Program-made: the position numbers and the translations under genes | Shown: positions 1-64,000 of the stretch, in pieces | Numbering within the stretch: the stretch's first letter is position 1 | How the letters are laid out: every line of letters starts with the position of its first letter | Origin: Symbiodinium natans | Lineage: Eukaryota > Sar > Dinophyceae > Suessiales > Symbiodiniaceae | Assembly (NCBI GenBank): GCA_905221605.1 | Contig: CAJNDS010002130.1 | Coordinates: 562,001 to 626,000 of the forward strand | Reading direction: 5' to 3' | DNA: 64,000 bases | Notes under the pieces: model-generated | The model's database searches: none | Seen by the model: the letters and a program-made list of their open reading frames with translations, nothing else | Told to the model about the DNA's origin: nothing

Positions 1-91
1 GGAGGGTGCCGTGCGGAATGTTCAGGGGGCACTTTCACCAGAATGCGTATTCTGGGTAGCCTGTATTAATTTCATTCCTATAGGAAGCATG

Positions 92-190
92 TGGGAGTTC
101 CGATATTATCGGTACCCTCCCAGGGGTCCTTTTTTACTTGGATTCTACTATTTACTATTTTGGGGCCCCCATTATCGGAAACCCCCATAT
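92..190. mobile_element. MITE family A copy (A1), diverged
   Basis: A ~100-nt palindromic element ending in a run like TTATCGGAAACCCCCAT, with GGTACC, GGGGTCC, GGATTCTACTATTT and GGGGCCCCC blocks in order. The same blocks recur in about 15 places in the window, with both ends being inverted copies of GGTTTACGAAAATAGGGGTACC. No coding capacity. Confidence 0.6.
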
Positions 191-326
191 GGGAAGAGCA
201 TTGGTCGTTCTTGAGGGTTTAGGAAAGCCTTAGGCATCTTCCGCCGCTTGCGCCACCCAAAAGCGTGCACTTCCACCCCCCCCCCCCCCGCGGAGCCCTA
301 GTCCTCCAGCCCTGCTTGGTGTTCAG

Positions 327-657
327 GTTTAGGGGTTTTAGGGGTTTAGTTTAGGGGTTTAGGGTTTAGGGGTTTAGGGTTTAGGGGTTTAGGGGTTTAG
401 GGGTTTTAGGGGTTTTTAGGGGTTAGGGTAGGGGTTTAGGGGTTAGGGGTTTTAGGGGTTTAGGGGTTTTAGGGGTTTAGGGGGTTTAGGGGTTTAGGGG
501 TTTAGGGGTTTAGGGGTTTAGGGGTTTAGGGGTTTAGGGGTTTAGGGGTTTAGGGGTTTAGGGGTTTAGGGGTTTAGGGGTTCAGGGGCTTAGGGGCTTA
601 GGGCTTAGGGGCTCAGGGGCTTAGGGGCTCAGGGGCTTAGGGGCTTAGGGGTTTGGG
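327..657 (+). repeat. Telomere-like array, TTTAGGGG-type unit
   Basis: About 330 nt of imperfect TTTAGGGG/TTTAGGG units in the G-rich-on-plus orientation, drifting into CTTAGGGG and CTCAGGGG towards the right end. It is internal to the contig, so it is interstitial rather than a chromosome end. Confidence 0.9.
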
Positions 658-699
658 ATCTCCTTTTTCAGCAACTCTGCTTTCAGTAGCTGTTTGCAG

Positions 700-795
700 C
701 CCTCACCCTCTTCCGTCTATGACATTTCGACGTGGGAGGACGTCGCCCCTTTCCATGCGCAGACGCTCTTCAGACGCCCGCAGCCAAGGGACCGT
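700..795 (+). CDS. Exon-like island, product unknown
   Basis: A unique GC-rich island between two telomere-like arrays. It follows a good acceptor (TGTTTGCAG) and is open in one frame, reading ...SVYDISTWEDVAPFHAQTL.... No family recognised. The right boundary is unresolved. It resembles the verified exon islands at 21.7-29.7 kb in size and setting. Confidence 0.35.
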
Positions 796-813
796 AGGCT
801 CTTGAACATCTAA

Positions 814-870
814 TTAGGGTTTAGGGGTTTAGGGTTTAGGGTTTGGGGTTTTGGGTTTTGGGTTTTGGGT
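814..870 (+). repeat. Short telomere-like array
   Basis: TTTAGGG units changing to TTTTGGG at the right end. Confidence 0.8.
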
Positions 871-959
871 ATAGGAGTTGAAGACTTCAATCGGAATTCG
901 CGTCTACCCTGGTTTACTAATCGGGAGGCTGCGCGGAGTACTGCGTACCCCATACCCGA

Positions 960-1565
960 AACCCCATGCTTCCTCAACTACTGAGAAAACCATGTGAACA
1001 GGCATATTGCTAATGTAGTTCATATCATTAATTTACAAGCGTTTCCCAAAGAATGCATTGCTAGCACTTTCATTTTCCTAGTTTGAATATACATATATTT
1101 TTGGTGCCAGTCTTGTTCATGCTATTGATCTTGTTATTGTTGCGAATATTAGCAATTCTAGCAAGTTCTGAATACTCTCAATATTATCAAAGGCGAATGT
1201 AATCAAATGTAATCAACACTACAGACATTATGAGTATGGTTCATGCTATTCATATTATTGGTTAATCTTACAACTATGAATATGATGAATGCTTATTAGG
1301 ACATTGATATTACTGATACGGTTACTAGTAGTAACTGTTTTCACCTTGTCAGTGTTGTTTTATGCTGTCTTCCGATTTGCACACTACTAGCACAATCAAC
1401 ATCAGTAGTCTTCATACTTGTTATGAATCTCTGTATTGGATGACTAAGACGATTAACATGATTAAAACCATTGTCTAATCAATACTTTCAAGGCTCTTCA
1501 TACTACATATCGAAAATATGGTGCATTTCATAAATATCATAAGTCTTACAGAAGTATTACTCACT
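960..1565. other. AT-rich block without recognisable gene
   Basis: About 600 nt of strikingly AT-rich DNA (many TATT, ATTA and TTGTTATTG runs) inside an otherwise GC-rich window, bounded on the right by a CCCTAAGC array. No long open frame, no tRNA-like fold and no recognised coding motif. A second AT-rich block lies at 21060-21335. Confidence 0.6.
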
Positions 1566-1573
1566 GTCATGCC

Positions 1574-1708
1574 ACCCTAAGCCCTAAGCCCTACGCCCTA
1601 AGCCCTAAGCCCTAAGCCCTAAGCCCTAAGCCCTAAGCCCTAAGCCCTAAGCCCTAAACCCTAAACCCTAAACCCTAAACTCCTAAACCCTAAACCCTAA
1701 ACCCTAAA
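1574..1708 (-). repeat. Telomere-like array CCCTAAG to CCCTAAA
   Basis: Left half is CCCTAAG units, right half CCCTAAA; the change is abrupt, so the variant unit has spread as a block. Confidence 0.9.
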
Positions 1709-1835
1709 GCCTGAGCAACCAGCTCAGGTCGCTGCGACGATGTCCTGCCCAGTTGCCGCTACAACCAGGCTGGCGATGCGACACCTTGCCAGCCTCGACT
1801 TGTGACGATGCAGGGACATAGTCAATAAAGATAGA

Positions 1836-1953
1836 TGGGTTTAGGGTTTAGGGTTTAGCGTTTAGGGTTTAGGGTTTAGGGTTTCGGGTTTAGGGTTTAG
1901 GGTTTAGGGTTTAGGGTTTAGGATTTTGGGTTTTGGGTTTAGGGTTTAGGGTA
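1836..1953 (+). repeat. Telomere-like TTTAGGG array
   Basis: About 15 near-perfect TTTAGGG units with single-base variants. Confidence 0.9.
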
Positions 1954-2186
1954 CAAGGTATCTGCTTGAAAGAAAAAAAGAATATATATATATATATAGT
2001 CATTTGTTTATTTATCTATATGTATGGTCACTTCTCTAGCTCAGGGTCCCTTCTTGGGGTCAGCATGATCAGGCGGCCCCTGATATTCAGGATGCCCAAC
2101 AAGGGGCCCCAATTGAGGGAACTCACTGAAGAAAAGGAGTATGTATGTAGGACCTTTAGGGTCTATGTGAGTATTCTCTTTCGGGT

Positions 2187-2207
2187 AGCAGTAGTAGCAG
2201 TAGTAGC

Positions 2208-2266
<59 letters not shown>

Positions 2267-2400
2267 CAGTAGTAGTACTTGTACTAGTACTAGTGCTAGT
2301 AGTACTAGTACTAGTACTAGTACTGGTGCTGGAACTACTAGTACTAGTAGTACTACTAGTACGAGTACCACGAGTACTAGTACCACTAGTACAAGGGAAA
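2187..2400. repeat. GTA trinucleotide and ACTAGT microsatellite
   Basis: A long GTA run (about 2190-2275) passes into ACTAGT-rich palindromic sequence. The long Val- and Leu-rich open frames over it are low-complexity artefacts. Confidence 0.9.
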
Positions 2401-2424
2401 AAAAACTAGTACTAGGGCTCTGGT

Positions 2425-2905
2425 TGAAATGGAAAATCGGGCCTTGGGGAAAAGCCCCAAGCAATTGAAATGGTTGAAATGGTTGAACTGGGAGAATGGT
2501 TGAACTGGTTGAAATGGTGGAAAAGGCTTTTCCATTTCAACCATTTTTTCCAATTTTAAAATGTTAAAAAACAGTGGAAATGGAAAAGCCTTTTCTACTT
2601 CAACCATGTTTTACCATTTTAAAATGGTAAATAATGGTTGAAATGGAAAATCGGGCCTTGGGGGAAAGGCCCCAAGCAATTAAAATGGATGAAATGGTTG
2701 AAATGGAAAAGCCTTTTCCATTTCAACCATTTCAATCATTTCAACCATTTTAATTGCTTCGGGCTTTTCCCCCAAGGCCCGATTTTCCATTTCAACCGTT
2801 TTCACCATTTCATCCATTTTAATTGCCTGGGGCTCCTGGGGGAGGGACGGAGTTTCCATTTCAACCAGTTTTTCCGTTTTAAAATGGTGCAAAATGGTTG
2901 AAATG
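2425..2905. repeat. Palindromic TGAAATGG-rich repeat block
   Basis: Composed of GGTTGAAATGGAAAATCGGG(C) modules in both orientations, each next to a CCTTGGGGAAA/CCCCAAG block. 2635-2801 forms one long near-perfect inverted repeat (about 80-nt arms) and could fold into a hairpin. No protein signal. Confidence 0.8.
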
Positions 2906-2929
2906 AAAAAGTGGGTTTTTGTCTGTTTA

Positions 2930-3850
2930 AAGTGTTTCAAAAAGCAACAAAAGCAATTCGGAGCAGTCCGAAACAATTAGCAGGAGTTGTAAAGGGTCCC
3001 AAGGATTGGGTTTGTTAACGCTCACATGTCTGTTTCAAAGTTCTCTGGGTCCAATGGAATGATGCGATCCACGCCCCCCATTTCTTTACGTCTACCTATA
3101 TAAGGAGACGCACAGATCGCACCAGATTTTGCCCACGCCTTGTTTTGAGAGAATCACGAGAAAACGCGATGGCCAAAATCTGGTGCGATCTACGCGCCCC
3201 CTTTGTTTGCAAAAGGAGACGTGTAGATCACACCAGATATTGTCTACTCTCTTGCGGGAGAAATTAACCATACATGTCTGCTTCAAGTGTTTCAAGGGAA
3301 TGTACTCGTTAACGGTATTTCTCTTCTGTTTCAAGAAGCAAAACAATTTGGAGGAAGTCAAGGAATGGATTTGTTAGTGATATTTCCGTCTGTTTCAACA
3401 CGCCGAACAATTAGGAGGAGACCAAAGCCAGTAGGAGGAGTCAGGTTATGGGACGCCCCAACTGCCAAAACATGTAGGAGGATGCTTTTTTCTGTTCATA
3501 GTGGTTGAAGTGTGCACAGGAATGGACTTGTTAACCATGCAAGTTTGTTCAAGTTTTTGAAAGGCCCCAGTGGAATGGATTTGTAAATCATGCTTCTTTC
3601 TGTTTCAACAAGCAAAACGAGTAGGAGGAGTCCAAAACAATTGGGAGGAGTCATGTTATGGGACGCCCCCAATAGGCAAAACAATTAGGATGATGTCTGG
3701 GGGACATTTCTGTTAAAAGTGTTTGAAAGGACCCACGGGAACGGATTTGTTAACCATGTTATCTTCTGTCTCAACTAGCAACACAATTAGGAGCAGTCCG
3801 AAATCCGAAACAACTAGCAGGAAGTTGAATAGGGTCCAAGGGATTAGATT
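2930..3850. repeat. Degenerate tandem repeat (roughly 100-150 nt unit)
   Basis: Recurring modules GGAATGGATTTGTTAACCATG, TTTCTGTTTCAACAAGCAAAA and CAATTAGGAGGAGTCC appear at least four times with heavy divergence. Inside it, 3111-3245 holds inverted copies of a GGTGCGATCTACGCGCC-like module. No gene recognised. Confidence 0.65.
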
Positions 3851-3964
3851 TGCCTAGAGGCATAGTGAATTTCATGGCTCTTAATAGGGAAAGAAGGACG
3901 AAACCTCACATTATACCTAAAAGTCCATGCCTCAGAAGGAGTATAGGGGAGAAGACATACTGAT

Positions 3965-4620
3965 TAAACCCTAAACCCTAAACTCTAAACCCTAAACCCT
4001 AAAACCAACAGCCTAAACCCCAAATTGGGTCTCCTCTCAGTATCGATTTCGCTTTCCCGAACAGCCTTACTCACCCGAAACCCCAAACGCGGTAAATCCT
4101 GAACCGTAAAGCCTAAACCCCTTATAAACCCTAAACCTTAAACCCAAAACCCTAAAGCCTCAAGAGTTATTCGGGGATACTTCTTCGGTTGAACCCTGAG
4201 CCCCTAAACCCTACAAAACCCTACAAGACCCTACAAAACCCTTACACACCCTTATAAGACCCTGATAAAACCCTGATAAAAATCCTTCTAAAAAACCTTT
4301 ACAAGACCCTTCTACGACCCTACAAACCCTTATAAAACCCTTCTAAAGTCCAAAAAAGAAAAACCTTCACGAGACCCTTCTACGACCCTACAACACCCTT
4401 ATAAAACCCTTCTAAAGTCCAAAAAAGAAAACCTTCACAAGACCCTTCTACGACCCTGCAAAACCCTTAAAAGAAACCTTCTAAATTCCTTATGAAAACC
4501 TTTGCAGAACCCTTATACGACCCTACAAAACCCTTAAAAGAAACCCTTCTAAATTCCTTATAAAAGCCTTATAAGACTCTTATAAGAACTTATGAAGCCC
4601 GTATTTGCTTATAGAATCCT
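3965..4620 (-). repeat. Decayed CCCTAAA/CCCTACAAAA array with a longer repeat
   Basis: Starts as CCCTAAA and drifts to CCCTACAAAA, CCCTTATAAAA and CCCTTCTAAAG. About 4316-4470 contains two longer units, each with CTTCTAAAGTCCAAAAAAGA followed by CCTTCAC(G/A)AGACCC. Confidence 0.75.
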
Positions 4621-4756
4621 CAGAAAAACCTTTGACAAAACCCATATGCCGACCAGGGAGTCGACGACACACCTCCGCCGCAACAGCGCCTCTGCAGCGC
4701 TCGAGACCCCGCGCCCGATGCCATGCGCGCGCCGCGGCCGGCAATTGGGGGATTGT

Positions 4757-4862
4757 AGGGCCTAGGGTTTAGGGTTTGGGGTTTGGGGTTTGGGGTTTGG
4801 GGTTTGGGGTTTGGGGTTTGGGGTTTAGGGTTTAGGGTTTAGGGTTTAGGGTTTAGGGTTAG
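4757..4862 (+). repeat. TTTGGGG/TTTAGGG array
   Basis: A block of TTTGGGG flanked by TTTAGGG units, showing local spread of a one-base unit variant. Confidence 0.9.
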
Positions 4863-5125
4863 CCTTCGGGGTGTGGCCATGGGGCTTCGAGGGCTCACGG
4901 GCTTAGGGGGCTTTGGGGCCCGGGGTGGCTTCGGGGGCGCAAGGCTTGCTACCCGAGGATCTGCAAGGTGTGGGCATGCGACCGACATAAGTGCGGCCAG
5001 TCGTGCAAGGAAGCTGGGCTAGCTGGGAAACCGTAGATCTCCGAGACGCTAATCCTGAAACTTCGCTGGAACTCCTTCCTTCACATCCCAGCATATCCCA
5101 GCATCCTAGCTGGTCCAAACTTCTA

Positions 5126-5244
5126 CCCAGACCCCTAGGAGGATCCAAAAAATAGATCCCCTTAACGGTTCCGAAGAATGACCCAATAGTAGTATAGGGT
5201 ACCATTTGGGGGTTCTATTTTTTGGATCCTCCCAAAAGTGTGGG
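5126..5244. mobile_element. MITE family E copy (E1)
   Basis: About 119 nt with terminal inverted repeats: CCCAGACCCCTAGGAGGATCC at the left and an inverted GGATCCTCCC...GTGTGGG at the right, with GACCCAATAGTAGTA in the middle. A second copy lies at 25648-25769. Confidence 0.7.
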
Positions 5245-5744
5245 AAGAGGCTCGCATGCCATCGGTTTAGGGTTTAGGGTTTGCCGGATGGGGGCCGAGT
5301 AGTGTGCTGCCGGGTTGTTTTGGGAGCTGCTGCAAGGCGTCAAGTCCAGAAGGCCTTGAGTGCATATAGCGGAGGGTTGGGGGTTAGTTTTGTTTCTAAA
5401 TTAGGGTCTCGGAGATTCAGGGTTGGGCGATGCCTTTTCTGCCACAATAAGTGCGGGGGTCTTGCATGGGTTAGATCAAGCCCGCCGGCTGGCGGGCAGG
5501 CGAGGACCGAACTCTGCAAAGTCATGTGAATTCCTATCGGGGAGTTCAGATGACTTTACGACGATTCCAGATGCCAAAGCATCCTCAGCTAGCATTGCCG
5601 CATTGCCGCGGGTGTTCCTCGATGACGAGTTTTCCTCCAGACCACACACCGTCGTGCCTCAGAACACCGTCCTTGAGGTGCTCAGGACATAGTAAAGAAA
5701 CAGTCGGAATGTGTCTCCCTTGTTGTAGGATGCCCCCTAAACAA

Positions 5745-5818
5745 CCCTAGACCCTAAACCCCAAACCCCAAACCTCCAACCCCCAGCCCTAAACCCGAAA
5801 CCCTAAACCCTAAACCCC
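5745..5818 (-). repeat. CCCTAAA/CCCCAAA array
   Basis: Short mixed array immediately upstream of an exon-like island. Confidence 0.75.
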
Positions 5819-5855
5819 GTTAAGTTTCTTCTGACAAGAACTCAAGGGTCCAAAG

Positions 5856-5918
5856 GCGATGGCTGGGATTCCTGCGATTGCTCCCAGGTTTGCGACAGAG
5901 AGCTACAAGGACTCGCAG
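5856..5918 (+). CDS. Exon-like island, 21 codons
   Basis: Bounded by AAAG^ and a GC donor (CAG^GCCAAG); in phase 0 it reads AMAGIPAIAPRFATESYKDSQ. The boundaries match the splice style of the better supported genes here. Gene family unknown. Confidence 0.4.
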
Positions 5919-6325
5919 GCCAAGTGTCCTCTGAGTTGGCTATCGTTTATGCTCCAGGGTTCGGGGTCTAGGGTTTAGGGTCCTGTATAAGGATTCAAGA
6001 AGTCAAGGAAGCCGTAATTTAATTTCACCCTGCCATGGCCCCCCGCAGCAATGTATATCTGAACAAACTGTTCAGACAGACTATCGAGTCAAGCCTCAAG
6101 CCCAGTTCTCGGACGCTGCCGGCAGAAACTGTTGTGTGGGAGGTGGCTGGTTTGAGCCAGCTGCGGGACACCGCACGTTGCCGGAGCAAGATGGCCACAA
6201 TCTCAAGTTTATGGAGGCCTCTCAACCAAGCTACTCATCGAGGCACCTTACAGGAGATTTGGAAATGTAGGCATTCCGTGCATGTTCATCCGATGCCCTC
6301 AACCCTCCACCCCAATTTAAGATCG

Positions 6326-7075
6326 TTTGCCCTAAGCCCTAAACCCTTAACCCTTAAAGCCCAAGCCCCTAAACCCCGAACCGTAAACCCCCCAACTCTC
6401 AACCCTTAACCCCCTTTAACCCTCACAGCCCAAGCCCCTAAAATCAGCGATCCCCAAACCCCAAACCCCAAACCCCAAACCCCAAACCCCAAAACCCCAA
6501 ACCCCAAACCCCAAACCCCAAACCCCAAACCCCAAACCCCAAACCCCAAACCCCAAAACCCAAAAAAACCCTGAACCCTAAGCCCTAAGCCCTAAACCCC
6601 AACCCCAAACCCCAAACCCCAAACCCCAAACCCCAAACCCCAAACCCCAAACCCCAAACCCCAAACCCCAAACCCCAAACCCCAAACTCTAAATCTTAAA
6701 TCCTACACCCTAAACCCTAAACCCTAAACCCAAAACCCCCCTCAGCAAAATCTCTCCCCCGAGGTCGTGCCAGAGCCGCTCGGCGAGGTCCCAGCCTGGG
6801 CTGCCGACGTGGCTCCGCAGTCGAGGCCTCCAGGGTTTGGGGTTTAGGGTTTGGGGTTTAGGGTTTGGGGTGTAGGATTTAAGATTTAGAGTTTGGGGTT
6901 TGGGGTTTGGGGTTGAGGGTTTAGGGTTTAGGGTTTGTGGTTTAGGGTTTGGGGTTTAGGGTTTGGGGTTTAGGGGTTTAGGGTTTGGGGTTTGGGGTTG
7001 AGGGCTTAGGGTTTAGGAGTTTCTTGGGGGTTTTGGGTTTAGGGTTTAGAAGTTCCTTGGGGTTTTGGGGTTTGG
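6326..7075. repeat. Large CCCCAAA / TTTGGGG inverted array complex
   Basis: 6326-6740 is mainly CCCCAAA with CCCTAAA edges; 6831-7075 is the opposite orientation (TTTGGGG, TTTAGGG). The 90-nt spacer (6741-6830) is unique and GC-rich with no clear frame. Head-to-head orientation could fold or could reflect two independent insertions. Confidence 0.85.
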
Positions 7076-7277
7076 CGTCCACAGTCTAGGCTTGACCCCT
7101 AGACCCTAAGCAGCCGCTCCTCAGCCGCAAGAACATCCCAAGCCGGCAGCCCCAAACCCTGAATACAAACCCACACTCCCCGAAGCCCTAAGCCCCTAAA
7201 CCCTAAATAGATTCCTAAGCGCCTTAAATCCATAAACCCAAAACCCATAAACCCATGAACCCTAAATGCACCTTAAA

Positions 7278-7535
7278 CCCTTAGGGTTTAGGGTTTAGGG
7301 TTTAGGGCTTAGGGTTTAGGGTTTAGGGTTTAGGGTTCAGGGTTTAACCCAGAAGCCCCTCAAAACCTCCAGCCTCCACTCGCAAGGAGGTCGCCGTGGA
7401 GCTGCGACAGCTCCAAGAGATCCCATCAAAGCCAAGTGCGGGACCTACTGCATAAGGGGGTTTACGAAAATAGGGTATAGGGTTTAGGGTTTAGGGTTTA
7501 GGGTTTAGGGTTTAGGGTTTGGGGTTTAGGGTTTA
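7278..7535 (+). repeat. Two TTTAGGG arrays around an exon-like island
   Basis: Arrays at about 7278-7350 and 7465-7535 flank the island described at 7387. Confidence 0.85.
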
Positions 7536-10500
7536 CAGTTCATCCTCAAAGAGTAGGATCCCCTTATAATAAGGACACTCAATAAGGTACCCCTAGTTTC
7601 GGAAACCCCCATAGGAAGGTTTGTTCTCGCCCTCCACAAGTAGAAGCATACTTCTGAATAGAGTGTGGCAGGCTCGGGTGTGCGTGCATCATTGTCCACT
7701 CAGTACTCCGATCCCGCTGAATTACTTTGGGCTGATTCTCTGGTCTCACCCAGCCCTTGTCGTGGAGTCGCTCGCGAGTGAGGACAGTACCTTTCTCCGG
7801 TTCTGGGGGGTCAGCATGGGCATCAACGTTCCCGAAATGCGGCTGGGAGATTCTATCTGCAGAAGCATGAGTCACTGAGTCACTGTCGTGACGAGGCCCA
7901 TGGTTTGGGGGATTCGAATCGGCCCACATAGTTGCATGCGAAGCATGCTCAGGTCGCGAGCTTTGGATCGTGCGTTTCGGAATGAAAGGAGGAGAACCTC
8001 GGGAGGGGCGTAGCCCACCCCTCCGTTCGCTAACACAATGCTGATATGGGTGTCGAAACTCTACACCGGAAAACTCTTGAGCGCACCACCAGCACTCGTT
8101 GTGCCGGAACATTCGTAGAGGTATGTAATGTAGTTTGTGAAAGCGTGCATCTTGCACGCGGCCGCAAAGAGGACATCACAGTCCTAACGCACCTCGAAGC
8201 ATGTGGGCTTCAAGCCCCACAACACCCAACACACCATACATCCTCAAGTCTGCTGTCCTAGGAGAGCCCCTCAAGGGACTGAAGGAGGGACCCTTATAAG
8301 GGACCTTAGGGGTTATTTAGGCATATAAGGTTTAGATAGGTGTTATATGGGCTACAAAAGGGGAATAAGATGAAGGGTCCCCTAACTTCGAGGCCATTGC
8401 CTCTCCGTCCTCGTCCTCGGCGTCCACGCGGACGCCGAGCCCGGGAATGCCGCAGGCTCCAAAGGGTTTGGGTCTTTCTGGTTTAGGGTTTAGGGTTTAC
8501 AGGGTTTAGGGAATAGGCATTTAGGGTTGAGGGTTTCAGAGGTTTCGGGTTCAGGGTTGAAGGGTTTAGTGGTTCAAGGGTTTCAGTTTTTCGGAACTTT
8601 CGGGCTTTAGGCTTCGGTGAAGGGGGAGTTGAGGCTGCTTTCGAGGGTTGTGGAGCGAAAGTCCCCCGAAAGACCTGAAGCCAAAAGCACGCTCACAGCC
8701 TCAGATTCCGACACCCTAAACCCAATCAATCTCTCAAAGCCTCAAACACCAAACAACCGGTACCCTAAAAGAGGGTAAATTTAGGGTCTAGGGGTCAAGC
8801 CTCAACCCCTAAAACCCTAAATCCCTGAAACCCTGAAACCCTCAAACCCTCAAACCCTCAAATCCTCAAACCCTCAAACCCTCAAACCCTCAAACCCTCA
8901 AGCCCTCAAACCCTCAAGCCCTCAAACCCTCAAACCCTGAAACCCTCAAACCCTCAAACCCTCAAGCCCTCAAGCCCTCAAACCCTCAAACCTTAGCAGC
9001 CGGCATGGCGAGGCTGTTGGGCCCGTGGCAGTGTGGGCGTAGACCTCAGCCACCAAGCCAGGCTGATACCATGCCAGGGTGTAGGCCTTTGGCCTTAGGC
9101 CTTAGGCCTTAGGCCTTAGGCCTTAGGCCTTAGGCCTTAGGCCTTAGGCCTTAGGCCTTAGGCCTTAGGCCTTAGGCCTTAGGCCTTAGGCCTTAGGCCT
9201 GAGGCTTGAGGCTTGAGGCTTGAGGCTTGAGGCTTTAGGGTTTAGGGTTTAGAATTTGGGGTTTGTTGAAAATGATTTTGGGTTCAGTTTCGGGGCAAGC
9301 TTCGAGTAGTGGTTTCGAGGGTTGCTCTTGAATTCTTGTGCAGGTGTTTGGGGTTTAGGGTGGGGCTTGAGGATGTCTGGTCAGTTTTTTTTTCGGGGTT
9401 TGGGGTTTAGGCTTTAGGGCCTGACATCCTTGAGCAAGCAGACAGCTGTGCATCCCGCTTGTGCATTGCAGGCCTCAAGAATGTTTCGATTTTGAAGGGT
9501 GGGGGTGCCGGGGATTGCTGCCGTAAGCCCAACACCCTGATCATCCTGAGCCCTGAAAGCCCAAAAAGCCCGAGGCCGAGCGTGCTCGACGAGCAGAGCA
9601 AGCGATGCTCCAGAAAGACTTAACCATCGAGTGCCTTGAGGCAGAGTCGTGGGCCAGGTCTCTTTGAGGGTCAACCGGTTTTCTCTGGCAGGCAGGCAGT
9701 GGCAGCTGGGGGGACAGGGGGTTGGTTAGGGGGGTGGGGGGGGGGGGGGGCTTGAAGGCCAAGAAGGACCTAGCGTTGAAGGACACGGTGTGATGTATGA
9801 ACTGCGCCCAAAGCCTAAACCCTCTCAGGCTGAAACCCAGCAGAGAAGTAACACAAGTCCAGATCCTAAGCCTAGACCACACGCCCTACCAAACACAAAA
9901 AAGGCAGGCCCAAAACTCGAAAACCCGCATACTCCCGAGCAGCGCACGCCCAAACCCAAAACCCCAGAGCCTGAACAACACCGTGCCAAAACTATGGGTT
10001 ACTGCTTAAACATTGTTCAACAGAAAGTGGCCTTTGCTTGATGTCTCGAAGAGCCCTGTCCTTGAAGCACGCTGGGATTGGGGCTGGGACAGGGGCTGGG
10101 ATAGGGGCCCTATAGTGAGCTCCCAGCGTGACTCCCAGCTTGACCTCCGAAGCCCCGCGATGCTAAGCACCAGGAGCGAGTGCGGCAGTTGGAGCAGAAG
10201 ATTGGCAGATGCAGCCAGAGCCCCCCCCTCAAGACACTGGGAGCCCCTGGTAACCCAAGCCTGGTGTGGGGTTCTGTTCTGGGGTCGCAACCTGGAGATT
10301 GCTGGTTGCAGAGATCTGTGTTGATCTAGAGGTCCTTGTAGGAATTCTACAGAAAGCTTACACCTCCATGACGTGAAGACGCGTGCGAAAGGGAAAATGT
10401 TCTGCTGCGAAGCTTGGGATGTCCCCGTATACGCTACCTAGCAGTCCTTAATGGGGATTATCGTACCCCCTTATAATCATCCCTATTGCGGACTGTTAGT

Positions 10501-11255
10501 ATAAGGGTGAACATCCCAAGCCGAAAGCTTGGACGCAAGGAGAAGTTCTGCGAAAGTTCCGTGCAAGTCTGACGTACCCCTGGAAGGGCCCGGCCCTCCC
10601 TGGACCCTTCAATGCTGAACTCAATCCTAAGCTCACCTCCCTCAAAACACGATCGTGCTTGTACTGAATCTTACCTTCAACCCTTCCTCATCACTCAACC
10701 CTACACTGAGTATGCACATCCGTAGACACAAGGCAAACTCCAGGAGCATAGGTTTTAGGACTCGCAGGTGCCCTGCGATTAGGCGCGCTAGAGATCCGCG
10801 AAAGGGCATCATGTTTCGACATTCATTTCCGGGACAAAGCAATTTAGATCAATTCCGGAGTGGCTCGAAGCGTTCCCTGCAATGAAGCCGGGACTCTCTG
10901 GGCTTCGCGTCAACCCTGTGCAGCGATACACGCAGATCATTTGGGGGAACATGAAGATGTCCACAATTATGCCCTGGATCCTGTTCAGATGCTCAGGCAG
11001 CAGCAACAGCTCTCTGTGCACCAACACCCGAGGCCCGCAACACGGAGAGCAGTGGTGTGTTGTGCACGGGTGTTAGGGGCCGACAGCTGCACCGAAAGCT
11101 AGTGATCGTCGGACCAGTCACTCCGGGGTAAATCCTTGGGAGATGCTGCAGGACTCAGGCCGTACGAGGCGGACGACGAAGCCTCGGAAGAAGGCGTGCC
11201 GAAACAAAGTGCCGCGGATGTGGAACAACCAGAAGTGACAATGAAGGCACTGTAG
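7387..11255 (+). CDS. Possible multi-exon gene for a coiled-coil, acidic-tail protein
   Basis: Gene-level suggestion only. Several islands between repeats are open on the plus strand and encode charged helical segments: 7387-7421 (EVAVELRQLQE), 9575-9657 (AERARRAEQAMLQKDL..., then ECLEAESWA), about 9750-9791 (GLKAKKDLALKDTV), about 10160-10220 (KHQERVRQLEQKIG), about 10960-11060 (Gln-rich, ALDPVQMLRQQQQL) and 11152-11255 (acidic, RPYEADDEASEEG, ending in TAG at 11253). Consecutive coiled-coil content on one strand suggests one gene, but phases between the pieces were not all matched and no family was recognised. MITE B1 and several arrays would lie in its introns. Confidence 0.35.
7550..7614. 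mobile_element. MITE family A half-element (A2)
   Basis: Contains GGATCCCCTTATAATAAGGA, AAGGTACCCCTAGTTTCGGA and AACCCCCAT, the right half of family A. It forms the end of a long minus-strand open frame that is probably spurious. Confidence 0.65.
8262..8390. mobile_element. MITE family C copy (C1)
   Basis: GGAGGGACCC...AGGGACCTTAGGGGTTATTTAGG with an inverted GGGTCCC near the end. Related sequences occur at 14845-14905, 38048-38100 and 41381-41455. Confidence 0.5.
8812..8993 (-). repeat. CCCTCAAA array
   Basis: About 20 units of an 8-nt variant, CCCTCAAA, with CCCTGAAA and CCCTCAAG interspersed. The unit length differs from the canonical 7-mer. Confidence 0.9.
9091..9232. repeat. GGCCTTA heptamer array then GAGGCTT array
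   Basis: About 15 perfect GGCCTTA units (TTAGGCC), then four or five GAGGCTT units. Possibly derived from TTTAGGG by two changes. Confidence 0.9.
9575..9657 (+). CDS. Coiled-coil exon (83 nt)
   Basis: Acceptor AAGCCCGAG^, donor CCAG^GTCTC. Reads AERARRAEQAMLQKDLTIE then CLEAESWA, a strongly helical charged segment. Proposed part of the 7.4-11.3 kb gene. Confidence 0.45.
10412..10521. mobile_element. MITE family B copy (B1), intact
   Basis: Ends are GCTTGGGATGT and the inverted ACATCCCAAGC; inside are inverted AGTCCTTAAT/GGACTGTTAGTATAAGGG arms. AAGCTTGG is present at 10410-10417 and again at 10525-10532, a possible target duplication. Confidence 0.75.
11152..11255 (+). CDS. Acidic exon, possibly terminal
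   Basis: Acceptor ATGCTGCAG^. Open frame LRPYEADDEASEEGVPKQS continuing to a TAG at 11253-11255. Either a last exon or an internal exon using the GT at 11252. No family recognised. Confidence 0.45.
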
Positions 11256-11342
11256 CCGAAGCCGCACAGGCAGCATGTTGGAGAGATGGAACTGCAATCC
11301 CCAAAGCATAGTTAATGTCGAGTTGGGATGCTGCGCTCCAAC

Positions 11343-11415
11343 AGTTTAGGGTTTAGGGTTCAGGGTTTAGGGTTTGGGGTTTGGGGTTTAGGGTTTAGGG
11401 TTTAGGGTTAGGGTG
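11343..11415 (+). repeat. TTTAGGG/TTTGGGG array
   Basis: About ten units with one TTTGGGG block. Confidence 0.85.
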
Positions 11416-12349
11416 ATGCATAAGTCTACAACCAAGCTTAAGCTCAGCTGGAAGGAAGTTTGCATGCTGACATGGACGCAGCAGTCGCCAAGAGCAGCTT
11501 CGCACGCAAGGGTTTCGGGGGTTTCGGGGGGTTTTAGGGGTTTTCAGGGTTTTGAGGGGTTTAGGGGGTAGCAGTTGCTTCATCTTGTGAAGCGTTAACT
11601 ACCTGTGGGCTGAGAATAGAGAGAGAATTGCAAATTCCATGATGCGGTGCACTTCTTGGCTAGTCTCCTTCATGTGTTCAGCTTTTGCATTTCTTGCCTA
11701 CAAGCCCCAGAACTATCGGAAGTGTGCGTCTTGCAGCCATGTGCAGAGTATCCCGTCGAGCAACGCTGTCTGAGATTTGTCTTTGGAGATGCACCAGTTC
11801 AATCTGATGTGGTAAGGTTTTGGGGTTGAAGCCAAGTTTCCTCAGGTCCCCCAGTGTTGTAGTTATCTGTTATACACATCGGAGTCCAAGGGACGATTCA
11901 AGAGACAGTAAAGATACTGTCTCAAACGGGAGTGTCTATATCAGCCTATATCTCCCTTGGGAATTCATTTTTTTGTTGATATAAAACCCAAGAGCATATT
12001 GTCTAAGGGGAGTATAGGCGAAGCCTAAAGCCCAGCACCTTGAGCCCTAAACCCGAGAGACCCTAAACCCTCAAACCCCTCAGAACCCTAAAAGCCCAAC
12101 AATCCCCAAATACCCCAAACCCCAAATACCCCTAATACCCCTACATACCCCAAATACCCCAAATACCCCTAAATCCCCCTAAATACCCCAACTACCTCAA
12201 GTACCCCAAGTACCCCAAATACCCAAAATACCCCAAATACCGAACTTTCAAGCCCTAAATCCCAGCTTTCCAAGGCGAAGCGCTGCTCCAGAGGATGTGT
12301 GAACCTCATTTCTTGCGCAGCCTGTTCTCCTGAGGGCTACTGGCTGGTT

Positions 12350-12440
12350 CTTAGTAGCGAAGGAGGGAATGAGGTACCCTACATAACCCCTTAAAGGGCA
12401 TATATAGGGTCCTACTTCCCTCAGTCCCTCTAAGAGGATA
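12350..12440. mobile_element. MITE family D copy (D2), decayed
   Basis: GAGGGAATGAGG at the left and inverted CCTACTTCCCTCAGTCCC at the right; the same arms as D1 (45606-45760) and D3 (51133-51230). A poly-C run follows at about 12472-12500. Confidence 0.55.
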
Positions 12441-12522
12441 AAAATCCTTTAAAGGGCGTATGTGATGCCCTCTCCCCCCCCCCCCCCCCCCCCCCCCCCC
12501 GTGGTGTGGTTGTGGGTTGGTT

Positions 12523-12606
12523 TTAGGGTTTAGGGTTTAGGGTTTAGGAATTAGGGTTTAGGGTTTAGGGTTTAGGGTTCAGGGTTCAGGGTTCAGGGTT
12601 CAGGGT
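12523..12606 (+). repeat. TTTAGGG array with TTCAGGG tail
   Basis: TTTAGGG units followed by four TTCAGGG units, another locally spread variant. Confidence 0.85.
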
Positions 12607-12641
12607 TTGCTGTGATAGAGCGTAGATGCTGTGAAGGTTAG

Positions 12642-12712
12642 GCTTTGGAACAAGCTCGAAAGCTTCGTGAGGCGCGAAGAGCAGCTTTGGCCCGATTGTG
12701 GACGACCATCTA
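12642..12712 (+). CDS. Helical exon-like island
   Basis: After AGGTTAG^, reads ALEQARKLREARRAALARL in phase 0, a classic charged helix. Right boundary uncertain. Adjacent to a TTTAGGG array. May belong with the coiled-coil islands to the left or right. Confidence 0.4.
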
Positions 12713-13087
12713 ACTTTTCTCCCACCCCACGCCGTCCCAGGCGGCAGAGCCACCCAAACCTATTCCGTTTGGGGTTTAGGCCTATACTTAGACAACAGTC
12801 CACTTCTAAAAACTTCTTCCGTTTCAGGATGTTTCGTGTCAGGGGGTTGTAAGAGGAGTCCGAGAGCCAGAGATGTGCTAACCTCCACAAGGGTGTCAGG
12901 GTCCTAGGGCACGCTGCGGCTGGGGGGCTGCGGCTGGGGGTACCCCCCCTGAAACCAGGGTCATGACCTGAAGGGTTTTCGGGCGGACGACCTGGGTCGG
13001 CTTGCACCATGGAGGTCGAGGCCTAAGGCTTGAGTTTACGGTTTTCGGGTTTGGGCTTGGGGTTCCCCCCCTGTGGTTGTGGGTAGG

Positions 13088-13225
13088 TTTTAGGGTTTTA
13101 GGGTTTTTGGGTTTTTGGGTTTTAGGGTTTTGGGGTTTTGGGGTTTTGGGGTTTTGGGGTTTTGGGGTTTTGGGGTTTTGGGGTTTTGGGGTTTTGGGGT
13201 TTTCGGGTTTTCGGGTTTTCGGGTT
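13088..13225 (+). repeat. TTTTGGGG array
   Basis: About ten copies of the 8-mer TTTTGGGG flanked by TTTTAGGG and TTTTCGGG variants. The 8-mer equals the Oxytricha/Euplotes telomere unit, here almost certainly a local variant of the native array. Confidence 0.9.
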
Positions 13226-13499
13226 GAAGGGCCTTTGTGGGGTGGGGGGGGGGTCTTCCGTGCAATGTGGGGGTGGGGGGCGGGGTTGGGGCGGTTGGGG
13301 GGGGGTGGGGTGGGTAGGTATAGGGCCTTAACTCCCTCGATCCCGGACTAAGCAGCCCTCAGCCTCAAGCCCTAAACCCTCAGACACTGTTCCAAGACTC
13401 TGTTGTGCCGAGCCCACATACCGGCATCGATCGTCGTTCCCACTCTTTAGTGTTGGAGTGTGCGCACCATGCAGGTAGCGGCGAGGAAGTTGCAAGCGG

Positions 13500-13612
13500 A
13501 CCCTAAACCCTGAACCCTGAACCCTGAACCCTGAACCCTGAACCCTGAACCCTGAACCCTGAACCCTAAACCCTAGACCCTAAACCCTAAACCCTAAACC
13601 CTAAACCCTAGC
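13500..13612 (-). repeat. CCCTGAA to CCCTAAA array
   Basis: About nine CCCTGAA units followed by CCCTAAA units. Confidence 0.9.
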
Positions 13613-13620
13613 ACAGGTCG

Positions 13621-13700
13621 GCAATCGATTACTCAGCAGAGCCCGAGATGCAATGGACCGCAATGATGGCGGCGCATGAAGAGAGCAAGGACAACTGCAG
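13621..13700 (+). CDS. Exon-like island between two arrays
   Basis: After AACCCTAGCACAG^, one frame reads SAIDYSAEPEMQWTAMMAA, another NRLLSRARDAMDRNDGGA. Flanked by CCCTAAA on the left and TTTAGGG on the right. Frame not settled; family unknown. Confidence 0.3.
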
Positions 13701-13705
13701 TGTTT

Positions 13706-13803
13706 CGGGTTTAGGGTTTAGGGTTTAGGGTTTAGGGTTTGCGGTTTAGGGTTTAGGGTTTAAATTTAGGGTTTAGGGTTGAGGGTTTAGGGTTTGGGGT
13801 TGA
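13706..13803 (+). repeat. TTTAGGG array
   Basis: About 13 units with several single-base variants. Confidence 0.85.
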
Positions 13804-14023
13804 GGGTGGCGATGTCGCTCAGCTCCAAAGATCATGCGGTAGTCAAGTCTTGGGATTCGTCAGCGTCCTAAACCCTAAACCCTAGCCCCGAAACCCCTAC
13901 GTTTGTGTTTCAGCAAACGCCTCCTGTCACGTGTCCACCTGGGGTCATCAGGGGGTTTAGGTTTTAGGGCTCAGGGCTTAGGGTTTAGGGCTATGGGTTT
14001 AGGGCTTAGGGTTGAATTATAAT

Positions 14024-14115
14024 TAGGGGTACCTCATTGGTATCTTTATGATAAGAAGGGGATCCTATTATTCGGGGGGTCTGTATTAGGGGCCCCTTTT
14101 TTCGTAGACCCCCAT
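14024..14115. mobile_element. MITE family A copy (A3)
   Basis: TTAGGGGTACC...GATAAGAAGGGGATCCTATTA...TTAGGGGCCCCTTTTTTCG then TAGACCCCCATC. All family A blocks are in order. Confidence 0.75.
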
Positions 14116-14185
14116 CAGTTCCCCTGATGCGTCTTGAAAGTGATCCCAACGACAGCAGCGAGTCCTATGACCCGACCGGCCCTCT

Positions 14186-14320
14186 TCTAAACCCCAAACC
14201 CCAAACCCCAAACCCCAAACCCTAAACCCTAAACCCTAAACCCTAAACCCTAAACCCTAAACCCTCAACCCTCAACCCTCAACCCTAAACCCTAAACCCT
14301 AAACCCTAAACCCTAAACCT
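14186..14320 (-). repeat. CCCCAAA, CCCTAAA, CCCTCAA composite array
   Basis: Four blocks of homogeneous variants in succession within 135 nt. Confidence 0.9.
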
Positions 14321-14463
14321 TTTAGGCGTTTAGGGGTTTGGGGAGTTTAGGGATTTACATAAGGGTTTGGGTTTTGGGTTTAGGGGGCTGGGGTGGTTAA
14401 GGGTTCCTCGCATCCATACGTGTTACTATTATTATTATGATGATGGTTATTATTATCATTAGT

Positions 14464-14535
14464 ATTCTTCTTATTCTTATTCTTATACTTATTCTTATTC
14501 TTATTCTTATTCTTATTCTTATTCTTATTCTTAAT
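14464..14535. repeat. TTATTC microsatellite
   Basis: Hexamer TTATTC repeated about 11 times; the Lys/Asn-rich minus frame over it is an artefact. Confidence 0.9.
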
Positions 14536-14603
14536 TCTTATTTTTCTTAGTCTTCTTCTCATCCTTAAAACGTCTTGCAGTAGCACTATCAGCAAATTGC
14601 AAG

Positions 14604-14658
14604 GAGAAGCTATCGCAGATTGAGGACCTGGTTCGGCGTCGGATCGCCCTGGGCTCAG
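14604..14658 (+). CDS. Helical exon-like island (55 nt)
   Basis: AATTGCAAG^ acceptor, CTCAG^GTGCTT donor. Reads EKLSQIEDLVRRRIALGS. Family unknown; followed directly by a TTTAGGG array (14676-14806), as in verified introns. Confidence 0.45.
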
Positions 14659-14675
14659 GTGCTTCCTTGTACTTA

Positions 14676-14806
14676 GGGTTCAGGGTTTAGGGTTTAGGGT
14701 TTAGGGTTTAGGGTTTAGGGTTTAGGGTTTAGGGTTTAGGGTTTAGGGTTTAGGGTTTAGGGTTTAGGGTTTAGGGTTTAGGGTTTAGGATTTAGGGTTT
14801 AGGGTG
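14676..14806 (+). repeat. TTTAGGG array, about 18 units
   Basis: Near-perfect TTTAGGG with one TTTAGGA. Confidence 0.95.
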
Positions 14807-15284
14807 CTTGACGACTTGATCCGACACAATGCGGCCACTTCTCTAAAGCCTGGGTCCCTTTCGAGGGTCCTTTATAGGGCGGCCCCTCTTACTTAGGGTA
14901 CCCAAAAAGGGACCAGAACTCAGAGAGCTGACCATGTATGGCCCCTAATCCTAACGATCAGAACAATCCCTACAAATTTACATGCTGCAGTTCACTGTGA
15001 GGACTTGTTGTAGTGTCGTGGGGGAGTGAACTTTCGGGACAGGGAAGGTAACTCGAAGCAAAACCTTCTCGCTGTAGGAGGCGGCCGTGCAGTCAGCCGA
15101 CTGGCGCGGTTTTAGGAACTGAAGGGGTTGACCCTAGACCCTAAACCCTAAACCCTAAGCCCTAAATCCGTTGCGATGGTGTGCTTGGATATGTCCGGTG
15201 TTGCATCTTTGCGACTTCGGCATGTGCAGTGCATGTGCTGAACCCTAAATCCGACTCCCAGATGGGCCTGAACGGTTTTTGCTA

Positions 15285-15532
15285 AACCCTAAATCCTAAA
15301 TCCTAAACCCTAAACCCTAAACCCTAAGCCCTAAACCCTAAACCCTAATTCGTTGAGCCGCGACTCAGGATCAGCTGAAGCCGGGGGATCGGGAACTGAA
15401 GCTTTGCCGTGCTGTGCGCCATTCACTTTCTCCACTTGAAGAGTTCTTGGTCAAGGTTTAAACATAGGGTTTAGGGTTTAGGGTTTAGGGTTTAGGGTTT
15501 AGGGTTTAGGGTTTAGGGTTTAGGGTTTAGAA
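15285..15532. repeat. Facing CCCTAAA and TTTAGGG arrays
   Basis: CCCTAAA-type at about 15285-15350 and TTTAGGG at 15466-15532, separated by about 115 nt of unique sequence with no settled frame. Confidence 0.85.
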
Positions 15533-15635
15533 ACCTTTGAAACCCCTGCACCCATCCAAGCCCACTGACCGCTGTGTGTCGGTGGATTCCATGTGGTCGC
15601 CAGAGTGTAGAGCTCCAAGGCCGCAGCACCAGAAC

Positions 15636-15857
15636 CACCATCAGCATCATCAGCATCATCAGCATCATCAGCATCATCAGCATCATCAGCATCATCAGCA
15701 TCATCAGCATCATCAGCATCATCAGCATCATCAGCATCATCAGCATCATCAGCATCATCAGCATCATCAGCATCATCAGCATCATCAGCATCATCAGCAT
15801 CATCATCATCAGCAGCAGCATCATCAGCATCAGCATCAGCATCAGCATCAGCATCAG

Positions 15858-15896
<39 letters not shown>

Positions 15897-15962
15897 CATC
15901 CTCATCCTCATCCTCATCCTTATCCTCCTCATGATCATCATCATCAGCAGCAGCAGCATCAT
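15636..15962. repeat. CATCATCAG minisatellite
   Basis: About 18 copies of the 9-mer CATCATCAG, then CAGCAT, CAT and CCTCAT runs. It gives His-rich, Ile/Ser-rich and Met/Leu-rich open frames in different frames; none looks like a protein. Confidence 0.9.
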
Positions 15963-16159
15963 CAGTATCCTTGTTCCGTTCCCTGCCCTAAGCCCCAAAG
16001 CCCTAAACGATCCGCTAGGATTTTGGTGGAAAGCGACCATAGCAGCTGGAGGTACGTGGCATCTGCGTTTCCTCGCAGCGTTCTGTGCATGGCACTGAGC
16101 TTTGGTTGTGCTGTTTTGTCTAATCGCTTCCCCCTAATTCTAAACCCCAAACCCTGATT

Positions 16160-17100
16160 TTGAATATTATTTTCCCGGACCCTCCCGGCACCCAGACCAA
16201 TACTAAACCTGTTTGAGAATTCGGGGGGGGGGGGGTTGAGGGCCTCCGCCCTTGAGTTGAGCCATTAGCTTAAGGCTAGGGCTTTATTGTTTAGGACCCC
16301 CCCACCCCCCCCAATTTTGAAATTTTTCCGGTCCACGAACTTTTAACTTACGGGGGAGAGGGGTGGGTGGGTGGTTTTTAGTCATTTTAGTATTAGGGGG
16401 AAGGGATTATTGCGTATCTGTTTGCAAAGAATGACATAAGCTCGCCTCTTGGCGATCAGAGTTGCTTGGCCAATCTTAGCTGAAAAGCACGAAGTGGCCC
16501 TAAGTTGCATCCTCATCGTTTCCAGAAGCGGTTGAGGTTGCTGGTCTGGTGGGCACACAAAAACCTCACAGACCTTTTCAGGTCCTGGAAGCCTTATGGG
16601 ACCTAAACCCCAACAACGGTGTACTGTAACTCCGCGCTTTCCAAGCGTTGGGGTATAGGGCTCCCTAACGCTAAACCCTAAACCCTAAACCCTAAACACT
16701 AAACTCAAGACTCAAGGCCGAGGAAGTGGGGCCACAGCCGCTGAGTGGGTTGAGAGCGTGTTGAGTTTATGGTCTTAGCTGTGGAGTATGAGCTGCCCTT
16801 CCGCATTGAACCTGGTCCTACATGTCAAGGGTGCGATTTCTTAGTGACTCGGTTTTTGGGGATTAGGTGCTGCACGAAATTGCGGGGACCTGGACCAGAT
16901 TCGTTGAGGACAGCCCTGGATGATGAACACTAGAAGAGGGTATGCCCTCTAGAAAGAGAGGGCAGGCTGTGTTTGGGCAGCCTGTCATTGCCTTTCGCCA
17001 GTGAAATTCTGGGTTCGTGAACCATCCATCAGGCGCCTCGGTGATTCAAGGCTGCAGGTCAGCATTAGAATGTCAGATACAATGCATACTGTTCCCTGCA
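16160..17100. other. No gene recognised
   Basis: Mixed unique sequence with poly-G (16206-16217) and poly-C (16298-16312) runs facing each other, and a short CCCTAAA stretch at about 16671-16700. No exon with convincing boundaries found. Confidence 0.4.
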
Positions 17101-17107
17101 AAGTCCA

Positions 17108-17164
17108 CAACCCTAAACCCTAAACCCTAAACCCTAAACCCTAAACCCTTAACCCTTAACCCCT
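17108..17164 (-). repeat. CCCTAAA array
   Basis: About seven units, last ones CCCTTAA. Confidence 0.85.
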
Positions 17165-17239
17165 AAGACCTAAGGAAAAGACATAGTTCGCGCCATGGGA
17201 GCGTGGCTGGCCTAAGGAAACCGAGTTTGTATCTCCTGA

Positions 17240-17341
17240 CTTGGGATGTTCCCCTTATGCTGACAGTCCTGATTAGGGATTATAGTTCCCCCCCCCCCCC
17301 CGCATTAAAATCCCTAGTAAGGACTGTTAGTATAGGGGGTA
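17240..17341. mobile_element. MITE family B copy (B2)
   Basis: TTGGGATGTTCCCCTTATGC...CAGTCCTGATTAGGGATTAT, a central poly-C, then inverted ATCCCTAGTAAGGACTGTTA and GTATAGGGGG; the right end is truncated. Confidence 0.75.
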
Positions 17342-17344
17342 AGG

Positions 17345-19490
17345 CTGCTTCAGGAACCCGGCAAACCTGCTTAGCAGGGCCTGCAGCAACACTGCATTTA
17401 TTTTGCCTCAACAAAGAAGGCTTCGAAAGGGATTGGGCTTGATGCTCCCATGTAAGAAAGAGCCCAGACCTGATTACACAGCTGCTGTTAGCTGCCACAT
17501 CGTGCTCTTGCCTGCTCATCGCTATGGCGATGGCCAGGCGTGGCACCGGTTAGCAACGCAGCGATCTGACAGGAATCTCCCCCTCGAAAAGCCCACACTT
17601 TCCTGAACAAAGGGGCGGACAACAGCTGTGCTTTATGCAGATTGCAGCTACCACGGAAAGGCTGTTGCCTTGGAGAGGTAGTTGCTCTAACGTGGCTGGG
17701 CTGTGACTGGCTTGCGGTGGAGCAATGCCATGCCACCAGTTTGGGCGCGGATTCGCAGCGGAGCCGCAAACCAGAGCAGCCCAGACACGACTCACCAGTG
17801 CCATCGCTACTGCATGCTTCCAATGAAGACTCTCACTTTGATTGCTTTGCGAAATCGAAGTTTGCATGGTGAATTGGGGGGAAATCATCTTTGGCAAGTT
17901 GAATCGTGATTTGTCATAAGAGCAAGGAAGCTGATGTGTGCGGCTGTGACTTCCACAGAAAAGAAAGATGGCCCCAAACGCACCGTGCCATGTGTGTAGA
18001 CCTCACGAACATGCAGGTAGCCAGCCATGAGTTTCGCGACGCACAAGACGCCGATGTCACTGAACATCGGAAGTTCATGAAAACCCTGCGTCATCTGGCC
18101 GTGTGCCTGAATCCTGGAACCTAGCCTGAGCACCCTGGACTTTGAGTTGTGAACCCGCACACCCGAGCCCTAAATGTTACTGTAGCCGTAGCTCTTGATG
18201 CACTGCGCGATGGAAGTCATAATAAGGACCCCAATAAGATACCCCCAATTTCGGCAACCCCCATATGGCGCCACCGCATGACATTCTTCTTCTCACAGCT
18301 AGATGGCCAGAGGGTTTTTTGCTCAGACAGCAGCCTGGACTCTTGATGATCCCGCCAGCAGCTTCCCAAGCTCCGGATAGATGCTTTCCGTGCTCAGTGT
18401 AGCCTTGGCATACCCACAGAGGAGCACAGTGGAGTCATAGCCTCAATACAAGGCATGTTATGTGTGTGGCACCGTTTCGGGTATTTTCTGATGGGTAGTA
18501 GAGGTCATTCTCAGCTCCGTCTCAACTGTCACACGAGCCTCACGCGCACCCGCAACCCAGCTTTGCCGGCTTTGTTAAACTTGGGGAGCTCGCTGTGCAT
18601 TCCTGCTGCGCTCCTTAGAACCTGGTGGGCCCGGCGGCTTTTCCTCAGGATGCATATAGCTTACTCCTTTATAGGGCTTCTTGTTTCTCAGCCCAATGGG
18701 GCGGCTGCTGAGGTCTTAGGAGGCTACTGCAGTTTTGAGGGGTTTGGGGGGGGAGCAACTGTCCTGAATCCGTCGAGTCGAGCCAGAGAAGACTGACTCG
18801 AGCCTCTTGTTTGCGACGAAAGTGCTTCAACAGGGGTTGGCTTGACGTGCCGGACATTTGCAATTTGTAGTGACGTCCTTTTTGGGGGTAGAGTTATAAG
18901 CGCATCCCCCTGAATGCAACTGATTCGAAGAGGGCGTGGGAATGCGACATTCGCTTTTACCTGAAATGCGGCTGACGTGGAACCTGTCCCTTCGACCACA
19001 AAGCCCTACCACCTCTCCACCTTAAACTGAGGCATGCTGAGCCCCAAAGGATGTGGACGCATGAACGTGTCTTTCCTTTTTTCTAGCTGTTCGTAGTCGT
19101 GAGTACCATGCTAAACATGGCAGCTTGGAGCTTTAGTGTCGGCACGTCGGTTGTGCCCAGAGCTTTTGGGGTCTCGGGCAGCTAGGTCCGCAGTTTGCCA
19201 TGCTGCTGCTAAAGCTTTTCGGAAGCTTGCTGGAGTGCAGTGCCTGCAAGAATCCACCTGACGAGACCAACGAAGATTCGGGCATCTATCTAGAGCCTGC
19301 CTGAACCTTTCAGGATGCAAGGATGACGGGAGATGGAACGAACTCAGAGAGTAGCGTTGTTTTGCGTTTAGCACAGTCCAGCTTGATTTGTACTCGTGGT
19401 CTTCGGCAGCTTTATTGTCGGGCTCAGGCATGGCACATGAAAGATCAGCGACTACACACACTCTGAAAGCACGCCTACCCCCCGACCCCT
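17345..19490. other. Unique region, no gene settled
   Basis: About 2.1 kb with few repeats, moderate GC and several overlapping 60-115-codon frames on both strands. None has a recognised domain or paired splice sites I trust. A half family A element is at about 18220-18265. Short exons of an unrecognised gene remain possible. Confidence 0.4.
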
Positions 19491-19504
19491 TGAAGTCTGT
19501 ACCT

Positions 19505-19598
19505 GATGTTCCCCCTTATACTAACAGTCTTTAATAGGGATGATCGTACCCCCTATTATTCCTCTTGAGGACTGTTAGTATAAGGGGGAACATCTCAA
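19505..19598. mobile_element. MITE family B copy (B3) with target duplication
   Basis: GATGTTCCCCCTTATACTAA at the left, inverted TTAGTATAAGGGGGAACATC at the right. The 9-mer TCTGTACCT stands immediately left (19496-19504) and right (19599-19607). Confidence 0.85.
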
Positions 19599-19946
19599 TC
19601 TGTACCTCAATGTTGGAGTCCACGGTGTCATCCAGGAACTGTTGCGGCTAGGCACACCCCCCCCCCCAGGAAGATCCGAAAGTCTAGCTACACCTATGTG
19701 CAACAGCTATGCAGCTAGGTTGGCTTTTGGGACATCTTGTATTTTCCTTGCCGGGGTTTATCAGAGACCCTATATATAAACTATTGTTCAAAGGGTTTAA
19801 AGGCCAACCCTATTAAGTTTGCTGCAGCCCTTTACTAGCAGAGCTTGTGGCGATGTTCACTCCACCGGAGGCCTCCTCTAGGGTTGAGGCTTCGGGGTTC
19901 TAAGGGGGGTTTTGAGGATTTCTGATTTGAGGACTTCGGAAAGTTT

Positions 19947-20290
19947 ACCCTAAACCCTAAAGGCCCTCAACCCTAAATCCTAAAGGCCCTAAACCCTAAA
20001 GGCCCTAAACCCTAAAGGCCCTAAACCCTAAAGGCCCTAAACCCTAAAGGCCCTAAACCCTAAAGGCCCTAAACCCTAAAGGCCCTAAACCCTAAACGCC
20101 CTAAACCCTAAACGCCCTAAACCCTAAACGCCCTAAACCCTAAACGCCCTAAACCCTAAACGCCCTAAACCCTAAACGCCCTAAACCCTAAACGCCCTAA
20201 ACCCTAAACCCTAAACCCTAAACCCTAAACCCTAAGCCCTAAACCCTAAACCCTAAGCCCTAAACCCTGAACCCTAAACCCTAAACCCAG
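19947..20290 (-). repeat. Composite 16-nt telomere-like repeat in two blocks
   Basis: Unit GGCCCTAAACCCTAAA repeated about seven times, then CGCCCTAAACCCTAAA about eight times, then plain CCCTAAA. One G-to-C change separates the two blocks, so each was amplified as a 16-mer. Confidence 0.95.
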
Positions 20291-20436
20291 ACTCTTCACA
20301 CCAGCTTCTTCATTGGGGTGGAACATGAGCTCTTCAGGTTTCGAAGGATGCGGCCGCGAGCACAGCAGCCGGGACAGGCCGGGGCATCCATTCCGACTTC
20401 TGGGATTTGGGGTTTCAACCCCAAAACCCTCACTTG

Positions 20437-20770
20437 GGTTTAGGGTTTAGGGTTTGGGGTTTAGGGTTTAGGGTTTAGGGCTTAGGGTTTAGGGTGAAAC
20501 GATTGAAAGCCAGAGCCCAGGGCTTTTTTGATACCCCCCCAGCAACACGTTTCAGGTCACAACACGCCCACTGGCGCTGCTAGCACCCGATCCGATGCCA
20601 AAGAACCAGCAAGGCGCGCCAGAGGGGTCAGACGGAACACTAAACCCTACGCTGGATTTTAGGGTTTAGGGTTTAGGGTTTAGGGTTTAGGGGTTAGGGT
20701 TTAGGGGTTAGGGTTTAGTGGTTTAGGGTAAATTATAAGAGGGTTTAGGGCTTAGGGTGAGGGTTTAGGG
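20437..20770 (+). repeat. Two TTTAGGG arrays and a GGGTGAATCATAAGA repeat
   Basis: Arrays at about 20437-20495 and 20660-20770, followed to about 20830 by four copies of AGGGTGAATCATAA(G/C). Confidence 0.85.
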
Positions 20771-21059
20771 TGCATCATAAGAGGGTGAATCATAAGAGGG
20801 TGAATCATAACAGGGTGAATCATAAGAGGGATCCCAATCCTAGATTACCTTCGAGTTGGAATAGGGATCCTAATGAAAAGTTTCCGAAGCCCGAAACAGG
20901 AACCCTCAACCCCCTCTCTCCCCCCCCCCCCCCCCCCAACACAAAAAAAAGAAAGAAGGAAGAAAGGAAAGAGCTCAAAGCAGTTCAAGTATGCAGAAGC
21001 CCACGTCATTCCGAAACAGCGGTGGAAGAGCAGCTATGTATGAGCAGCCATATATTCTT

Positions 21060-21335
21060 AGAGTCTTAGATTTACTATATTATCATATTATTACAATAGT
21101 ATACATCTTATAGTCTTTCTATATTAGTATATTACTATCAAATTATATTAGTATATTACTATCAAATTAGGTTTCTTTATTAAGATGCTACTACATAATT
21201 TGTATGTTCTTACTTCACGAGAATTTTGAAGTTATTAAACCAATATTCGTATCATAATTTTGATATTTTCTACTACTTGACTATTCTGGTAGTATACATG
21301 CTAGAGTAGTATATCAACTTCTGTCTATCATTGTA
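21060..21335. other. AT-rich block
   Basis: Rich in TATTATTA and repeated TTAGTATATTACTATCAAAT (twice near 21125-21165). No gene seen. Same character as 960-1565. Confidence 0.6.
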
Positions 21336-21743
21336 TTGTTAGGATGCCGACATGTGCATGCACAAGCACTCTGAGCAGGTTCGGTATCACCCTCCCGGCC
21401 ACCACGCAGGCCTGTCCAAGCGATGGGAGCCAGGGTTTAGGGCCTCTGCGCATTTTCCACATACTTGGAAGCTCTTTTAACTTAGTAAGTAGGGTTCGTA
21501 AGTTGGGTTATGGGGAATACATGAGGGCTTCTGGGGGATACTAAGTAGACATACTAAGTCAAAAGAGCTTCCAAGTAGTTCCCACCTACCCGAATCGATC
21601 ATGCGGAGGTCCACCAGGTTTGCGGATTAGAGGGGTTTCGGGCCGCAGGCCCTTCTTTCGGGTGGGCGGCTCCCTGTGTTGCGTGGCATCTCTGGAAATT
21701 CACTGTCAGTACACGGCCATATGTCACGTGCCAAGAGTTGCAG

Positions 21744-21806
21744 ATGTCTCCGTCGGCCGAGGGACCGACAGAGGCGGAGTTGCTTGCCAGCGAAGCTTTG
21801 AAGCAG
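21744..21806 (+). CDS. Poly(A) polymerase exon 1 (N-terminal)
   Basis: After GAGTTGCAG^; 21 codons starting with ATG, MSPSAEGPTEAELLASEALK plus Q. Ends at a GC donor (CAG^GCAGCC). Earlier coding sequence is possible because the AG precedes the ATG directly. Confidence 0.8.
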
Positions 21807-24800
21807 GCAGCCGGCTGATGGTTTGGAAGGTTTAGGGTTTAGGGTTTAGGGTTTACGGTTTAGGGTTTAGGGTTTAGGGTTTAGGGTTTAGGGTTTAGGG
21901 TTTAGGGTTTAGGGTTTAGGGTGTTTGGAGTTTAATTCATGATTTGCAGTATTAGCATCGCCGGTATCGTGCATCCCTACTTGAAGGTTCATAGGTAATG
22001 TTGAAGTGTAGAAGCGCTACATTCTTCTTTCCAGCCCCGAGTAACGTAGGAGCTGGAGATCGACTTCCCGCGTGAGACGCAGAAGGGTCTCGCAAAGCGC
22101 GAGGAGGTCCTCCAGGAGACGCGAGAGCTACCACTGCCCTTCAACGCCGGAAAAGCATCAGATGCGCATCACAGGGTTTAGTGTTTATTTAGGGTTTACG
22201 GTTTCGGGTTTAGGGAGATTCAGTGTTAAGGGTTGAGGGCTTTAGGGTTCTGCAGTTCAGGGTCGAGGCTTCTTTTTCTTGGCATGATTCTTCGGTCTGG
22301 AGAGTGGTTCTCTTCTTGGCACCCTAAACCCTAAACCCTAAACCCTAAACCCTAAACCCTAAACCCTAAACCCTAAACCCTAAACCCTAAACCCTAAACC
22401 CTAAACCCTAAACCCGAGATCCTAGACCCATGAAGGAGCTCCAGCGCATCATCTCTGAGTGGATCTCGGAGGAGGGCCGAGCGCAAGGCCGGGAAGGTTA
22501 AGGACCCCCTAGGGGCCTTCGGGGTTGCATTGCTACTCGGAGGGCTTGTTTAGGGCTTTGGGTTTAGGGCTTTTTAGGGCGTGAGAGGTCAGTTCTGCAT
22601 TTTGGTGCCCTTGTGGGTCCCTGTTAGACTACCGAGCCTTGTGTTTCGACTTTCGGGTGTGCCACTGAGGGACCATAAGGGCAAATGCTGCGGCGTCGAC
22701 CTCGGCCCGAAAATCTGGGCGCCGAAACACCCTGGAAGATTCCTGGGGTTATTGGCTGAAATCCGTGGCTCGGCTCGGAGGCTCAATCCTGTGGCTCTGT
22801 GGCTAACAAGAGCAGGGTACCCTTTTGCCTCGGTCACTCTTGGTGGTTTTTGTAGGGTTCGGTTCCCTTTCAAACAAGAAAAGGGTATCCCTTTCTTTGC
22901 CTAGGCCACGCTTGGACGCAGCCCGCCCAACACCAAGCGGGACCCTGGGGACCCCAAACCCGAAGCCTAAACACTCAAATGGTGAGCAGGGGTCGCCTTT
23001 GGAATCTCTGACGGTCACGACCGGGACCAAGGCGAACGNNNNNNNNNNNNNNNNNNNNNNNNNNNNNNNNNNNNNNNNNNNNNNNNNNNNNNNNNNNNNN
23101 NNNNNNNNNNNNNNNNNNNNNNNNNNNNNNNNNNNNNNTGTGCGTGTGTGTCTGTGTGTGTCTCTGTGTGTGTGTGTGTGTCTGTGTGTGTCTCTGTGTG
23201 TGTGTGTCTCTGTGTGTGTCTCTGTGTGTGTGTCTCTGTGTGTGTCCTCTGTGTGTGTCTCTGTGGTGTCTCTGTGTGTGTGTGTGTGTGTCTCTGTGTG
23301 TGTGTGTGTCTGTGTGTGTGTGTGTGTGCGTGTGTGCGTGCGATGAGGCATTGTTCTTGTGATCACTTAAATACTTAACTGTAGTTCGAACATGCATGTT
23401 GGTTCAACCCGAATGAAAGCCAGCAAGAGAACTGTTTTGAGTAAACGAATCTAGCGCTGTATCGAAATGGGGAAATGCTTGTGAACATTTTCAGCGTCAT
23501 TAAACAGTCCTCAAGTTTAGCAAGCTCGAAAATCAGGCGACCAAGGAAAACGAGGCGAACCCTCTGTCTTACGGACATCTGCAAGTAGAGTCTCGCACCG
23601 ACTGGATCCAGCGTCTCAATCGCAGAAGGAGCCAATATGAGCATGTTTCAAGCATAATGTATCCTGGGGGTAGTTCTGGCTTTGGAAAGTGAGGGGCTAG
23701 AAGAGGCTCCGGAGCCCAAGCCGGAACGGAACGGGTAGGGGAGGAGCCAGAAGGGAGAGGCACCGGAACGGGACCCCCCGCCGGAACGGTTTTTTGGGGA
23801 AACAGTTGCCTGAATCTAGCAGGTGTTCTTCGTCGCAAGTCGCAAGCGTGCATCAACCGGGAAAGCTCCGAAAATATGCCATGGTCCGACGCAAGGCCAC
23901 GCAAAGGCAAGAAGCATGCAAACCAAATCGGAAACTGGAATGACGTTCACACGTAAACTTCCCAGAAGGCTCTCCTGGAAGGGCTTTTTTAGTAAATGGT
24001 GGAAATATTCTCACTCTCATGAACCCACACCTTCTTTTCAAAGCCCCTAGAGCCGAAAAAGCAGACTGGCAAAATACGAGCCACATTCCAACTCCACCAG
24101 CAAGGACTGCGTTCCCATCCCCGGAGCGCCCGTTGCCCAGTATCAGGGTTTAGGGTTTAGGGTTTAGGGTTTTAGGTTTTAGGGTTTTGCAATTTACCTG
24201 AGCGAAAGCATCCTAAATTCACAGGCTTATGTCTCCAAGACCTCGGAACCCTGAAGCCCCCTAAGTCCCCGGCTGAAACTACCTCTCTCTCTCTCTCTCT
24301 CCTTCCCTTGTTCTTTTGCTCTCCTTCTCTCTTTCTCCGTTTTCTCTCCTTCTCTCTTGTTTTTTTCTCTGTCTCTCTCTGCTCCCCCCTCTCTCTTGGT
24401 CATGCTGAGGTACACCCCGATCATCAAGCTGAAGCTGTGGAAAGTTGGGGGCTGCAGTCGCTGGTAAAGGTAGGAATTCAGCGTCAGTTCCTGGGTCTTA
24501 AGAGGAGCTATACAGGATACCAAGTTCCCTGATGTATATAGGTGTACTTTAAGGGCCTACATAAATGGAACAGGGTTTTGGGTGTTATTGTCTTTTTCTT
24601 ATATAGGGACCATAAGGGAATAGTCTTGCACTTTCATGCCCCAAACTCTAAACCCTAAACCCTAAACCCTAAACCCCAAACCCTAGACCGTGTTGAAATG
24701 TTTGCACACGCCCGTCCTAGGTCAGCATCGATCTGCTGTTCGCTCGTTTGGTGAGGCAGGCCTGCCCCCTAAACCCTAAACCCTAAGCCCCAAACCCTAA

Positions 24801-27800
24801 ACCCTAAACGCTAAGCCCCAAACCCTAAACCCTAAACCCTAAACCCTAAACCCCAAACCCCAAACCCTAAACCCTAAACCCACTTTAGGATCTGCAGCAT
24901 CGGGCTACATGCGGGCGAATGCGTTTTGGTTGGTGGCGGTGGGCATCTGCGCCTGCACGAGGTCGCTGGATGACGGCAAGGATGTTGAAGAAGCGGTGAA
25001 GGCTTGCGCACCCTAAACCCTAAACCCTAAACCCTAAACCCTAAACCCTAAACCCTAAACCCTAAACCCTAAACCCCAAGCCCTAAACCCTAAACCCTAA
25101 GCCCTAAACCCTAAACCCTAAACCCTAAACCCTAAACCCACTCTGCGGACTTGAGACATATGAGCCCCCGCTGCAGGATGACGAGGTGCTGCGGGATATG
25201 GACGACAAAAGTGCCCCGAGCCTCAGTGCTGCGCGGCCTCCGGCTGTCGAGATGAAAGGGCACGACTCAGACCGGTTGATTTAGCTACTATTTGTTCAAG
25301 ACCCCCCCCCCAAAAAAAAAAAAAAAGGAAATTATAAAAAGCAATTATAAAATACAAAAGGAATTCTTCCTTGTATGGGCAACATGGGGATTATTACCTT
25401 TCATTTGTTCTTTTTGTTGGGGGGGGGGGTCTTGAGCAAATAGTAGTTTGGAGGCTGACACCCCGGGACCTTCCCGAGTGCACAGTCCGCGAGAGACTCC
25501 AGGTCCGGTGCATCAACGGATATCGAGTTGCCGCCTGCAGCTTAGAGGCTCAAAGCCTGGGATGTTCCCCCATATACTAAGAGTCCTTAGTAGGGATGAT
25601 GATTAGGGGGGTGCTTTTTTATCCCTCTTATGGCCTGTTAGTATAAGCCCAGACCCCTGGGAGGATCCCAAAAAATAGAGCCCCAAAATTGTGCCCTCTT
25701 CTACTATTGGGTCATTCTTGGGAACCCTTAAGGGGGATCCCTTTTTTGGATCCCCCCCAGGGGTCTGGGAGGGGGAACAGCCCTGCTCGAGGCGCTTGGG
25801 CCGGAGGCTCCGGGGTTCAGGGATGTTTCAGGTTTAGATTTTTGGAGGATTTTAGGGTTTTTAGGGCTTCTAGGGCTTTTCGGGCTTTTAGGTCTTTTAG
25901 GGCTCTTTAGGGCCTAAAGGCGTTCTGGGCTTTTAGGGTTTTCGGGCAAAGTTTTCGGGCTTTCGGAAGAACACAAGCCGCCTAAGGACAAGATCCTGCA
26001 ACTGGTGCCAAACCAGGAAGCCTTTCGAGAAACTCTGCGCTTCGCGCTGTGCTCAGCGTGGTCCAAATGGGCAGTGCTCTAAAATATGGTACCCTTAACC
26101 CTTAACCCTAAGCCCATCTCAACCCTAAACCCATCTAAAGCCTAAACCCATCTAAACCCTAAACCCTAAACCCCCAAGCCCTAAGTTTGAATAAGGCGCC
26201 CATATTTCGGGATAGCCCCACATCCAGAGGACGCCACAGCCAGTAGGAGTGCGAAAAAGTAAAGGGTAAGTGAAGAAACTTGAACCGACAATCTGCGAAG
26301 CCCCCAAAACTCCCCCCCCCCTCCAGGAAGCACAAAAAACCCCAACATGCCGTGTTCCCCTAAACCCCCTAAACCCCCTAAACCCTAAACCCTAAACCCT
26401 ATACCCGAATACCCTAATACCCTAAACCCCAAATACCCTGAGACCCGAAACCGAGCCTAAACCCTAAACCCTAACCCTAAACCCCTAAACCCCAAACCCG
26501 AATCCATAGTCTTCCTCCTTGCTGTCGCTGTAAGGTCAAGTGCTGGGCCAAGAGGCATTGAGAGCTTCAGAGGTTTCCGAGTTTTGGGTTTGGGCTTTCG
26601 GGTTTCGGGTTTCGGGTTTCGGGTTTCGGGTTTCGGGTTTCGGGTTTCGGGTTTCGGGTTTCGGGTTTCGGGTTTCGGGTTTCGGGTTTAGGGCGCTTTA
26701 GGAGAAGTCTAGAAGGGGATGGAAGAAGAGTAACTGGCCACTTGCGCCAGATTTCGTATGCAATGCTGGCTTCATTGTTGCGGGTGGCAGGCAGCCGCCG
26801 ATGCACCATCCAAAGAGGGGGGCGGGGTTTAGGGCTTAGGGTTTAGGGCTTAGGGTTTAGGGTTTAGGGTTGAGGGCTTAGAGTCCCTTTGTGGGGTGCC
26901 GGAAAAGGTAAGAAGCCGTTTCTGCCGCAAATAGGCACGAAAGTCTCAAGCTCTAAACCCCAAACCCCAAACCCCAAACCCCAAACCCCAAACCCCAAAC
27001 CCCAAACCCCCAACCCCAAACCCCAAACCCCCCCAAACCCCAAACCCCAACCCCACCCCAAACCCCAAACCCCAAACCCCAAACCCCAAACCCCCAAACC
27101 CCAAACCCCAAACCCCAAACCCCAAACCCCAAACCCCAAACCCCAAACCCCAAACCCCAAACCCCAAACCCCAAACCCCAAACCCTAAACCCTAAACCCA
27201 AAACCCTAAACCCTAAACCCTAAATCCACAGCTCGGGAGCCACTGGCCCCACTTGAGAGGCGTGGAATCTACTCAAATGCCGGAAGCCTGGCTCCATGCT
27301 CCAGGATCTGCAGAGGGTTTAGGGTTTTGGGGTTGGGGTTTGGGGTTTAGGGTTTAGGGTTTAGGGTTTGGGTTTGGGGTTTGGGGTTTGGGGTTTAGGG
27401 TTTAGATCTGCAGAGATCTGAAGCTTGAGGCTTGAGTGAGCAAGTGGAGCAACTGCCTCTCGCATTGAGGTGTTGGGCTTTTTTGGTGGCATCACCTGGG
27501 CCTTGTTGGTGGCTCGCGTTTGCAAGGTGCCCAGATCCCTAAAGCAGGAGCCCCGTGTGCGAGTGAACACAGTGGGTGCCACATAGGTGTCAGCATGGCA
27601 GGCTCGGATATGCGTGCCAGCAGGAAGTGGCTCGTTTTTTTTGCCGATAAGCCTTCCGGGATTCATGCAAGCACTTGCTTTCGAGTCAGAGATGTACGAG
27701 GATGCTGTGGAAGGATCATCGCAACCTCCGTGGCAGCTTCAAGCAATGCGTGCAGGCAAGCTTAACGCGAAGACGCTTCAGGCCCGATGTACGAAGACTA

Positions 27801-30800
27801 TGATGATGCCTTATTCGATACTCAATGAAACGGCACAACATGGGACCACCGGATTAACACGGAGCTGGAGTCGACAGTATCTGAACCAACCCAAGCCCTA
27901 AACTCTGAACCTAAATGCGCTCAAAGGTCAGCTATACCCCAACTACTGCTTCAGCCAGCTTGTCAATCGGTCGACGGCTCGGGCAACAAGAAACTGTCAC
28001 GCCTGGTTCTGTCATGACACCTGTGTCTGATACTCTCATCTACTGTGTGGATTTTAAGGGTTTGGAGGTGCATGGTTTTGTTCTTTAGGGGAACGGTTCC
28101 CGCAGGCCCAATCCTAAACCCTACTAAACCCCCAAAACCCTAAACCCTAAAACCCTAAACCCTAAACCCTTTTGGTTCCTCTGTAAAACTGCATGAGCCA
28201 GTTGAGCCTAAACCCTAAGCCCTAAGCCCTCAACCCTAAACCCTAAACCCTTTGAGCTCCTACGAAGAAGGTTCTTTCGCACCTACGACCAGTGGAACTG
28301 GTCCAAACCCGTGCTGCCCGGCACTCGGGCGCAGCTTATGAATCTTTAGGGTTTAGGGGTTTAGGGTTTAGGCTTCAGGGTTTAGGGTTTAGGGTTTAGG
28401 GTTTAGGGTTTAGGGTTGTGGGGAACGTTGCGGGCCTGCCGTGGGCTGCCTATCCTCATCTCACTTGACACAACTGACTTCTCCAACAGCTGAACTTTAT
28501 ACATTTTGTGGGTTTCCTTATTTAGTAGTAGGAATAATAAAGTTTAGCCTTCTAAGTAAGACAAAGAGTGTGAAGCCACTGGGTCAATTCGGAAGTTCCC
28601 AGGCTCTGCGAGGTCGTGGAGAGTGTTCCCGGAATCGTTGGCCTCAAGGCCGTGCGCCAAGTCGGGCTGCGGGGTCCGGCTAGTGACTGTTTGCTGAGGT
28701 CTTGGCTTTCTATTTAACAGTATGAAGTAGAACTCAATGATAGCCTACGATGGTCAGACCGCCAGTAAGCATTACCCAGTCTCACATCGCAGAGTCACGG
28801 CGAAGTCATGCAGCTGCTATGCCCACGCCAGCCTTGGAATCCGAAGACGAGCATCGCAGACAAGCGTCCGAGCTGCAAGAGGTTGCAGGCTTCACCTGTT
28901 GCACGTCGTTCGAGATACACTCAGGCAGCACTTGATGCCTGTCATTACCCCCGCCTTCCCGGCGATGAATTCCACGCCGCGCGGCTGCAGGGCTCCAGAT
29001 GTTTTAAGGTTTAGGGTTTAGGGTTTAGGGTTTAGGATCTAGGATTTAGGATCTAGGGCTCTTTGTGGTCGCCGTCCACAGCCCAGGCACAACGTGACGG
29101 ACACCACCAAGCGAATTCTCCTGGACGAGTTCCGACGAGGATACGAGGCTCGCAGCCTAGCATTCGGACAGTTCACGCTTGGTCTAGCACGAAGAGCCGT
29201 CTCAGCCGACCCAATTTGAACATGTCGCCAGGTTGTGAAAAAGGTGGAGAACAACAAGGCTGATTGGAAGGACACGGGACAAGGGGTCCGAATCAGGGAC
29301 CTCAGGCATGTTAAAATGCTGCCAGGAAGTTCACAACCCCTTCCCCTTCTTCAGCAATGACCCGTTCAAGTGAGCCCGGCGACTGCTTGGGGAGGGAGAC
29401 TTGGGAAGTTGGAAGGTAGCCATATCGATCCCCTCTCGCAGCCAAAAAGCTGCAAGCTCCCTAAACCCTAAACCCTAAACCCTAAACCCTAAACCCTAAA
29501 CCCTAAACCCTAAACCCTAAACCCTAAACCCTAAACCCTAAACCCTAAACCCTAAACCCTAAACCCTAAACCCTAAACCCTAAACCCTAAACCCTAAACC
29601 CTAAACCCTAAACCCTAAACCCTAAACCCTAAACCCTAAACCCTAAACCCTAAACCCTAAACCCTAAACCCTAAACCCTACCTTGCCAGGCACTACCTCT
29701 GCTTGGAGGTTCATGCCAAGACCGCGGAAGCGCATGTGAAGTGGCGGCCCTAGGCCCATCCGACGTGGCCGGACATTCGACTCTTCACCATTTGGCGGTG
29801 CTGCTATGACTGTTTGATATGACTGATATGACTGAGACTAAGACTAAGACTGAGACTGAGTTATGCTGAGTTGTGCCAGCAGGGTGGCTCCGGCGTCTCG
29901 TGCGGCTCAAGTATGCAGCGCATGTAAGACTTGACGAGCAGCTGTTCCACGTTGCTTGGATCCAATTGGCAGCACAATGGTCTGCATTCGAGTGGTTCGC
30001 TTAAGTGGGGAAGTCATGGAGATCCCCGTGGCCCTGCCACGAGACGAACACGTATGCGCGGGATACGTGAAGATGCACCTCGCAAAAGCTTCCCCGCGCC
30101 CACCCACAGCCTGTGTGGTCCGGCTGATCGGCACCGATGCGAAGGAGATCGGAAACACTGAGCAACTCACTTGGGAATGCCTGGAACAGGGAGTGCTTCA
30201 GCATGCGCTAGTGGACGTGATGTCCCTGGCCCCGCGTTTGCTGAATGTGGATCCATTCCATCTCATCTTTCCTGCAGATCCGAAGAAGCTGATGGACCCA
30301 TGGCTTGTCATCGACCTCGCCCTCGACATTTTCGAGAAACGGGGTCGTGATGTGGATGTTTGCCAGCGGTTCTTCTCTGCTTGGACAGAAGCAGTCCTGG
30401 GTACATCGAAAGAGGAAGCAAATCAGGTTGAGCCGGACGGATGCACATGGCTCACCAGAATGCTCGCCCTTTGGGATGAACTTCGGCGCCGAATTGTGCA
30501 AAGTCAGCCTTGGGATGGGCCGCCAAATCCATTCGGTGCATGTGCCCTTCCTGCAGTCCACATGACGACCATTCGCTTTGTGAAGGACAAGATGCAGGTT
30601 CAGACTCTCGAGCAGACTTTCCAGACGGTCGGGGGCGTGCTCGTGGAGGCAACGTCCCGGGATCCCAATGCACTGAACTTGGAGCCATTCCATGTCGTCT
30701 TTCCGGCAGATCCGAAGAAGCTGATGGACCCAGCTCTCGTCATCAACCTTGCCCACGGCATTTTCAAGACAAGGGGTCGTGATGTTATTGCTTGCCAGCA

Positions 30801-32818
30801 GTTCTTCTCCGCCTGGACAAAAGCAGTCATGGGCACATCGAAAGCGGGAGCAAATCAGGTTGAGTCAGATGGGCGCACGTTGCTCACCAGAATGCTCGTG
30901 CTTCTGAAAATTGTTCATGAAGCAGACGAGCCTTCCGATCACCCAAGGCCGTCAGAGTTCGGAGATGACTTTCTCATGCCGGCCCAACATGCCATTGTGA
31001 TGACGATGATTTGGCTTGTAAGAAAGAAGCTCCACATTCAGACGGTAGAGAAGACCTTCCACGTCTCCCCCTACGATGGGATGATGAAACTCCTCTGGAC
31101 CTTCGTGCAGGACAAACTCTCATTACCACGAGGCACCAAGACCTCAAACCCCCCAAAGTGAGCTCGAGAAAATCTAGATCCGAACCGCACAACCCTGAAC
31201 CCTAAACTGTAAACCCCACCGTAATCTCGCTGTGACTGTCCCCAGGGGCTGGGCATCACGCTGGTCTCGTCGAGGGGTATGGGGCAGACCTGATGCTTGC
31301 ATTGATCCAGAGAGGCCTTCCCAGGAGGTACTGGGCAGGTTGCTTTGGCTTCTCTTGGTGTTCCGTTTTGCTTTTTGGATTTAGGGTGTAGGGCTAGGCG
31401 GTATCATGCTGTATCGTTCCTATGTCATGGTTTCCTCATGTCTTGCAGGCTGCTTCGGCCCTTTCGACGACAACCTCCTGCAGTACATCCTCGAATCAAC
31501 ATGCAAACCAGACCCGTATGAACATACTGAGGCCGAAGGAAGACTGAGCGTTGCTCTTGCTAAGAAGTACACTTTGGAAGAGTTGTGCCACCAGAGCTCC
31601 GACGGTTACAATGCACTCTTCTACGCTGAGCGAGTTGCTCGTGAAATTGAAGACAGATGGCCAGTGAATGCTCCACACGGTCTCAGGATTTGGGTCCAAC
31701 TTCGTGACGTTATTAGGGAGCAGCTGCAAGTGCGTGCGGGGGAGTTTCAGGGCACATTGTGTGAGTTGGCTGCGCTGGCGGGATCGGTGAGGATGGCCTT
31801 GGGCGGCCAGTCCCTTCCGGCGTTTGATGAACAGCTTTGGGCCCGGGCTTCAGTGATTCGTGAGCAGTGGTTGAGCATGGGATGGCACTTTGCCAGAAAT
31901 GACAGGCACGGACAAACCTCGGAGGTCGTAAGTTGGCATCTCCAAGCAGCTCGCCAGGGCCAGGGGGGCAAGGATGCATCTCACGAGCCACCCGCCATCG
32001 CAAAGACTTCTGTGAGGCGTGCCTTGTAATTTATTGTTTATGGAGTTGAATTCACCACCTCCCCATACCTCCCTTCGGGATGCGAAACGCATCTTGCGCA
32101 AGCCATGTACAGTTTGGCGTGGGGAGTCGTCGAAGCTTCTTGGGCCTGTCAGGCCGAACCCCAACACGACCCTGCAGCCGAGTCATGAGATGGTTAAGGT
32201 TCTGAGCCCTCGGTCCTAAGCCGCGAAGCCGCCAAGCCGTACCTGTCCTGAACATCCCTAAACGTGCTCTCATTCCTCAAGACGGGGACCGAGGGTTCAG
32301 TGGTTTAGGGCGTGTAGGATTTGGGGTCTATCAGTTAAGGGTTGCAGGGCAGTGTTTTCGTGAAACTAATTAACTGAAATAGTTCAACGTCGAAGTTCTC
32401 TTCGAGATAAGAGCGGAGGTTCCATTTCCAGCTCTGTCGATAGCAGAGGGGCCTCCTACTGATGCATAATTGACCAACCCGGATCCCGCGACAGCGTGCA
32501 GAGTGAAAACGTGCCTGGCGATTCTGGAGCTGAGCCGGTGCCGCAAGAGTCATGACTGGTTTACACGATGCCGCAGAATAGAAACCTGTGACAAGGTTCT
32601 GCGGCTGGGTTGAGAGCAAGCTTCGCATTCTCCACAAGACCCTCGAGGCCTCAACAGAGTGGTCAAGCCCATGTGGGCCCCCACATGTGTCCCCCGTCTT
32701 GACCTCACAGGGAGCCGTTTCTGGAATGATGATCCACCCCAATCCGGAGCAGTACGAGCTGAGGCCGGGGCCTAGGCTGTTTGCTGCGACTCGAAGGTTC
32801 GTGGGTAGCCTTAAGTAG
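21744..32818 (+). CDS. Poly(A) polymerase, multi-exon gene (by-eye model)
   Basis: Nuclear poly(A) polymerase adds the poly(A) tail to pre-mRNA 3' ends. Nineteen short plus-strand exons were recognised from the conserved order of the eukaryotic family: N-terminal GPTEAELLASEALK; REEVLQ/ELQRIISEW; the third catalytic-Asp strand SIDLLFARL; SLSAARPPDKILQLVPN; FRETLRF; RRGIYSN; VLGFFGGITWALLVARVC; FFRTYDQWNWSKPVL; HLMPVITPAFPAMNST; RILLDEFRRGYE; HYLCLEVHAKTAEAHVKW; GWVESKLRIL; HPNPEQYE. From exon 11 to exon 19 all phases join. The exon carrying the first two catalytic Asp (the usual G-[GS]-x-D-x-D region) was not found; it should lie between 22488 and 24409, where the 100-N gap is. Two short pieces (the usual LWAK and LYPN segments) also were not located. 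Most introns start with GC and many hold telomere-like arrays. Confidence 0.85.
21828..21924 (+). repeat. TTTAGGG array in poly(A) polymerase intron
   Basis: About 13 units within the 243-nt intron 21807-22049. Confidence 0.95.
22050..22115 (+). CDS. Poly(A) polymerase exon 2
   Basis: ACGTAG^ acceptor; 22 codons, ELEIDFPRETQKGLAKREEV then LQ. The right end implies a GA donor (CAG^GAGACG); this joins in phase 0 to exon 3 with no gap against the family pattern. Confidence 0.75.
22321..22415 (-). repeat. CCCTAAA array in intron
   Basis: About 13 perfect units in the intron 22116-22435. Confidence 0.95.
22436..22487 (+). CDS. Poly(A) polymerase exon 3
   Basis: ATGAAG^GAGCTC acceptor; ELQRIISEWISEEGRAQ. 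Right end is a GC donor at 22488 or a GT at 22497. Confidence 0.75.
23039..23138. other. Assembly gap, 100 N
   Basis: Exactly 100 N, so its true length is unknown. It borders a TG microsatellite and lies in the poly(A) polymerase interval where the catalytic exon is missing. Confidence 1.
23139..23341. repeat. TG/TCTG microsatellite
   Basis: TGTG runs with periodic TCTC; probably why the assembly broke here. Cys/Val and Thr/His frames over it are artefacts. Confidence 0.95.
23345..24270. other. Intron-type unique sequence, no gene settled
   Basis: No recognised exon. A G-rich purine stretch with repeated CCGGAACGG (about 23680-23800) and a short TTTAGGG array (24146-24187) are the only notable features. 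Confidence 0.4.
24410..24443 (+). CDS. Poly(A) polymerase exon 4
   Basis: Preceded by a long CT-rich tract (24276-24396), the best polypyrimidine tract in the window, and CATGCTGAG^. Reads (G)YTPIIKLKLWK, ending at a GT donor. Confidence 0.8.
24645..24690 (-). repeat. CCCTAAA array in intron
   Basis: About six units in intron 24444-24720. Confidence 0.9.
24721..24759 (+). CDS. Poly(A) polymerase exon 5, third catalytic Asp
   Basis: CGTCCTAG^ acceptor; VSIDLLFARLVRQ in phase 0, GC donor (CAG^GCCTGC). The Asp of SIDLLFARL is the third metal-binding carboxylate of the family. Confidence 0.9.
24767..24880 (-). repeat. CCCTAAA/CCCCAAA array filling an intron
   Basis: Fills almost all of the 129-nt intron 24760-24888. 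Confidence 0.95.
24889..24903 (+). CDS. Poly(A) polymerase micro-exon 6 (tentative)
   Basis: Fifteen nt, DLQHR, between CACTTTAG^ and a GC donor (CGG^GCTACA); phase 0 both sides and placed where the family has a PEDL-type segment. Confidence 0.55.
25011..25140 (-). repeat. CCCTAAA array in intron
   Basis: About 18 units in intron 24904-25176. Confidence 0.95.
25177..25242 (+). CDS. Poly(A) polymerase exon 7
   Basis: CGCTGCAG^ acceptor; 22 codons, DDEVLRDMDDKSAPSLSAAR then PP; GC donor (CCG^GCTGTC). Joins exon 8 without gap against the family pattern SLN-x2-R-x2-D-x-I-L. Confidence 0.9.
25285..25446. mobile_element. Inverted-repeat element with homopolymer arms
   Basis: CTACTATTTGTTCAAGAC plus poly-C at the left; poly-G plus GTCTTGAGCAAATAGTAG at the right: 27-28-nt near-perfect terminal inverted repeats around an A-rich core. 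Lies in intron 25243-25986. Confidence 0.85.
25559..25646. mobile_element. MITE family B copy (B4)
   Basis: GATGTTCCCCCATATACTAA...CCTGTTAGTATAAG; right end cut by the neighbouring family E element. In a poly(A) polymerase intron. Confidence 0.75.
25648..25769. mobile_element. MITE family E copy (E2), intact
   Basis: CCCAGACCCCTGGGAGGATC and inverted GGATCCCCCCCAGGGGTCTG at the ends. It abuts or interrupts B4. Confidence 0.8.
25987..26043 (+). CDS. Poly(A) polymerase exon 8
   Basis: CCTAAG^ acceptor; DKILQLVPNQEAFRETLRF (19 codons); GC donor (TTC^GCGCTG). Very strong family match. Confidence 0.92.
26098..26500 (-). repeat. CCCTAAA and degenerate arrays in intron
   Basis: Arrays at about 26098-26185 and 26355-26500 in the 1.2-kb intron 26044-27257. 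Confidence 0.85.
26587..26690 (+). repeat. TTTCGGG array
   Basis: About 14 near-perfect units of a C-substituted variant, a unit type not common elsewhere in the window. Confidence 0.95.
26825..26880 (+). repeat. TTTAGGG/CTTAGGG array
   Basis: About eight units alternating TTTAGGG and CTTAGGG. Confidence 0.85.
26944..27226 (-). repeat. CCCCAAA array, about 280 nt
   Basis: Mostly CCCCAAA, ending with CCCTAAA just before exon 9. Confidence 0.95.
27258..27278 (+). CDS. Poly(A) polymerase exon 9
   Basis: RRGIYSN (7 codons) between CACTTGAG^ and a GC donor (AAT^GCCGG). The exon could start earlier at 27232. The usual LWA-containing segment before it was not located. Confidence 0.8.
27313..27407 (+). 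repeat. TTTAGGG/TTTGGGG array in intron
   Basis: About 13 units inside the 191-nt intron 27279-27469. Confidence 0.95.
27470..27526 (+). CDS. Poly(A) polymerase exon 10
   Basis: GCATTGAG^ acceptor; VLGFFGGITWALLVARVCK (19 codons), the conserved central-domain helix; GT donor. Confidence 0.93.
28108..28252 (-). repeat. CCCTAAA arrays before exon 11
   Basis: Arrays at about 28108-28170 and 28205-28252, the second touching the acceptor of exon 11. Confidence 0.9.
28257..28315 (+). CDS. Poly(A) polymerase exon 11
   Basis: CCTTTGAG^; LLRRRFFRTYDQWNWSKPV plus L; GC donor (CT^GCCCGG) leaving two bases that join exon 12. Confidence 0.9.
28346..28425 (+). repeat. TTTAGGG array in intron
   Basis: About ten units. 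Confidence 0.9.
28603..28648 (+). CDS. Poly(A) polymerase exon 12
   Basis: TTCCCAG^; (L)LCEVVESVPGIVGLK; GC donor (AAG^GCCGTG). Confidence 0.75.
28832..28863 (+). CDS. Poly(A) polymerase exon 13
   Basis: CACGCCAG^; PWNPKTSIAD(K), the family VW-x-P segment; GC donor (CAA^GCGTCC). Confidence 0.8.
28925..28975 (+). CDS. Poly(A) polymerase exon 14
   Basis: ACACTCAG^; QHLMPVITPAFPAMNS(T), the signature HLMP-[IV]-ITP-[AS]-[YF]-P segment; GC donor (CAC^GCCGCG). The preceding intron is 61 nt. Confidence 0.93.
29087..29147 (+). CDS. Poly(A) polymerase exon 15
   Basis: CAGCCCAG^; HNVTDTTKRILLDEFRRGYE; GC donor (GAG^GCTCGC). The 111-nt intron before it contains four TTTAGGG units. Confidence 0.92.
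29232..29270 (+). CDS. Poly(A) polymerase exon 16
   Basis: GTCGCCAG^; VVKKVENNKADWK. Right end is either a GA donor at 29271 or a GT at 29286; both keep the frame. Confidence 0.8.
29326..29369 (+). CDS. Poly(A) polymerase exon 17
   Basis: TGCCAG^; EVHNPFPFFSNDPF(K); strong GT donor (AA^GTGAGC). Confidence 0.85.
29459..29680 (-). repeat. Pure CCCTAAA array, about 31 units
   Basis: The most homogeneous array in the window, inside the 320-nt intron 29370-29689, ending nine bases before the acceptor. Confidence 0.98.
29690..29746 (+). CDS. Poly(A) polymerase exon 18
   Basis: CCTTGCCAG^; (K)HYLCLEVHAKTAEAHVKW(R); GC donor (CG^GCCCTA) joining in phase to 32596, 2.8 kb away. Confidence 0.88.
29977..31161 (+). 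CDS. Intronless 394-aa protein with internal duplication, nested in poly(A) polymerase intron
   Basis: Single open frame; the first ATG (29977) sits in a good context (ACAATGG). An upstream in-frame TTG at 29956 is unlikely as a start. Residues 1-60 (IRVVRLSGEVMEIPV, then a helix, then VRLIG) look like the ubiquitin-fold N-terminus often seen on dinoflagellate proteins. Residues 88-215 and 232-362 are a diverged internal repeat: both contain FPADPKKLMDP, RGRDV, CQ-x-FFSAWT-x-AV, GTSK, ANQVE and LTRML. No catalytic motif recognised; function unknown. It lies on the same strand inside the 2.8-kb intron 29747-32595. GGCTCAAG at 29904-29911 matches the 3' end of the dinoflagellate spliced leader, which would fit a reinserted mRNA copy, but eight bases may be chance. 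The opposite-strand frames are shadows. Confidence 0.75.
   Translation: MVCIRVVRLSGEVMEIPVALPRDEHVCAGYVKMHLAKASPRPPTACVVRLIGTDAKEIGNTEQLTWECLEQGVLQHALVDVMSLAPRLLNVDPFHLIFPADPKKLMDPWLVIDLALDIFEKRGRDVDVCQRFFSAWTEAVLGTSKEEANQVEPDGCTWLTRMLALWDELRRRIVQSQPWDGPPNPFGACALPAVHMTTIRFVKDKMQVQTLEQTFQTVGGVLVEATSRDPNALNLEPFHVVFPADPKKLMDPALVINLAHGIFKTRGRDVIACQQFFSAWTKAVMGTSKAGANQVESDGRTLLTRMLVLLKIVHEADEPSDHPRPSEFGDDFLMPAQHAIVMTMIWLVRKKLHIQTVEKTFHVSPYDGMMKLLWTFVQDKLSLPRGTKTSNPPK
31406..32029 (+). CDS. Second nested reading frame, 207 codons, unknown
   Basis: Open from ATG 31406 to TAA 32029. A good acceptor (ATGTCTTGCAG^G at 31449) inside it suggests the real exon may start at 31450: FGPFDDNLLQYILES..., then EELCHQSSDGYNALFYAERV and RIWVQLRDVIREQL, then an Ala/Gly-rich part. 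No family recognised. It does not join the preceding frame in phase through the GTGAGC at 31157, so it is probably a separate gene piece. Confidence 0.5.
   Translation: MLYRSYVMVSSCLAGCFGPFDDNLLQYILESTCKPDPYEHTEAEGRLSVALAKKYTLEELCHQSSDGYNALFYAERVAREIEDRWPVNAPHGLRIWVQLRDVIREQLQVRAGEFQGTLCELAALAGSVRMALGGQSLPAFDEQLWARASVIREQWLSMGWHFARNDRHGQTSEVVSWHLQAARQGQGGKDASHEPPAIAKTSVRRAL
32596..32818 (+). CDS. Poly(A) polymerase exon 19 (C-terminal)
   Basis: TGACAAG^; (R)FCGWVESKLRILHKTLEAS..., MMIHPNPEQYE, ending FAATRRFVGSLK and TAG. It matches the family GWVESKLR and HPNP segments; two extra residues (FC) precede GW. An additional intron within it is possible. Confidence 0.85.
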
Positions 32819-32829
32819 GATGCCCTGTA

Positions 32830-34260
32830 CCAAAGTTGGGCCAGAAAAACAGTTGCCCCACTTTTGACCCTAAACCTACTTCTGACTCGTGCTGGTTTGA
32901 GCGCAGTCTTCTGAGCCCATCCCAGTTTCAATTTAGGCCCTCAGTTCCTTGGGACTGCATGGAGGTTTCCGAGAATTAGGGGTGCATAGTTTGGGTTTTC
33001 TCAAAATAACCTTTTGGGCATGGACCACAGGTTTCCTTTCAGGGTGTGTTTAGCCCCCGAGGTTGGGAGGAGTACCATGCTGGGGATAGACTACTCTATA
33101 GAGCAGAAAGCACGGCTGCATCTTTGATTTTCACCTCCAAGCTGCAGGAACACGGACGCCGAGTGGGAGTGGGGCTGCCGGGACCTGAGATGCGCTCCGT
33201 AGTCCCATTTGTGCCGAAGTCTTGTCCGAAACATACCCTAAACCCTAAACCCTAAACCCTAAACCCTAAACCCCAAACCCTAAACCCTCAAACCCCCACG
33301 AGCCGAGACCCGTTGGGCACCCGAAAGCTCCAACCGTAGGCGGTTGCCGTTGGGATCTTTGATATCTTTCCTCAGGCTATCTTAGCCATCTTAGCTCGAA
33401 GTCTGTTTGCAGAGGGTTGACAGGGCCAACGGGTAAGACCCCCAAGAGCGGAGACCCCCTAAACAGTGAGCCCAGGTGGCATGTTCATCGAACTTGCGTT
33501 CCTCCAAGATCAGGGCTCCTACGTGGGCCAGACGGTGGATTTGAGGCCGGGGCTGATTGGTTGTGGGCAGGGGCTGATTTAGGGGGTTGTTCGTTATATT
33601 GCCTTGGTGGTCTCTTTAAGCAGGTTTTTTTTTGGTATGGGGTTCTGATTAGGGTGTCTAGGGGCTATGTTAAGTTAAGGTATAGGAGCAACAGACAAAG
33701 AGGCCACCGGCTTCTATAAGTTGTTCAGGTTTAGAGTTCGGCGCCCAAAACCTTCCATGAAAGAATTAGATAGAGGGTTCGCCTTTGATTGGCCCGCGTC
33801 AGCTAAAGTCCGAGGCGCGCCAGTGCGCGATAGTTTCTGCGAGAGAGCTCTGGTTGCGAGAGCGCGCGATAGCGCGTGAGAGGGTAGGTGTTGCTTATTA
33901 AACATGGCTGGGTTCAGGCTATTTTGAAGGTTTGGGGTCTTGTGTTGGAAGTGTTTAGCTTCTTCCCGCGATAGTCCGCGTCAGTGCAACCCCCAAAAAA
34001 ACACGTCCGCGTCAGCGCGCGAAGAGGTCTGCATAAGGCCGCGCGAGAGCCCGCGAGAGCACTTCCATAGTCGAATGAAAAGTTCAAAGGGTTTTGGCCA
34101 CTGCCCAGTTGACAAAGACACTTCAACCTTAAAACCCTACGTCCTCAACCCGAAGCTTCAAACCCTGAACCGCTCCATAGCCTTGCAAGGGTTTCGGGTT
34201 TAGGGCTTGGGCGCCTAGGCCCGTGAGTCTTCCCAAATGAGCCCCTAAGAACTTAAAGTG
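32830..34260. other. Mostly intergenic, no gene recognised
   Basis: Contains a CCCTAAA array (33234-33290). At 33785-34070 the tetranucleotide pairs GCGAGAG, GCGCGC and CGCGTCAG recur in a repeated CG-rich stretch. No exon assigned. Confidence 0.4.
33234..33290 (-). repeat. CCCTAAA array
   Basis: About eight units. Confidence 0.9.
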
Positions 34261-34346
34261 CTAAACACTAAACCCCAAACCCCAAACCCTAAACCCTAAA
34301 CCCGAAACCCTAAACCCCAAACTCCCCAAACCCCTAAGCCCGCCAG

Positions 34347-35230
34347 GCCCTCCTTGCACCAGTTCGCCGAAGTGGTCGCCACCTGGGCGGAGAAGGTCTC
34401 CGAGATGCGTGCCGACTATAGAGCTTTACACCCGGTTCGGGATTCTGGGGGTTGGAGACTGAGGTTAGGGTTTAGGGTTTAGGGTTTAGGGTTTAGGGTT
34501 TAGGGTTTGGGGTTTGGGGTTTAGGGTTTAGGGTTTAGGGTTTGGGGTTTGGGGTTTAGGGTTTAGGGTTTAGGGTTTAGTTCTCGAAACGATGACAGAT
34601 CGTGGCAGGAGACCTACAACTCCGAGTTTAAGCTCAAGCTCAAGGCTGTGAAGAGGACGAAGAAGAGAGTCGGCGTGAGTCGGCAGCGGGGGGGGGGGGG
34701 CTTGCTCTCGATTCGACTCCCTTCTCTTGGCGTCCTTCTCAGAAAGAGTTCGAAAGCAAAACGTGGCAGCTCGGAGGGGGTATCATAGAGACCAAAGACA
34801 AGAGACTCAACTTCCTGGCAGGTGTGCTCAGAGCGTGGGGTTTGGGCTTTGGGGTCGTGAGCTGTGACGCTTCGCTGCACGTTGAGATGTGGGGAAGGAC
34901 GCGTCTTCCGGAGTACGCGCTGAAGGCGCGGAGTGCCAAGCGCCGAGCCAGACCCCCCTCGTGGCACTTTTGTCACAGGGGGGTTTGGGTGGGGGTGCAC
35001 TCAACTCCCTGGTGCCCTGAAACCTAAACCGTGTAAACCGCGCTCCCTCCCTCTCTCTCTCTCTCTTTTTCTGTCTCGCTCTCTCTCTCTCTCTCTCTCT
35101 GCGTCTCGGTCCCCTTCTCCTGATCTCCGTTTCTATCTCCGCCTCTGTCGACTGGGCTCGATCGTGTTTGATCAATGAAGCCAAAGCTCTCGCAGGCAGA
35201 GGCGGCCAAGAGGACTCGTCAATTCAAAGG
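34347..35230 (+). CDS. Four-exon segment of an unrecognised helical protein
   Basis: Phase-compatible exons: 34347-34422 (SLHQFAEVVATWAEKVSEMR..., GC donor), 34609-34674 (ETYNSEFKLKLKAVKRTKKR plus VG, GTGAGT donor), 34743-34818 (KEFESKTWQLGGGIIETKDK then RLNFL, GC donor) and 35196-35230 (AEAAKRTRQFK, GTGAGC donor). Charged and largely helical; no family recognised. The first intron holds the TTTAGGG/TTTGGGG array 34463-34580, the second a poly-G run, the third a TC microsatellite (35041-35102). Start and end of the gene were not found. Confidence 0.6.
34463..34580 (+). repeat. TTTAGGG/TTTGGGG array in intron
   Basis: About 17 units in the intron 34423-34608. Confidence 0.95.
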
Positions 35231-35239
35231 GTGAGCGAC

Positions 35240-37770
35240 ACCCGATCTCCTTCGGCTGATGAGCTCGGCTGTTGAGGAAGGTCTGCATCTAAAGAGTCCT
35301 CAACAACCCAGAAATGCTTCGCGTTGAAGGTCCCGAAACCTTAAACCCCAACATGACACTCTCGTAGGTTCTCAGAATTGCAAGCCGCCTGGCACAAGAG
35401 CTGCAGGGCCCCTCCCCCCCCCCCTGTTGCACAGTCTCCGGCCAGAAAAAGTCACCTCATCAAGCGCGAGCCTCTTCGTTCAGAATTCAGGGCCCCCCAG
35501 GGCAGTTTATGTCACAAAGTCGCTGCACTCAAAGTCTTCGCCCCACAGGGAGGTCCCGCAACTCCACAACTTCCTCACTCAGCGAGCTTGGACCAGTCTT
35601 TTCACCACATCGAAGCACCACAAGCGCAGACATCATTCATTCCGCACAAATCCCTTTGCCCCTCCAAGTCCCCAGCTCACAAAAAGTGGCAGCAGACGAG
35701 CGTAGTCAATCTACATCCCGAAGCCTAACCCTGAACCCCAATTCCTGCCAAACATGGAGACCGTTCAAGCTTTTCAAAGCTTGCCTGAAGCCCGAAACAA
35801 GCCAACTCCCTCCGGGCCCCATGTCACTCCTCGCCTGGCTGTGGCCGTTACTGCGGCGCGCTGCCGCACGCCTTGGCCTTGGCCGCGAGCCGGAGCGGCG
35901 CGGCACTGAAACGAGCTGTTTAGAAACTTCAGATTGACTTGGCGGTTCAGTTAAGGGATTTTGGGGAATCCTGATGTTTTTTGCTCTTATCCGCCGGCTG
36001 CTTTTCAAGATGTTTCGTCAAGTGCTGTCCATGCTCTTCTCGTGCGCTGTCATTTTTGCACTGCTGTTGACCGCTCCCCAGAACCAGAAGGCTCCAGTGA
36101 AAGGGCGGGGGGGTACAGTAGGGCGCAGGCCGTAGCATGTTGCATGATGGCGTGCACAATCTCAAGGATGTGATGTTCTTGTTTATGCCGTCTAGAAGGC
36201 GTCTCCATCTTGTCTGTCTGCAGGGTGCAAGTGCCGCTCCTCCGGCCAGAAATTGCCGCGGGCGACCAGAGGCGAATATTTGGGGTTGTGGGCAGGGTGT
36301 TGTGAGACCATCGGGTGAATGCCGCTATACCTTAGACGCACATCTTGCCGAACACCAGGCTCTAACTTCACCGTCGCTCAACGCGGCTTAAGGGCACCTT
36401 GACACCACTTGTTCACGGTACTTAATTGTAAACGCTTGCGCGCGCCGCCTCGGCAGCCGGGCCGGCCCCGGGACAGGAAAGGAGGAAAGAGGGTTTCGCA
36501 AAAAAAGGGAGGAAGGGCAGAGCGTGGGGGGGGGGGGGGGGGTCGGGGGGGGGGGGGGGTCCGGGGGGGGGGGGGGGTCGGGGGGGGTGGGGGGGGGGTT
36601 TGAGGCACTAAGCGGGGACCCTCCACAGCATCGGTTTGCAGCTCTCCAAGGGATTGGGGGGGGTCCCACAGGGCGGGGGGGGGGGGGGGGGGGGGTGGCG
36701 TCAGAAAAATTTGGCAATGGGGGAAGGGTTGGGTTAGGGGGAAGGAGGCCCGATCCGGGTCTGCTTGTTCCAGACGCTTCTCGGCAGGAAGCCGAGGCGA
36801 ATAACCAATCATAACGGCACTTATAACCCACTTATAAACCCCTTCCCTAATATGGTTATAAGTACAGTTATAAGTACAGTTATAAGTACAGCTATAAGTA
36901 CAGTTATGATTGGTTAATAAGTACCATGAACCTCCAAGCACCGACATGACAGATGCAAGGCCTGTTGCCAGAGAGGCAGCTGGGGCAAACCAGGCCTCGG
37001 CCGCGCCGATGCGCAGTGATGGGTGGGGCCCCGAGCTCACGCCCGGGACCGCCTCCCCGAAGTCCTCAAGGGGGGGGGAGGGGGGGGGAGGGGGGGGGGG
37101 GGGGGGGTTCGAAGTTACTACTATTCCTACTATTGCTGCAATTACTACTAGTACTACTATTACTCTTATTACTAAGATAGGTTGCGGTTCTAGGTACGCA
37201 AACCGAGGCCTCCACTGTTGGACGAGGCTTGGTTGAAGGCCGGGCCTTGGGGTTCTAGATGACGGCCTAGGGCTTTGTAGCTATTGCATCTTATGGACAG
37301 GTATAGCTCCTTAGCAGCTCGCGACCGTTCTTGTTTACCATGTCTCGTCTTGCGTCAACAAGAATCATCTCAGGCTTGAAAGGTTTGATGAGCAAAGGAG
37401 GGGGTGGGGGAGGCCATCCCTCCCGCCACCACCACCCCCACATCCCCCAATTCTTCACGTTCTCAATTCAACGGCCCCCCTCCCCCACCAATTTGGCTCC
37501 GGGCACTTCGTCTGGCCATCAAATGTTGGTTGCATGGGCATTTGCGAACGTTGCCTGGCCCTTCGACTTCCTTTGCTGAAGCTAGTTGCTTAGCTTCGTC
37601 GCCCCGATCTTAAATTCCGTTCTCCGAGGTGTACAAAACATTTGAGGTCTTAGGGCTCAGGGTATTTTGCAAGAAGCGGAGCGTTTAACCCAACATGCGA
37701 GTACTTCGCGCGGACCCGGTGGGGACGATGATGTGTGAACAATTCCACAGGAGTTTGAACCCGGCCTGGA
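35240..37770. other. No gene recognised; poly-G rich
   Basis: A plus-strand frame at 35378-35728 is Pro/Lys/Gln-rich without a domain. 36525-36600, 36656-36690 and 37070-37107 are long G runs that create Gly-rich and Pro-rich artefact frames. A MITE family F copy is at 36795-36943. Confidence 0.45.
36795..36943. mobile_element. MITE family F copy (F1), uninterrupted
   Basis: ATAACCAATCATAAC at the left, inverted GTTATGATTGGTTAATA at the right, with five TTATAAGTACAG-type direct repeats inside, then AAGTACCATGAACCTCCAAG. Confidence 0.7.
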
Positions 37771-37781
37771 ACTCCAAGTCC

Positions 37782-37856
37782 GGTTTAGGGTTTAGGGTGT
37801 AGGGTTTAGGGTTTAGGGTTTAGGGTTTGGGGTTTAGGGTTTAGGGTTTGGGGTCT
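37782..37856 (+). repeat. TTTAGGG array before F-box exon
   Basis: About ten units with TTTGGGG variants. Confidence 0.9.
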
Positions 37857-37878
37857 AGGAGCCCGTCCAGAGCCGCAG

Positions 37879-38831
37879 GTGCTGTCCTTCTTCTCTGCGG
37901 TGGACCTCTGCCGGGTCGGCGAAGCGCACGCCAAGCTCAAATCCTTGGCGAGCGACGAGGTCGCCGGGTTGTGGGGTTTCAACGGACTAAAGGGGTTTAG
38001 GGTTTAGGGTTTAGGGCTTAGGGTTTGGGGTTTAGGGTTTAGGGTGTAGGGGGACCCTAGGGGATATTTCGGGGTTATTTAGGTCCCTCCTCAAACCTCT
38101 TCGGGTGACATTTTTCTTGAGCTTCTCTGTACAAAATGTCTGGACCACAATATATTCACTACAGATATATAACGGTTGTTCCACTACAGGTTAGTGCAAC
38201 GAATGTCAAACCATATACAACGAAATGAAACATTCCAATGGCAATTTCAGCAAGTCTAATTGTTTTTTTCAAGAAATAGTACTCTTTTGGAAGCATAATC
38301 CTTACACTATAGCAGTAGAAGTGTGCAAGAGAGAGACCCCCAGACTGGGGCCTCAATGCAGACTAACACCCCTGCTGTCTGTCCATTCTACTCTGAGCTG
38401 CCTCCCTTTCTTCCCAAGCCTGAGCTCTAAACCCTAAAGCCCTAAAGCCCGACAAGCCCCCAATACTGGCAGTCCTTAATAGGGATCGTAGTACCCCCGA
38501 TTATCATACCTAGTAGACCCCAAAACTTTATGGACTGGGAGCCTGCGCTTGGAGGTTCATGGCACTGAAACACTGCCCGAATATGGTTAATAAGTACAGT
38601 CATAAGTACAGTTATAACTGGTCAAACCCTAAGCCCTAAGCCCTAAACCCTAAACCCTAAACCCTAAACCCTAAACCCTAAACCCTAAACCCTAAACCCT
38701 AAACCCTAAACCCTAAACCCTAAATAAGTACCCTGAACCTCCAAGCGGATCCGGACCGAAACCTTTCGCCCCCCCCCCCCCCCGCCGAGGACACCTGGAA
38801 GAGCCTGTGCCAACATCGCTGGCACGGCCGG
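37879..38831 (+). CDS. F-box domain protein, two exons
   Basis: Exon 37879-37959 (AGCCGCAG^, GT donor): VLSFFSAVDLCRVGEAHAKL then KSLASDE. Exon 38790-38831 (CCGCCGAG^): DTWKSLCQHRWHGR. Joined in phase 0 they give the second half of an F-box (the L-DL-C-...-LW-x-LC-x-R-W pattern), the adaptor motif that binds Skp1 in SCF ubiquitin ligases. The N-terminal Leu-Pro part and the substrate-binding domain were not found. The 830-nt intron holds a TTTAGGG array, MITE pieces and the interrupted family F element. Confidence 0.6.
37988..38050 (+). repeat. TTTAGGG array in F-box intron
   Basis: About eight units, running into a family C fragment. Confidence 0.85.
38460..38515. mobile_element. MITE family B fragment (B5)
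   Basis: CTGGCAGTCCTTAATAGGGA and following bases match the left half of family B. Confidence 0.55.
38547..38745. mobile_element. MITE family F copy (F2) interrupted by a telomere-like array
   Basis: Ends CGCTTGGAGGTTCATGG and inverted CCTGAACCTCCAAGCG. Compared with F1, the step GGTT|AATAAGTACC is split by CCCTAAA units at 38625-38724. Confidence 0.75.
38625..38724 (-). repeat. CCCTAAA array inside F2
   Basis: About 14 units; first two are CCCTAAG. Confidence 0.95.
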
Positions 38832-38854
38832 GCCCAGTTTCGTTTTGTTTTTTT

Positions 38855-39050
38855 GTTTTTAGGTTTTAGGTTTCTTCAGGGTTTCTCAGGGTTTTTAGGG
38901 TGTTTAGGGTTTTTAGGGTGTTTAGGGTTTTTAGGGTTTTTAGGGTTTTTAGGGTTTTTAGGGTATTTAGCGTTTTTAGGGTTTTTAGGGTTTTTAGGGT
39001 TTTGGCGGTTTTGGCGGGTTTGGGGGGTTTTTGGGTTTAGGGGTTTGGGG
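38855..39050 (+). repeat. TTTTTAGGG-type array
   Basis: 8-9-nt units, TTTTTAGGG, drifting to TTTTGGCGG. Confidence 0.85.
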
Positions 39051-39114
39051 CTTGGTACGGACGCAGCCTAAGCCCATGGCCGCAGAAGATTCAGAAGTTG
39101 AACATGTGGGGGGT

Positions 39115-39211
39115 TGACGATATTGGGGGATACCTTTTTGGGGTCCTTACTATAAGGGGATCCTACTATTTGGGGATCTATTTTGGGGGGCCCCCCATTT
39201 TCGTACACCCC
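39115..39211. mobile_element. MITE family A copy (A5)
   Basis: GGGGTCCTTACTATAAGGGG, ATCCTACTATTTGGGG, CCCCCCATTTTCGTACACCC. Right end lies 15 nt before a good acceptor (CTTTGCTTGCAG^). Confidence 0.8.
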
Positions 39212-39507
39212 AAACTTTGCTTGCAGGACCATCAAGGTGGGATTTGGAGTGCTTGGCTTGTTCCCTTGCAGCGTCCCTTACACTACCCTTTACATTTAAC
39301 ATGTTGTTGTAGTATGCTGTCTTCTCTATCATCTACCAGAAGATGGTGTGTGCACATATCTGCGCATTTTGAGAGCTGGACTACCCTCCACATCCCCTAC
39401 GCAGTCTTCGCACCGAAGTGTCTCGTGGGTCGGGAAAAAAAAGCAGGACCAAAAGCCCTGAAGCCTAAGTCATACCGGAATCAACGGAGAAACTTGTGGG
39501 AGCCACC

Positions 39508-39613
39508 TGGGTATTTTCCAAAATAGAGTTACCTCGCTTAAACCCCAAAATAGACTCGAATCCCCTTACAGGGACCTCCCAAAAAGGCTACCCCTATTTT
39601 CGGAAACCCCCAT
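39508..39613. mobile_element. MITE family A copy (A6)
   Basis: TTTTCCAAAATAGAGTTACC at left, CTACCCCTATTTTCGGAAAC at right. Confidence 0.75.
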
Positions 39614-40051
39614 CAGAGAAATTTGGAGAAAAAAAACCAGTCTGGCCGTTGAGTTTTCGAGGGCCATCCCAAGCTCCGGTGCCACTCTGCGCAGGCAAGC
39701 AGTGGATGAAGCCGGGTGAGCTCTTCCGAAATGGCGCTTGGGTGTGCAGCTGTATTTCGACAGGGCGGGGGAATCATTCCCCACTGCTTCGGGGCCGAGA
39801 GGTTTGGGAAGCCTGGGGCTGTATACGGCTGTAGTTTTTTGAAGGCTGTGGGTGGCTTCAGGGTTGGTTTGAGATTCCTGGGTGCTACCGATGTCAAGTA
39901 GTAGCTAGATAGGTCGTTGAAATAGGTCACGTTTGTTCTACTTGGATGGGCTTAATTGCAGGGCCAACTAAGTCATGCCCGTGGACAGCTGCATATCGGC
40001 CCACGACGACCCAGACCTCTTGTTGGAATACCGCATGCACCACCACCCACA

Positions 40052-40250
40052 CACACAAATAACAACATTTTTTAACAATAATAAGAAGAAGAATCAATAA
40101 GAATGCAGGTAAAAATCACAATAATAGTAATGATAATAATATTAATAATAGAATAATAGGACTAAGAATGATGATGATAATAACAATAGTAATAATACAA
40201 CAATAGCAAATAAACCACACACACACACACAATCACACACACACACACAA

Positions 40251-40297
<47 letters not shown>
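40052..40297. repeat. AAT-rich stretch and CA microsatellite
   Basis: Irregular AATAATA-type sequence followed by long CA runs broken by AAT. Confidence 0.9.
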
Positions 40298-40301
<4 letters not shown>

Positions 40302-40347
40302 GAACCTTGCCGAGGTGACTACTCTGGCTTGAGACTGTCCGTGGCAG

Positions 40348-40491
40348 AGTGCAAATCTCTTCTTCAGCGACGTGGCTTTCAGATACCACATGTCACCGCA
40401 TCTCAGCAAAATGTGGAAAAAGAATGCACTGCGGTCAGGGAAAAATGCTACGGCTGTCGCAAGAAGACTGTCTTTAAGCGACCAACCCCGG
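40348..40491 (+). CDS. Exon of unrecognised protein (144 nt)
   Basis: TCCGTGGCAG^ acceptor and a perfect GTAAGT donor. Reads CKSLLQRRGFQIPHVTASQQ..., KECTAVREKCYGCRKKTVFK.... Basic with three clustered Cys; no family assigned. Confidence 0.55.
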
Positions 40492-41078
40492 GTAAGTGAT
40501 ATTTCCTGCGACTGTACCTTGTCAGTGCCACTGCCGCTGCCGCTGCCGCTGCTGCAGCAACAAAACCGCTCACTTAGGAGAAGTCCGATCTACTCTGCGC
40601 GCTTCACGAGACGAACCCGCATGTTCCAGGAGAAGTCGGGCAGCTTAATGGCTCATGCTATTGTTATGTTCCAGCCCTAACTCATCCTACTCTTTCAACA
40701 ATCTTTCATGTGAGGGCGACTGCCACGCAGTGGCATGTCAGAACTCAACTTTCCAGGCGCGACATCACTCTCTGAGGTCGGCTCAGGATTTTGCTGTCTG
40801 CCATGCTTGGGGTGTCATGCTGCCATGAATTTGGAGCATACAAGCCTTCAACCGCCCACGTGCAAAATTCTTACTCTATGCCGGAAAAGCACAGAGATTT
40901 ACTCAACATGGTTTTCTGGCGATGGGCCATGTCCTTCGTATGGATGCAGTGCGTCAGCCCGAAGCCCTAGACCAAAATCTTAGGTTGTCACTTGGAAGCA
41001 GAGATAAAAGTTCCTGATTGCCAATGTTTTTGTGATTGTTGAGGTGTTTTGTTCAGATACTGAAGAAGTACGAGGAGT

Positions 41079-41127
41079 ACCCTAAACCCTAAACCCTAAA
41101 CCCTAAACCCTAAACCCTAAACCCTAT
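41079..41127 (-). repeat. CCCTAAA array
   Basis: Seven perfect units. Confidence 0.9.
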
Positions 41128-41380
41128 TGAACAATAAACCCGAACTAGGAGCCCGACGTGGCATGGCCATGATCCCCAGCAAGTGGAGACTCGACCGCAC
41201 GTCTTTTTGCGGCTGCTGCGTTAGGGCTTTGAGGTTCGTTGGGAAGGGTTAATTTCGGGTCTGGGGCTTAAGGTTTGGAGTGGGTGTGTTTCGATTGATG
41301 AGGATCTAGCAGTCGGGATTGCTGATGAGTCAGCGTGCTCGCTCACGCTCTGGAACAAACAGCTTGCTTCAAGGTACCAA

Positions 41381-41455
41381 AGGAGGGACCCCTGTGAGGG
41401 ACCTTAGGGGTAATGTAGGGGCTACTTAGGGTCCCTGTCTCGGGGTCCCTCCTTC
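41381..41455. mobile_element. MITE family C copy (C2)
   Basis: AGGAGGGACCCC at left, inverted GGGGTCCCTCCTT at right. Confidence 0.7.
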
Positions 41456-41485
41456 TATCCCTTCATTGTTCCTGCCAAGGAAGCG

Positions 41486-41970
41486 ATGCTACGTGTACGC
41501 AGAGGTGGACAGCAGAAGGCAGCACATTACAGAGGAGGAGGCGGGTTTACCAACCTGTGGTGGATTCCACGGAGAGCAGGCTTGAAGTTTGGGCTGTTGA
41601 GGTACCTTCAGCCCAACCATACAACCATAGGCCTAAACCCCGAACTGCTGCACGCGCATGCATGTGCAACGACGTCCCCTTCGCAGATGCAGGTCGCACA
41701 CTTCCGCTGGCAGCTAGTCTACCACGGCCGGCCATCTTCCATGGGCTTGAGGCACTTCCAGAAGAATGGCGTCTTCGTATCCCCACACTTTGGGGAGACG
41801 AGGTGGCACCTTGGATCAGAAGAGGTGGAGCCAGCCCACAGCAAATACAGAAAACAGGCCGAGCCCAAGCCATCCATACCCTAAAAAAAGGCTCTGCATG
41901 CTTGCAGGTCCTTACTCCACGGCGGCACGTGGTTCATGATGCAGGGCATAGACCCGCTGAAGGCCAGTAG
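41486..41970 (+). CDS. Possible coding region, frame not settled
   Basis: Two overlapping long plus frames. A short piece just upstream (about 41484-41560) reads RCYVYAEVDSRRQHITEEEA and may be an exon; 41690-41880 follows CCTTCGCAG^ and is open in two frames. No family recognised. Confidence 0.25.
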
Positions 41971-42413
41971 TTGCGGCACTCAGATGGAGCGAAAGTCACC
42001 GTGAGAATGCGATGCGATGCCTGTGGAGGTGAGCCGAAACCTTGCCGCCCGGCTGCACCCGAAGCGGCAGGCTCTCTTCCGACTTTCCCCAACGCCAGGC
42101 AGAATGTCATGTCATCATCTGCTCTTTATCCCTTTCGTTCTGAGCTGTTTATTCATGTTGGTTCAGAAGCGACACATCCGACCGCGAGCCGATTGGAATT
42201 GCAAGGTACAGAACTCATACATGCACTTCAAAATGACCGCATGGTGCTTGGTGCCACAAAGGACAACTGGGGCTGGGTCATCGGCGCGGAGACCAGTACT
42301 GAATACCACTCGGCTGAGGTTGAACAGCATACTTGACAAAAGTGCGTGTGCAGAGTTACATCCAGCTCTGAACGTGTTTACCTTGCTCGCTCTAAACCAG
42401 CGACTACTTGAGG

Positions 42414-42508
42414 GTTTCCGAAAATAGGGGTACCTTATTGGGGTCCTGATGATAAGGGAATCCTACTATTTGGGGTTTAGATTAGGGTCGCTGATTTTCG
42501 TGAACCAC
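42414..42508. mobile_element. MITE family A copy (A7)
   Basis: TTCCGAAAATAGGGGTACC, GATAAGGGAATCCTACTATT, then TTTTCGTGAACCAC; well preserved. Confidence 0.85.
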
Positions 42509-42575
42509 TTCTTGACTTCTTGAACGTGAGGGCAGCTGTGCTCGATGGACGCAACGGCGCAATGTTAATGACAAG

Positions 42576-42681
42576 CTTTACGAAAATAGGGGTCTTTCAG
42601 GTGGGGACCCCTAAATAATAGATCCAATTACTTCGAACAAGGACCGCAATAAGGTACCCCTAATTTTCGGAAGCCCCCACT
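42576..42681. mobile_element. MITE family A copy (A8)
   Basis: TTTACGAAAATAGGGGTC at left, GGTACCCCTAATTTTCGGAA at right; 70 nt from A7. Confidence 0.85.
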
Positions 42682-43293
42682 TGATGTCAGTCAACAGTGC
42701 CTTGCTCAACAGACTCGTTAGCAGTCGGGGCGTGCCAAGCCTTTCAGCACCTCAGGCACCAATTGTGTAAAGATCGCTTGTGCAGTACCCTATCTTCTTG
42801 CCAGATTTGACGTGCATGTCTTGCGACATCACACGACTATGACAAATTCGGCATGCTTGCTGCAATCACCCCTGGCCTCTGCTGCCAACTCGCAATACCA
42901 CGCCACATCAATCGCTTACCATGATGGCGTCACCATGTTGCTGGATGCTGTCAGCGACGTCGTCGCCAGAAAGGACCACAGACAAGTGTCTTCAAGTCTG
43001 TTCTGTCAGACTGCTTGAGAGGAGTCTGCTGAATCGCAGCAGCCTCTAGTTCCTCTACCACCCCCACAACCATACAATCCAGGAGTGGACCAAGCGTATC
43101 TCCCAGCTGGGCACGCAGAAGTTGTGGCGAGATGCCTGCCAGGCCCGACATCATGGGTGTAGGGGTCTCGAGCTTCATGCAGAGGTGTAGGGCGAACCCC
43201 CTAGAACCTAAAACCCTGTAACCCTAAAACCCTAAACCCCAAAACCCCAAAACCCCAAAACCCCAAACCCTAAACTCCGGTCTCGGACTCGAG

Positions 43294-43367
43294 CCGGAGA
43301 GCCAGAGCAGTGGTTCTTACAAGAGATCCAGGCCCTGGCAGCCATGCGTCGCGAGGAGCGTGTGCAG
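43294..43367 (+). CDS. PPR exon
   Basis: EQWFLQEIQALAAMRREERV then Q, GT donor. Joins the next exon in phase 0. Confidence 0.6.
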
Positions 43368-46300
43368 GTTTGAGCGACTTAGATACATATATATATATAT
43401 ATATATACAAACACACACGCACACACACACACACATATATATATATACACATATATATATATACATATGTACACATATATACATATCTATATCTGCCCCC
43501 GCCACCCCAGAACCTACCACTTCATGGTTGTTCTACACATTGACATGTGTGCCAAGCCCTGACGAACCTCAAACGCCAGGCCATGAACCACTAAAGTACA
43601 TCTCGGTTACAATCCTTCAGGCCAAGTCACAAGTTAAGGGCTTGTATGCTGCATTGTATCATTCTATACTTATATATGTCGAGAGTGGGCTATTTCCTGC
43701 GCAGGAGCTGCAGCCCAGCATCGTCTCGCACAACGCCGTGCTCAACGTCGTGGCCGCTGTCCCAGCAACTTTTGCCTCAGCGAGGGGTTTAGGGTTTGGG
43801 GTTTGGGGTTTAGGGTTTAGGGTTTAGGGTCTAGGGCTTGGGGTTTAGGGTTTAGGGTTTTAGGGCTTTCTGGGGTTTACGATAGTAGGGGTACCTGATT
43901 GGGCTCCTTACTTTGAGGGGGATCCTACTATTTGGGGTCTATATTAGGGGTCCCGTACTTTCGTAACCCAGATCTGACCATAAGTCTCGGTGCGCCACGC
44001 ATGCAATGAATAAACCATTGAACGTCCTGACACGCCCGTTCAGTCAACGCCACACGGCACCGTCAACGGTAGCACAAGAGGGTTTACGAAAATAAAGTAC
44101 CCCGAACATAGACCCCCCCCCCCCTTATAATAAGGAGCCCAACAAGGTACCCCTAATTTCGGAAATCCCCACAAGACCCATCCCTCATCCCAAAACTAGG
44201 TAGGCCCTTTTGGGCATTATATATTTTCCTTTATTGCTTTAAGAGGATCATATTCAGGACATTATATAATTTTCAGAGGGTTTTAGGGGCCATCCTAGAA
44301 AACGATCCTGCAGCCAGCAAGAGGTGCGCGCCCATCAGTGGGCCCAGGGCCTCAGTGATCTCCAAGCGGAAGGCTTGCAGCAGGACGAGGCGCCTCGGTA
44401 GAAGCGGGTTTAGGGTTTAGGGTTTAGGGTTTAGGATTTAGGGTTTAGGGTTTAGGGTTTAGGGTTTAGGGTTTTCCCTTTGCGCTGACCTGAAGCACCA
44501 AGCCCTGAAGCCTCTAAAAACCTGCCCTTACAACCAACTAACATCGTCGTGGGGGGTACTCCCCAGAAACGAGGACGCCCCTGGTCTTCCATGACACGAA
44601 TGGGAGGCCCTAAACCCTCAAGCCTAGTAAGAAAGGCGTCGGAATAATTACTAATACTTTTCCCTTAGGGTCCCTTTATCATTATACTATAACAACCCCC
44701 CCCCAAAAAAAAAACTATTCGCCCTAAACCCTAAACCCTTTCTTCTAATATTAGTATATTAGAGCCCAGCAGAGAGGTGTCGGGCGGCGTGGCTGTAAGA
44801 GCTGCTGCGGCTGATGGGGGCCAATGGGCTGCTGCTGAGGTCAACTGGGGCGCAAAGGTTGGGCTCAGCGAATCTTAGGGTTTTAGGGTTTTAGGGTGTT
44901 AGGGTTTTAGGGTTTTAGGGTTTTAGGGTTTTTGGGTTTAGGGTTTAGGGCTTAGAACATTTTTAGTCTTTAGAGGTTTCAAAGCTTTGGAATGGTCTAC
45001 AGGGGCTTTAGACAGGCTTAAACCCTAAACCCTTAGAAGGGGTTCAACCAGAAAGGGGCGACTCCCAGCGCAGAGTCGCGGCTAAGGCTGCTAAGATAGT
45101 TTCCCTTCGAGCTCGCGAAAGTATCGGTGGGGTATGCTATGTTACGCTATGATTGGAATGCATGTGTTTGATGTTGCTTGAGGTTCACCCTAAACCTAAA
45201 CCCACTGTTGGTTTTTTGGGGTTGTTGCTTGGCCTCCGACCTCAGAAGCACGTGTTTACAACTGGAGAGCCGAAACTGAGCTTGGGTAGTGACGTGTGGT
45301 GAGCTGCGAGAGGGAGGCTCTCATGAGGACGGACTCACGGCCGTCTTCGCCGGTCATCCTGGTGTTCTTACCTTCCGTAGCTGGAGCTTCATTGGGCACT
45401 TCCGACATTAGGGGGGGTACCTTTCTGGGGTCCTTAAAGAAGGAGAACCCTACTTAAGTTAGGGGGGGTACCTTATTGGGGTCCTTAAAAAAAGGGAACC
45501 CTGCTCTTTGGGGGTCTACATTAGGGGTCCCTTATTTTCGGAAACCCCCAACCGGCCAGTTCAGTGTAGGCATGCACAGGGGCCATCTCCACACCCCGCC
45601 CTTCAACTTACTGTTGGTTAGTAGGGAATGAGGGAACAAGGTCCCTGTATCCCCCTATATACACCCTTTAAGGGTACCTGAGGCACCCTATATCCCCCTT
45701 TTTTGATACCCTTTAAGGGATGATAGAGGGCCCTCATTCCCTACGAACCAACAGTAAGTCCAAGGTCACGTTGGAGACCCTGCGGCGTCGAGAGTTGGAG
45801 GGCAGCCTGCCTGATTCCAAGCATCGGACCTGTATCTGGGCATTTTCCAAAATGGGGCGTACCCCCTTGATACCCCAAAATAGAATAGAAGCCCTACACC
45901 CTAAACCCTATCCCCTTAAAGGGGACCCCAAAAGGGTACCCCCAGTTATCCGGAAACTCCCATCTGTCGAAACTGGTAGGAGTCAAAGTCCCCCCAAGGT
46001 ATCAGCTGCCAGACAGAAACGATGCAGGGTTTAGGGTTTGGGGTTTTGGGTTTAGGGTTTTAGGGTTCAGGGTTCAGGGTTTAGGGTTTAGGGTTTAGGG
46101 GTTAGCCATCAAGACTCCATCCCGGCAGGCACGGTGGTGTCCTTCGGGGCAGCCATCAGTGCCGCTGAGAAGGGCCAGGCATGGGAGCAGGCGGGGCCCA
46201 CAGACTATGTGTCGTTTGCGGGGCGTCACTTGTAACATAAACCTAGAATCCCAATCCTAGATTCTAGGCTTCTGAAGCCACATCCAAATCTTCGAGCCTC

Positions 46301-49300
46301 TATCCCCAAGTCCTCAACCCAAAGAATCCCAGGTGTGAGCGAGTTGTTTCATTTGGTTTCATGAGGAGTGCAGAGAGCCAGAAGGGGGGAGGTCCGGTGT
46401 AGGGGCTCTAATGGGGTTTGCGAAAATAGGGGACCCCTAAAATAGACCCCAAATAATTGTAGGATCCCCTTAGAAAAAGAACCCCCAAAAAGGTACCCTA
46501 GTATCGCAAAACCCCCAAAGAGGATTTGCTGGCTCAACTGAGGCTCATGAGTTGCACGACAAGCTGCTTCGCGAAGGTGGGGGCATTCAATCATTCGCTG
46601 ATGCCATCCGCACCTCAGTGCTATGCCACCTTCCGAAAAATTGGAGGGATGGAGGAGTAGAAAGTACTTTAGGGGTCGGAATAACTACTAAAAGTATTTC
46701 AGGTTCCCTCTGCAATATGATTCTAAAGAACCCCCAAGACCCTACTAATTATTGAGGCCCCTATAGTATCGGTGTCGCTTTGGGGCAGGCCTAAGCACCA
46801 GCACCGTAGCGGTCAACGCTGCCATCAGCGCCAGCAAGACTGTAGACTGGAGGCGCGTCGGGAATGACTTCGACATCTTCAATCACAAGTCCTGACGCAA
46901 GCCCCACTTTTTTCTTGTCCTACGGGCTGTTAGGAAGGAGATCATGGAGTTAAGTTTGCTACTAGGGTTCCTTTCAAGGCCGGAATATATACCCTAAACC
47001 CTTAACCCTAAACTGTTAAACCCATAGGCTACCGAACTTCTTGGCTGTGACCCTCCTAAACCCTAAACCCTAAACCCTAAACCCTAAACCCTAAACCCTA
47101 AACCCTAAACCCTAAACCCTGAGCCTCTTGGCACAGGAAAGCCGTGGCCTTCTTGGAGCAGCTGCTGCGCATGCGCTTGGAGCCGACTGTGGCGCCTCGG
47201 TAGCTGGTGACATCGGGGAATTCGGGGTGCTAAGCCCAGATATATCTAAACACTAAACACTAAACCCTTGCCCTAAGCCCTAGCCCTAAACCCTAAACTA
47301 AGCCCATCTTCCATCAGGTGACTTATGCTGCAGCAATCTCCTGCTGTGAAAAGTCCCGGTGCTGGGAGACGGCCCTGAGGCTGTTCAGCGAGATCAGTCA
47401 CTGGGTCGGTTTAGGGTTTAGGGGTTGAGGGGTTTGGGGGTTTGGAGGTTTGGGGGTTTAGGGGTTTAGGGGTTTAGGGTTTGGGGGTTTGGGGGTTTAG
47501 GGGTTTAGGGGTCTCTGGACAACTTGAACATCCTACTTCTTCGTCAACAACGCCCAAAACTAGGTTGTAGAAACCTATATTGTAACATGATCCTGCAGAA
47601 AAGTCTGCGTACACATACTTGCGCATGCATATAAAAGTTGCTGCACGTTGTAAACATCTAGCTCATCTTCGGGTTATGAGCTATGGCTCAGATCATGAGC
47701 TTGAGACATTTGCTGGCCTTGTCCCAAGAAGCATCATCTGCTCAAGAGGCATCATCTGCTCAGGTGACATGGAGATTCGGCCAAACATCATTGCTTGCAA
47801 CGCGGCCATCAGCGCTTGCGTGCCTTGTATGCACCATCAAACAACAGGAGGCGAAAAAAGGGCAACGGCCGTAACTTGACATTTGGTTAAGGTGTTTGAA
47901 GATGGATAGTTCGGTGATGCTTGAATGTTCGTCCGCCGCCAAGCCGTGTAGCAATGTAGCATAGAACTCCCGACAGTGACCCAGTATGTCTGACGTCGCA
48001 TGCCACTCCATCTTGCTGGTTGCCTTAGCAAGGAATTTGGCAATTCATGTCCCGATATTACTCCTCAAGCAATTATAGAGGGACCCAAACTCCCCTCGTT
48101 CCCTAGTCAAAAACCAATAGGCCAATGTGGGATCATCTAGGATGCGACCCAGTCTTTCGAGCGCTCGTCGTCAGCCCCAGGAGAAGGCCGGCCAGTGGAC
48201 CTGGGCGCTGCATTTGCAGGACAAGGGCCCTAAACCCTCGAGATTCAAAAAGAACAAAACGCACAGAAGTTGTGTCCGGATGACTTAGTTCGATGCGCTT
48301 CTTTCCAAGTCCGAAGAACCGATGTCGAATTTACTTGAAGCTCCGTACTTGCCAACATATCCTTCTAAGACAGGCCAGCGCTGCACATCTAAGAAAGGCT
48401 CCAACAACCAAGCTTAAGTGAGCTGATCCGAAATGCCCCAACAGGCCCCAAATAGGCCGCCCGCAGCGGAGTCTCCAAAAATGCGCTTTGAAAAGCCCCG
48501 CAGAGTTGCTCCTCGAGGCCTCCCTAAACTCCTAACCCAACTGCTAAGCTTGGGGGGAAATTCCCCCCCCCCCCCCCATGTGCGAGCACACCCAGGAGCA
48601 TGCAGAGCACTGGACTTTGCAACTCGGCTCAGCTGACTACGAGGTAGGACCCTGTGCTATCTAAGGGGCATTTCCGAAATTAAGGGTAATTTAGGGTTTA
48701 GGGTTTAGGGTACTACGAGGATCATCAGTGCTATCTTGCAGTAAGAGGATCTTGTGTAGGGATCGGGTGTGCATGAACTGTGTAAGTTCTATCCCTTGAA
48801 AAAAAACCTTGAAAGGACCCTTAGACGAACTTGTGGGCAGAGCCGAACGAGAGAAGGGCACACGAAATCCAAGACAACAGGGCAAAAGACACAAGGCTAA
48901 CTCTATTCAACATCCTTGTGTCACCGCTTACACCAAAAAGTCAGCAGCTGAGTCACATAGATTCGGGTCCTGTCCTTTGATCGATATGCGATAGTGATGC
49001 ATGGAAGCGCACGCGATGACTGTTGATGTGGAACACAAGCAAGAAGAAACCACGGGAACCCTGAACCCTAAACCTCAACCTCGAACCCTTCCTAACCTTG
49101 CAAGTCATTGACTGTAGGCCTAGACAGCCCTAGCCCAGCCAAAGTTGGCATCGAGCTGAGCAGACATGGAGGTTGAGGGACAGTGTGGGCCCATATTGGG
49201 GAGTTTGTTATGTTTACACTTTAGGGCTTCGGGCTTAGAATTTCGGGTTCAGGGTCAGGGTGCCAGAAGGGTCCATAGTTTTGATCACCCCCCCCCCCCC

Positions 49301-52300
49301 CCTCCCCCCCCAAATCACCCAATCCAGGAACCCAAACGTCGTGACCTACGCTGCGAGCACCAGCGCCTGTGAGAAAGCAGCTGAATGGGAGCCGGCAGTG
49401 TCTTCCCCAAGCATTGGAGAGTAGAGGTAGGGCCTCCTGCAGCTTCAACTTCTGGCTTTTTTGTTTGAACATCGTTTGCTAGACTAGACGAGGACATGAG
49501 ACCTCCTAGGCCCGTTGTGCATTGAGAGACTGCCCGAACCCCTGAAACCCCACAAACCCTCCTCCCGAGACCCTGAACTCCCCAAGCTATGGGATATTGT
49601 ATGCACGACAGGTTCTGAAGAGCCAGCGTCTTCGCTCTTAAACCTAACCCGCTGAACCTCCTCAATTCCTTCAGCCTCCTAAACTCTTTAAACCTCCTAA
49701 TCTTCCTACACTCCCTACACCCCAGCAAGGTTGCTGCTGCGTGCGGCCCGACGCAGACTCCTCGAGCTGAACGTCATCGCGTGCAACGCCTTCCTTGGAG
49801 CCTGCCAGAATGCGTGGCAGTGGCAAAGGCCCAAAGTTCGACCGGGGTTTGGGCGTGGGCGGGGGAGAATTTAAGGGGCTTGCTTTAAGGGGGCGATGGT
49901 GGTGCTTTCGTTTAGGGCACGCGTTTCGCGCGAAGAGCATTAAAGAAGGTCGTCTAAAATCCGAAGAGGGGTTTAGGGTTTAGGGTTTAGGGTTTAGGGT
50001 TTAGGGTTTAGGGTTTAGGGTTTAGGGTTTAGGGTTTAGGGTTTAGGGTTTAGGGTTTTTCAGAAATTTTTGTGCCCCGACCCCAGGTCCCTAGCTGCTC
50101 TTGCAGCCATGGCCGGCCAGTGTGATGCAGCTCGGCCTTTCTTTTGGTGGGGAAAAACCGATTCGTAAGGCCGGTGTCCATGTTCACAAGAGGGGCACAC
50201 CTTGTGGCAGAGTGCCCCCCAAATCGTGCCATCCCGGACTCCATGTAGCAACTCGCAACCTGCGCACAGCCGGAAGGTCGTGTCCGTCACAGCCGCTGTC
50301 ACAGCTTGTGGCGATGCGTCCGCATGGCAACATGCCACCGGTGTGGACTCCCAGACCTGTGGCTCCTTGATGATGCGCAAGTGTGACTCGCAGTCCGGAT
50401 TACCAGGATTCCCAAAGCCCGCTGCTCAAAACCTCGCCCTGAGATTGCATTTGGTAGAGGGTCGAGGAAATAGGATGCTCCAAGGTTGGGATGTGTACCC
50501 CCTTATACGACCACCCCAAATAGAATAGAATCCTTGGGACGTTCCCACTTATACTAACAGTCCGTAAGAGGGACTATAATAAGGCGGGGGGGGGGGGGGG
50601 GTACTACAATCCCCATCAAGGAGCTGCCAGCATAAGGGGGAACATCTCAAACAATCATGTTTAGTCCGACCCTCTTTTATAATTCCTAGCAGTCTTTAAT
50701 CGGGATTATAATAGGGGGGGGGGGGTATTATAATGACTGTTAGTATAAGGGAACGAACATCCCAACTCCAATGGCATCCTAACACCTTAATAGAAAATTG
50801 TAGTAGGGGGCACGAAAATGCCTAAGATTATCCCTATTAACGACTCTTCGTATAAGGGGGAACATCCCAACTCCAAGGCCTCATGGTGGATGTGGATGCC
50901 CACCGCCTCCACCCCGACTTCTCCTTGCTCAGCGTCGACGCCTCGGTCTGGAAGCCAGCGCGCACCCTTCAAAAATCAACGCTATAACCCGAAACCCTAA
51001 ACCCGAAAGCCTAAACCCTAAGCCCTAGTCGGTCCTAAGCTTTGCGCCACGAGCCCCGAAATCCCCGAACCCTAAACCTGACTCCCCTGCCCTGATAGTC
51101 TTGAGGTCCTTCATTCTGAGCCCTCAACCCTATTGGCTGGTAGTAGGGAATGAGGGAATGAGGCACCATTGCATTTCCTGAAAAGGCACATTATAGGGCC
51201 CTACTTCCCTCATTCCCTACCTTAGAACCCAGAGGCCTCAACCCTAAACCCTAAACCCTAAACCCTAAACCCTAAACCCTAAACCCTAAACCCTAAACCC
51301 TAAACCCTATAAACCCTAAACCCTAAACCTTAAGTTGAACCGGGCGCACCAGAGGCTGCCATGTCAGCTTTCGCGGAAGGGGCGACCTCCGCCCAAGGAG
51401 GATGGTTGACACCCGGCGCTTGTTCATGGCTCGAGGTTTAGGGTTTAGGGTTTAGGGTTTAGGGTTTAGGGTTTAGGGTTTAGGGTTTAGGGTTTAGGGT
51501 TTAGGGTTTAGGGTTTAGGGTTTAGGGTTCATTACAAGTAGGTTGGGGTTAAGTTAGGGGCCTTGAAAAACTGCTGACGTCCCTCCGGGACTCCCCAATT
51601 CCCCTCAACCTAACCTGATACCAGAACCAGCGCTAGACGTTACAAGCACAGTCACCCGACTGATACCCCAGCTTGCAAGTACCACGAGCCTTCAAGTAAA
51701 CCCTAACACCGGAAAAAACTTCGAATGCTCAACAAGCCCCATACCTAAAGATAAGAACACCTGACCAAGCCCTAGAATCCCTAAACCCTTTACAAGTCTA
51801 CTAAAGCCCGATGTTAAACCCCGAAAATCTCTTTTAACACCCTAAACAAACCCTCAACCGAACCTAAACCCTAAACCCTAAACCCTAAACCCTAAACCCT
51901 AAACCCCTACAACGCTCCCCCAATTCCCACGCCAAAGGCGGGCCCTGGAGATCCAGGGCGCTTTGCCGCCGCTGCGGCTCCGGCCCGGGCTCGCGTCCTT
52001 CAACTCCGTGCTGCCTGGCACCGAAGCTGAGGGGTTTAGGGTTTTTAGGGTTTAGGGTTTTAGGGTTTTAGGTTTTTTTTTGGGTTTTTTTGGTGTTAGT
52101 TTTTCTTCAGTTTTTAGGGGTTTTGGGGCGGGTTGGGGGGTTTGGGAGTTTAGGGTTTTTGGGTTGGGGGGTTTAGGGTTGTTGGGTTTTTGGGTCTTTG
52201 GGTTTAGGGACTTGGGGTTTTTGGGGTTTAGGGTTTTTGGGTTTTTTAGTTTTGGGGTTTGGGGTTTAGGGTTTAGTGTTTTTCGCTCGTCCAGGACTAT

Positions 52301-53122
52301 CGAGGGAGGTTACTTCTCCTGGGCGGGCTACAGCACAAGACTATGATGAGTTTCTGGCACAACAACAGGAAAACCAAGAAGAATTGGCAAGCAAAGAACA
52401 GGAATATGAGGAACAATGGCACGACAGCAGGAAAATCAAGGAGAATACGCAAACGTAGCACCAAATAATGGTGCATGGGAGCAACAAAAGCCGTTGGGAA
52501 GAAAGGAACCCTTAACTTAACAGAAGTGGAGGGGGCTTTGTGCTTCTAAAGAAGATTCTAGGGCCATCAAGTCACTACACGACGAACGCTCACCATAGTT
52601 CCTGCTACCACCAGCTTGCGTGGGCTCACAGGCTTCGGGCCTGCCAGCGCGACAGTGCCTGGCGCGGCGGCGTTGCTGCGCAGCCTGGTGTCGGTTAGCC
52701 TACCTACACGTTCTTGCACAAGCCCGGGTTTACGAAGTGTCTAGGGTTCTCAGCAGCAAACATAGAAGGGGTGAATGCCCAGTAACCATATGAAATCATC
52801 GCACTGAGTTCTACATGATCGGTGCAGACATTCAGATGTCCCCATGCAGCGCAGGGGCTACTCATTACAAATCGGGGACGCTGTGAGGCTCTGTGAAATG
52901 GCACGCTTCCAGCTGTCACCGGACGAGGCCTGCTTCGGGGAGGTTACAAATTTACAAATCATCGCTTTCCCAAGCCAGAGGGCCTCTTGAAACGAAGGGT
53001 GCATATAAAGGGCAGCAGGAGTTTCCTGCGGCCCTGAAAACCCCAGAGGTGGGCTGCGCCGCAGCCCTCCGAGGCTGCCAAAATGCCGAGGCTTGGGCGC
53101 CACTGCGCAGGCACGGGAGCTC
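43294..53122 (+). CDS. Pentatricopeptide repeat (PPR) protein, many small exons
   Basis: PPR proteins bind organellar RNA through stacked 35-residue helical hairpins. At least 13 plus-strand exons carry PPR fragments of the dinoflagellate type (NVV-x-[YF]-NAAISAC-EK, then W-x-AL-x-L-L): 43294-43367, 43705-43758, 44318-44397, 44773-44827, 46129-46190, 46789-46863, 47137-47199, 47318-47396, 47764-47819, 48181-48219, 49328-49394, 49730-49828, 51938-52025, and probably 52609-52689 and 53047-53122. The first four join in phase, as do the ninth and tenth. Introns of 300-2100 nt contain MITEs, arrays and microsatellites. Some repeat halves are missing between exons, so the model is incomplete, or the gene is partly decayed. 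No transit peptide end was found. Confidence 0.75.
43386..43490. repeat. AT/AC microsatellite in PPR intron
   Basis: TATATA, CACACA and ATACAT runs. Confidence 0.95.
43705..43758 (+). CDS. PPR exon
   Basis: CTGCGCAG^; ELQPSIVSHNAVLNVVAA; GT donor. Confidence 0.75.
43786..43862 (+). repeat. TTTAGGG/TTTGGGG array
   Basis: About ten units directly left of MITE A9. Confidence 0.9.
43876..43972. mobile_element. MITE family A copy (A9)
   Basis: TTTACGATAGTAGGGGTACC, GGGGGATCCTACTATTTGGG, GGGTCCCGTACTTTCGTAAC. In a PPR intron. Confidence 0.85.
44081..44173. mobile_element. MITE family A copy (A10)
   Basis: GGGTTTACGAAAATAAAGTA at left, GGTACCCCTAATTTCGGAAA at right. In a PPR intron. Confidence 0.85.
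44318..44397 (+). CDS. PPR exon (second half of a repeat)
   Basis: CAGCCAG^; QEVRAHQWAQGLSDLQAEGL then QQDEAP; donor CTCG^GTAG. The same GCGCCTCGGTAG occurs at the end of the exon 47137-47199. Confidence 0.7.
44405..44475 (+). repeat. TTTAGGG array in PPR intron
   Basis: Starts eight nt after the exon and runs for about ten units. Confidence 0.9.
44773..44827 (+). CDS. PPR exon, degenerate
   Basis: GCCCAGCAG^; (R)EVSGGVAVRAAAADGGQW; GC donor. Phase matches the preceding exon. Confidence 0.5.
44875..44955 (+). repeat. TTTTAGGG array
   Basis: 8-nt units. Confidence 0.9.
45407..45551. mobile_element. MITE family A copy (A11), left end duplicated
   Basis: The left segment (GGGGGGTACC...GGGGTCCTTAAA) occurs twice in tandem, then the normal element follows to TTTTCG and GAAACCCCCA. 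Confidence 0.8.
45606..45760. mobile_element. MITE family D copy (D1), intact
   Basis: About 29-nt terminal inverted repeats: ACTTACTGTTGGTTAGTAGG continuing GAATGAGGG, mirrored at the right. Inner arms CCCTTTAAGGG. Confidence 0.85.
45838..45963. mobile_element. MITE family A copy (A12) with embedded telomere-like unit
   Basis: Family A blocks with CCCTACACCCTAAACCCTAT sitting where other copies read GAATCC...CCCCTTA. Confidence 0.7.
46025..46105 (+). repeat. TTTAGGG/TTCAGGG array
   Basis: About ten mixed units just upstream of a PPR exon. Confidence 0.85.
46129..46190 (+). CDS. PPR exon
   Basis: ATCCCGGCAG^; TVVSFGAAISAAEKGQAWEQ; GC donor likely. Strong family match. Confidence 0.8.
46414..46520. 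mobile_element. MITE family A copy (A13)
   Basis: GGGTTTGCGAAAATAGGGGA at left, AGGTACCCTAGTATCGCAAA at right. In a PPR intron. Confidence 0.85.
46789..46863 (+). CDS. PPR exon
   Basis: TTGGGGCAG^; LSTSTVAVNAAISASKTVDW; right boundary approximate. Confidence 0.7.
47054..47120 (-). repeat. CCCTAAA array
   Basis: Nine units ending 16 nt before the next PPR acceptor. Confidence 0.95.
47137..47199 (+). CDS. PPR exon (second half of a repeat)
   Basis: TTGGCACAG^; KAVAFLEQLLRMRLEPTVAP; donor CTCG^GTAG. Confidence 0.75.
47318..47396 (+). CDS. PPR exon
   Basis: TTCCATCAG^; VTYAAAISCCEKSRCWETAL then RLFSEI; right boundary approximate. Confidence 0.8.
47404..47515 (+). repeat. TTTAGGGG/TTTGGGGG array
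   Basis: 8-nt units following the exon within ten bases. Confidence 0.9.
47764..47819 (+). CDS. PPR exon
   Basis: TCTGCTCAG^; GDMEIRPNIIACNAAISAC; GT donor; phase 0 to 48181. Confidence 0.8.
48181..48219 (+). CDS. PPR exon
   Basis: CAGCCCCAG^; EKAGQWTWALHLQ, completing the repeat begun at 47764. Confidence 0.75.
49328..49394 (+). CDS. PPR exon
   Basis: CAATCCAG^; NPNVVTYAASTSACEKAAEW then EP; GC donor likely. Confidence 0.8.
49730..49828 (+). CDS. PPR exon
   Basis: CCAGCAAG^; LLLRAARRRLLELNVIACNA then FLGACQNAWQWQ; GC donor. Confidence 0.8.
49970..50058 (+). repeat. TTTAGGG array, about 12 units
   Basis: Near-perfect. Confidence 0.95.
50533..50872. mobile_element. Cluster of three MITE family B copies (B6-B8)
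   Basis: 50533-50650, 50671-50764 and about 50772-50872. Each has CTTATACTAACAGTC-type or GTATAAGGGGGAACATC arms; the first two have poly-G centres. A fourth fragment begins at about 50487. Confidence 0.75.
51133..51230. mobile_element. MITE family D copy (D3)
   Basis: GTAGTAGGGAATGAGGGAAT at left, inverted CTTCCCTCATTCCCTAC at right. Confidence 0.8.
51238..51530. repeat. Head-to-head CCCTAAA and TTTAGGG arrays
   Basis: CCCTAAA at 51238-51325 and TTTAGGG at 51433-51530 flank a 100-nt unique island. Confidence 0.95.
51938..52025 (+). CDS. PPR-like exon
   Basis: CGCCAAAG^; RALEIQGALPPLRLRPGLAS then FNSVLPGTE; GC donor (GAA^GCTGAG). Confidence 0.55.
52030..52278 (+). repeat. Decayed TTTAGGG/TTTTTGGG array
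   Basis: Directly follows the PPR-like exon. Confidence 0.85.
53047..53122 (+). CDS. PPR-like exon, degenerate
   Basis: ACCCCAG^; VGCAAALRGCQNAEAWAPLR. A similar piece, LRACQRDSAW, lies at about 52630. Confidence 0.45.
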
Positions 53123-54110
53123 GGTGAATGGGGGAGCGTGGCTCCGTGAGCTCCTTTTATACAGGGTGGCTGGAAACAAGAACCCTTGGAGACCCTAAGT
53201 TGTAATTTCTCGAAACGTTCAGATGCGCCTCTCGGGACTCGGAGCTGGGGGAAGGATGAGTGATTCGACGCCTTGAGTGGTCTTTTTTGGGATCCTTATC
53301 CTGAAGCCATGTGTGCAATAGTTGAACGCTGCAGCGCAGATGCCAAAGCAGGCAGTAACACTTAGCTCGTAGCTTTGCATGCTGGAGCCTAGATGCTGGA
53401 GTCACAACCCCAAGCCCGGCGCCCTAAAGCCCCAAGCCCTAGAATCTAAATCCGTGCCCAAAACGCCCCAAAAGCTGGTCGGAAGGTTGCTTGATGACAT
53501 CTCGGCCGGCCTGCTCCGTGAAGTCACTTCAAAAGGGGTGCAGGGTTGAGTTGAAGGCTTCCAGCTCCAGGGCTTCAGTGGGGTTAAGGGCACAGCATTT
53601 CGAGTCACAGAAGCGTCATGCCGTTGCCCATCCCGTAGCAATGAGCTAGGACTAAGAGAAAACACGATGCATCACAGCGACTTGCAGTGAACATGGCTCA
53701 GCTGCGGTTTTGCCTTTTTGGAAAGCCGTGTTCGTTCTCCACGAGCCTTTCGAATCAAAAGCGGCCTGTCGAGCGCTTTCTGCAAGTTACAGAAGCCACA
53801 TGGCGGCCGCCAGAGAGAGCGAGGCTGCAGACATGCAAAAGCGTCTCGGATCCTGGTATAGGCCTGTGGGACGTGGTTCCTTCAGTCAGCTTGACCTTAA
53901 CAGATCTGGCATGCTTCACTACCCACACTCAATCGCACTCATATGCTTTTGGACTCAGCAGCGGGTAAGGACGGTGGAGAAGCAGCAAGAGAGACTCAAG
54001 AAAGCAAAGGAGGAGCCCGGACGACAGCATTCAGTCTAGCCAACTATGTACTACTCACAAGGCTTCATGCCGGCTGACTACTGACAGTCCCTTCATCGCT
54101 GCTGCCTTAG

Positions 54111-54207
54111 GAGAGAAGCTGGCTCATAACGCGCGGCAGCAGTGGCGCGAAGCTGCAGTCAAGCTTGAAGTTGGCAACCAAGCGAGCCAAGAAGCAGATG
54201 CTCGCCT
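54111..54207 (+). CDS. Coiled-coil exon of the VWA/alpha-kinase gene
   Basis: GCTGCCTTAG^; EKLAHNARQQWREAAVKLEV then GNQASQEADAR; GT donor. Upstream, about 53960-54039, another Lys/Glu-rich segment (RTVEKQQERLKKAKEE) follows an AGCAG acceptor. Confidence 0.55.
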
Positions 54208-57200
54208 GTGACTTGAAATTACTCCATAAAGCCTTGGGACGGGCGACAGAGCGCTCATAACATCCCACACGAGAGAAAGGAAAGCTTGACTCGTGTTCAA
54301 GAGCAAGAGCATGCTGATGCTCAGAATTTCTTCTTCAGACAGCTAGCTCATTAAAACTAAGCAGAGATGACATTGTTCAGATTGCCAGTGCTGAAGCACT
54401 TCACGCATCAAGCATACCGAGCAGCGGCACGCACGCACACACGCACGCACGCACCCACACACACATCACACACACATCACACACACATCACACACACATC
54501 ACACACACATCACACACACATCACACACACATCACACACACATCACACACACATCACACACACATCACACACACATCACACACACATCACATACACATCA
54601 CACACACATCACACACACACACACAGACAGACAGACAGACAGACAGACACATCACACACACATCACACACACACATCACACACACATCACACACACATCA
54701 CACACACACACATCATACACACATACACACATACACACATAACACAGCACGTTGCAGCGCAGACTTGCAGAAAAGGGCAGAGAGCTGAGGAAGAACGTCG
54801 ACATCTGCTTCGTGTTCGACATGACGGCTTCAATGGAGTGGTGGCTGAAGACGGCCGCAGAAAAGATGGAAGAGATCGTGCTCGACACCATGGAGCGTTT
54901 GGGGCAGGACGCGCACGTGCGCGTGGCCTTTGTCGGCTACAAGGACTATGAGGAGGAGAATCATCCCGTGGTTCACCCCTTTACCAGCGATGTCACCAAG
55001 ATCAAGGCCTTCTTGCGCACGCTCGAGGCAGAGGGCGGGGGCGATCAGTGCGAGGACATCCTCACTGGCTTGCAAGCCGCGCTTGAACTCGCATGGTGCT
55101 CCACCTCGAAGGTCCTGTATTTGTTAAGTCAAACGCCCAATCATGGCTGGCGGTTTCACACCTCATTTCATGTGTCCACGAGCCGGAGTGCCATCGAAGA
55201 GGCCGTGGCAGCCTGTCAGGGCGTGCCTCCGGCGAAGCGGAAACTGTTAGCCGACAAAGTGGCCACAAAGTGCTATGATCTTCATGGTGAGGACCCGCGG
55301 CAGTGGCAAGCGATGGACGCAGCACTTGCTGAGTTTCAGAAGCAGGGCATACAGATGGTCTTCCTTAAAGTTAAAGACGACTCCATACTGGACAAGATGG
55401 TGCACGTGTTCCGCCACCAGTATCAGAAGGATGTGGCGGACCCATGGCTTCTGAAGGTGGTTGCCTTGGACCGTGATGTCAAGCTCTTCCGAAATGTCGT
55501 CACCAGCATGGCTTCGGCGAGCTTCAGCGCCTCCCTTTCCCGGATGAGCAGGTCAGGCGCACAGCCTCACGCGCGGCTGCCGCTGTCAGTCTCCCACACA
55601 CCCCCAGCAACTTCTCTGCAAGCAAGGCGTCGTTTGTCAGCAGCTTTGTCTGTCAACCTGCTGCTTTGTGGGTGATTAAGGACTGGTCTAGCAGCGGAAA
55701 GTGGACGCATGTGCAAGCGCAGCTGATCTCTTACGAGGTCGAAGACTTGGATAGTCCAGCAAAGAAGCTTTCTCGAGACTGCAAGGTGGCAATCTGCCCC
55801 ACTCCCTTCGGGAAAGGGGCCATGCGATTTGCCTTTTATGTCGTTGACGAAGACCATCAGAGCTGTCTCGTCGGCAAGGTCTACCAGTTCGACGACGAAG
55901 CGTATCAAAGCAAGTCCACGTATGAAGGGGACATGATGTCGCAGGCCGTGGCGCAGTTCCTGGCGAGGGAATTCAGCCTGGAGTACCCCGCAACTCGTCT
56001 TGACCCAACAAAGTGAGCCGACTCCAGCTAAGCCCAATGCCCCATTGCTGGCCTAGTCTCTCATCAAGCCTCTGCCTGCCGCCCAGGAGATGCCGATAGA
56101 GTTTGTGCAAGCTCAACTGCTGGTGCTTGAGAGTGCTACCACAGAGTTCCCCTTCAAGTTCATGGCTCTGGAGCCTTGGATTCCCGGAAGGTACGAGAAG
56201 TTCACATCCAATGCCGGGCACATCACGGCGGACTCGGACCTTGCACAGGCGTTCTCCCATTACACGTTTCAGAAGAGCGATGGGGAGATTTTGGTCAGCG
56301 ACATCCAGGGGGTGCAAACCACCCTCACGGATCCGCAAATTCATTCCGAGGATGTCGTTTTGGCCGAGGGAATCTCAGGACCAAGGGAATGGACATGTTC
56401 TTTGCCAACCACGTCTGCAGCGACATCTGCCGAACGCTGCAACTCAAGGTTCACCCTTTCCAGCCTGGGGGCCCAAGCATGCCCTCAGAAATGCAGAGGG
56501 GGCTCGCAACTCTTCCGGAGGATGACGCAGCATCTGGGGCCCCTGAGGAACCTGATCCACACGCCCTGAGCATGCCTCTGCAAGGCTCAGAGCTCCAGCG
56601 CTTCCTCGAAGCCGTGCGACGCTCGGCACAGCTTGATGAAGAGATCCGAAAATACTCGTACAGTAAGTATGCAGAAATTGCAAGTCAACCGCTCTAATCG
56701 CACACTCCCGGTGCAGCTCTTAGTTTTGCTAGTACCCCGAAGTCTTCCATTGACCCAAGCCTTGCCGGCGCAAAGCCGCACAAGCACTCTGAATGCAAAG
56801 TACAGTGCAAGGTTATATACTCAAAATTCACGAACCCGCACAGAAATAATACTACGCATCGACAGGAGCCGATGCGAAAAAACTGCTGGAGGCTGACAGC
56901 AGGAGCCACGTGGAAACCCAAACGCCTGAACAATACGGTTGACTTACCATGATGGGTCTGCGCCAGTATTTGCAAGGTTCACTTCTCAACGCATCCTTGA
57001 CGGGTTCGGCTCACTTGCTTGCAGGACCTGGCTGAGTTGGACTCGCACAACCTCGGATAGCTTGGGTGGAGCAGAAATTGAATGGACACCTTCTCCAAAG
57101 ATCATCCGTGTTGAGAAGTGCTCGCCTGCCAGCCTTGCCGGGTGCGAACCCGAGGCGTGTTTGACAATGATCGCAGGCACCAGCGTCAGGGCCTCGATGT

Positions 57201-60200
57201 AGGGAAATGGATGGCTTGCGAGCGCAATGCAAATGTACCATTTACATGTTGAAGTTTAAAGTATTGGAGCAAAGCAGGATAGGAGCTTTGTGGCTGTAGC
57301 GTCTTGCTGTTTTGCTGCATGCAGCTCGGTTGATCATGTTGGTTTAGTCTACTTACGTTTTCTGAATCCGCTGGCACTCTGAGTGGCCATGTCATCCTGC
57401 AGAACTGCTGTCCTATTCGTCATGTCATACTCGAAATAGTTGGATGTTTCGTGGAGGTCTGCGCTTGGAGTATAAAGGGAGAAGGTTATCGTCCCTAAGC
57501 TCCAGTTTGATTGCGGGGTGTTTCTGCGGGGTCTGTGCCAGCATATTCAGTTTGTGCAGTGGGTGCCGTAAGGGTATTCACGGTGTTCACAAAATAGGGG
57601 GTCCCCCGAATTTTCCGCAACATCCTACAAAACGGCGGCCCCTAATTTTGGAAACCCAAAGTCTCAGGTGCAGCGCCTTGCTCGAACAGACATCCTGAAG
57701 CTTCTTGCAGCGGAGAAGAACATGATTTTCGCAACGTGGTCACCATCGAGACTGCAACAACTGGCACGCGAAGTCCTACAGCCAGAGCCCTTGGAACTTC
57801 TTGGCTTGCTACACGGGCTCGCCGACTTAGCTGAGTCCCGTTCAAGCACTGGCATGCACCTGAGTTGGAAGCCAGCTCCACACCCTTCAACAAAGCAGAG
57901 CCGCCATTCATGTCCAGCTTAGGCCTAGCGGATCTGCATCGGAAGCTCCTTGCAGAGCATGAACGAAATGAGAGGCAGAATTGCATGATGCGTGCAGTAG
58001 TCTGTCTGGACTGCTCAATGTTGCACTTGTTTTAGCTCATCTACCTGCTGTAATCACAAGTTTCCCGGATTTTTTCTGTGAGGTCAATTTGTTGGTGGTA
58101 TTCGCTAGTACTCGCGAAAATCACAAGTTTTTGGGGTGGATTTGTTTGGGGTTAGGTCAACTGCAGTCTGAGGCACTGTTCTCCCTGTTCTTGTTTCAAA
58201 AACTCAGGTAATTACAGGGATCTCTCAGGTTCAGCTCAACGATTCAGGAATTAAGAGCCTTGGGCTCCAGGAATTAGAGAGCGAGAGAGGGTCTCCTTAC
58301 GAAACGAGGCCCAAACAGATTTCGCGATAGGTAGCCTACAGGCTGGCCCGATTTGCTTCAGTAGGTTGGTTTGGGACACCCGCTATCATATTGAAAATTT
58401 CACACCTCAAAGGCTTCAAGCTTTGTCAAGCTTTCAGGGCGTTGGGCCAAAGATGGCCAAGGCCAAAACGCCTTTGGCTTCAATCCAGGGAGGAAAGCTT
58501 CAGGCCTTCCGTCCCAGCAGGTTTCAGGCTTGCTTCAGCCCAAGAAGGCAGAACAACTTCAAACCAGAAGGCCCTAAAGGTTTCAGGCTTGGAGGCCTTA
58601 GCTCGGGGGGGGGGGGGGGGGGGGTCTCAGCCGGGTGCAGCATTGATACATTCAAGTTCTGTGCCATTATCTCGCAGTGCCTTCCGAAAAGGGACTCACA
58701 AGCCCATTTGCAGGAAGGGACAATTTCTGGATGCAGTCAAGCACGATGCGAAGAAGTGCCTTCAGGCAAGGGCGTGTTGGCCAGGTTTCGGTTTCTGTGG
58801 TGGTAGAGTGGCCATTTGTTGTTTGCTTGGCTTGGGGGTCTTGGAAGGCAGAAAAAATGCAGCAAGTCAGAGTCTTCAGACTGTTCTGCGCCTTCATGCG
58901 ATCCAGGCAGACGCGAGCGCAACGAGCAGCTGCAGCCGTGATCCTCCTCCTGTGGACTGCCTGGCCGGAGCCAGCTTTGCTTGGACCACCCCACCCGAAG
59001 TCATTGCTGTGCAAAAAGGCTCTCCAGCAGACGGCAATTTGACTGCGTGAGTTCGGGTTCGTGATGCCAGGTAGATGTAGATGTTAAAATTGGGTTGCAT
59101 CTCATGGCACATGTCACTTCCGGATTCAGGACTGGTGGAAGTCGGCGTAAGGCTGCATGAAGTTGGTGGGCAGGATGTGGCGGGCATGAGCCGTGCACAG
59201 ATCCTTCACCTGCTGCAAGATTGCAGCTCCATGCGAATGCAAAGATCCTCAATCGCGGTAGCAAGCCGTCGTTAGGGGTTCTAGAAACTCCTTAGACCCA
59301 GAGTTGAGTTTTTCATTCCCGTGAACACCTTGCAGACCTTCTGCCCAGCTCAGGGTCTGCCGATTTGTCTCGAATGCTACGCGACCTTTTCAAAGATCTC
59401 CCAAGCATCGCAGATCTTGAGAAGGCAAAGAGGCGGGATTGCCAGTTCCGCGATGCATTTCATCCTGAAATCCTGCTTTTCCCATAGTGAAGGAAGTGCG
59501 ACTTTCTGGGAAAAGTCCGGGAGGATGCGAAGCTATGCCTCCAGGCGAGCCTAGGTGGTTCAAGGACCAGCGAAGCAGATGTGGTGGACTGCTTGGCGGG
59601 AGCCAACTTTGCTTGGCGAACCTCTCCGGAAGTCATTGCTGTGGAGCAGGGCTCCCTGGCAGATGGCATCTTGACTGTACAAGCATCGCTTTGGCAAGGG
59701 CTTGGTTAGCGGTACATGCCTCCTCCAGATCCCAGGACTGGTGGAAGTCGGCGAGAAGCTGCATGAAGTTGGTGGGCAGGAAGTGGCGGGCATGAGCCGT
59801 GCACAAATCCTTCACCTGCTGCAAGAGTGCAGCTCCATGCAAATGCGTGAAGCCTCAACCGAGGCGGGAAGCTTAAACCTTGCGGCACAGTCCACGTGAA
59901 AGTTACTGTATCTGGCAAGGCATGTCTGTCACCCTGAAGGTTTCAGAAGCGGCCTCTCACGATCCCGTGTCTGGGCTGGAAACGAGTTCCCTCGGCCATC
60001 TTCGCGTAAAATGGTCCGATCCTCCAGTGATCGTAAGTGACAGAGCTGAACCTTCTGGAGATCTCCTCGTTGAAATCGACGGCACCAGCCTGGTGGGCAT
60101 GACGCAGCCCGAGGTACGAAGCCTGTATCTCAACCGGCAAGGACCAGGAACAGGAAGCTTGAGTATGGGCAAAATGTCTGCGTTGTATCGAGACCCTTTT

Positions 60201-60776
60201 CTCAGGGGTGATTTGTTGAGGAAGCTCAAGGCAGACCGCTATCCTGTGCACTTTGGTTCGACATGTACAGGATGCCAGGCAAGCCCTCTCGTCGGTTTTC
60301 GCTTCAGCTGCAAGACCTGTCCCGATTCGCACTACTGCGCCGCCTGCTTTCGGGGGCGGGGGCACTCCCACGCAAGCGGCCACAGCTTCACCAAGCTGGA
60401 GTACCCAGGCGCTCCCATCGTTGATGCCCTTCCACCACCAGCACTGCAACCCGGCTCGGCCGTCGTGATTGTTGGCACTGGTCAGAAAGACCAGGATGGC
60501 CAGCTGGGCCTGCTCCTGTCAGATGCGACCTCTTCAGCAAGCTGGCAGGTGGTAGTGGATGGCCTCGACCAGCCGTGCACTGTCGCGGCAGAGCACCTGT
60601 TCGTGAAGACGGAATCAGAACCGCAGCCAGAACGGCTGCCTGAATCGAAGTCGCCGGCTCAAGATTCAGACAAGCTGAAGGAGCCGAAGCCAGACGTTGC
60701 CCGCGCAGCGACGCCAGCCCGTGCAGCAGTCACTCCTCGGCGCTCCAAGGCCAAGCGGCAAAGGCAAGCACAATGA
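54111..60776 (+). CDS. VWA / alpha-kinase / PDZ-repeat / ZZ-finger protein, multi-exon
   Basis: Domains in order: helical coiled-coil exon; von Willebrand A domain with DMTASM metal-binding start, GGGDQCEDILTGL and PNHG; atypical alpha-kinase domain (protein Ser/Thr kinase fold of myosin heavy chain kinase and eEF2 kinase) with FGKGAMRFAF, LEPWIPGRYEKFTSNAGHIT, AFSHYTF, LVSDIQGV, TDPQIHSED, FGRGNL and the zinc-ligand CSDIC; four PDZ-like repeats; ZZ zinc finger; basic tail ending at TGA 60774-60776. Vwa-alpha-kinase pairing is known from Dictyostelium VwkA-type proteins; the PDZ and ZZ additions are unusual to my knowledge. A local frameshift splits the kinase at about 56350. Some internal exon joins (56866-57025 and 57731-58713) were not resolved, and the true 5' end was not found. 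Confidence 0.75.
54420..54735. repeat. CACACACATCA minisatellite in intron
   Basis: About 25 units of an 11-12-nt repeat, ending close to the VWA exon acceptor; it includes a CAGA run. Confidence 0.95.
54758..55551 (+). CDS. VWA-domain exon
   Basis: CACGTTGCAG^; 264 codons. KNVDICFVFDMTASMEWWLK begins the A domain; later VRVAFVGYKDYEE, GGGDQCEDILTGL, LYLLSQTPNHG, ILDKMVHVF. About 30 extra residues after PNHG compared with the family. Ends at a GT donor whose two leftover bases join 55641. Confidence 0.85.
55641..55989 (+). CDS. Alpha-kinase exon, N-lobe
   Basis: TTTGTCAG^; WVIKDWSSSGKWTHVQAQL, then PFGKGAMRFAFYVVDED and AQFLAREFSLEYP. GC donor (CCC^GCAACT) gives phase 0 to the next exon; the GTGAGC at 56013 is out of phase. 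Confidence 0.85.
56087..56662 (+). CDS. Alpha-kinase exon, C-lobe, with frameshift
   Basis: CCGCCCAG^; EMPIEFVQAQLLVLES..., LEPWIPGRYEKF, SDIQGV, TDPQIHSED in one frame to about 56353. The conserved Gly-rich FGRGNL and CSDIC segments continue in another frame; relative to the family four bases are lacking. GTAAGT donor at 56663. Confidence 0.8.
56866..56937 (+). CDS. Linker exon of the alpha-kinase gene
   Basis: ATCGACAG^; joins the previous exon in phase to read (R)ADAKKLLEADSRSHVETQTP; donor ACG^GTTGAC or an earlier GC. Confidence 0.6.
57025..57184 (+). CDS. PDZ-like repeat 1, first half
   Basis: TTGCTTGCAG^; TTSDSLGGAEIEWTPSPKII, then RVEKCSPASLAGCEPEA and MIAGTS; GT donor. Joins 57668 in phase 0. 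Confidence 0.75.
57586..57657. mobile_element. MITE family A copy (A14) in PDZ intron
   Basis: ACAAAATAGGGGGTCCCC at left, GGCCCCTAATTTTGGAAACC at right, ten nt before the acceptor CAAAGTCTCAG^. Confidence 0.75.
57668..57730 (+). CDS. PDZ-like repeat 1, second half
   Basis: VQRLARTDILKLLAAEKNMI then F, GC donor (TTC^GCAACG). Confidence 0.75.
58714..58765 (+). CDS. Pre-PDZ2 exon
   Basis: CATTTGCAG^; KGQFLDAVKHDAKKCLQ; GC donor (CAG^GCAAGG). Duplicate of the start of 59493-59665. Confidence 0.7.
58907..59033 (+). CDS. PDZ-like repeat 2, first half
   Basis: CGATCCAG^; then VDCLAGASFAWTTPPEVIAV and QKGSPAD; GC donor (ACG^GCAATT). Confidence 0.8.
59130..59246 (+). CDS. PDZ-like repeat 2, second half
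   Basis: CGGATTCAG^; GLVEVGVRLHEVGGQDVAGM then SRAQILHLLQDCSSMRM; right boundary approximate. Confidence 0.8.
59493..59665 (+). CDS. Pre-PDZ3 plus PDZ-like repeat 3, first half, fused exon
   Basis: GTGAAG^; KCDFLGKVREDAKLCLQ runs without interruption into ASLGG... and VDCLAGANFAWRTSPEVIAV; GC donor (ATG^GCATCT) at the same site as in repeat 2. Confidence 0.8.
59736..59846 (+). CDS. PDZ-like repeat 3, second half
   Basis: GATCCCAG^; GLVEVGEKLHEVGGQEVAGM then SRAQILHLLQECSSMQM; GT donor. Confidence 0.85.
59920..60776 (+). CDS. Last exon: PDZ-like repeat 4, ZZ finger, basic tail
   Basis: CTGGCAAG^; MSVTLKVSEAASHDP, HLRVKWSDPPVIVSD, DLLVEIDGTSLVGM (PDZ-like 4), then a ZZ finger at about 60256-60410 (CTGC, CKTCPDSHYCAAC, two His in HSHASGHSF), a small beta-rich segment (GSAVVIVGTG... 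WQVVVDG) and a Lys/Arg/Pro-rich tail. Stop TGA. Confidence 0.85.
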
Positions 60777-61238
60777 GATAGGTGCAGTCTGCATGCTGTA
60801 TCCTCAGGCAGAAGACTCTGAAGCGGCTCTTTCCGATAAGTCCGACGGTGAATCTGTTGCAGGACGGCACGTGGCTAGGTCTGGGAAACACCGTGGCGAC
60901 AAGTGCAGTAATCACTGTCCAAGCCGGGCCTGGCAGGACTTTCCCTTTCACAATCCGCCCGCGAATTGAGGAAGGCCCCTCGGCATGAGCACGCTCCACA
61001 ATCGGCTGCATGAAGCTCTCAGAGGGATTGTCGTTGAGGCTCCGCTCGTCCCTACAGCTGGGGTTGTGAGTTGTGCGCGTCTTGCAAGGCAAATGCGACA
61101 GCTGCGTTGCAGCGATGCAAGTCCAAGGGGTGCTTGGGCCTCCAAAACCGCAACTAAACTTATACCAGCATGAAAACATCTGCTGCGCAGACCTGACACA
61201 AAGCGGTCTTTGAATTTACTGTAAGCGATTCAACTAAG

Positions 61239-61678
61239 GTCTTTGCCGCGGCAAGTGCGGCGCAATGGTGGAAGTGGACACGGAAGATTACATCAAGAAC
61301 GGTCAGTTTGTTCTTTGCACCTGGGATTGGATGAAGGGAAGAGAGCGAAAAAGAGTCTTTTCTTCGTTATGCAGCTGTAAACAAGGTGCCAAGTGCAAGG
61401 TCAAAGCGGCCAACAGCCAGGTGAGGGCTGCATTTTCTGATGGCTATTGTGTGGCTTTGAATGCATGGGTTCTACCTCAGAGAGCCATGTGCGAATGTGT
61501 TCAGGCCACGAAGCCGTGCTCGGAATGTAGCCAAGACATCGTGTACTCGCTCTTTGAAGCAGACTGTGGACGTGAGATACCCTCGTGCTGTGCAAAATGC
61601 CTCCCGACTGCAGAGCAGTATGTTACGAACTCCTCAACTCACAGCTGTCATGTTCCAAAGGCATCGGGAAGCATCTAA
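61239..61678 (+). CDS. Cys-rich, putative zinc-binding exon
   Basis: CAACTAAG^; LCRGKCGAMVEVDTEDYIKN then GQFVLCTWDW, CSCKQGAKCK. A GTGAGG donor at 61421 may end the exon after KAANSQ; if read through, further Cys pairs (CECVQ, CSECSQ, CCAKC) follow to TAA. Zinc-ribbon-like spacing; no family assigned. Confidence 0.5.
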
Positions 61679-62267
61679 CTGTGCCTTCCAAGGCAGCGGA
61701 CAAGGTGCTGGCAGATGGATTCTCATCAGCCCGCTGCCGCCTACTGGCAAGTCGATGCCTTCTCTGGAGTAGGCATAAAGTTTTTGTAAAGAAAGCAGTA
61801 CTGCTGCTGCATGGAGACAGAACGCCGTGGCAAGTTGTGGCAAGATACACAATGCTGCCCTACTCATGAGCTTCCATGAATTCCCACGATGTCTCCTGCA
61901 CGGAACATGTGGCAGTTTTGCCTCCTGGCCATGGGCACCAAGACACGGAATGCCCTTGACAGCGGCCAGAGGCGTTGGAACTTAGTGGCTCGCACATCGT
62001 CCAGAATGGAGCACATGCTCCCCCGCATCTGAGGGCATGCCACCAGGTGATGAGATGTGATTGATTGAAGGGGAGAACTGTTCTTGTGACGAGCGTGCAC
62101 TGCCCGTGACAATGCAAGATTTCCAAGATTTTGTGTCATGCACTTTTCAGACAGGTCGCAAGCCGGCATCACGGTGTTGCGAAAGGAGTTCCATATGCAG
62201 TGCATGCATGCCGGGAGCAACACTCCAAATTCTCCGCAGTTGGTGCCTATGCTTTCATGGGTCAGAA

Positions 62268-62768
62268 TCATCCTTGAATCCCTCTGGAAACCTCAGACTT
62301 CAGCGTTGCGCCCGCCGAATCTGACAACACGCAGCCATTTGGCACGCCCACGCACTTGATCAGATGGTACCAAGTCTGAGTCCCGTGTTTCAACCTCACC
62401 CGCAACTTAGAGGTCACGATCTGCCTGCAAAATGCACATGCAGAGCAGACACGAATAGACCCAAGGCTAGACTTGTGACATCTCATAGCCGACAGTGGCT
62501 TCCGAACCAGATGGTGACCACAGAGCAACGGCTGTGCAGAGACATGTCTGCAAGAAGAAGGAGTCCGTCCACAATCTAGCATCTCCTGTGGCTCCCTTTT
62601 GCTGGCACGCTGTAGTTGACTCAAATTATTGCTCAGCACAAGCATCGGAGGACCAAAGAATCCTAGGCATGAATACACTTCGGGGCTGATCTCAGTTATG
62701 GTCCCCTTATGTCCCCTTCTTGGTTCTTTAAACTCTGAGAAACGGTGTTCAGCGAGCCCAAAGGCCAA
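62268..62768 (-). CDS. Possible zinc-finger exon, minus strand
   Basis: 166-codon frame containing CSACAFCRQIVTSKLRVRL and QTWYHLIKC, a CxxC...WYH-x3-C arrangement resembling PARP-type or similar fingers. The next minus frame (61864-62271) overlaps and reads KFQRLWPLSRAFRVLVPMAR; the two would need a splice or frameshift to join. Tentative. Confidence 0.35.
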   Translation of the reverse strand: MAFGLAEHRFSEFKEPRRGHKGTITEISPEVYSCLGFFGPPMLVLSNNLSQLQRASKREPQEMLDCGRTPSSCRHVSAQPLLCGHHLVRKPLSAMRCHKSSLGSIRVCSACAFCRQIVTSKLRVRLKHGTQTWYHLIKCVGVPNGCVLSDSAGATLKSEVSRGIQG

Positions 62769-62769
62769 G

Positions 62770-63100
62770 AAAAGCGATTCCTAAACGTCCTAAACTGCAT
62801 GGAATATGTTGATATCCAGACTGACAAGGCCCATATACATGTTTTTGATTAGTTTAGTAGTTGTTGTTGTATCTCCTCCCCCCACTTCTCGCATCTCAGG
62901 AGACTATGTCAAAGAACTTTTCCAGACTTGCAGAGGCACGAGCTGGCGAAGCTCTCTTTTCTTTCATGCAAGCTACTCGTATCCTAAGCTCTGAACTCCT
63001 GGTGACTTCGTAAGTTTAGGTTAGCGCTTATGTAGGGCCCGGTGCTGGCAAGACATGGTTGACGCTGGCGGAGGCAGCCTCCCTGCAAATCTGCCCGCAG
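62770..63100. other. No gene seen
   Basis: No exon with paired splice sites and no repeat noted. Confidence 0.3.
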
Positions 63101-63112
63101 CAAGCTGTGTGG

Positions 63113-63213
63113 CGGTTACGAAAATAGGGGGCCCTTAGTGTAGAAGCCCATATTGTAGGATTCCCTTACACTAAGGACCCCAAAAAGGTGCCCCTAGTTT
63201 CGGAAACCCACGT
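63113..63213. mobile_element. MITE family A copy (A15)
   Basis: GTTACGAAAATAGGGGGCCC at left, AGGTGCCCCTAGTTTCGGAA at right. Confidence 0.85.
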
Positions 63214-63298
63214 GTCTCCCCCGAGCGAGGCATCGCCGAAGTCTTTGACGGCGTCGCGGAATCGCCTCCGGCAGCCCCCAGGTGGCTGCAGCTATATG

Positions 63299-63400
63299 GG
63301 GTTTACAAAAGAATAGGGGGGCCCATAAAGTAGACCCCCAAAGTGTAGGATTCCACCCAATTGAGGTAGGGTTCCCTTAGAATAAGGACCCGAATTCAGG
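63299..63400. mobile_element. MITE family A copy (A16), right end decayed
   Basis: GGTTTACAAAAGAATAGGGG at left, TAAGGACCCGAATTCAGGTA at right. Confidence 0.7.
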
Positions 63401-63871
63401 TATCTGGTAGGAGGCTTCTAGTTGAAGGGGCGCTCAAACTTGGAACAGATGTTTGGCCACACTGGTCGTAGCGCTGCAGTGGGTGAAGCAACCTGTTTGC
63501 ATTGAACGGTTGCGTGGTCGCAGAAGCACGGCAATATATCCTCCGTCCCCATACCTTTCACGAAAGAGCCAGCCAGCACTAATGTCCCAGAATCTGTGCC
63601 CCAGACGCCAAGAACAAAGGAACCAGAAGCAGAAGCCGTAAAGCCCAAGAAGTGCAAAAGCCGCAAAAAAATTCGAGGGAAACCTTAAAGCCTCTGAAGA
63701 TCTGTAAACAACAACCTCAACTCTAGGCCCTTAAACCTTGCAACCTTCTGTACCCCAGGATCCGCAGGCCGCCACCGCGTGATGCCAAGCCAGTTGAGTC
63801 CTCAGATGTTGGCCTGGGGGTTGCGAGTTTTGGGGATATTTGAGTTAGGCTGTTGGACTCTTGGACCTTGC

Positions 63872-63975
63872 TTGGGGTTTAGGGTTTAGGGTTTAGGGTT
63901 TAGGGTTTAGGGTTTAGGGTTTAGGGTTTAGGGTTTAGAGATTTAGAGATTTAGAGATGTAGGGTTGAGGGTTTA
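63872..63975 (+). repeat. TTTAGGG array with TTTAGAGA tail
   Basis: About ten perfect units, then TTTAGAGA and decayed units. Confidence 0.95.
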
Positions 63976-64000
63976 GGGATTTAGGGCTTCGGGTTTGTTA

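Follow-up and report, generated by a model that had tools for sequence, protein, structure and literature searches.

Telomere-like arrays mostly point outward from the mini-exons of a dinoflagellate poly(A) polymerase gene

A poly(A) polymerase gene in at least 34 mini-exons

The window analysed here is a 64,000-nt stretch of the Symbiodinium natans genome (C1818:562001-626000, from an assembly of 759,417,921 bases in 2543 contigs). Its plus strand carries a structurally coherent dinoflagellate poly(A) polymerase (PAP) gene at 19853-35234, in which at least 34 mini-exons of 18-70 nt are separated by GC/GA/GT-AG introns. The model was obtained by spliced alignment to dinoflagellate PAPs, with a profile of the relatives P0001-P0006 fitted to the DNA and introns modelled explicitly; exon boundaries were corrected after the alignment, and frame, stop and identity were checked. 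The first-pass annotation had drawn the gene at 21744-32818 with 19 exons; the gene is longer, and 24 of the 34 recovered exons fall inside that interval. The exons, all on the plus strand and all from the spliced alignment, are:

1st-6th: 19853-19870, 20338-20377, 20556-20613, 21379-21409, 21762-21806, 22050-22115
7th-12th: 22436-22487, 24105-24127, 24410-24443, 24721-24755, 24962-25001, 25177-25212
13th-18th: 25503-25532, 25987-26043, 26535-26554, 27260-27278, 27470-27521, 27927-27969
19th-24th: 28271-28315, 28603-28648, 28832-28863, 28925-28975, 29087-29147, 29232-29270
25th-30th: 29326-29369, 29690-29740, 32596-32647, 32711-32763, 33148-33176, 33476-33545
31st-34th: 34347-34395, 34609-34655, 34898-34925, 35196-35231 (followed by the stop)

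The annotation's central proposal, that islands between arrays join in order into a PAP, was borne out by the spliced-alignment score of the PAP profile against the window (1358), the highest of all controls being 45.2. Scores were 28.4 for the reverse complement, 41.6 for the reversed sequence, 34.6 on average (maximum 45.2) for 20 Markov-2 resamples and 27.5-40.3 for six other combinations of window part and strand. The model starts with an ATG at 19853, ends with a TGA at 35232-35234 and is identical to the transcript-derived relative P0001 at 445 of 476 compared residues (93.5%), a value slightly flattered by the use of the P0001-P0006 profiles in fitting the splice model. One junction is doubtful, namely 24443/24444, which has a GT donor and gives the residues WK in place of the RG of P0001-P0003.

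The PAP identity held up in the HMM check: in the final model, the 374-residue downstream part matched PF04928 PAP_central (E=4e-60), PF04926 PAP_RNA-bind (E=3e-19), profile positions 126-194 of PF20750 PAP_NTPase (E=2e-17) and solved PAP structures (E=6e-80), and a single unstitched 48-aa frame matched PF04928 by itself at 6e-7. A first stitch, made by eye with prior knowledge of what a PAP looks like, also had dinoflagellate PAPs as its best protein matches; among the 120 listed of 888 PAP matches, the best with a named species came from Effrenium voratum and Durusdinium trenchii. That stitch contained the wrong stretches TYEPPLQ and ALCSAWSKW, missed exons such as 26535-26554, and was dropped in favour of the spliced alignment. 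The locus shares with canonical eukaryotic PAPs (PF20750, PF04928, PF04926) the domain order, the central and RNA-binding domains and the SIDLLFARL motif, which we take to be the site of the third catalytic Asp; its differences from them are confined to gene structure, and its GS...DxD exons are presumably unsequenced at the locus. Exons for this segment (GSYRLG...GSDIDTLC) had no convincing match in any frame on both strands of 22497-24070, nor in the whole window. In P0001 the missing stretch is about 55-60 residues long. Because an assembly gap falls within 22497-24070, the interval where the segment is expected, the catalytic exons presumably lie in that gap:

23039-23138, no strand: 100-N assembly gap, presumed site of the missing catalytic exons, from sequence and the failed exon search

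The segment is included in a PAP paralogue of the same genome (L026, C420 near 141.7 kb), of which 15 exons of 24-59 nt were recovered. Its 14 introns are without arrays; 13 measure 52-99 nt and one 266 nt, and their donors are 7 GT, 6 GC and 1 GA.

The first-pass annotation had also expected other small islands of the window to be exons, and one further gene at least, located at about 43.1-53.5 kb, bears this out:

43086-53522, plus strand: pentatricopeptide-repeat (PPR) gene, 23 mini-exons modelled, used as second test gene; the coordinates give the span of the model, not the gene ends

The PPR frame is open in the two parts tested, and two of the exons, 43086-43352 and 46129-46195, are modelled with less certainty than the others. 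Over the 53 scorable introns of the PAP and PPR genes, donors were GC in 37, GT in 10 and GA in 6, and the base following the acceptor was G in 98%; the alignment permitted only GT, GC and GA donors with AG acceptors and rewarded AG/G. PAP introns are mostly GC-AG/G, like those of Symbiodiniaceae, for which the accessible text of PMC11453091 gives a GC/GA-AG share of 25-74%. The donor classes are those of the non-canonical introns of dinoflagellates, but here the introns hold telomere-like arrays in an exon-related orientation, undescribed in the literature found, as far as its accessible text goes. G+C content of exons was 0.61.

Telomere-like arrays inside genes and across the genome

Tandem-repeat analysis found 77 telomere-like arrays of at least 20 nt in the window, 41 in the G orientation (TTTAGGG) and 36 in the C orientation (CCCTAAA), scattered over the window as far as about 54 kb; one further array lies at 63875-63996. 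TTTAGGG was the commonest unit in most of them, and in some a variant such as TTTCGGG or TTTGGGG prevailed. Of the 32 scorable PAP introns, 19 held arrays when these were called by tandem-repeat analysis; under a looser definition, arrays made up 20.3% of PAP intron bases and none of the PAP exon sequence, so that they are not, as the first-pass annotation had it, the main intron content. Array counts exclude the PAP intron with the gap (22488-24104) and an uncertain PPR intron (46196-46788). None of the 57 modelled exons of the two genes overlapped an array. The following arrays, all from tandem-repeat analysis, are referred to below or illustrate the positions found:

21829-21922, plus: TTTAGGG array, 22 nt past the donor of PAP intron 21807-22049
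22321-22429, minus: CCCTAAA array, ending 6 nt short of the acceptor of PAP intron 22116-22435
24767-24881, minus: CCCTAAA array 11 nt past a PAP donor, an exception to the rule given below
26357-26499, minus: CCCTAAA array, 35 nt 5' of the 20-nt PAP exon 26535-26554
26572-26693, plus: G-strand array of unit TTTCGGG, 17 nt 3' of the same exon
26955-27224, minus: C-strand array, mostly CCCCAAA, 35 nt 5' of the 19-nt PAP exon 27260-27278
27314-27405, plus: TTTAGGG/TTTGGGG array, 35 nt 3' of the same exon
29459-29680, minus: CCCTAAA array of 31.7 perfect copies, ending 9 nt short of the acceptor of PAP intron 29370-29689
34261-34341, minus: C-strand array, 5 nt 5' of PAP exon 34347-34395
34465-34580, plus: TTTAGGG array 3' of the same exon yet closer to the next acceptor, an exception
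51236-51333, minus: CCCTAAA array, 21 nt 5' of PPR exon 51355-51407
51435-51529, plus: perfect TTTAGGG array, 27 nt 3' of the same exon
51863-51906, minus: perfect CCCTAAA array, 31 nt 5' of the acceptor of PPR intron 51408-51937, which also holds 51435-51529

An array at 9082-9239 is unlike the others in that its unit, TAGGCCT, contains the palindrome AGGCCT.

Nor are such arrays special to the PAP gene, being scattered over the window and found genome-wide. The 21-mer (CCCTAAA)3 occurred 1,184,385 and 1,185,204 times on the two strands of the assembly (2.37 million in total), against 33 and 41 (74 in total) for the reversed pattern. In 20 other genome stretches (171.6 kb without N), 322 arrays covered 15.8% of the sequence (0-46% per stretch), and arrays were absent from 4 of the 20, one of these being all N. 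The stretches were not a random draw but were taken by contig number at a fixed position: sample 1 comprised 16 (20 requested, 17 obtained, a 75-base one dropped, one of those used all N), and sample 2 four more. These are tandem telomere units away from chromosome ends, as in interstitial telomeric sequences. In mammals such sequences are reported to arise when telomere repeats are inserted during double-strand-break repair and, as here, they range from perfect to degenerate at internal sites (PMC7215372, accessible text); compared with those described there, the present arrays amount to 15.8% of sampled sequence, lie within introns of coding genes and point outward from exons.

Arrays mostly point outward from exons in two genes

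Most arrays in the two modelled genes obey a simple rule, 5'-(CCCTAAA)n-exon-(TTTAGGG)n-3', and point outward from the exons in the manner of chromosome caps. The PAP gene first suggested the rule, and the PPR gene was modelled afterwards as a second test gene; 31 of 39 arrays fit it and 8 break it, with 19 of 24 fitting in PAP and 12 of 15 in PPR. Of the G arrays, 17/20 lay nearer the donor, and of the C arrays 14/19 lay nearer the acceptor (Fisher p=0.0003). A permutation that mirrored the 31 introns gave p=0.00026, and among nearly pure arrays 9 of 11 fitted (p=0.065). All eight C-to-G pairs no more than 150 nt apart in the two genes enclose exactly one modelled exon; a rank test of C-to-G against G-to-C gaps within these genes was not significant (p=0.15). 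Among the matches listed from the open-access literature, judged by title and start of abstract and with most subscription papers lying outside it, there was nothing on telomere arrays in dinoflagellate introns or on exon-oriented telomere repeats. Exon-oriented telomere arrays are likewise not described in the accessible portions of PMC11453091, PMC7789003, PMC7023079, PMC11508785, PMC11114475, PMC13326754, PMC10334793 and PMC7215372.

The rule holds by array spacing alone

An exon between a C array and a G array reads alike on either strand, and the rule can therefore be tested where genes have not been modelled. In the window outside the PAP and PPR genes, polarity was detected at p=0.006 and 0.011; the second value is the shuffle p for neighbouring arrays, which lay within 150 nt of each other in 6 of 9 C-to-G cases against 1 of 11 G-to-C cases. 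With gaps of 40-150 nt, the counts were C-to-G 29/45 against G-to-C 11/49 in sample 1 (p=6e-5) and 27/33 against 12/31 in sample 2 (p=0.0007). The 40-nt lower bound dates from the first analysis of sample 1 and was picked for reporting once both counts were known; sample 2 is the cleaner test of exon-sized C-to-G spacing. Plain counts of gaps up to 150 nt gave 32/45 against 22/49 in sample 1 (p=0.013) and 29/33 against 16/31 in sample 2 (p=0.002), with 26/33 C-to-G gaps strictly below 150 in sample 2 (p=0.002); the rank test of C-to-G against G-to-C gaps in sample 1 was not significant (p=0.13).

C-to-G gaps were also richer in G+C than G-to-C gaps (0.587 against 0.510 in sample 1, 0.587 against 0.506 in sample 2; the exons have 0.61), and in sample 2 the G+C of C-to-G and C-to-C gaps was without contrast (p=0.66). 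The coding score of the gaps differed weakly, with a median of 5.8 for C-to-G against 3.8 (p=0.08) and means running the opposite way (0.2 against 4.1). Together, these results show that the rule is shared by the PAP and PPR genes and, judged from the spacing of arrays, by two genome samples, and that telomere-like repeats are thereby linked to exon positions across a genome. C-to-G pairs may help to find exons of sizes that gene finders may miss, a use for which the PAP and PPR genes provide the basis. By the C-to-G rule and a splice-bounded coding score, 1728-1802, 6764-6820, 13617-13695 and 15369-15449 are candidate exons outside these genes.

Origin of the oriented arrays

As the cause of the orientation we favour break healing, with selection by splicing as a close rival. 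We suggest, tentatively and at less than even chances, that the arrays arose by telomere-repeat addition at breaks within ancestral introns of about 60 nt. DNA breaks would strike such short introns; the 3' end on the donor side would be extended with TTTAGGG, so that a short intron stub is followed by a G-strand array, and the same extension of the 3' end on the acceptor side would place a C-strand array ahead of a short stub. The extended ends would then be rejoined, and later growth, decay and filler DNA would gather on the far side of each array and lengthen the intron. Exons, being intolerant of additions, would be left bracketed in the orientation of telomere caps.

The stub between a rule-obeying array and its own splice site had a median of 27 nt for G arrays (n=17) and 26 nt for C arrays (n=14), and was at most 75 nt long in 29 of 31 cases, against 58% expected had arrays been placed at random within the same half of the intron. 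Added together the two medians make 53 nt, and the 18 short array-free introns, 13 of which come from the PAP paralogue L026, have a median of 63 nt. Since the stubs are short and sum to nearly the length of a short intron, we read them as the remains of short introns that were broken, extended and later grown. G and C arrays shared an intron in 3 cases against 3.9 expected, which is no excess over chance. Head-to-head G-to-C junctions, possible fossils of rejoined extended ends, exist and are not enriched: pooled over the window and the two samples, gaps not exceeding 15 nt made up 9/106 of G-to-C and 6/104 of C-to-G neighbours. For this reason we slightly lowered our estimate of break healing and slightly raised that of splicing selection. 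It likewise lowered, a little, the broader and rather unlikely reading that exons throughout the genome were bracketed individually, in cap orientation, through repeated telomerase-type healing of 3' ends and rejoining of broken introns. If that reading were true, dinoflagellate introns would have grown in large part through telomere addition. Other units, TTTCGGG or TTTGGGG, make up some arrays homogeneously, so that local expansion by other means also acts.

Selection by splicing, to which we give a slightly lower chance than to break healing, would let arrays arise anywhere in either orientation and keep them only where the sense RNA suits splicing: UUUAGGG, rich in G-runs, would act like an intronic enhancer after weak GC donors, and AG-free, C-rich CCCUAAA before acceptors would avoid cryptic UUUAG/GG sites and serve as a C-rich tract. 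On inspection CCCTAAA contains no AG, GT, GC or GA, and TTTAGGG offers AG/GG, the form of acceptor found in these introns. The shortest distance to an acceptor is 5 nt for C arrays and 23 nt for G arrays; four G arrays end within 40 nt of acceptors. In human cells, according to the accessible text of PMC10334793, G-runs 3' of an exon act as hnRNP H/F enhancers; G arrays here are, however, not clearly tied to GC donors (13/37 GC, 1/10 GT and 2/6 GA, raw counts). Arrays flanked an exon as a pair at 7 of 49 exons against 3.7 expected (p=0.023), which agrees with splicing selection and is not predicted by break healing. Masked array-free introns of the two genes, too, are enriched in G on the donor side and in C on the acceptor side (Wilcoxon p=0.004, 21 introns), but the 14 introns of the array-free L026 show no such polarity (p=0.79) and the 18 short array-free introns pooled give p=0.09, and general compositional polarity was accordingly downgraded as a decisive argument for splicing. 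In 18 long array-free introns, telomere traces were G29:C16 on the donor side and G21:C56 on the acceptor side (raw counts); because L026 lacks polarity and these long introns keep oriented traces, the polarity may stem from decayed arrays.

Compared with break healing, three further accounts are far less probable. Whole introns could have been inserted as introner-like elements with telomere-array terminal inverted repeats, the G arm at the donor and the C arm at the acceptor. The accessible text of PMC7789003 and PMC11453091 describes dinoflagellate introners (Amoebophrya, Polarella), some with inverted repeats, and their repeats near intron ends and potential hairpins recall the present introns, three of which have both arms correctly placed. 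The PAP and PPR introns nevertheless lack a common intron family (the 53 masked introns gave five BLAST matches of 18-31 nt in three intron pairs), and pairing of arms within introns, as counted above, does not exceed chance, so this reading is disfavoured and improbable. A shade less probable still is that G and C arrays fold the pre-mRNA and either join intron ends or loop exons out, with skipping or circular RNA as the outcome. Intron 51408-51937 folds at z=-8.9, and the C-exon-G cassette 51230-51535, at z=-19, forms a long hairpin around its exon; but complementary repeats always fold well, which makes these z-scores uninformative on function, only 3 of 31 array introns carry both arms correctly placed, and the closer pairing sequesters exons and should harm the gene. 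Ordinary expansion of interstitial telomeric or simple repeats, unrelated to exons and polar by chance, accords with the simple-repeat-like variation in unit and purity and with the arrays that break the rule; it is effectively refuted, and we consider it very improbable, given that polarity, seen in PAP, recurred in PPR, in the rest of the window and in the two genome samples. Whichever cause applies, the rule opens to testing how dinoflagellate introns lengthened and how the splicing of introns with weak GC donors is directed.

Other features of the window

An Rfam scan of the window at the gathering threshold and a tRNA scan were empty, and the best match in a search for spliced-leader relics still had 6 mismatches in 21. 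The longest PAP intron, 29741-32595, contains on the same strand a 394-aa open reading frame (29977-31158, plus) with an internal duplication; three relatives match it at 83-86%, one of them in Symbiodinium natans (83%), and neither this frame nor the one relative searched has a Pfam family. A second long frame in that intron (31406-32026, plus, 207 aa) has no Pfam match. At 54752-56013 (plus), a von Willebrand factor A domain and an alpha-kinase domain are encoded in open frames, and tandem-repeat analysis detects no telomere-like arrays in the stretch that contains them; an open frame with a ZZ zinc finger occupies 59880-60773 (plus) in an array-poor region. At about 25280-25448, within PAP intron 25213-25502, an inverted repeat with C-run and G-run ends looks, by eye, like a small mobile element.
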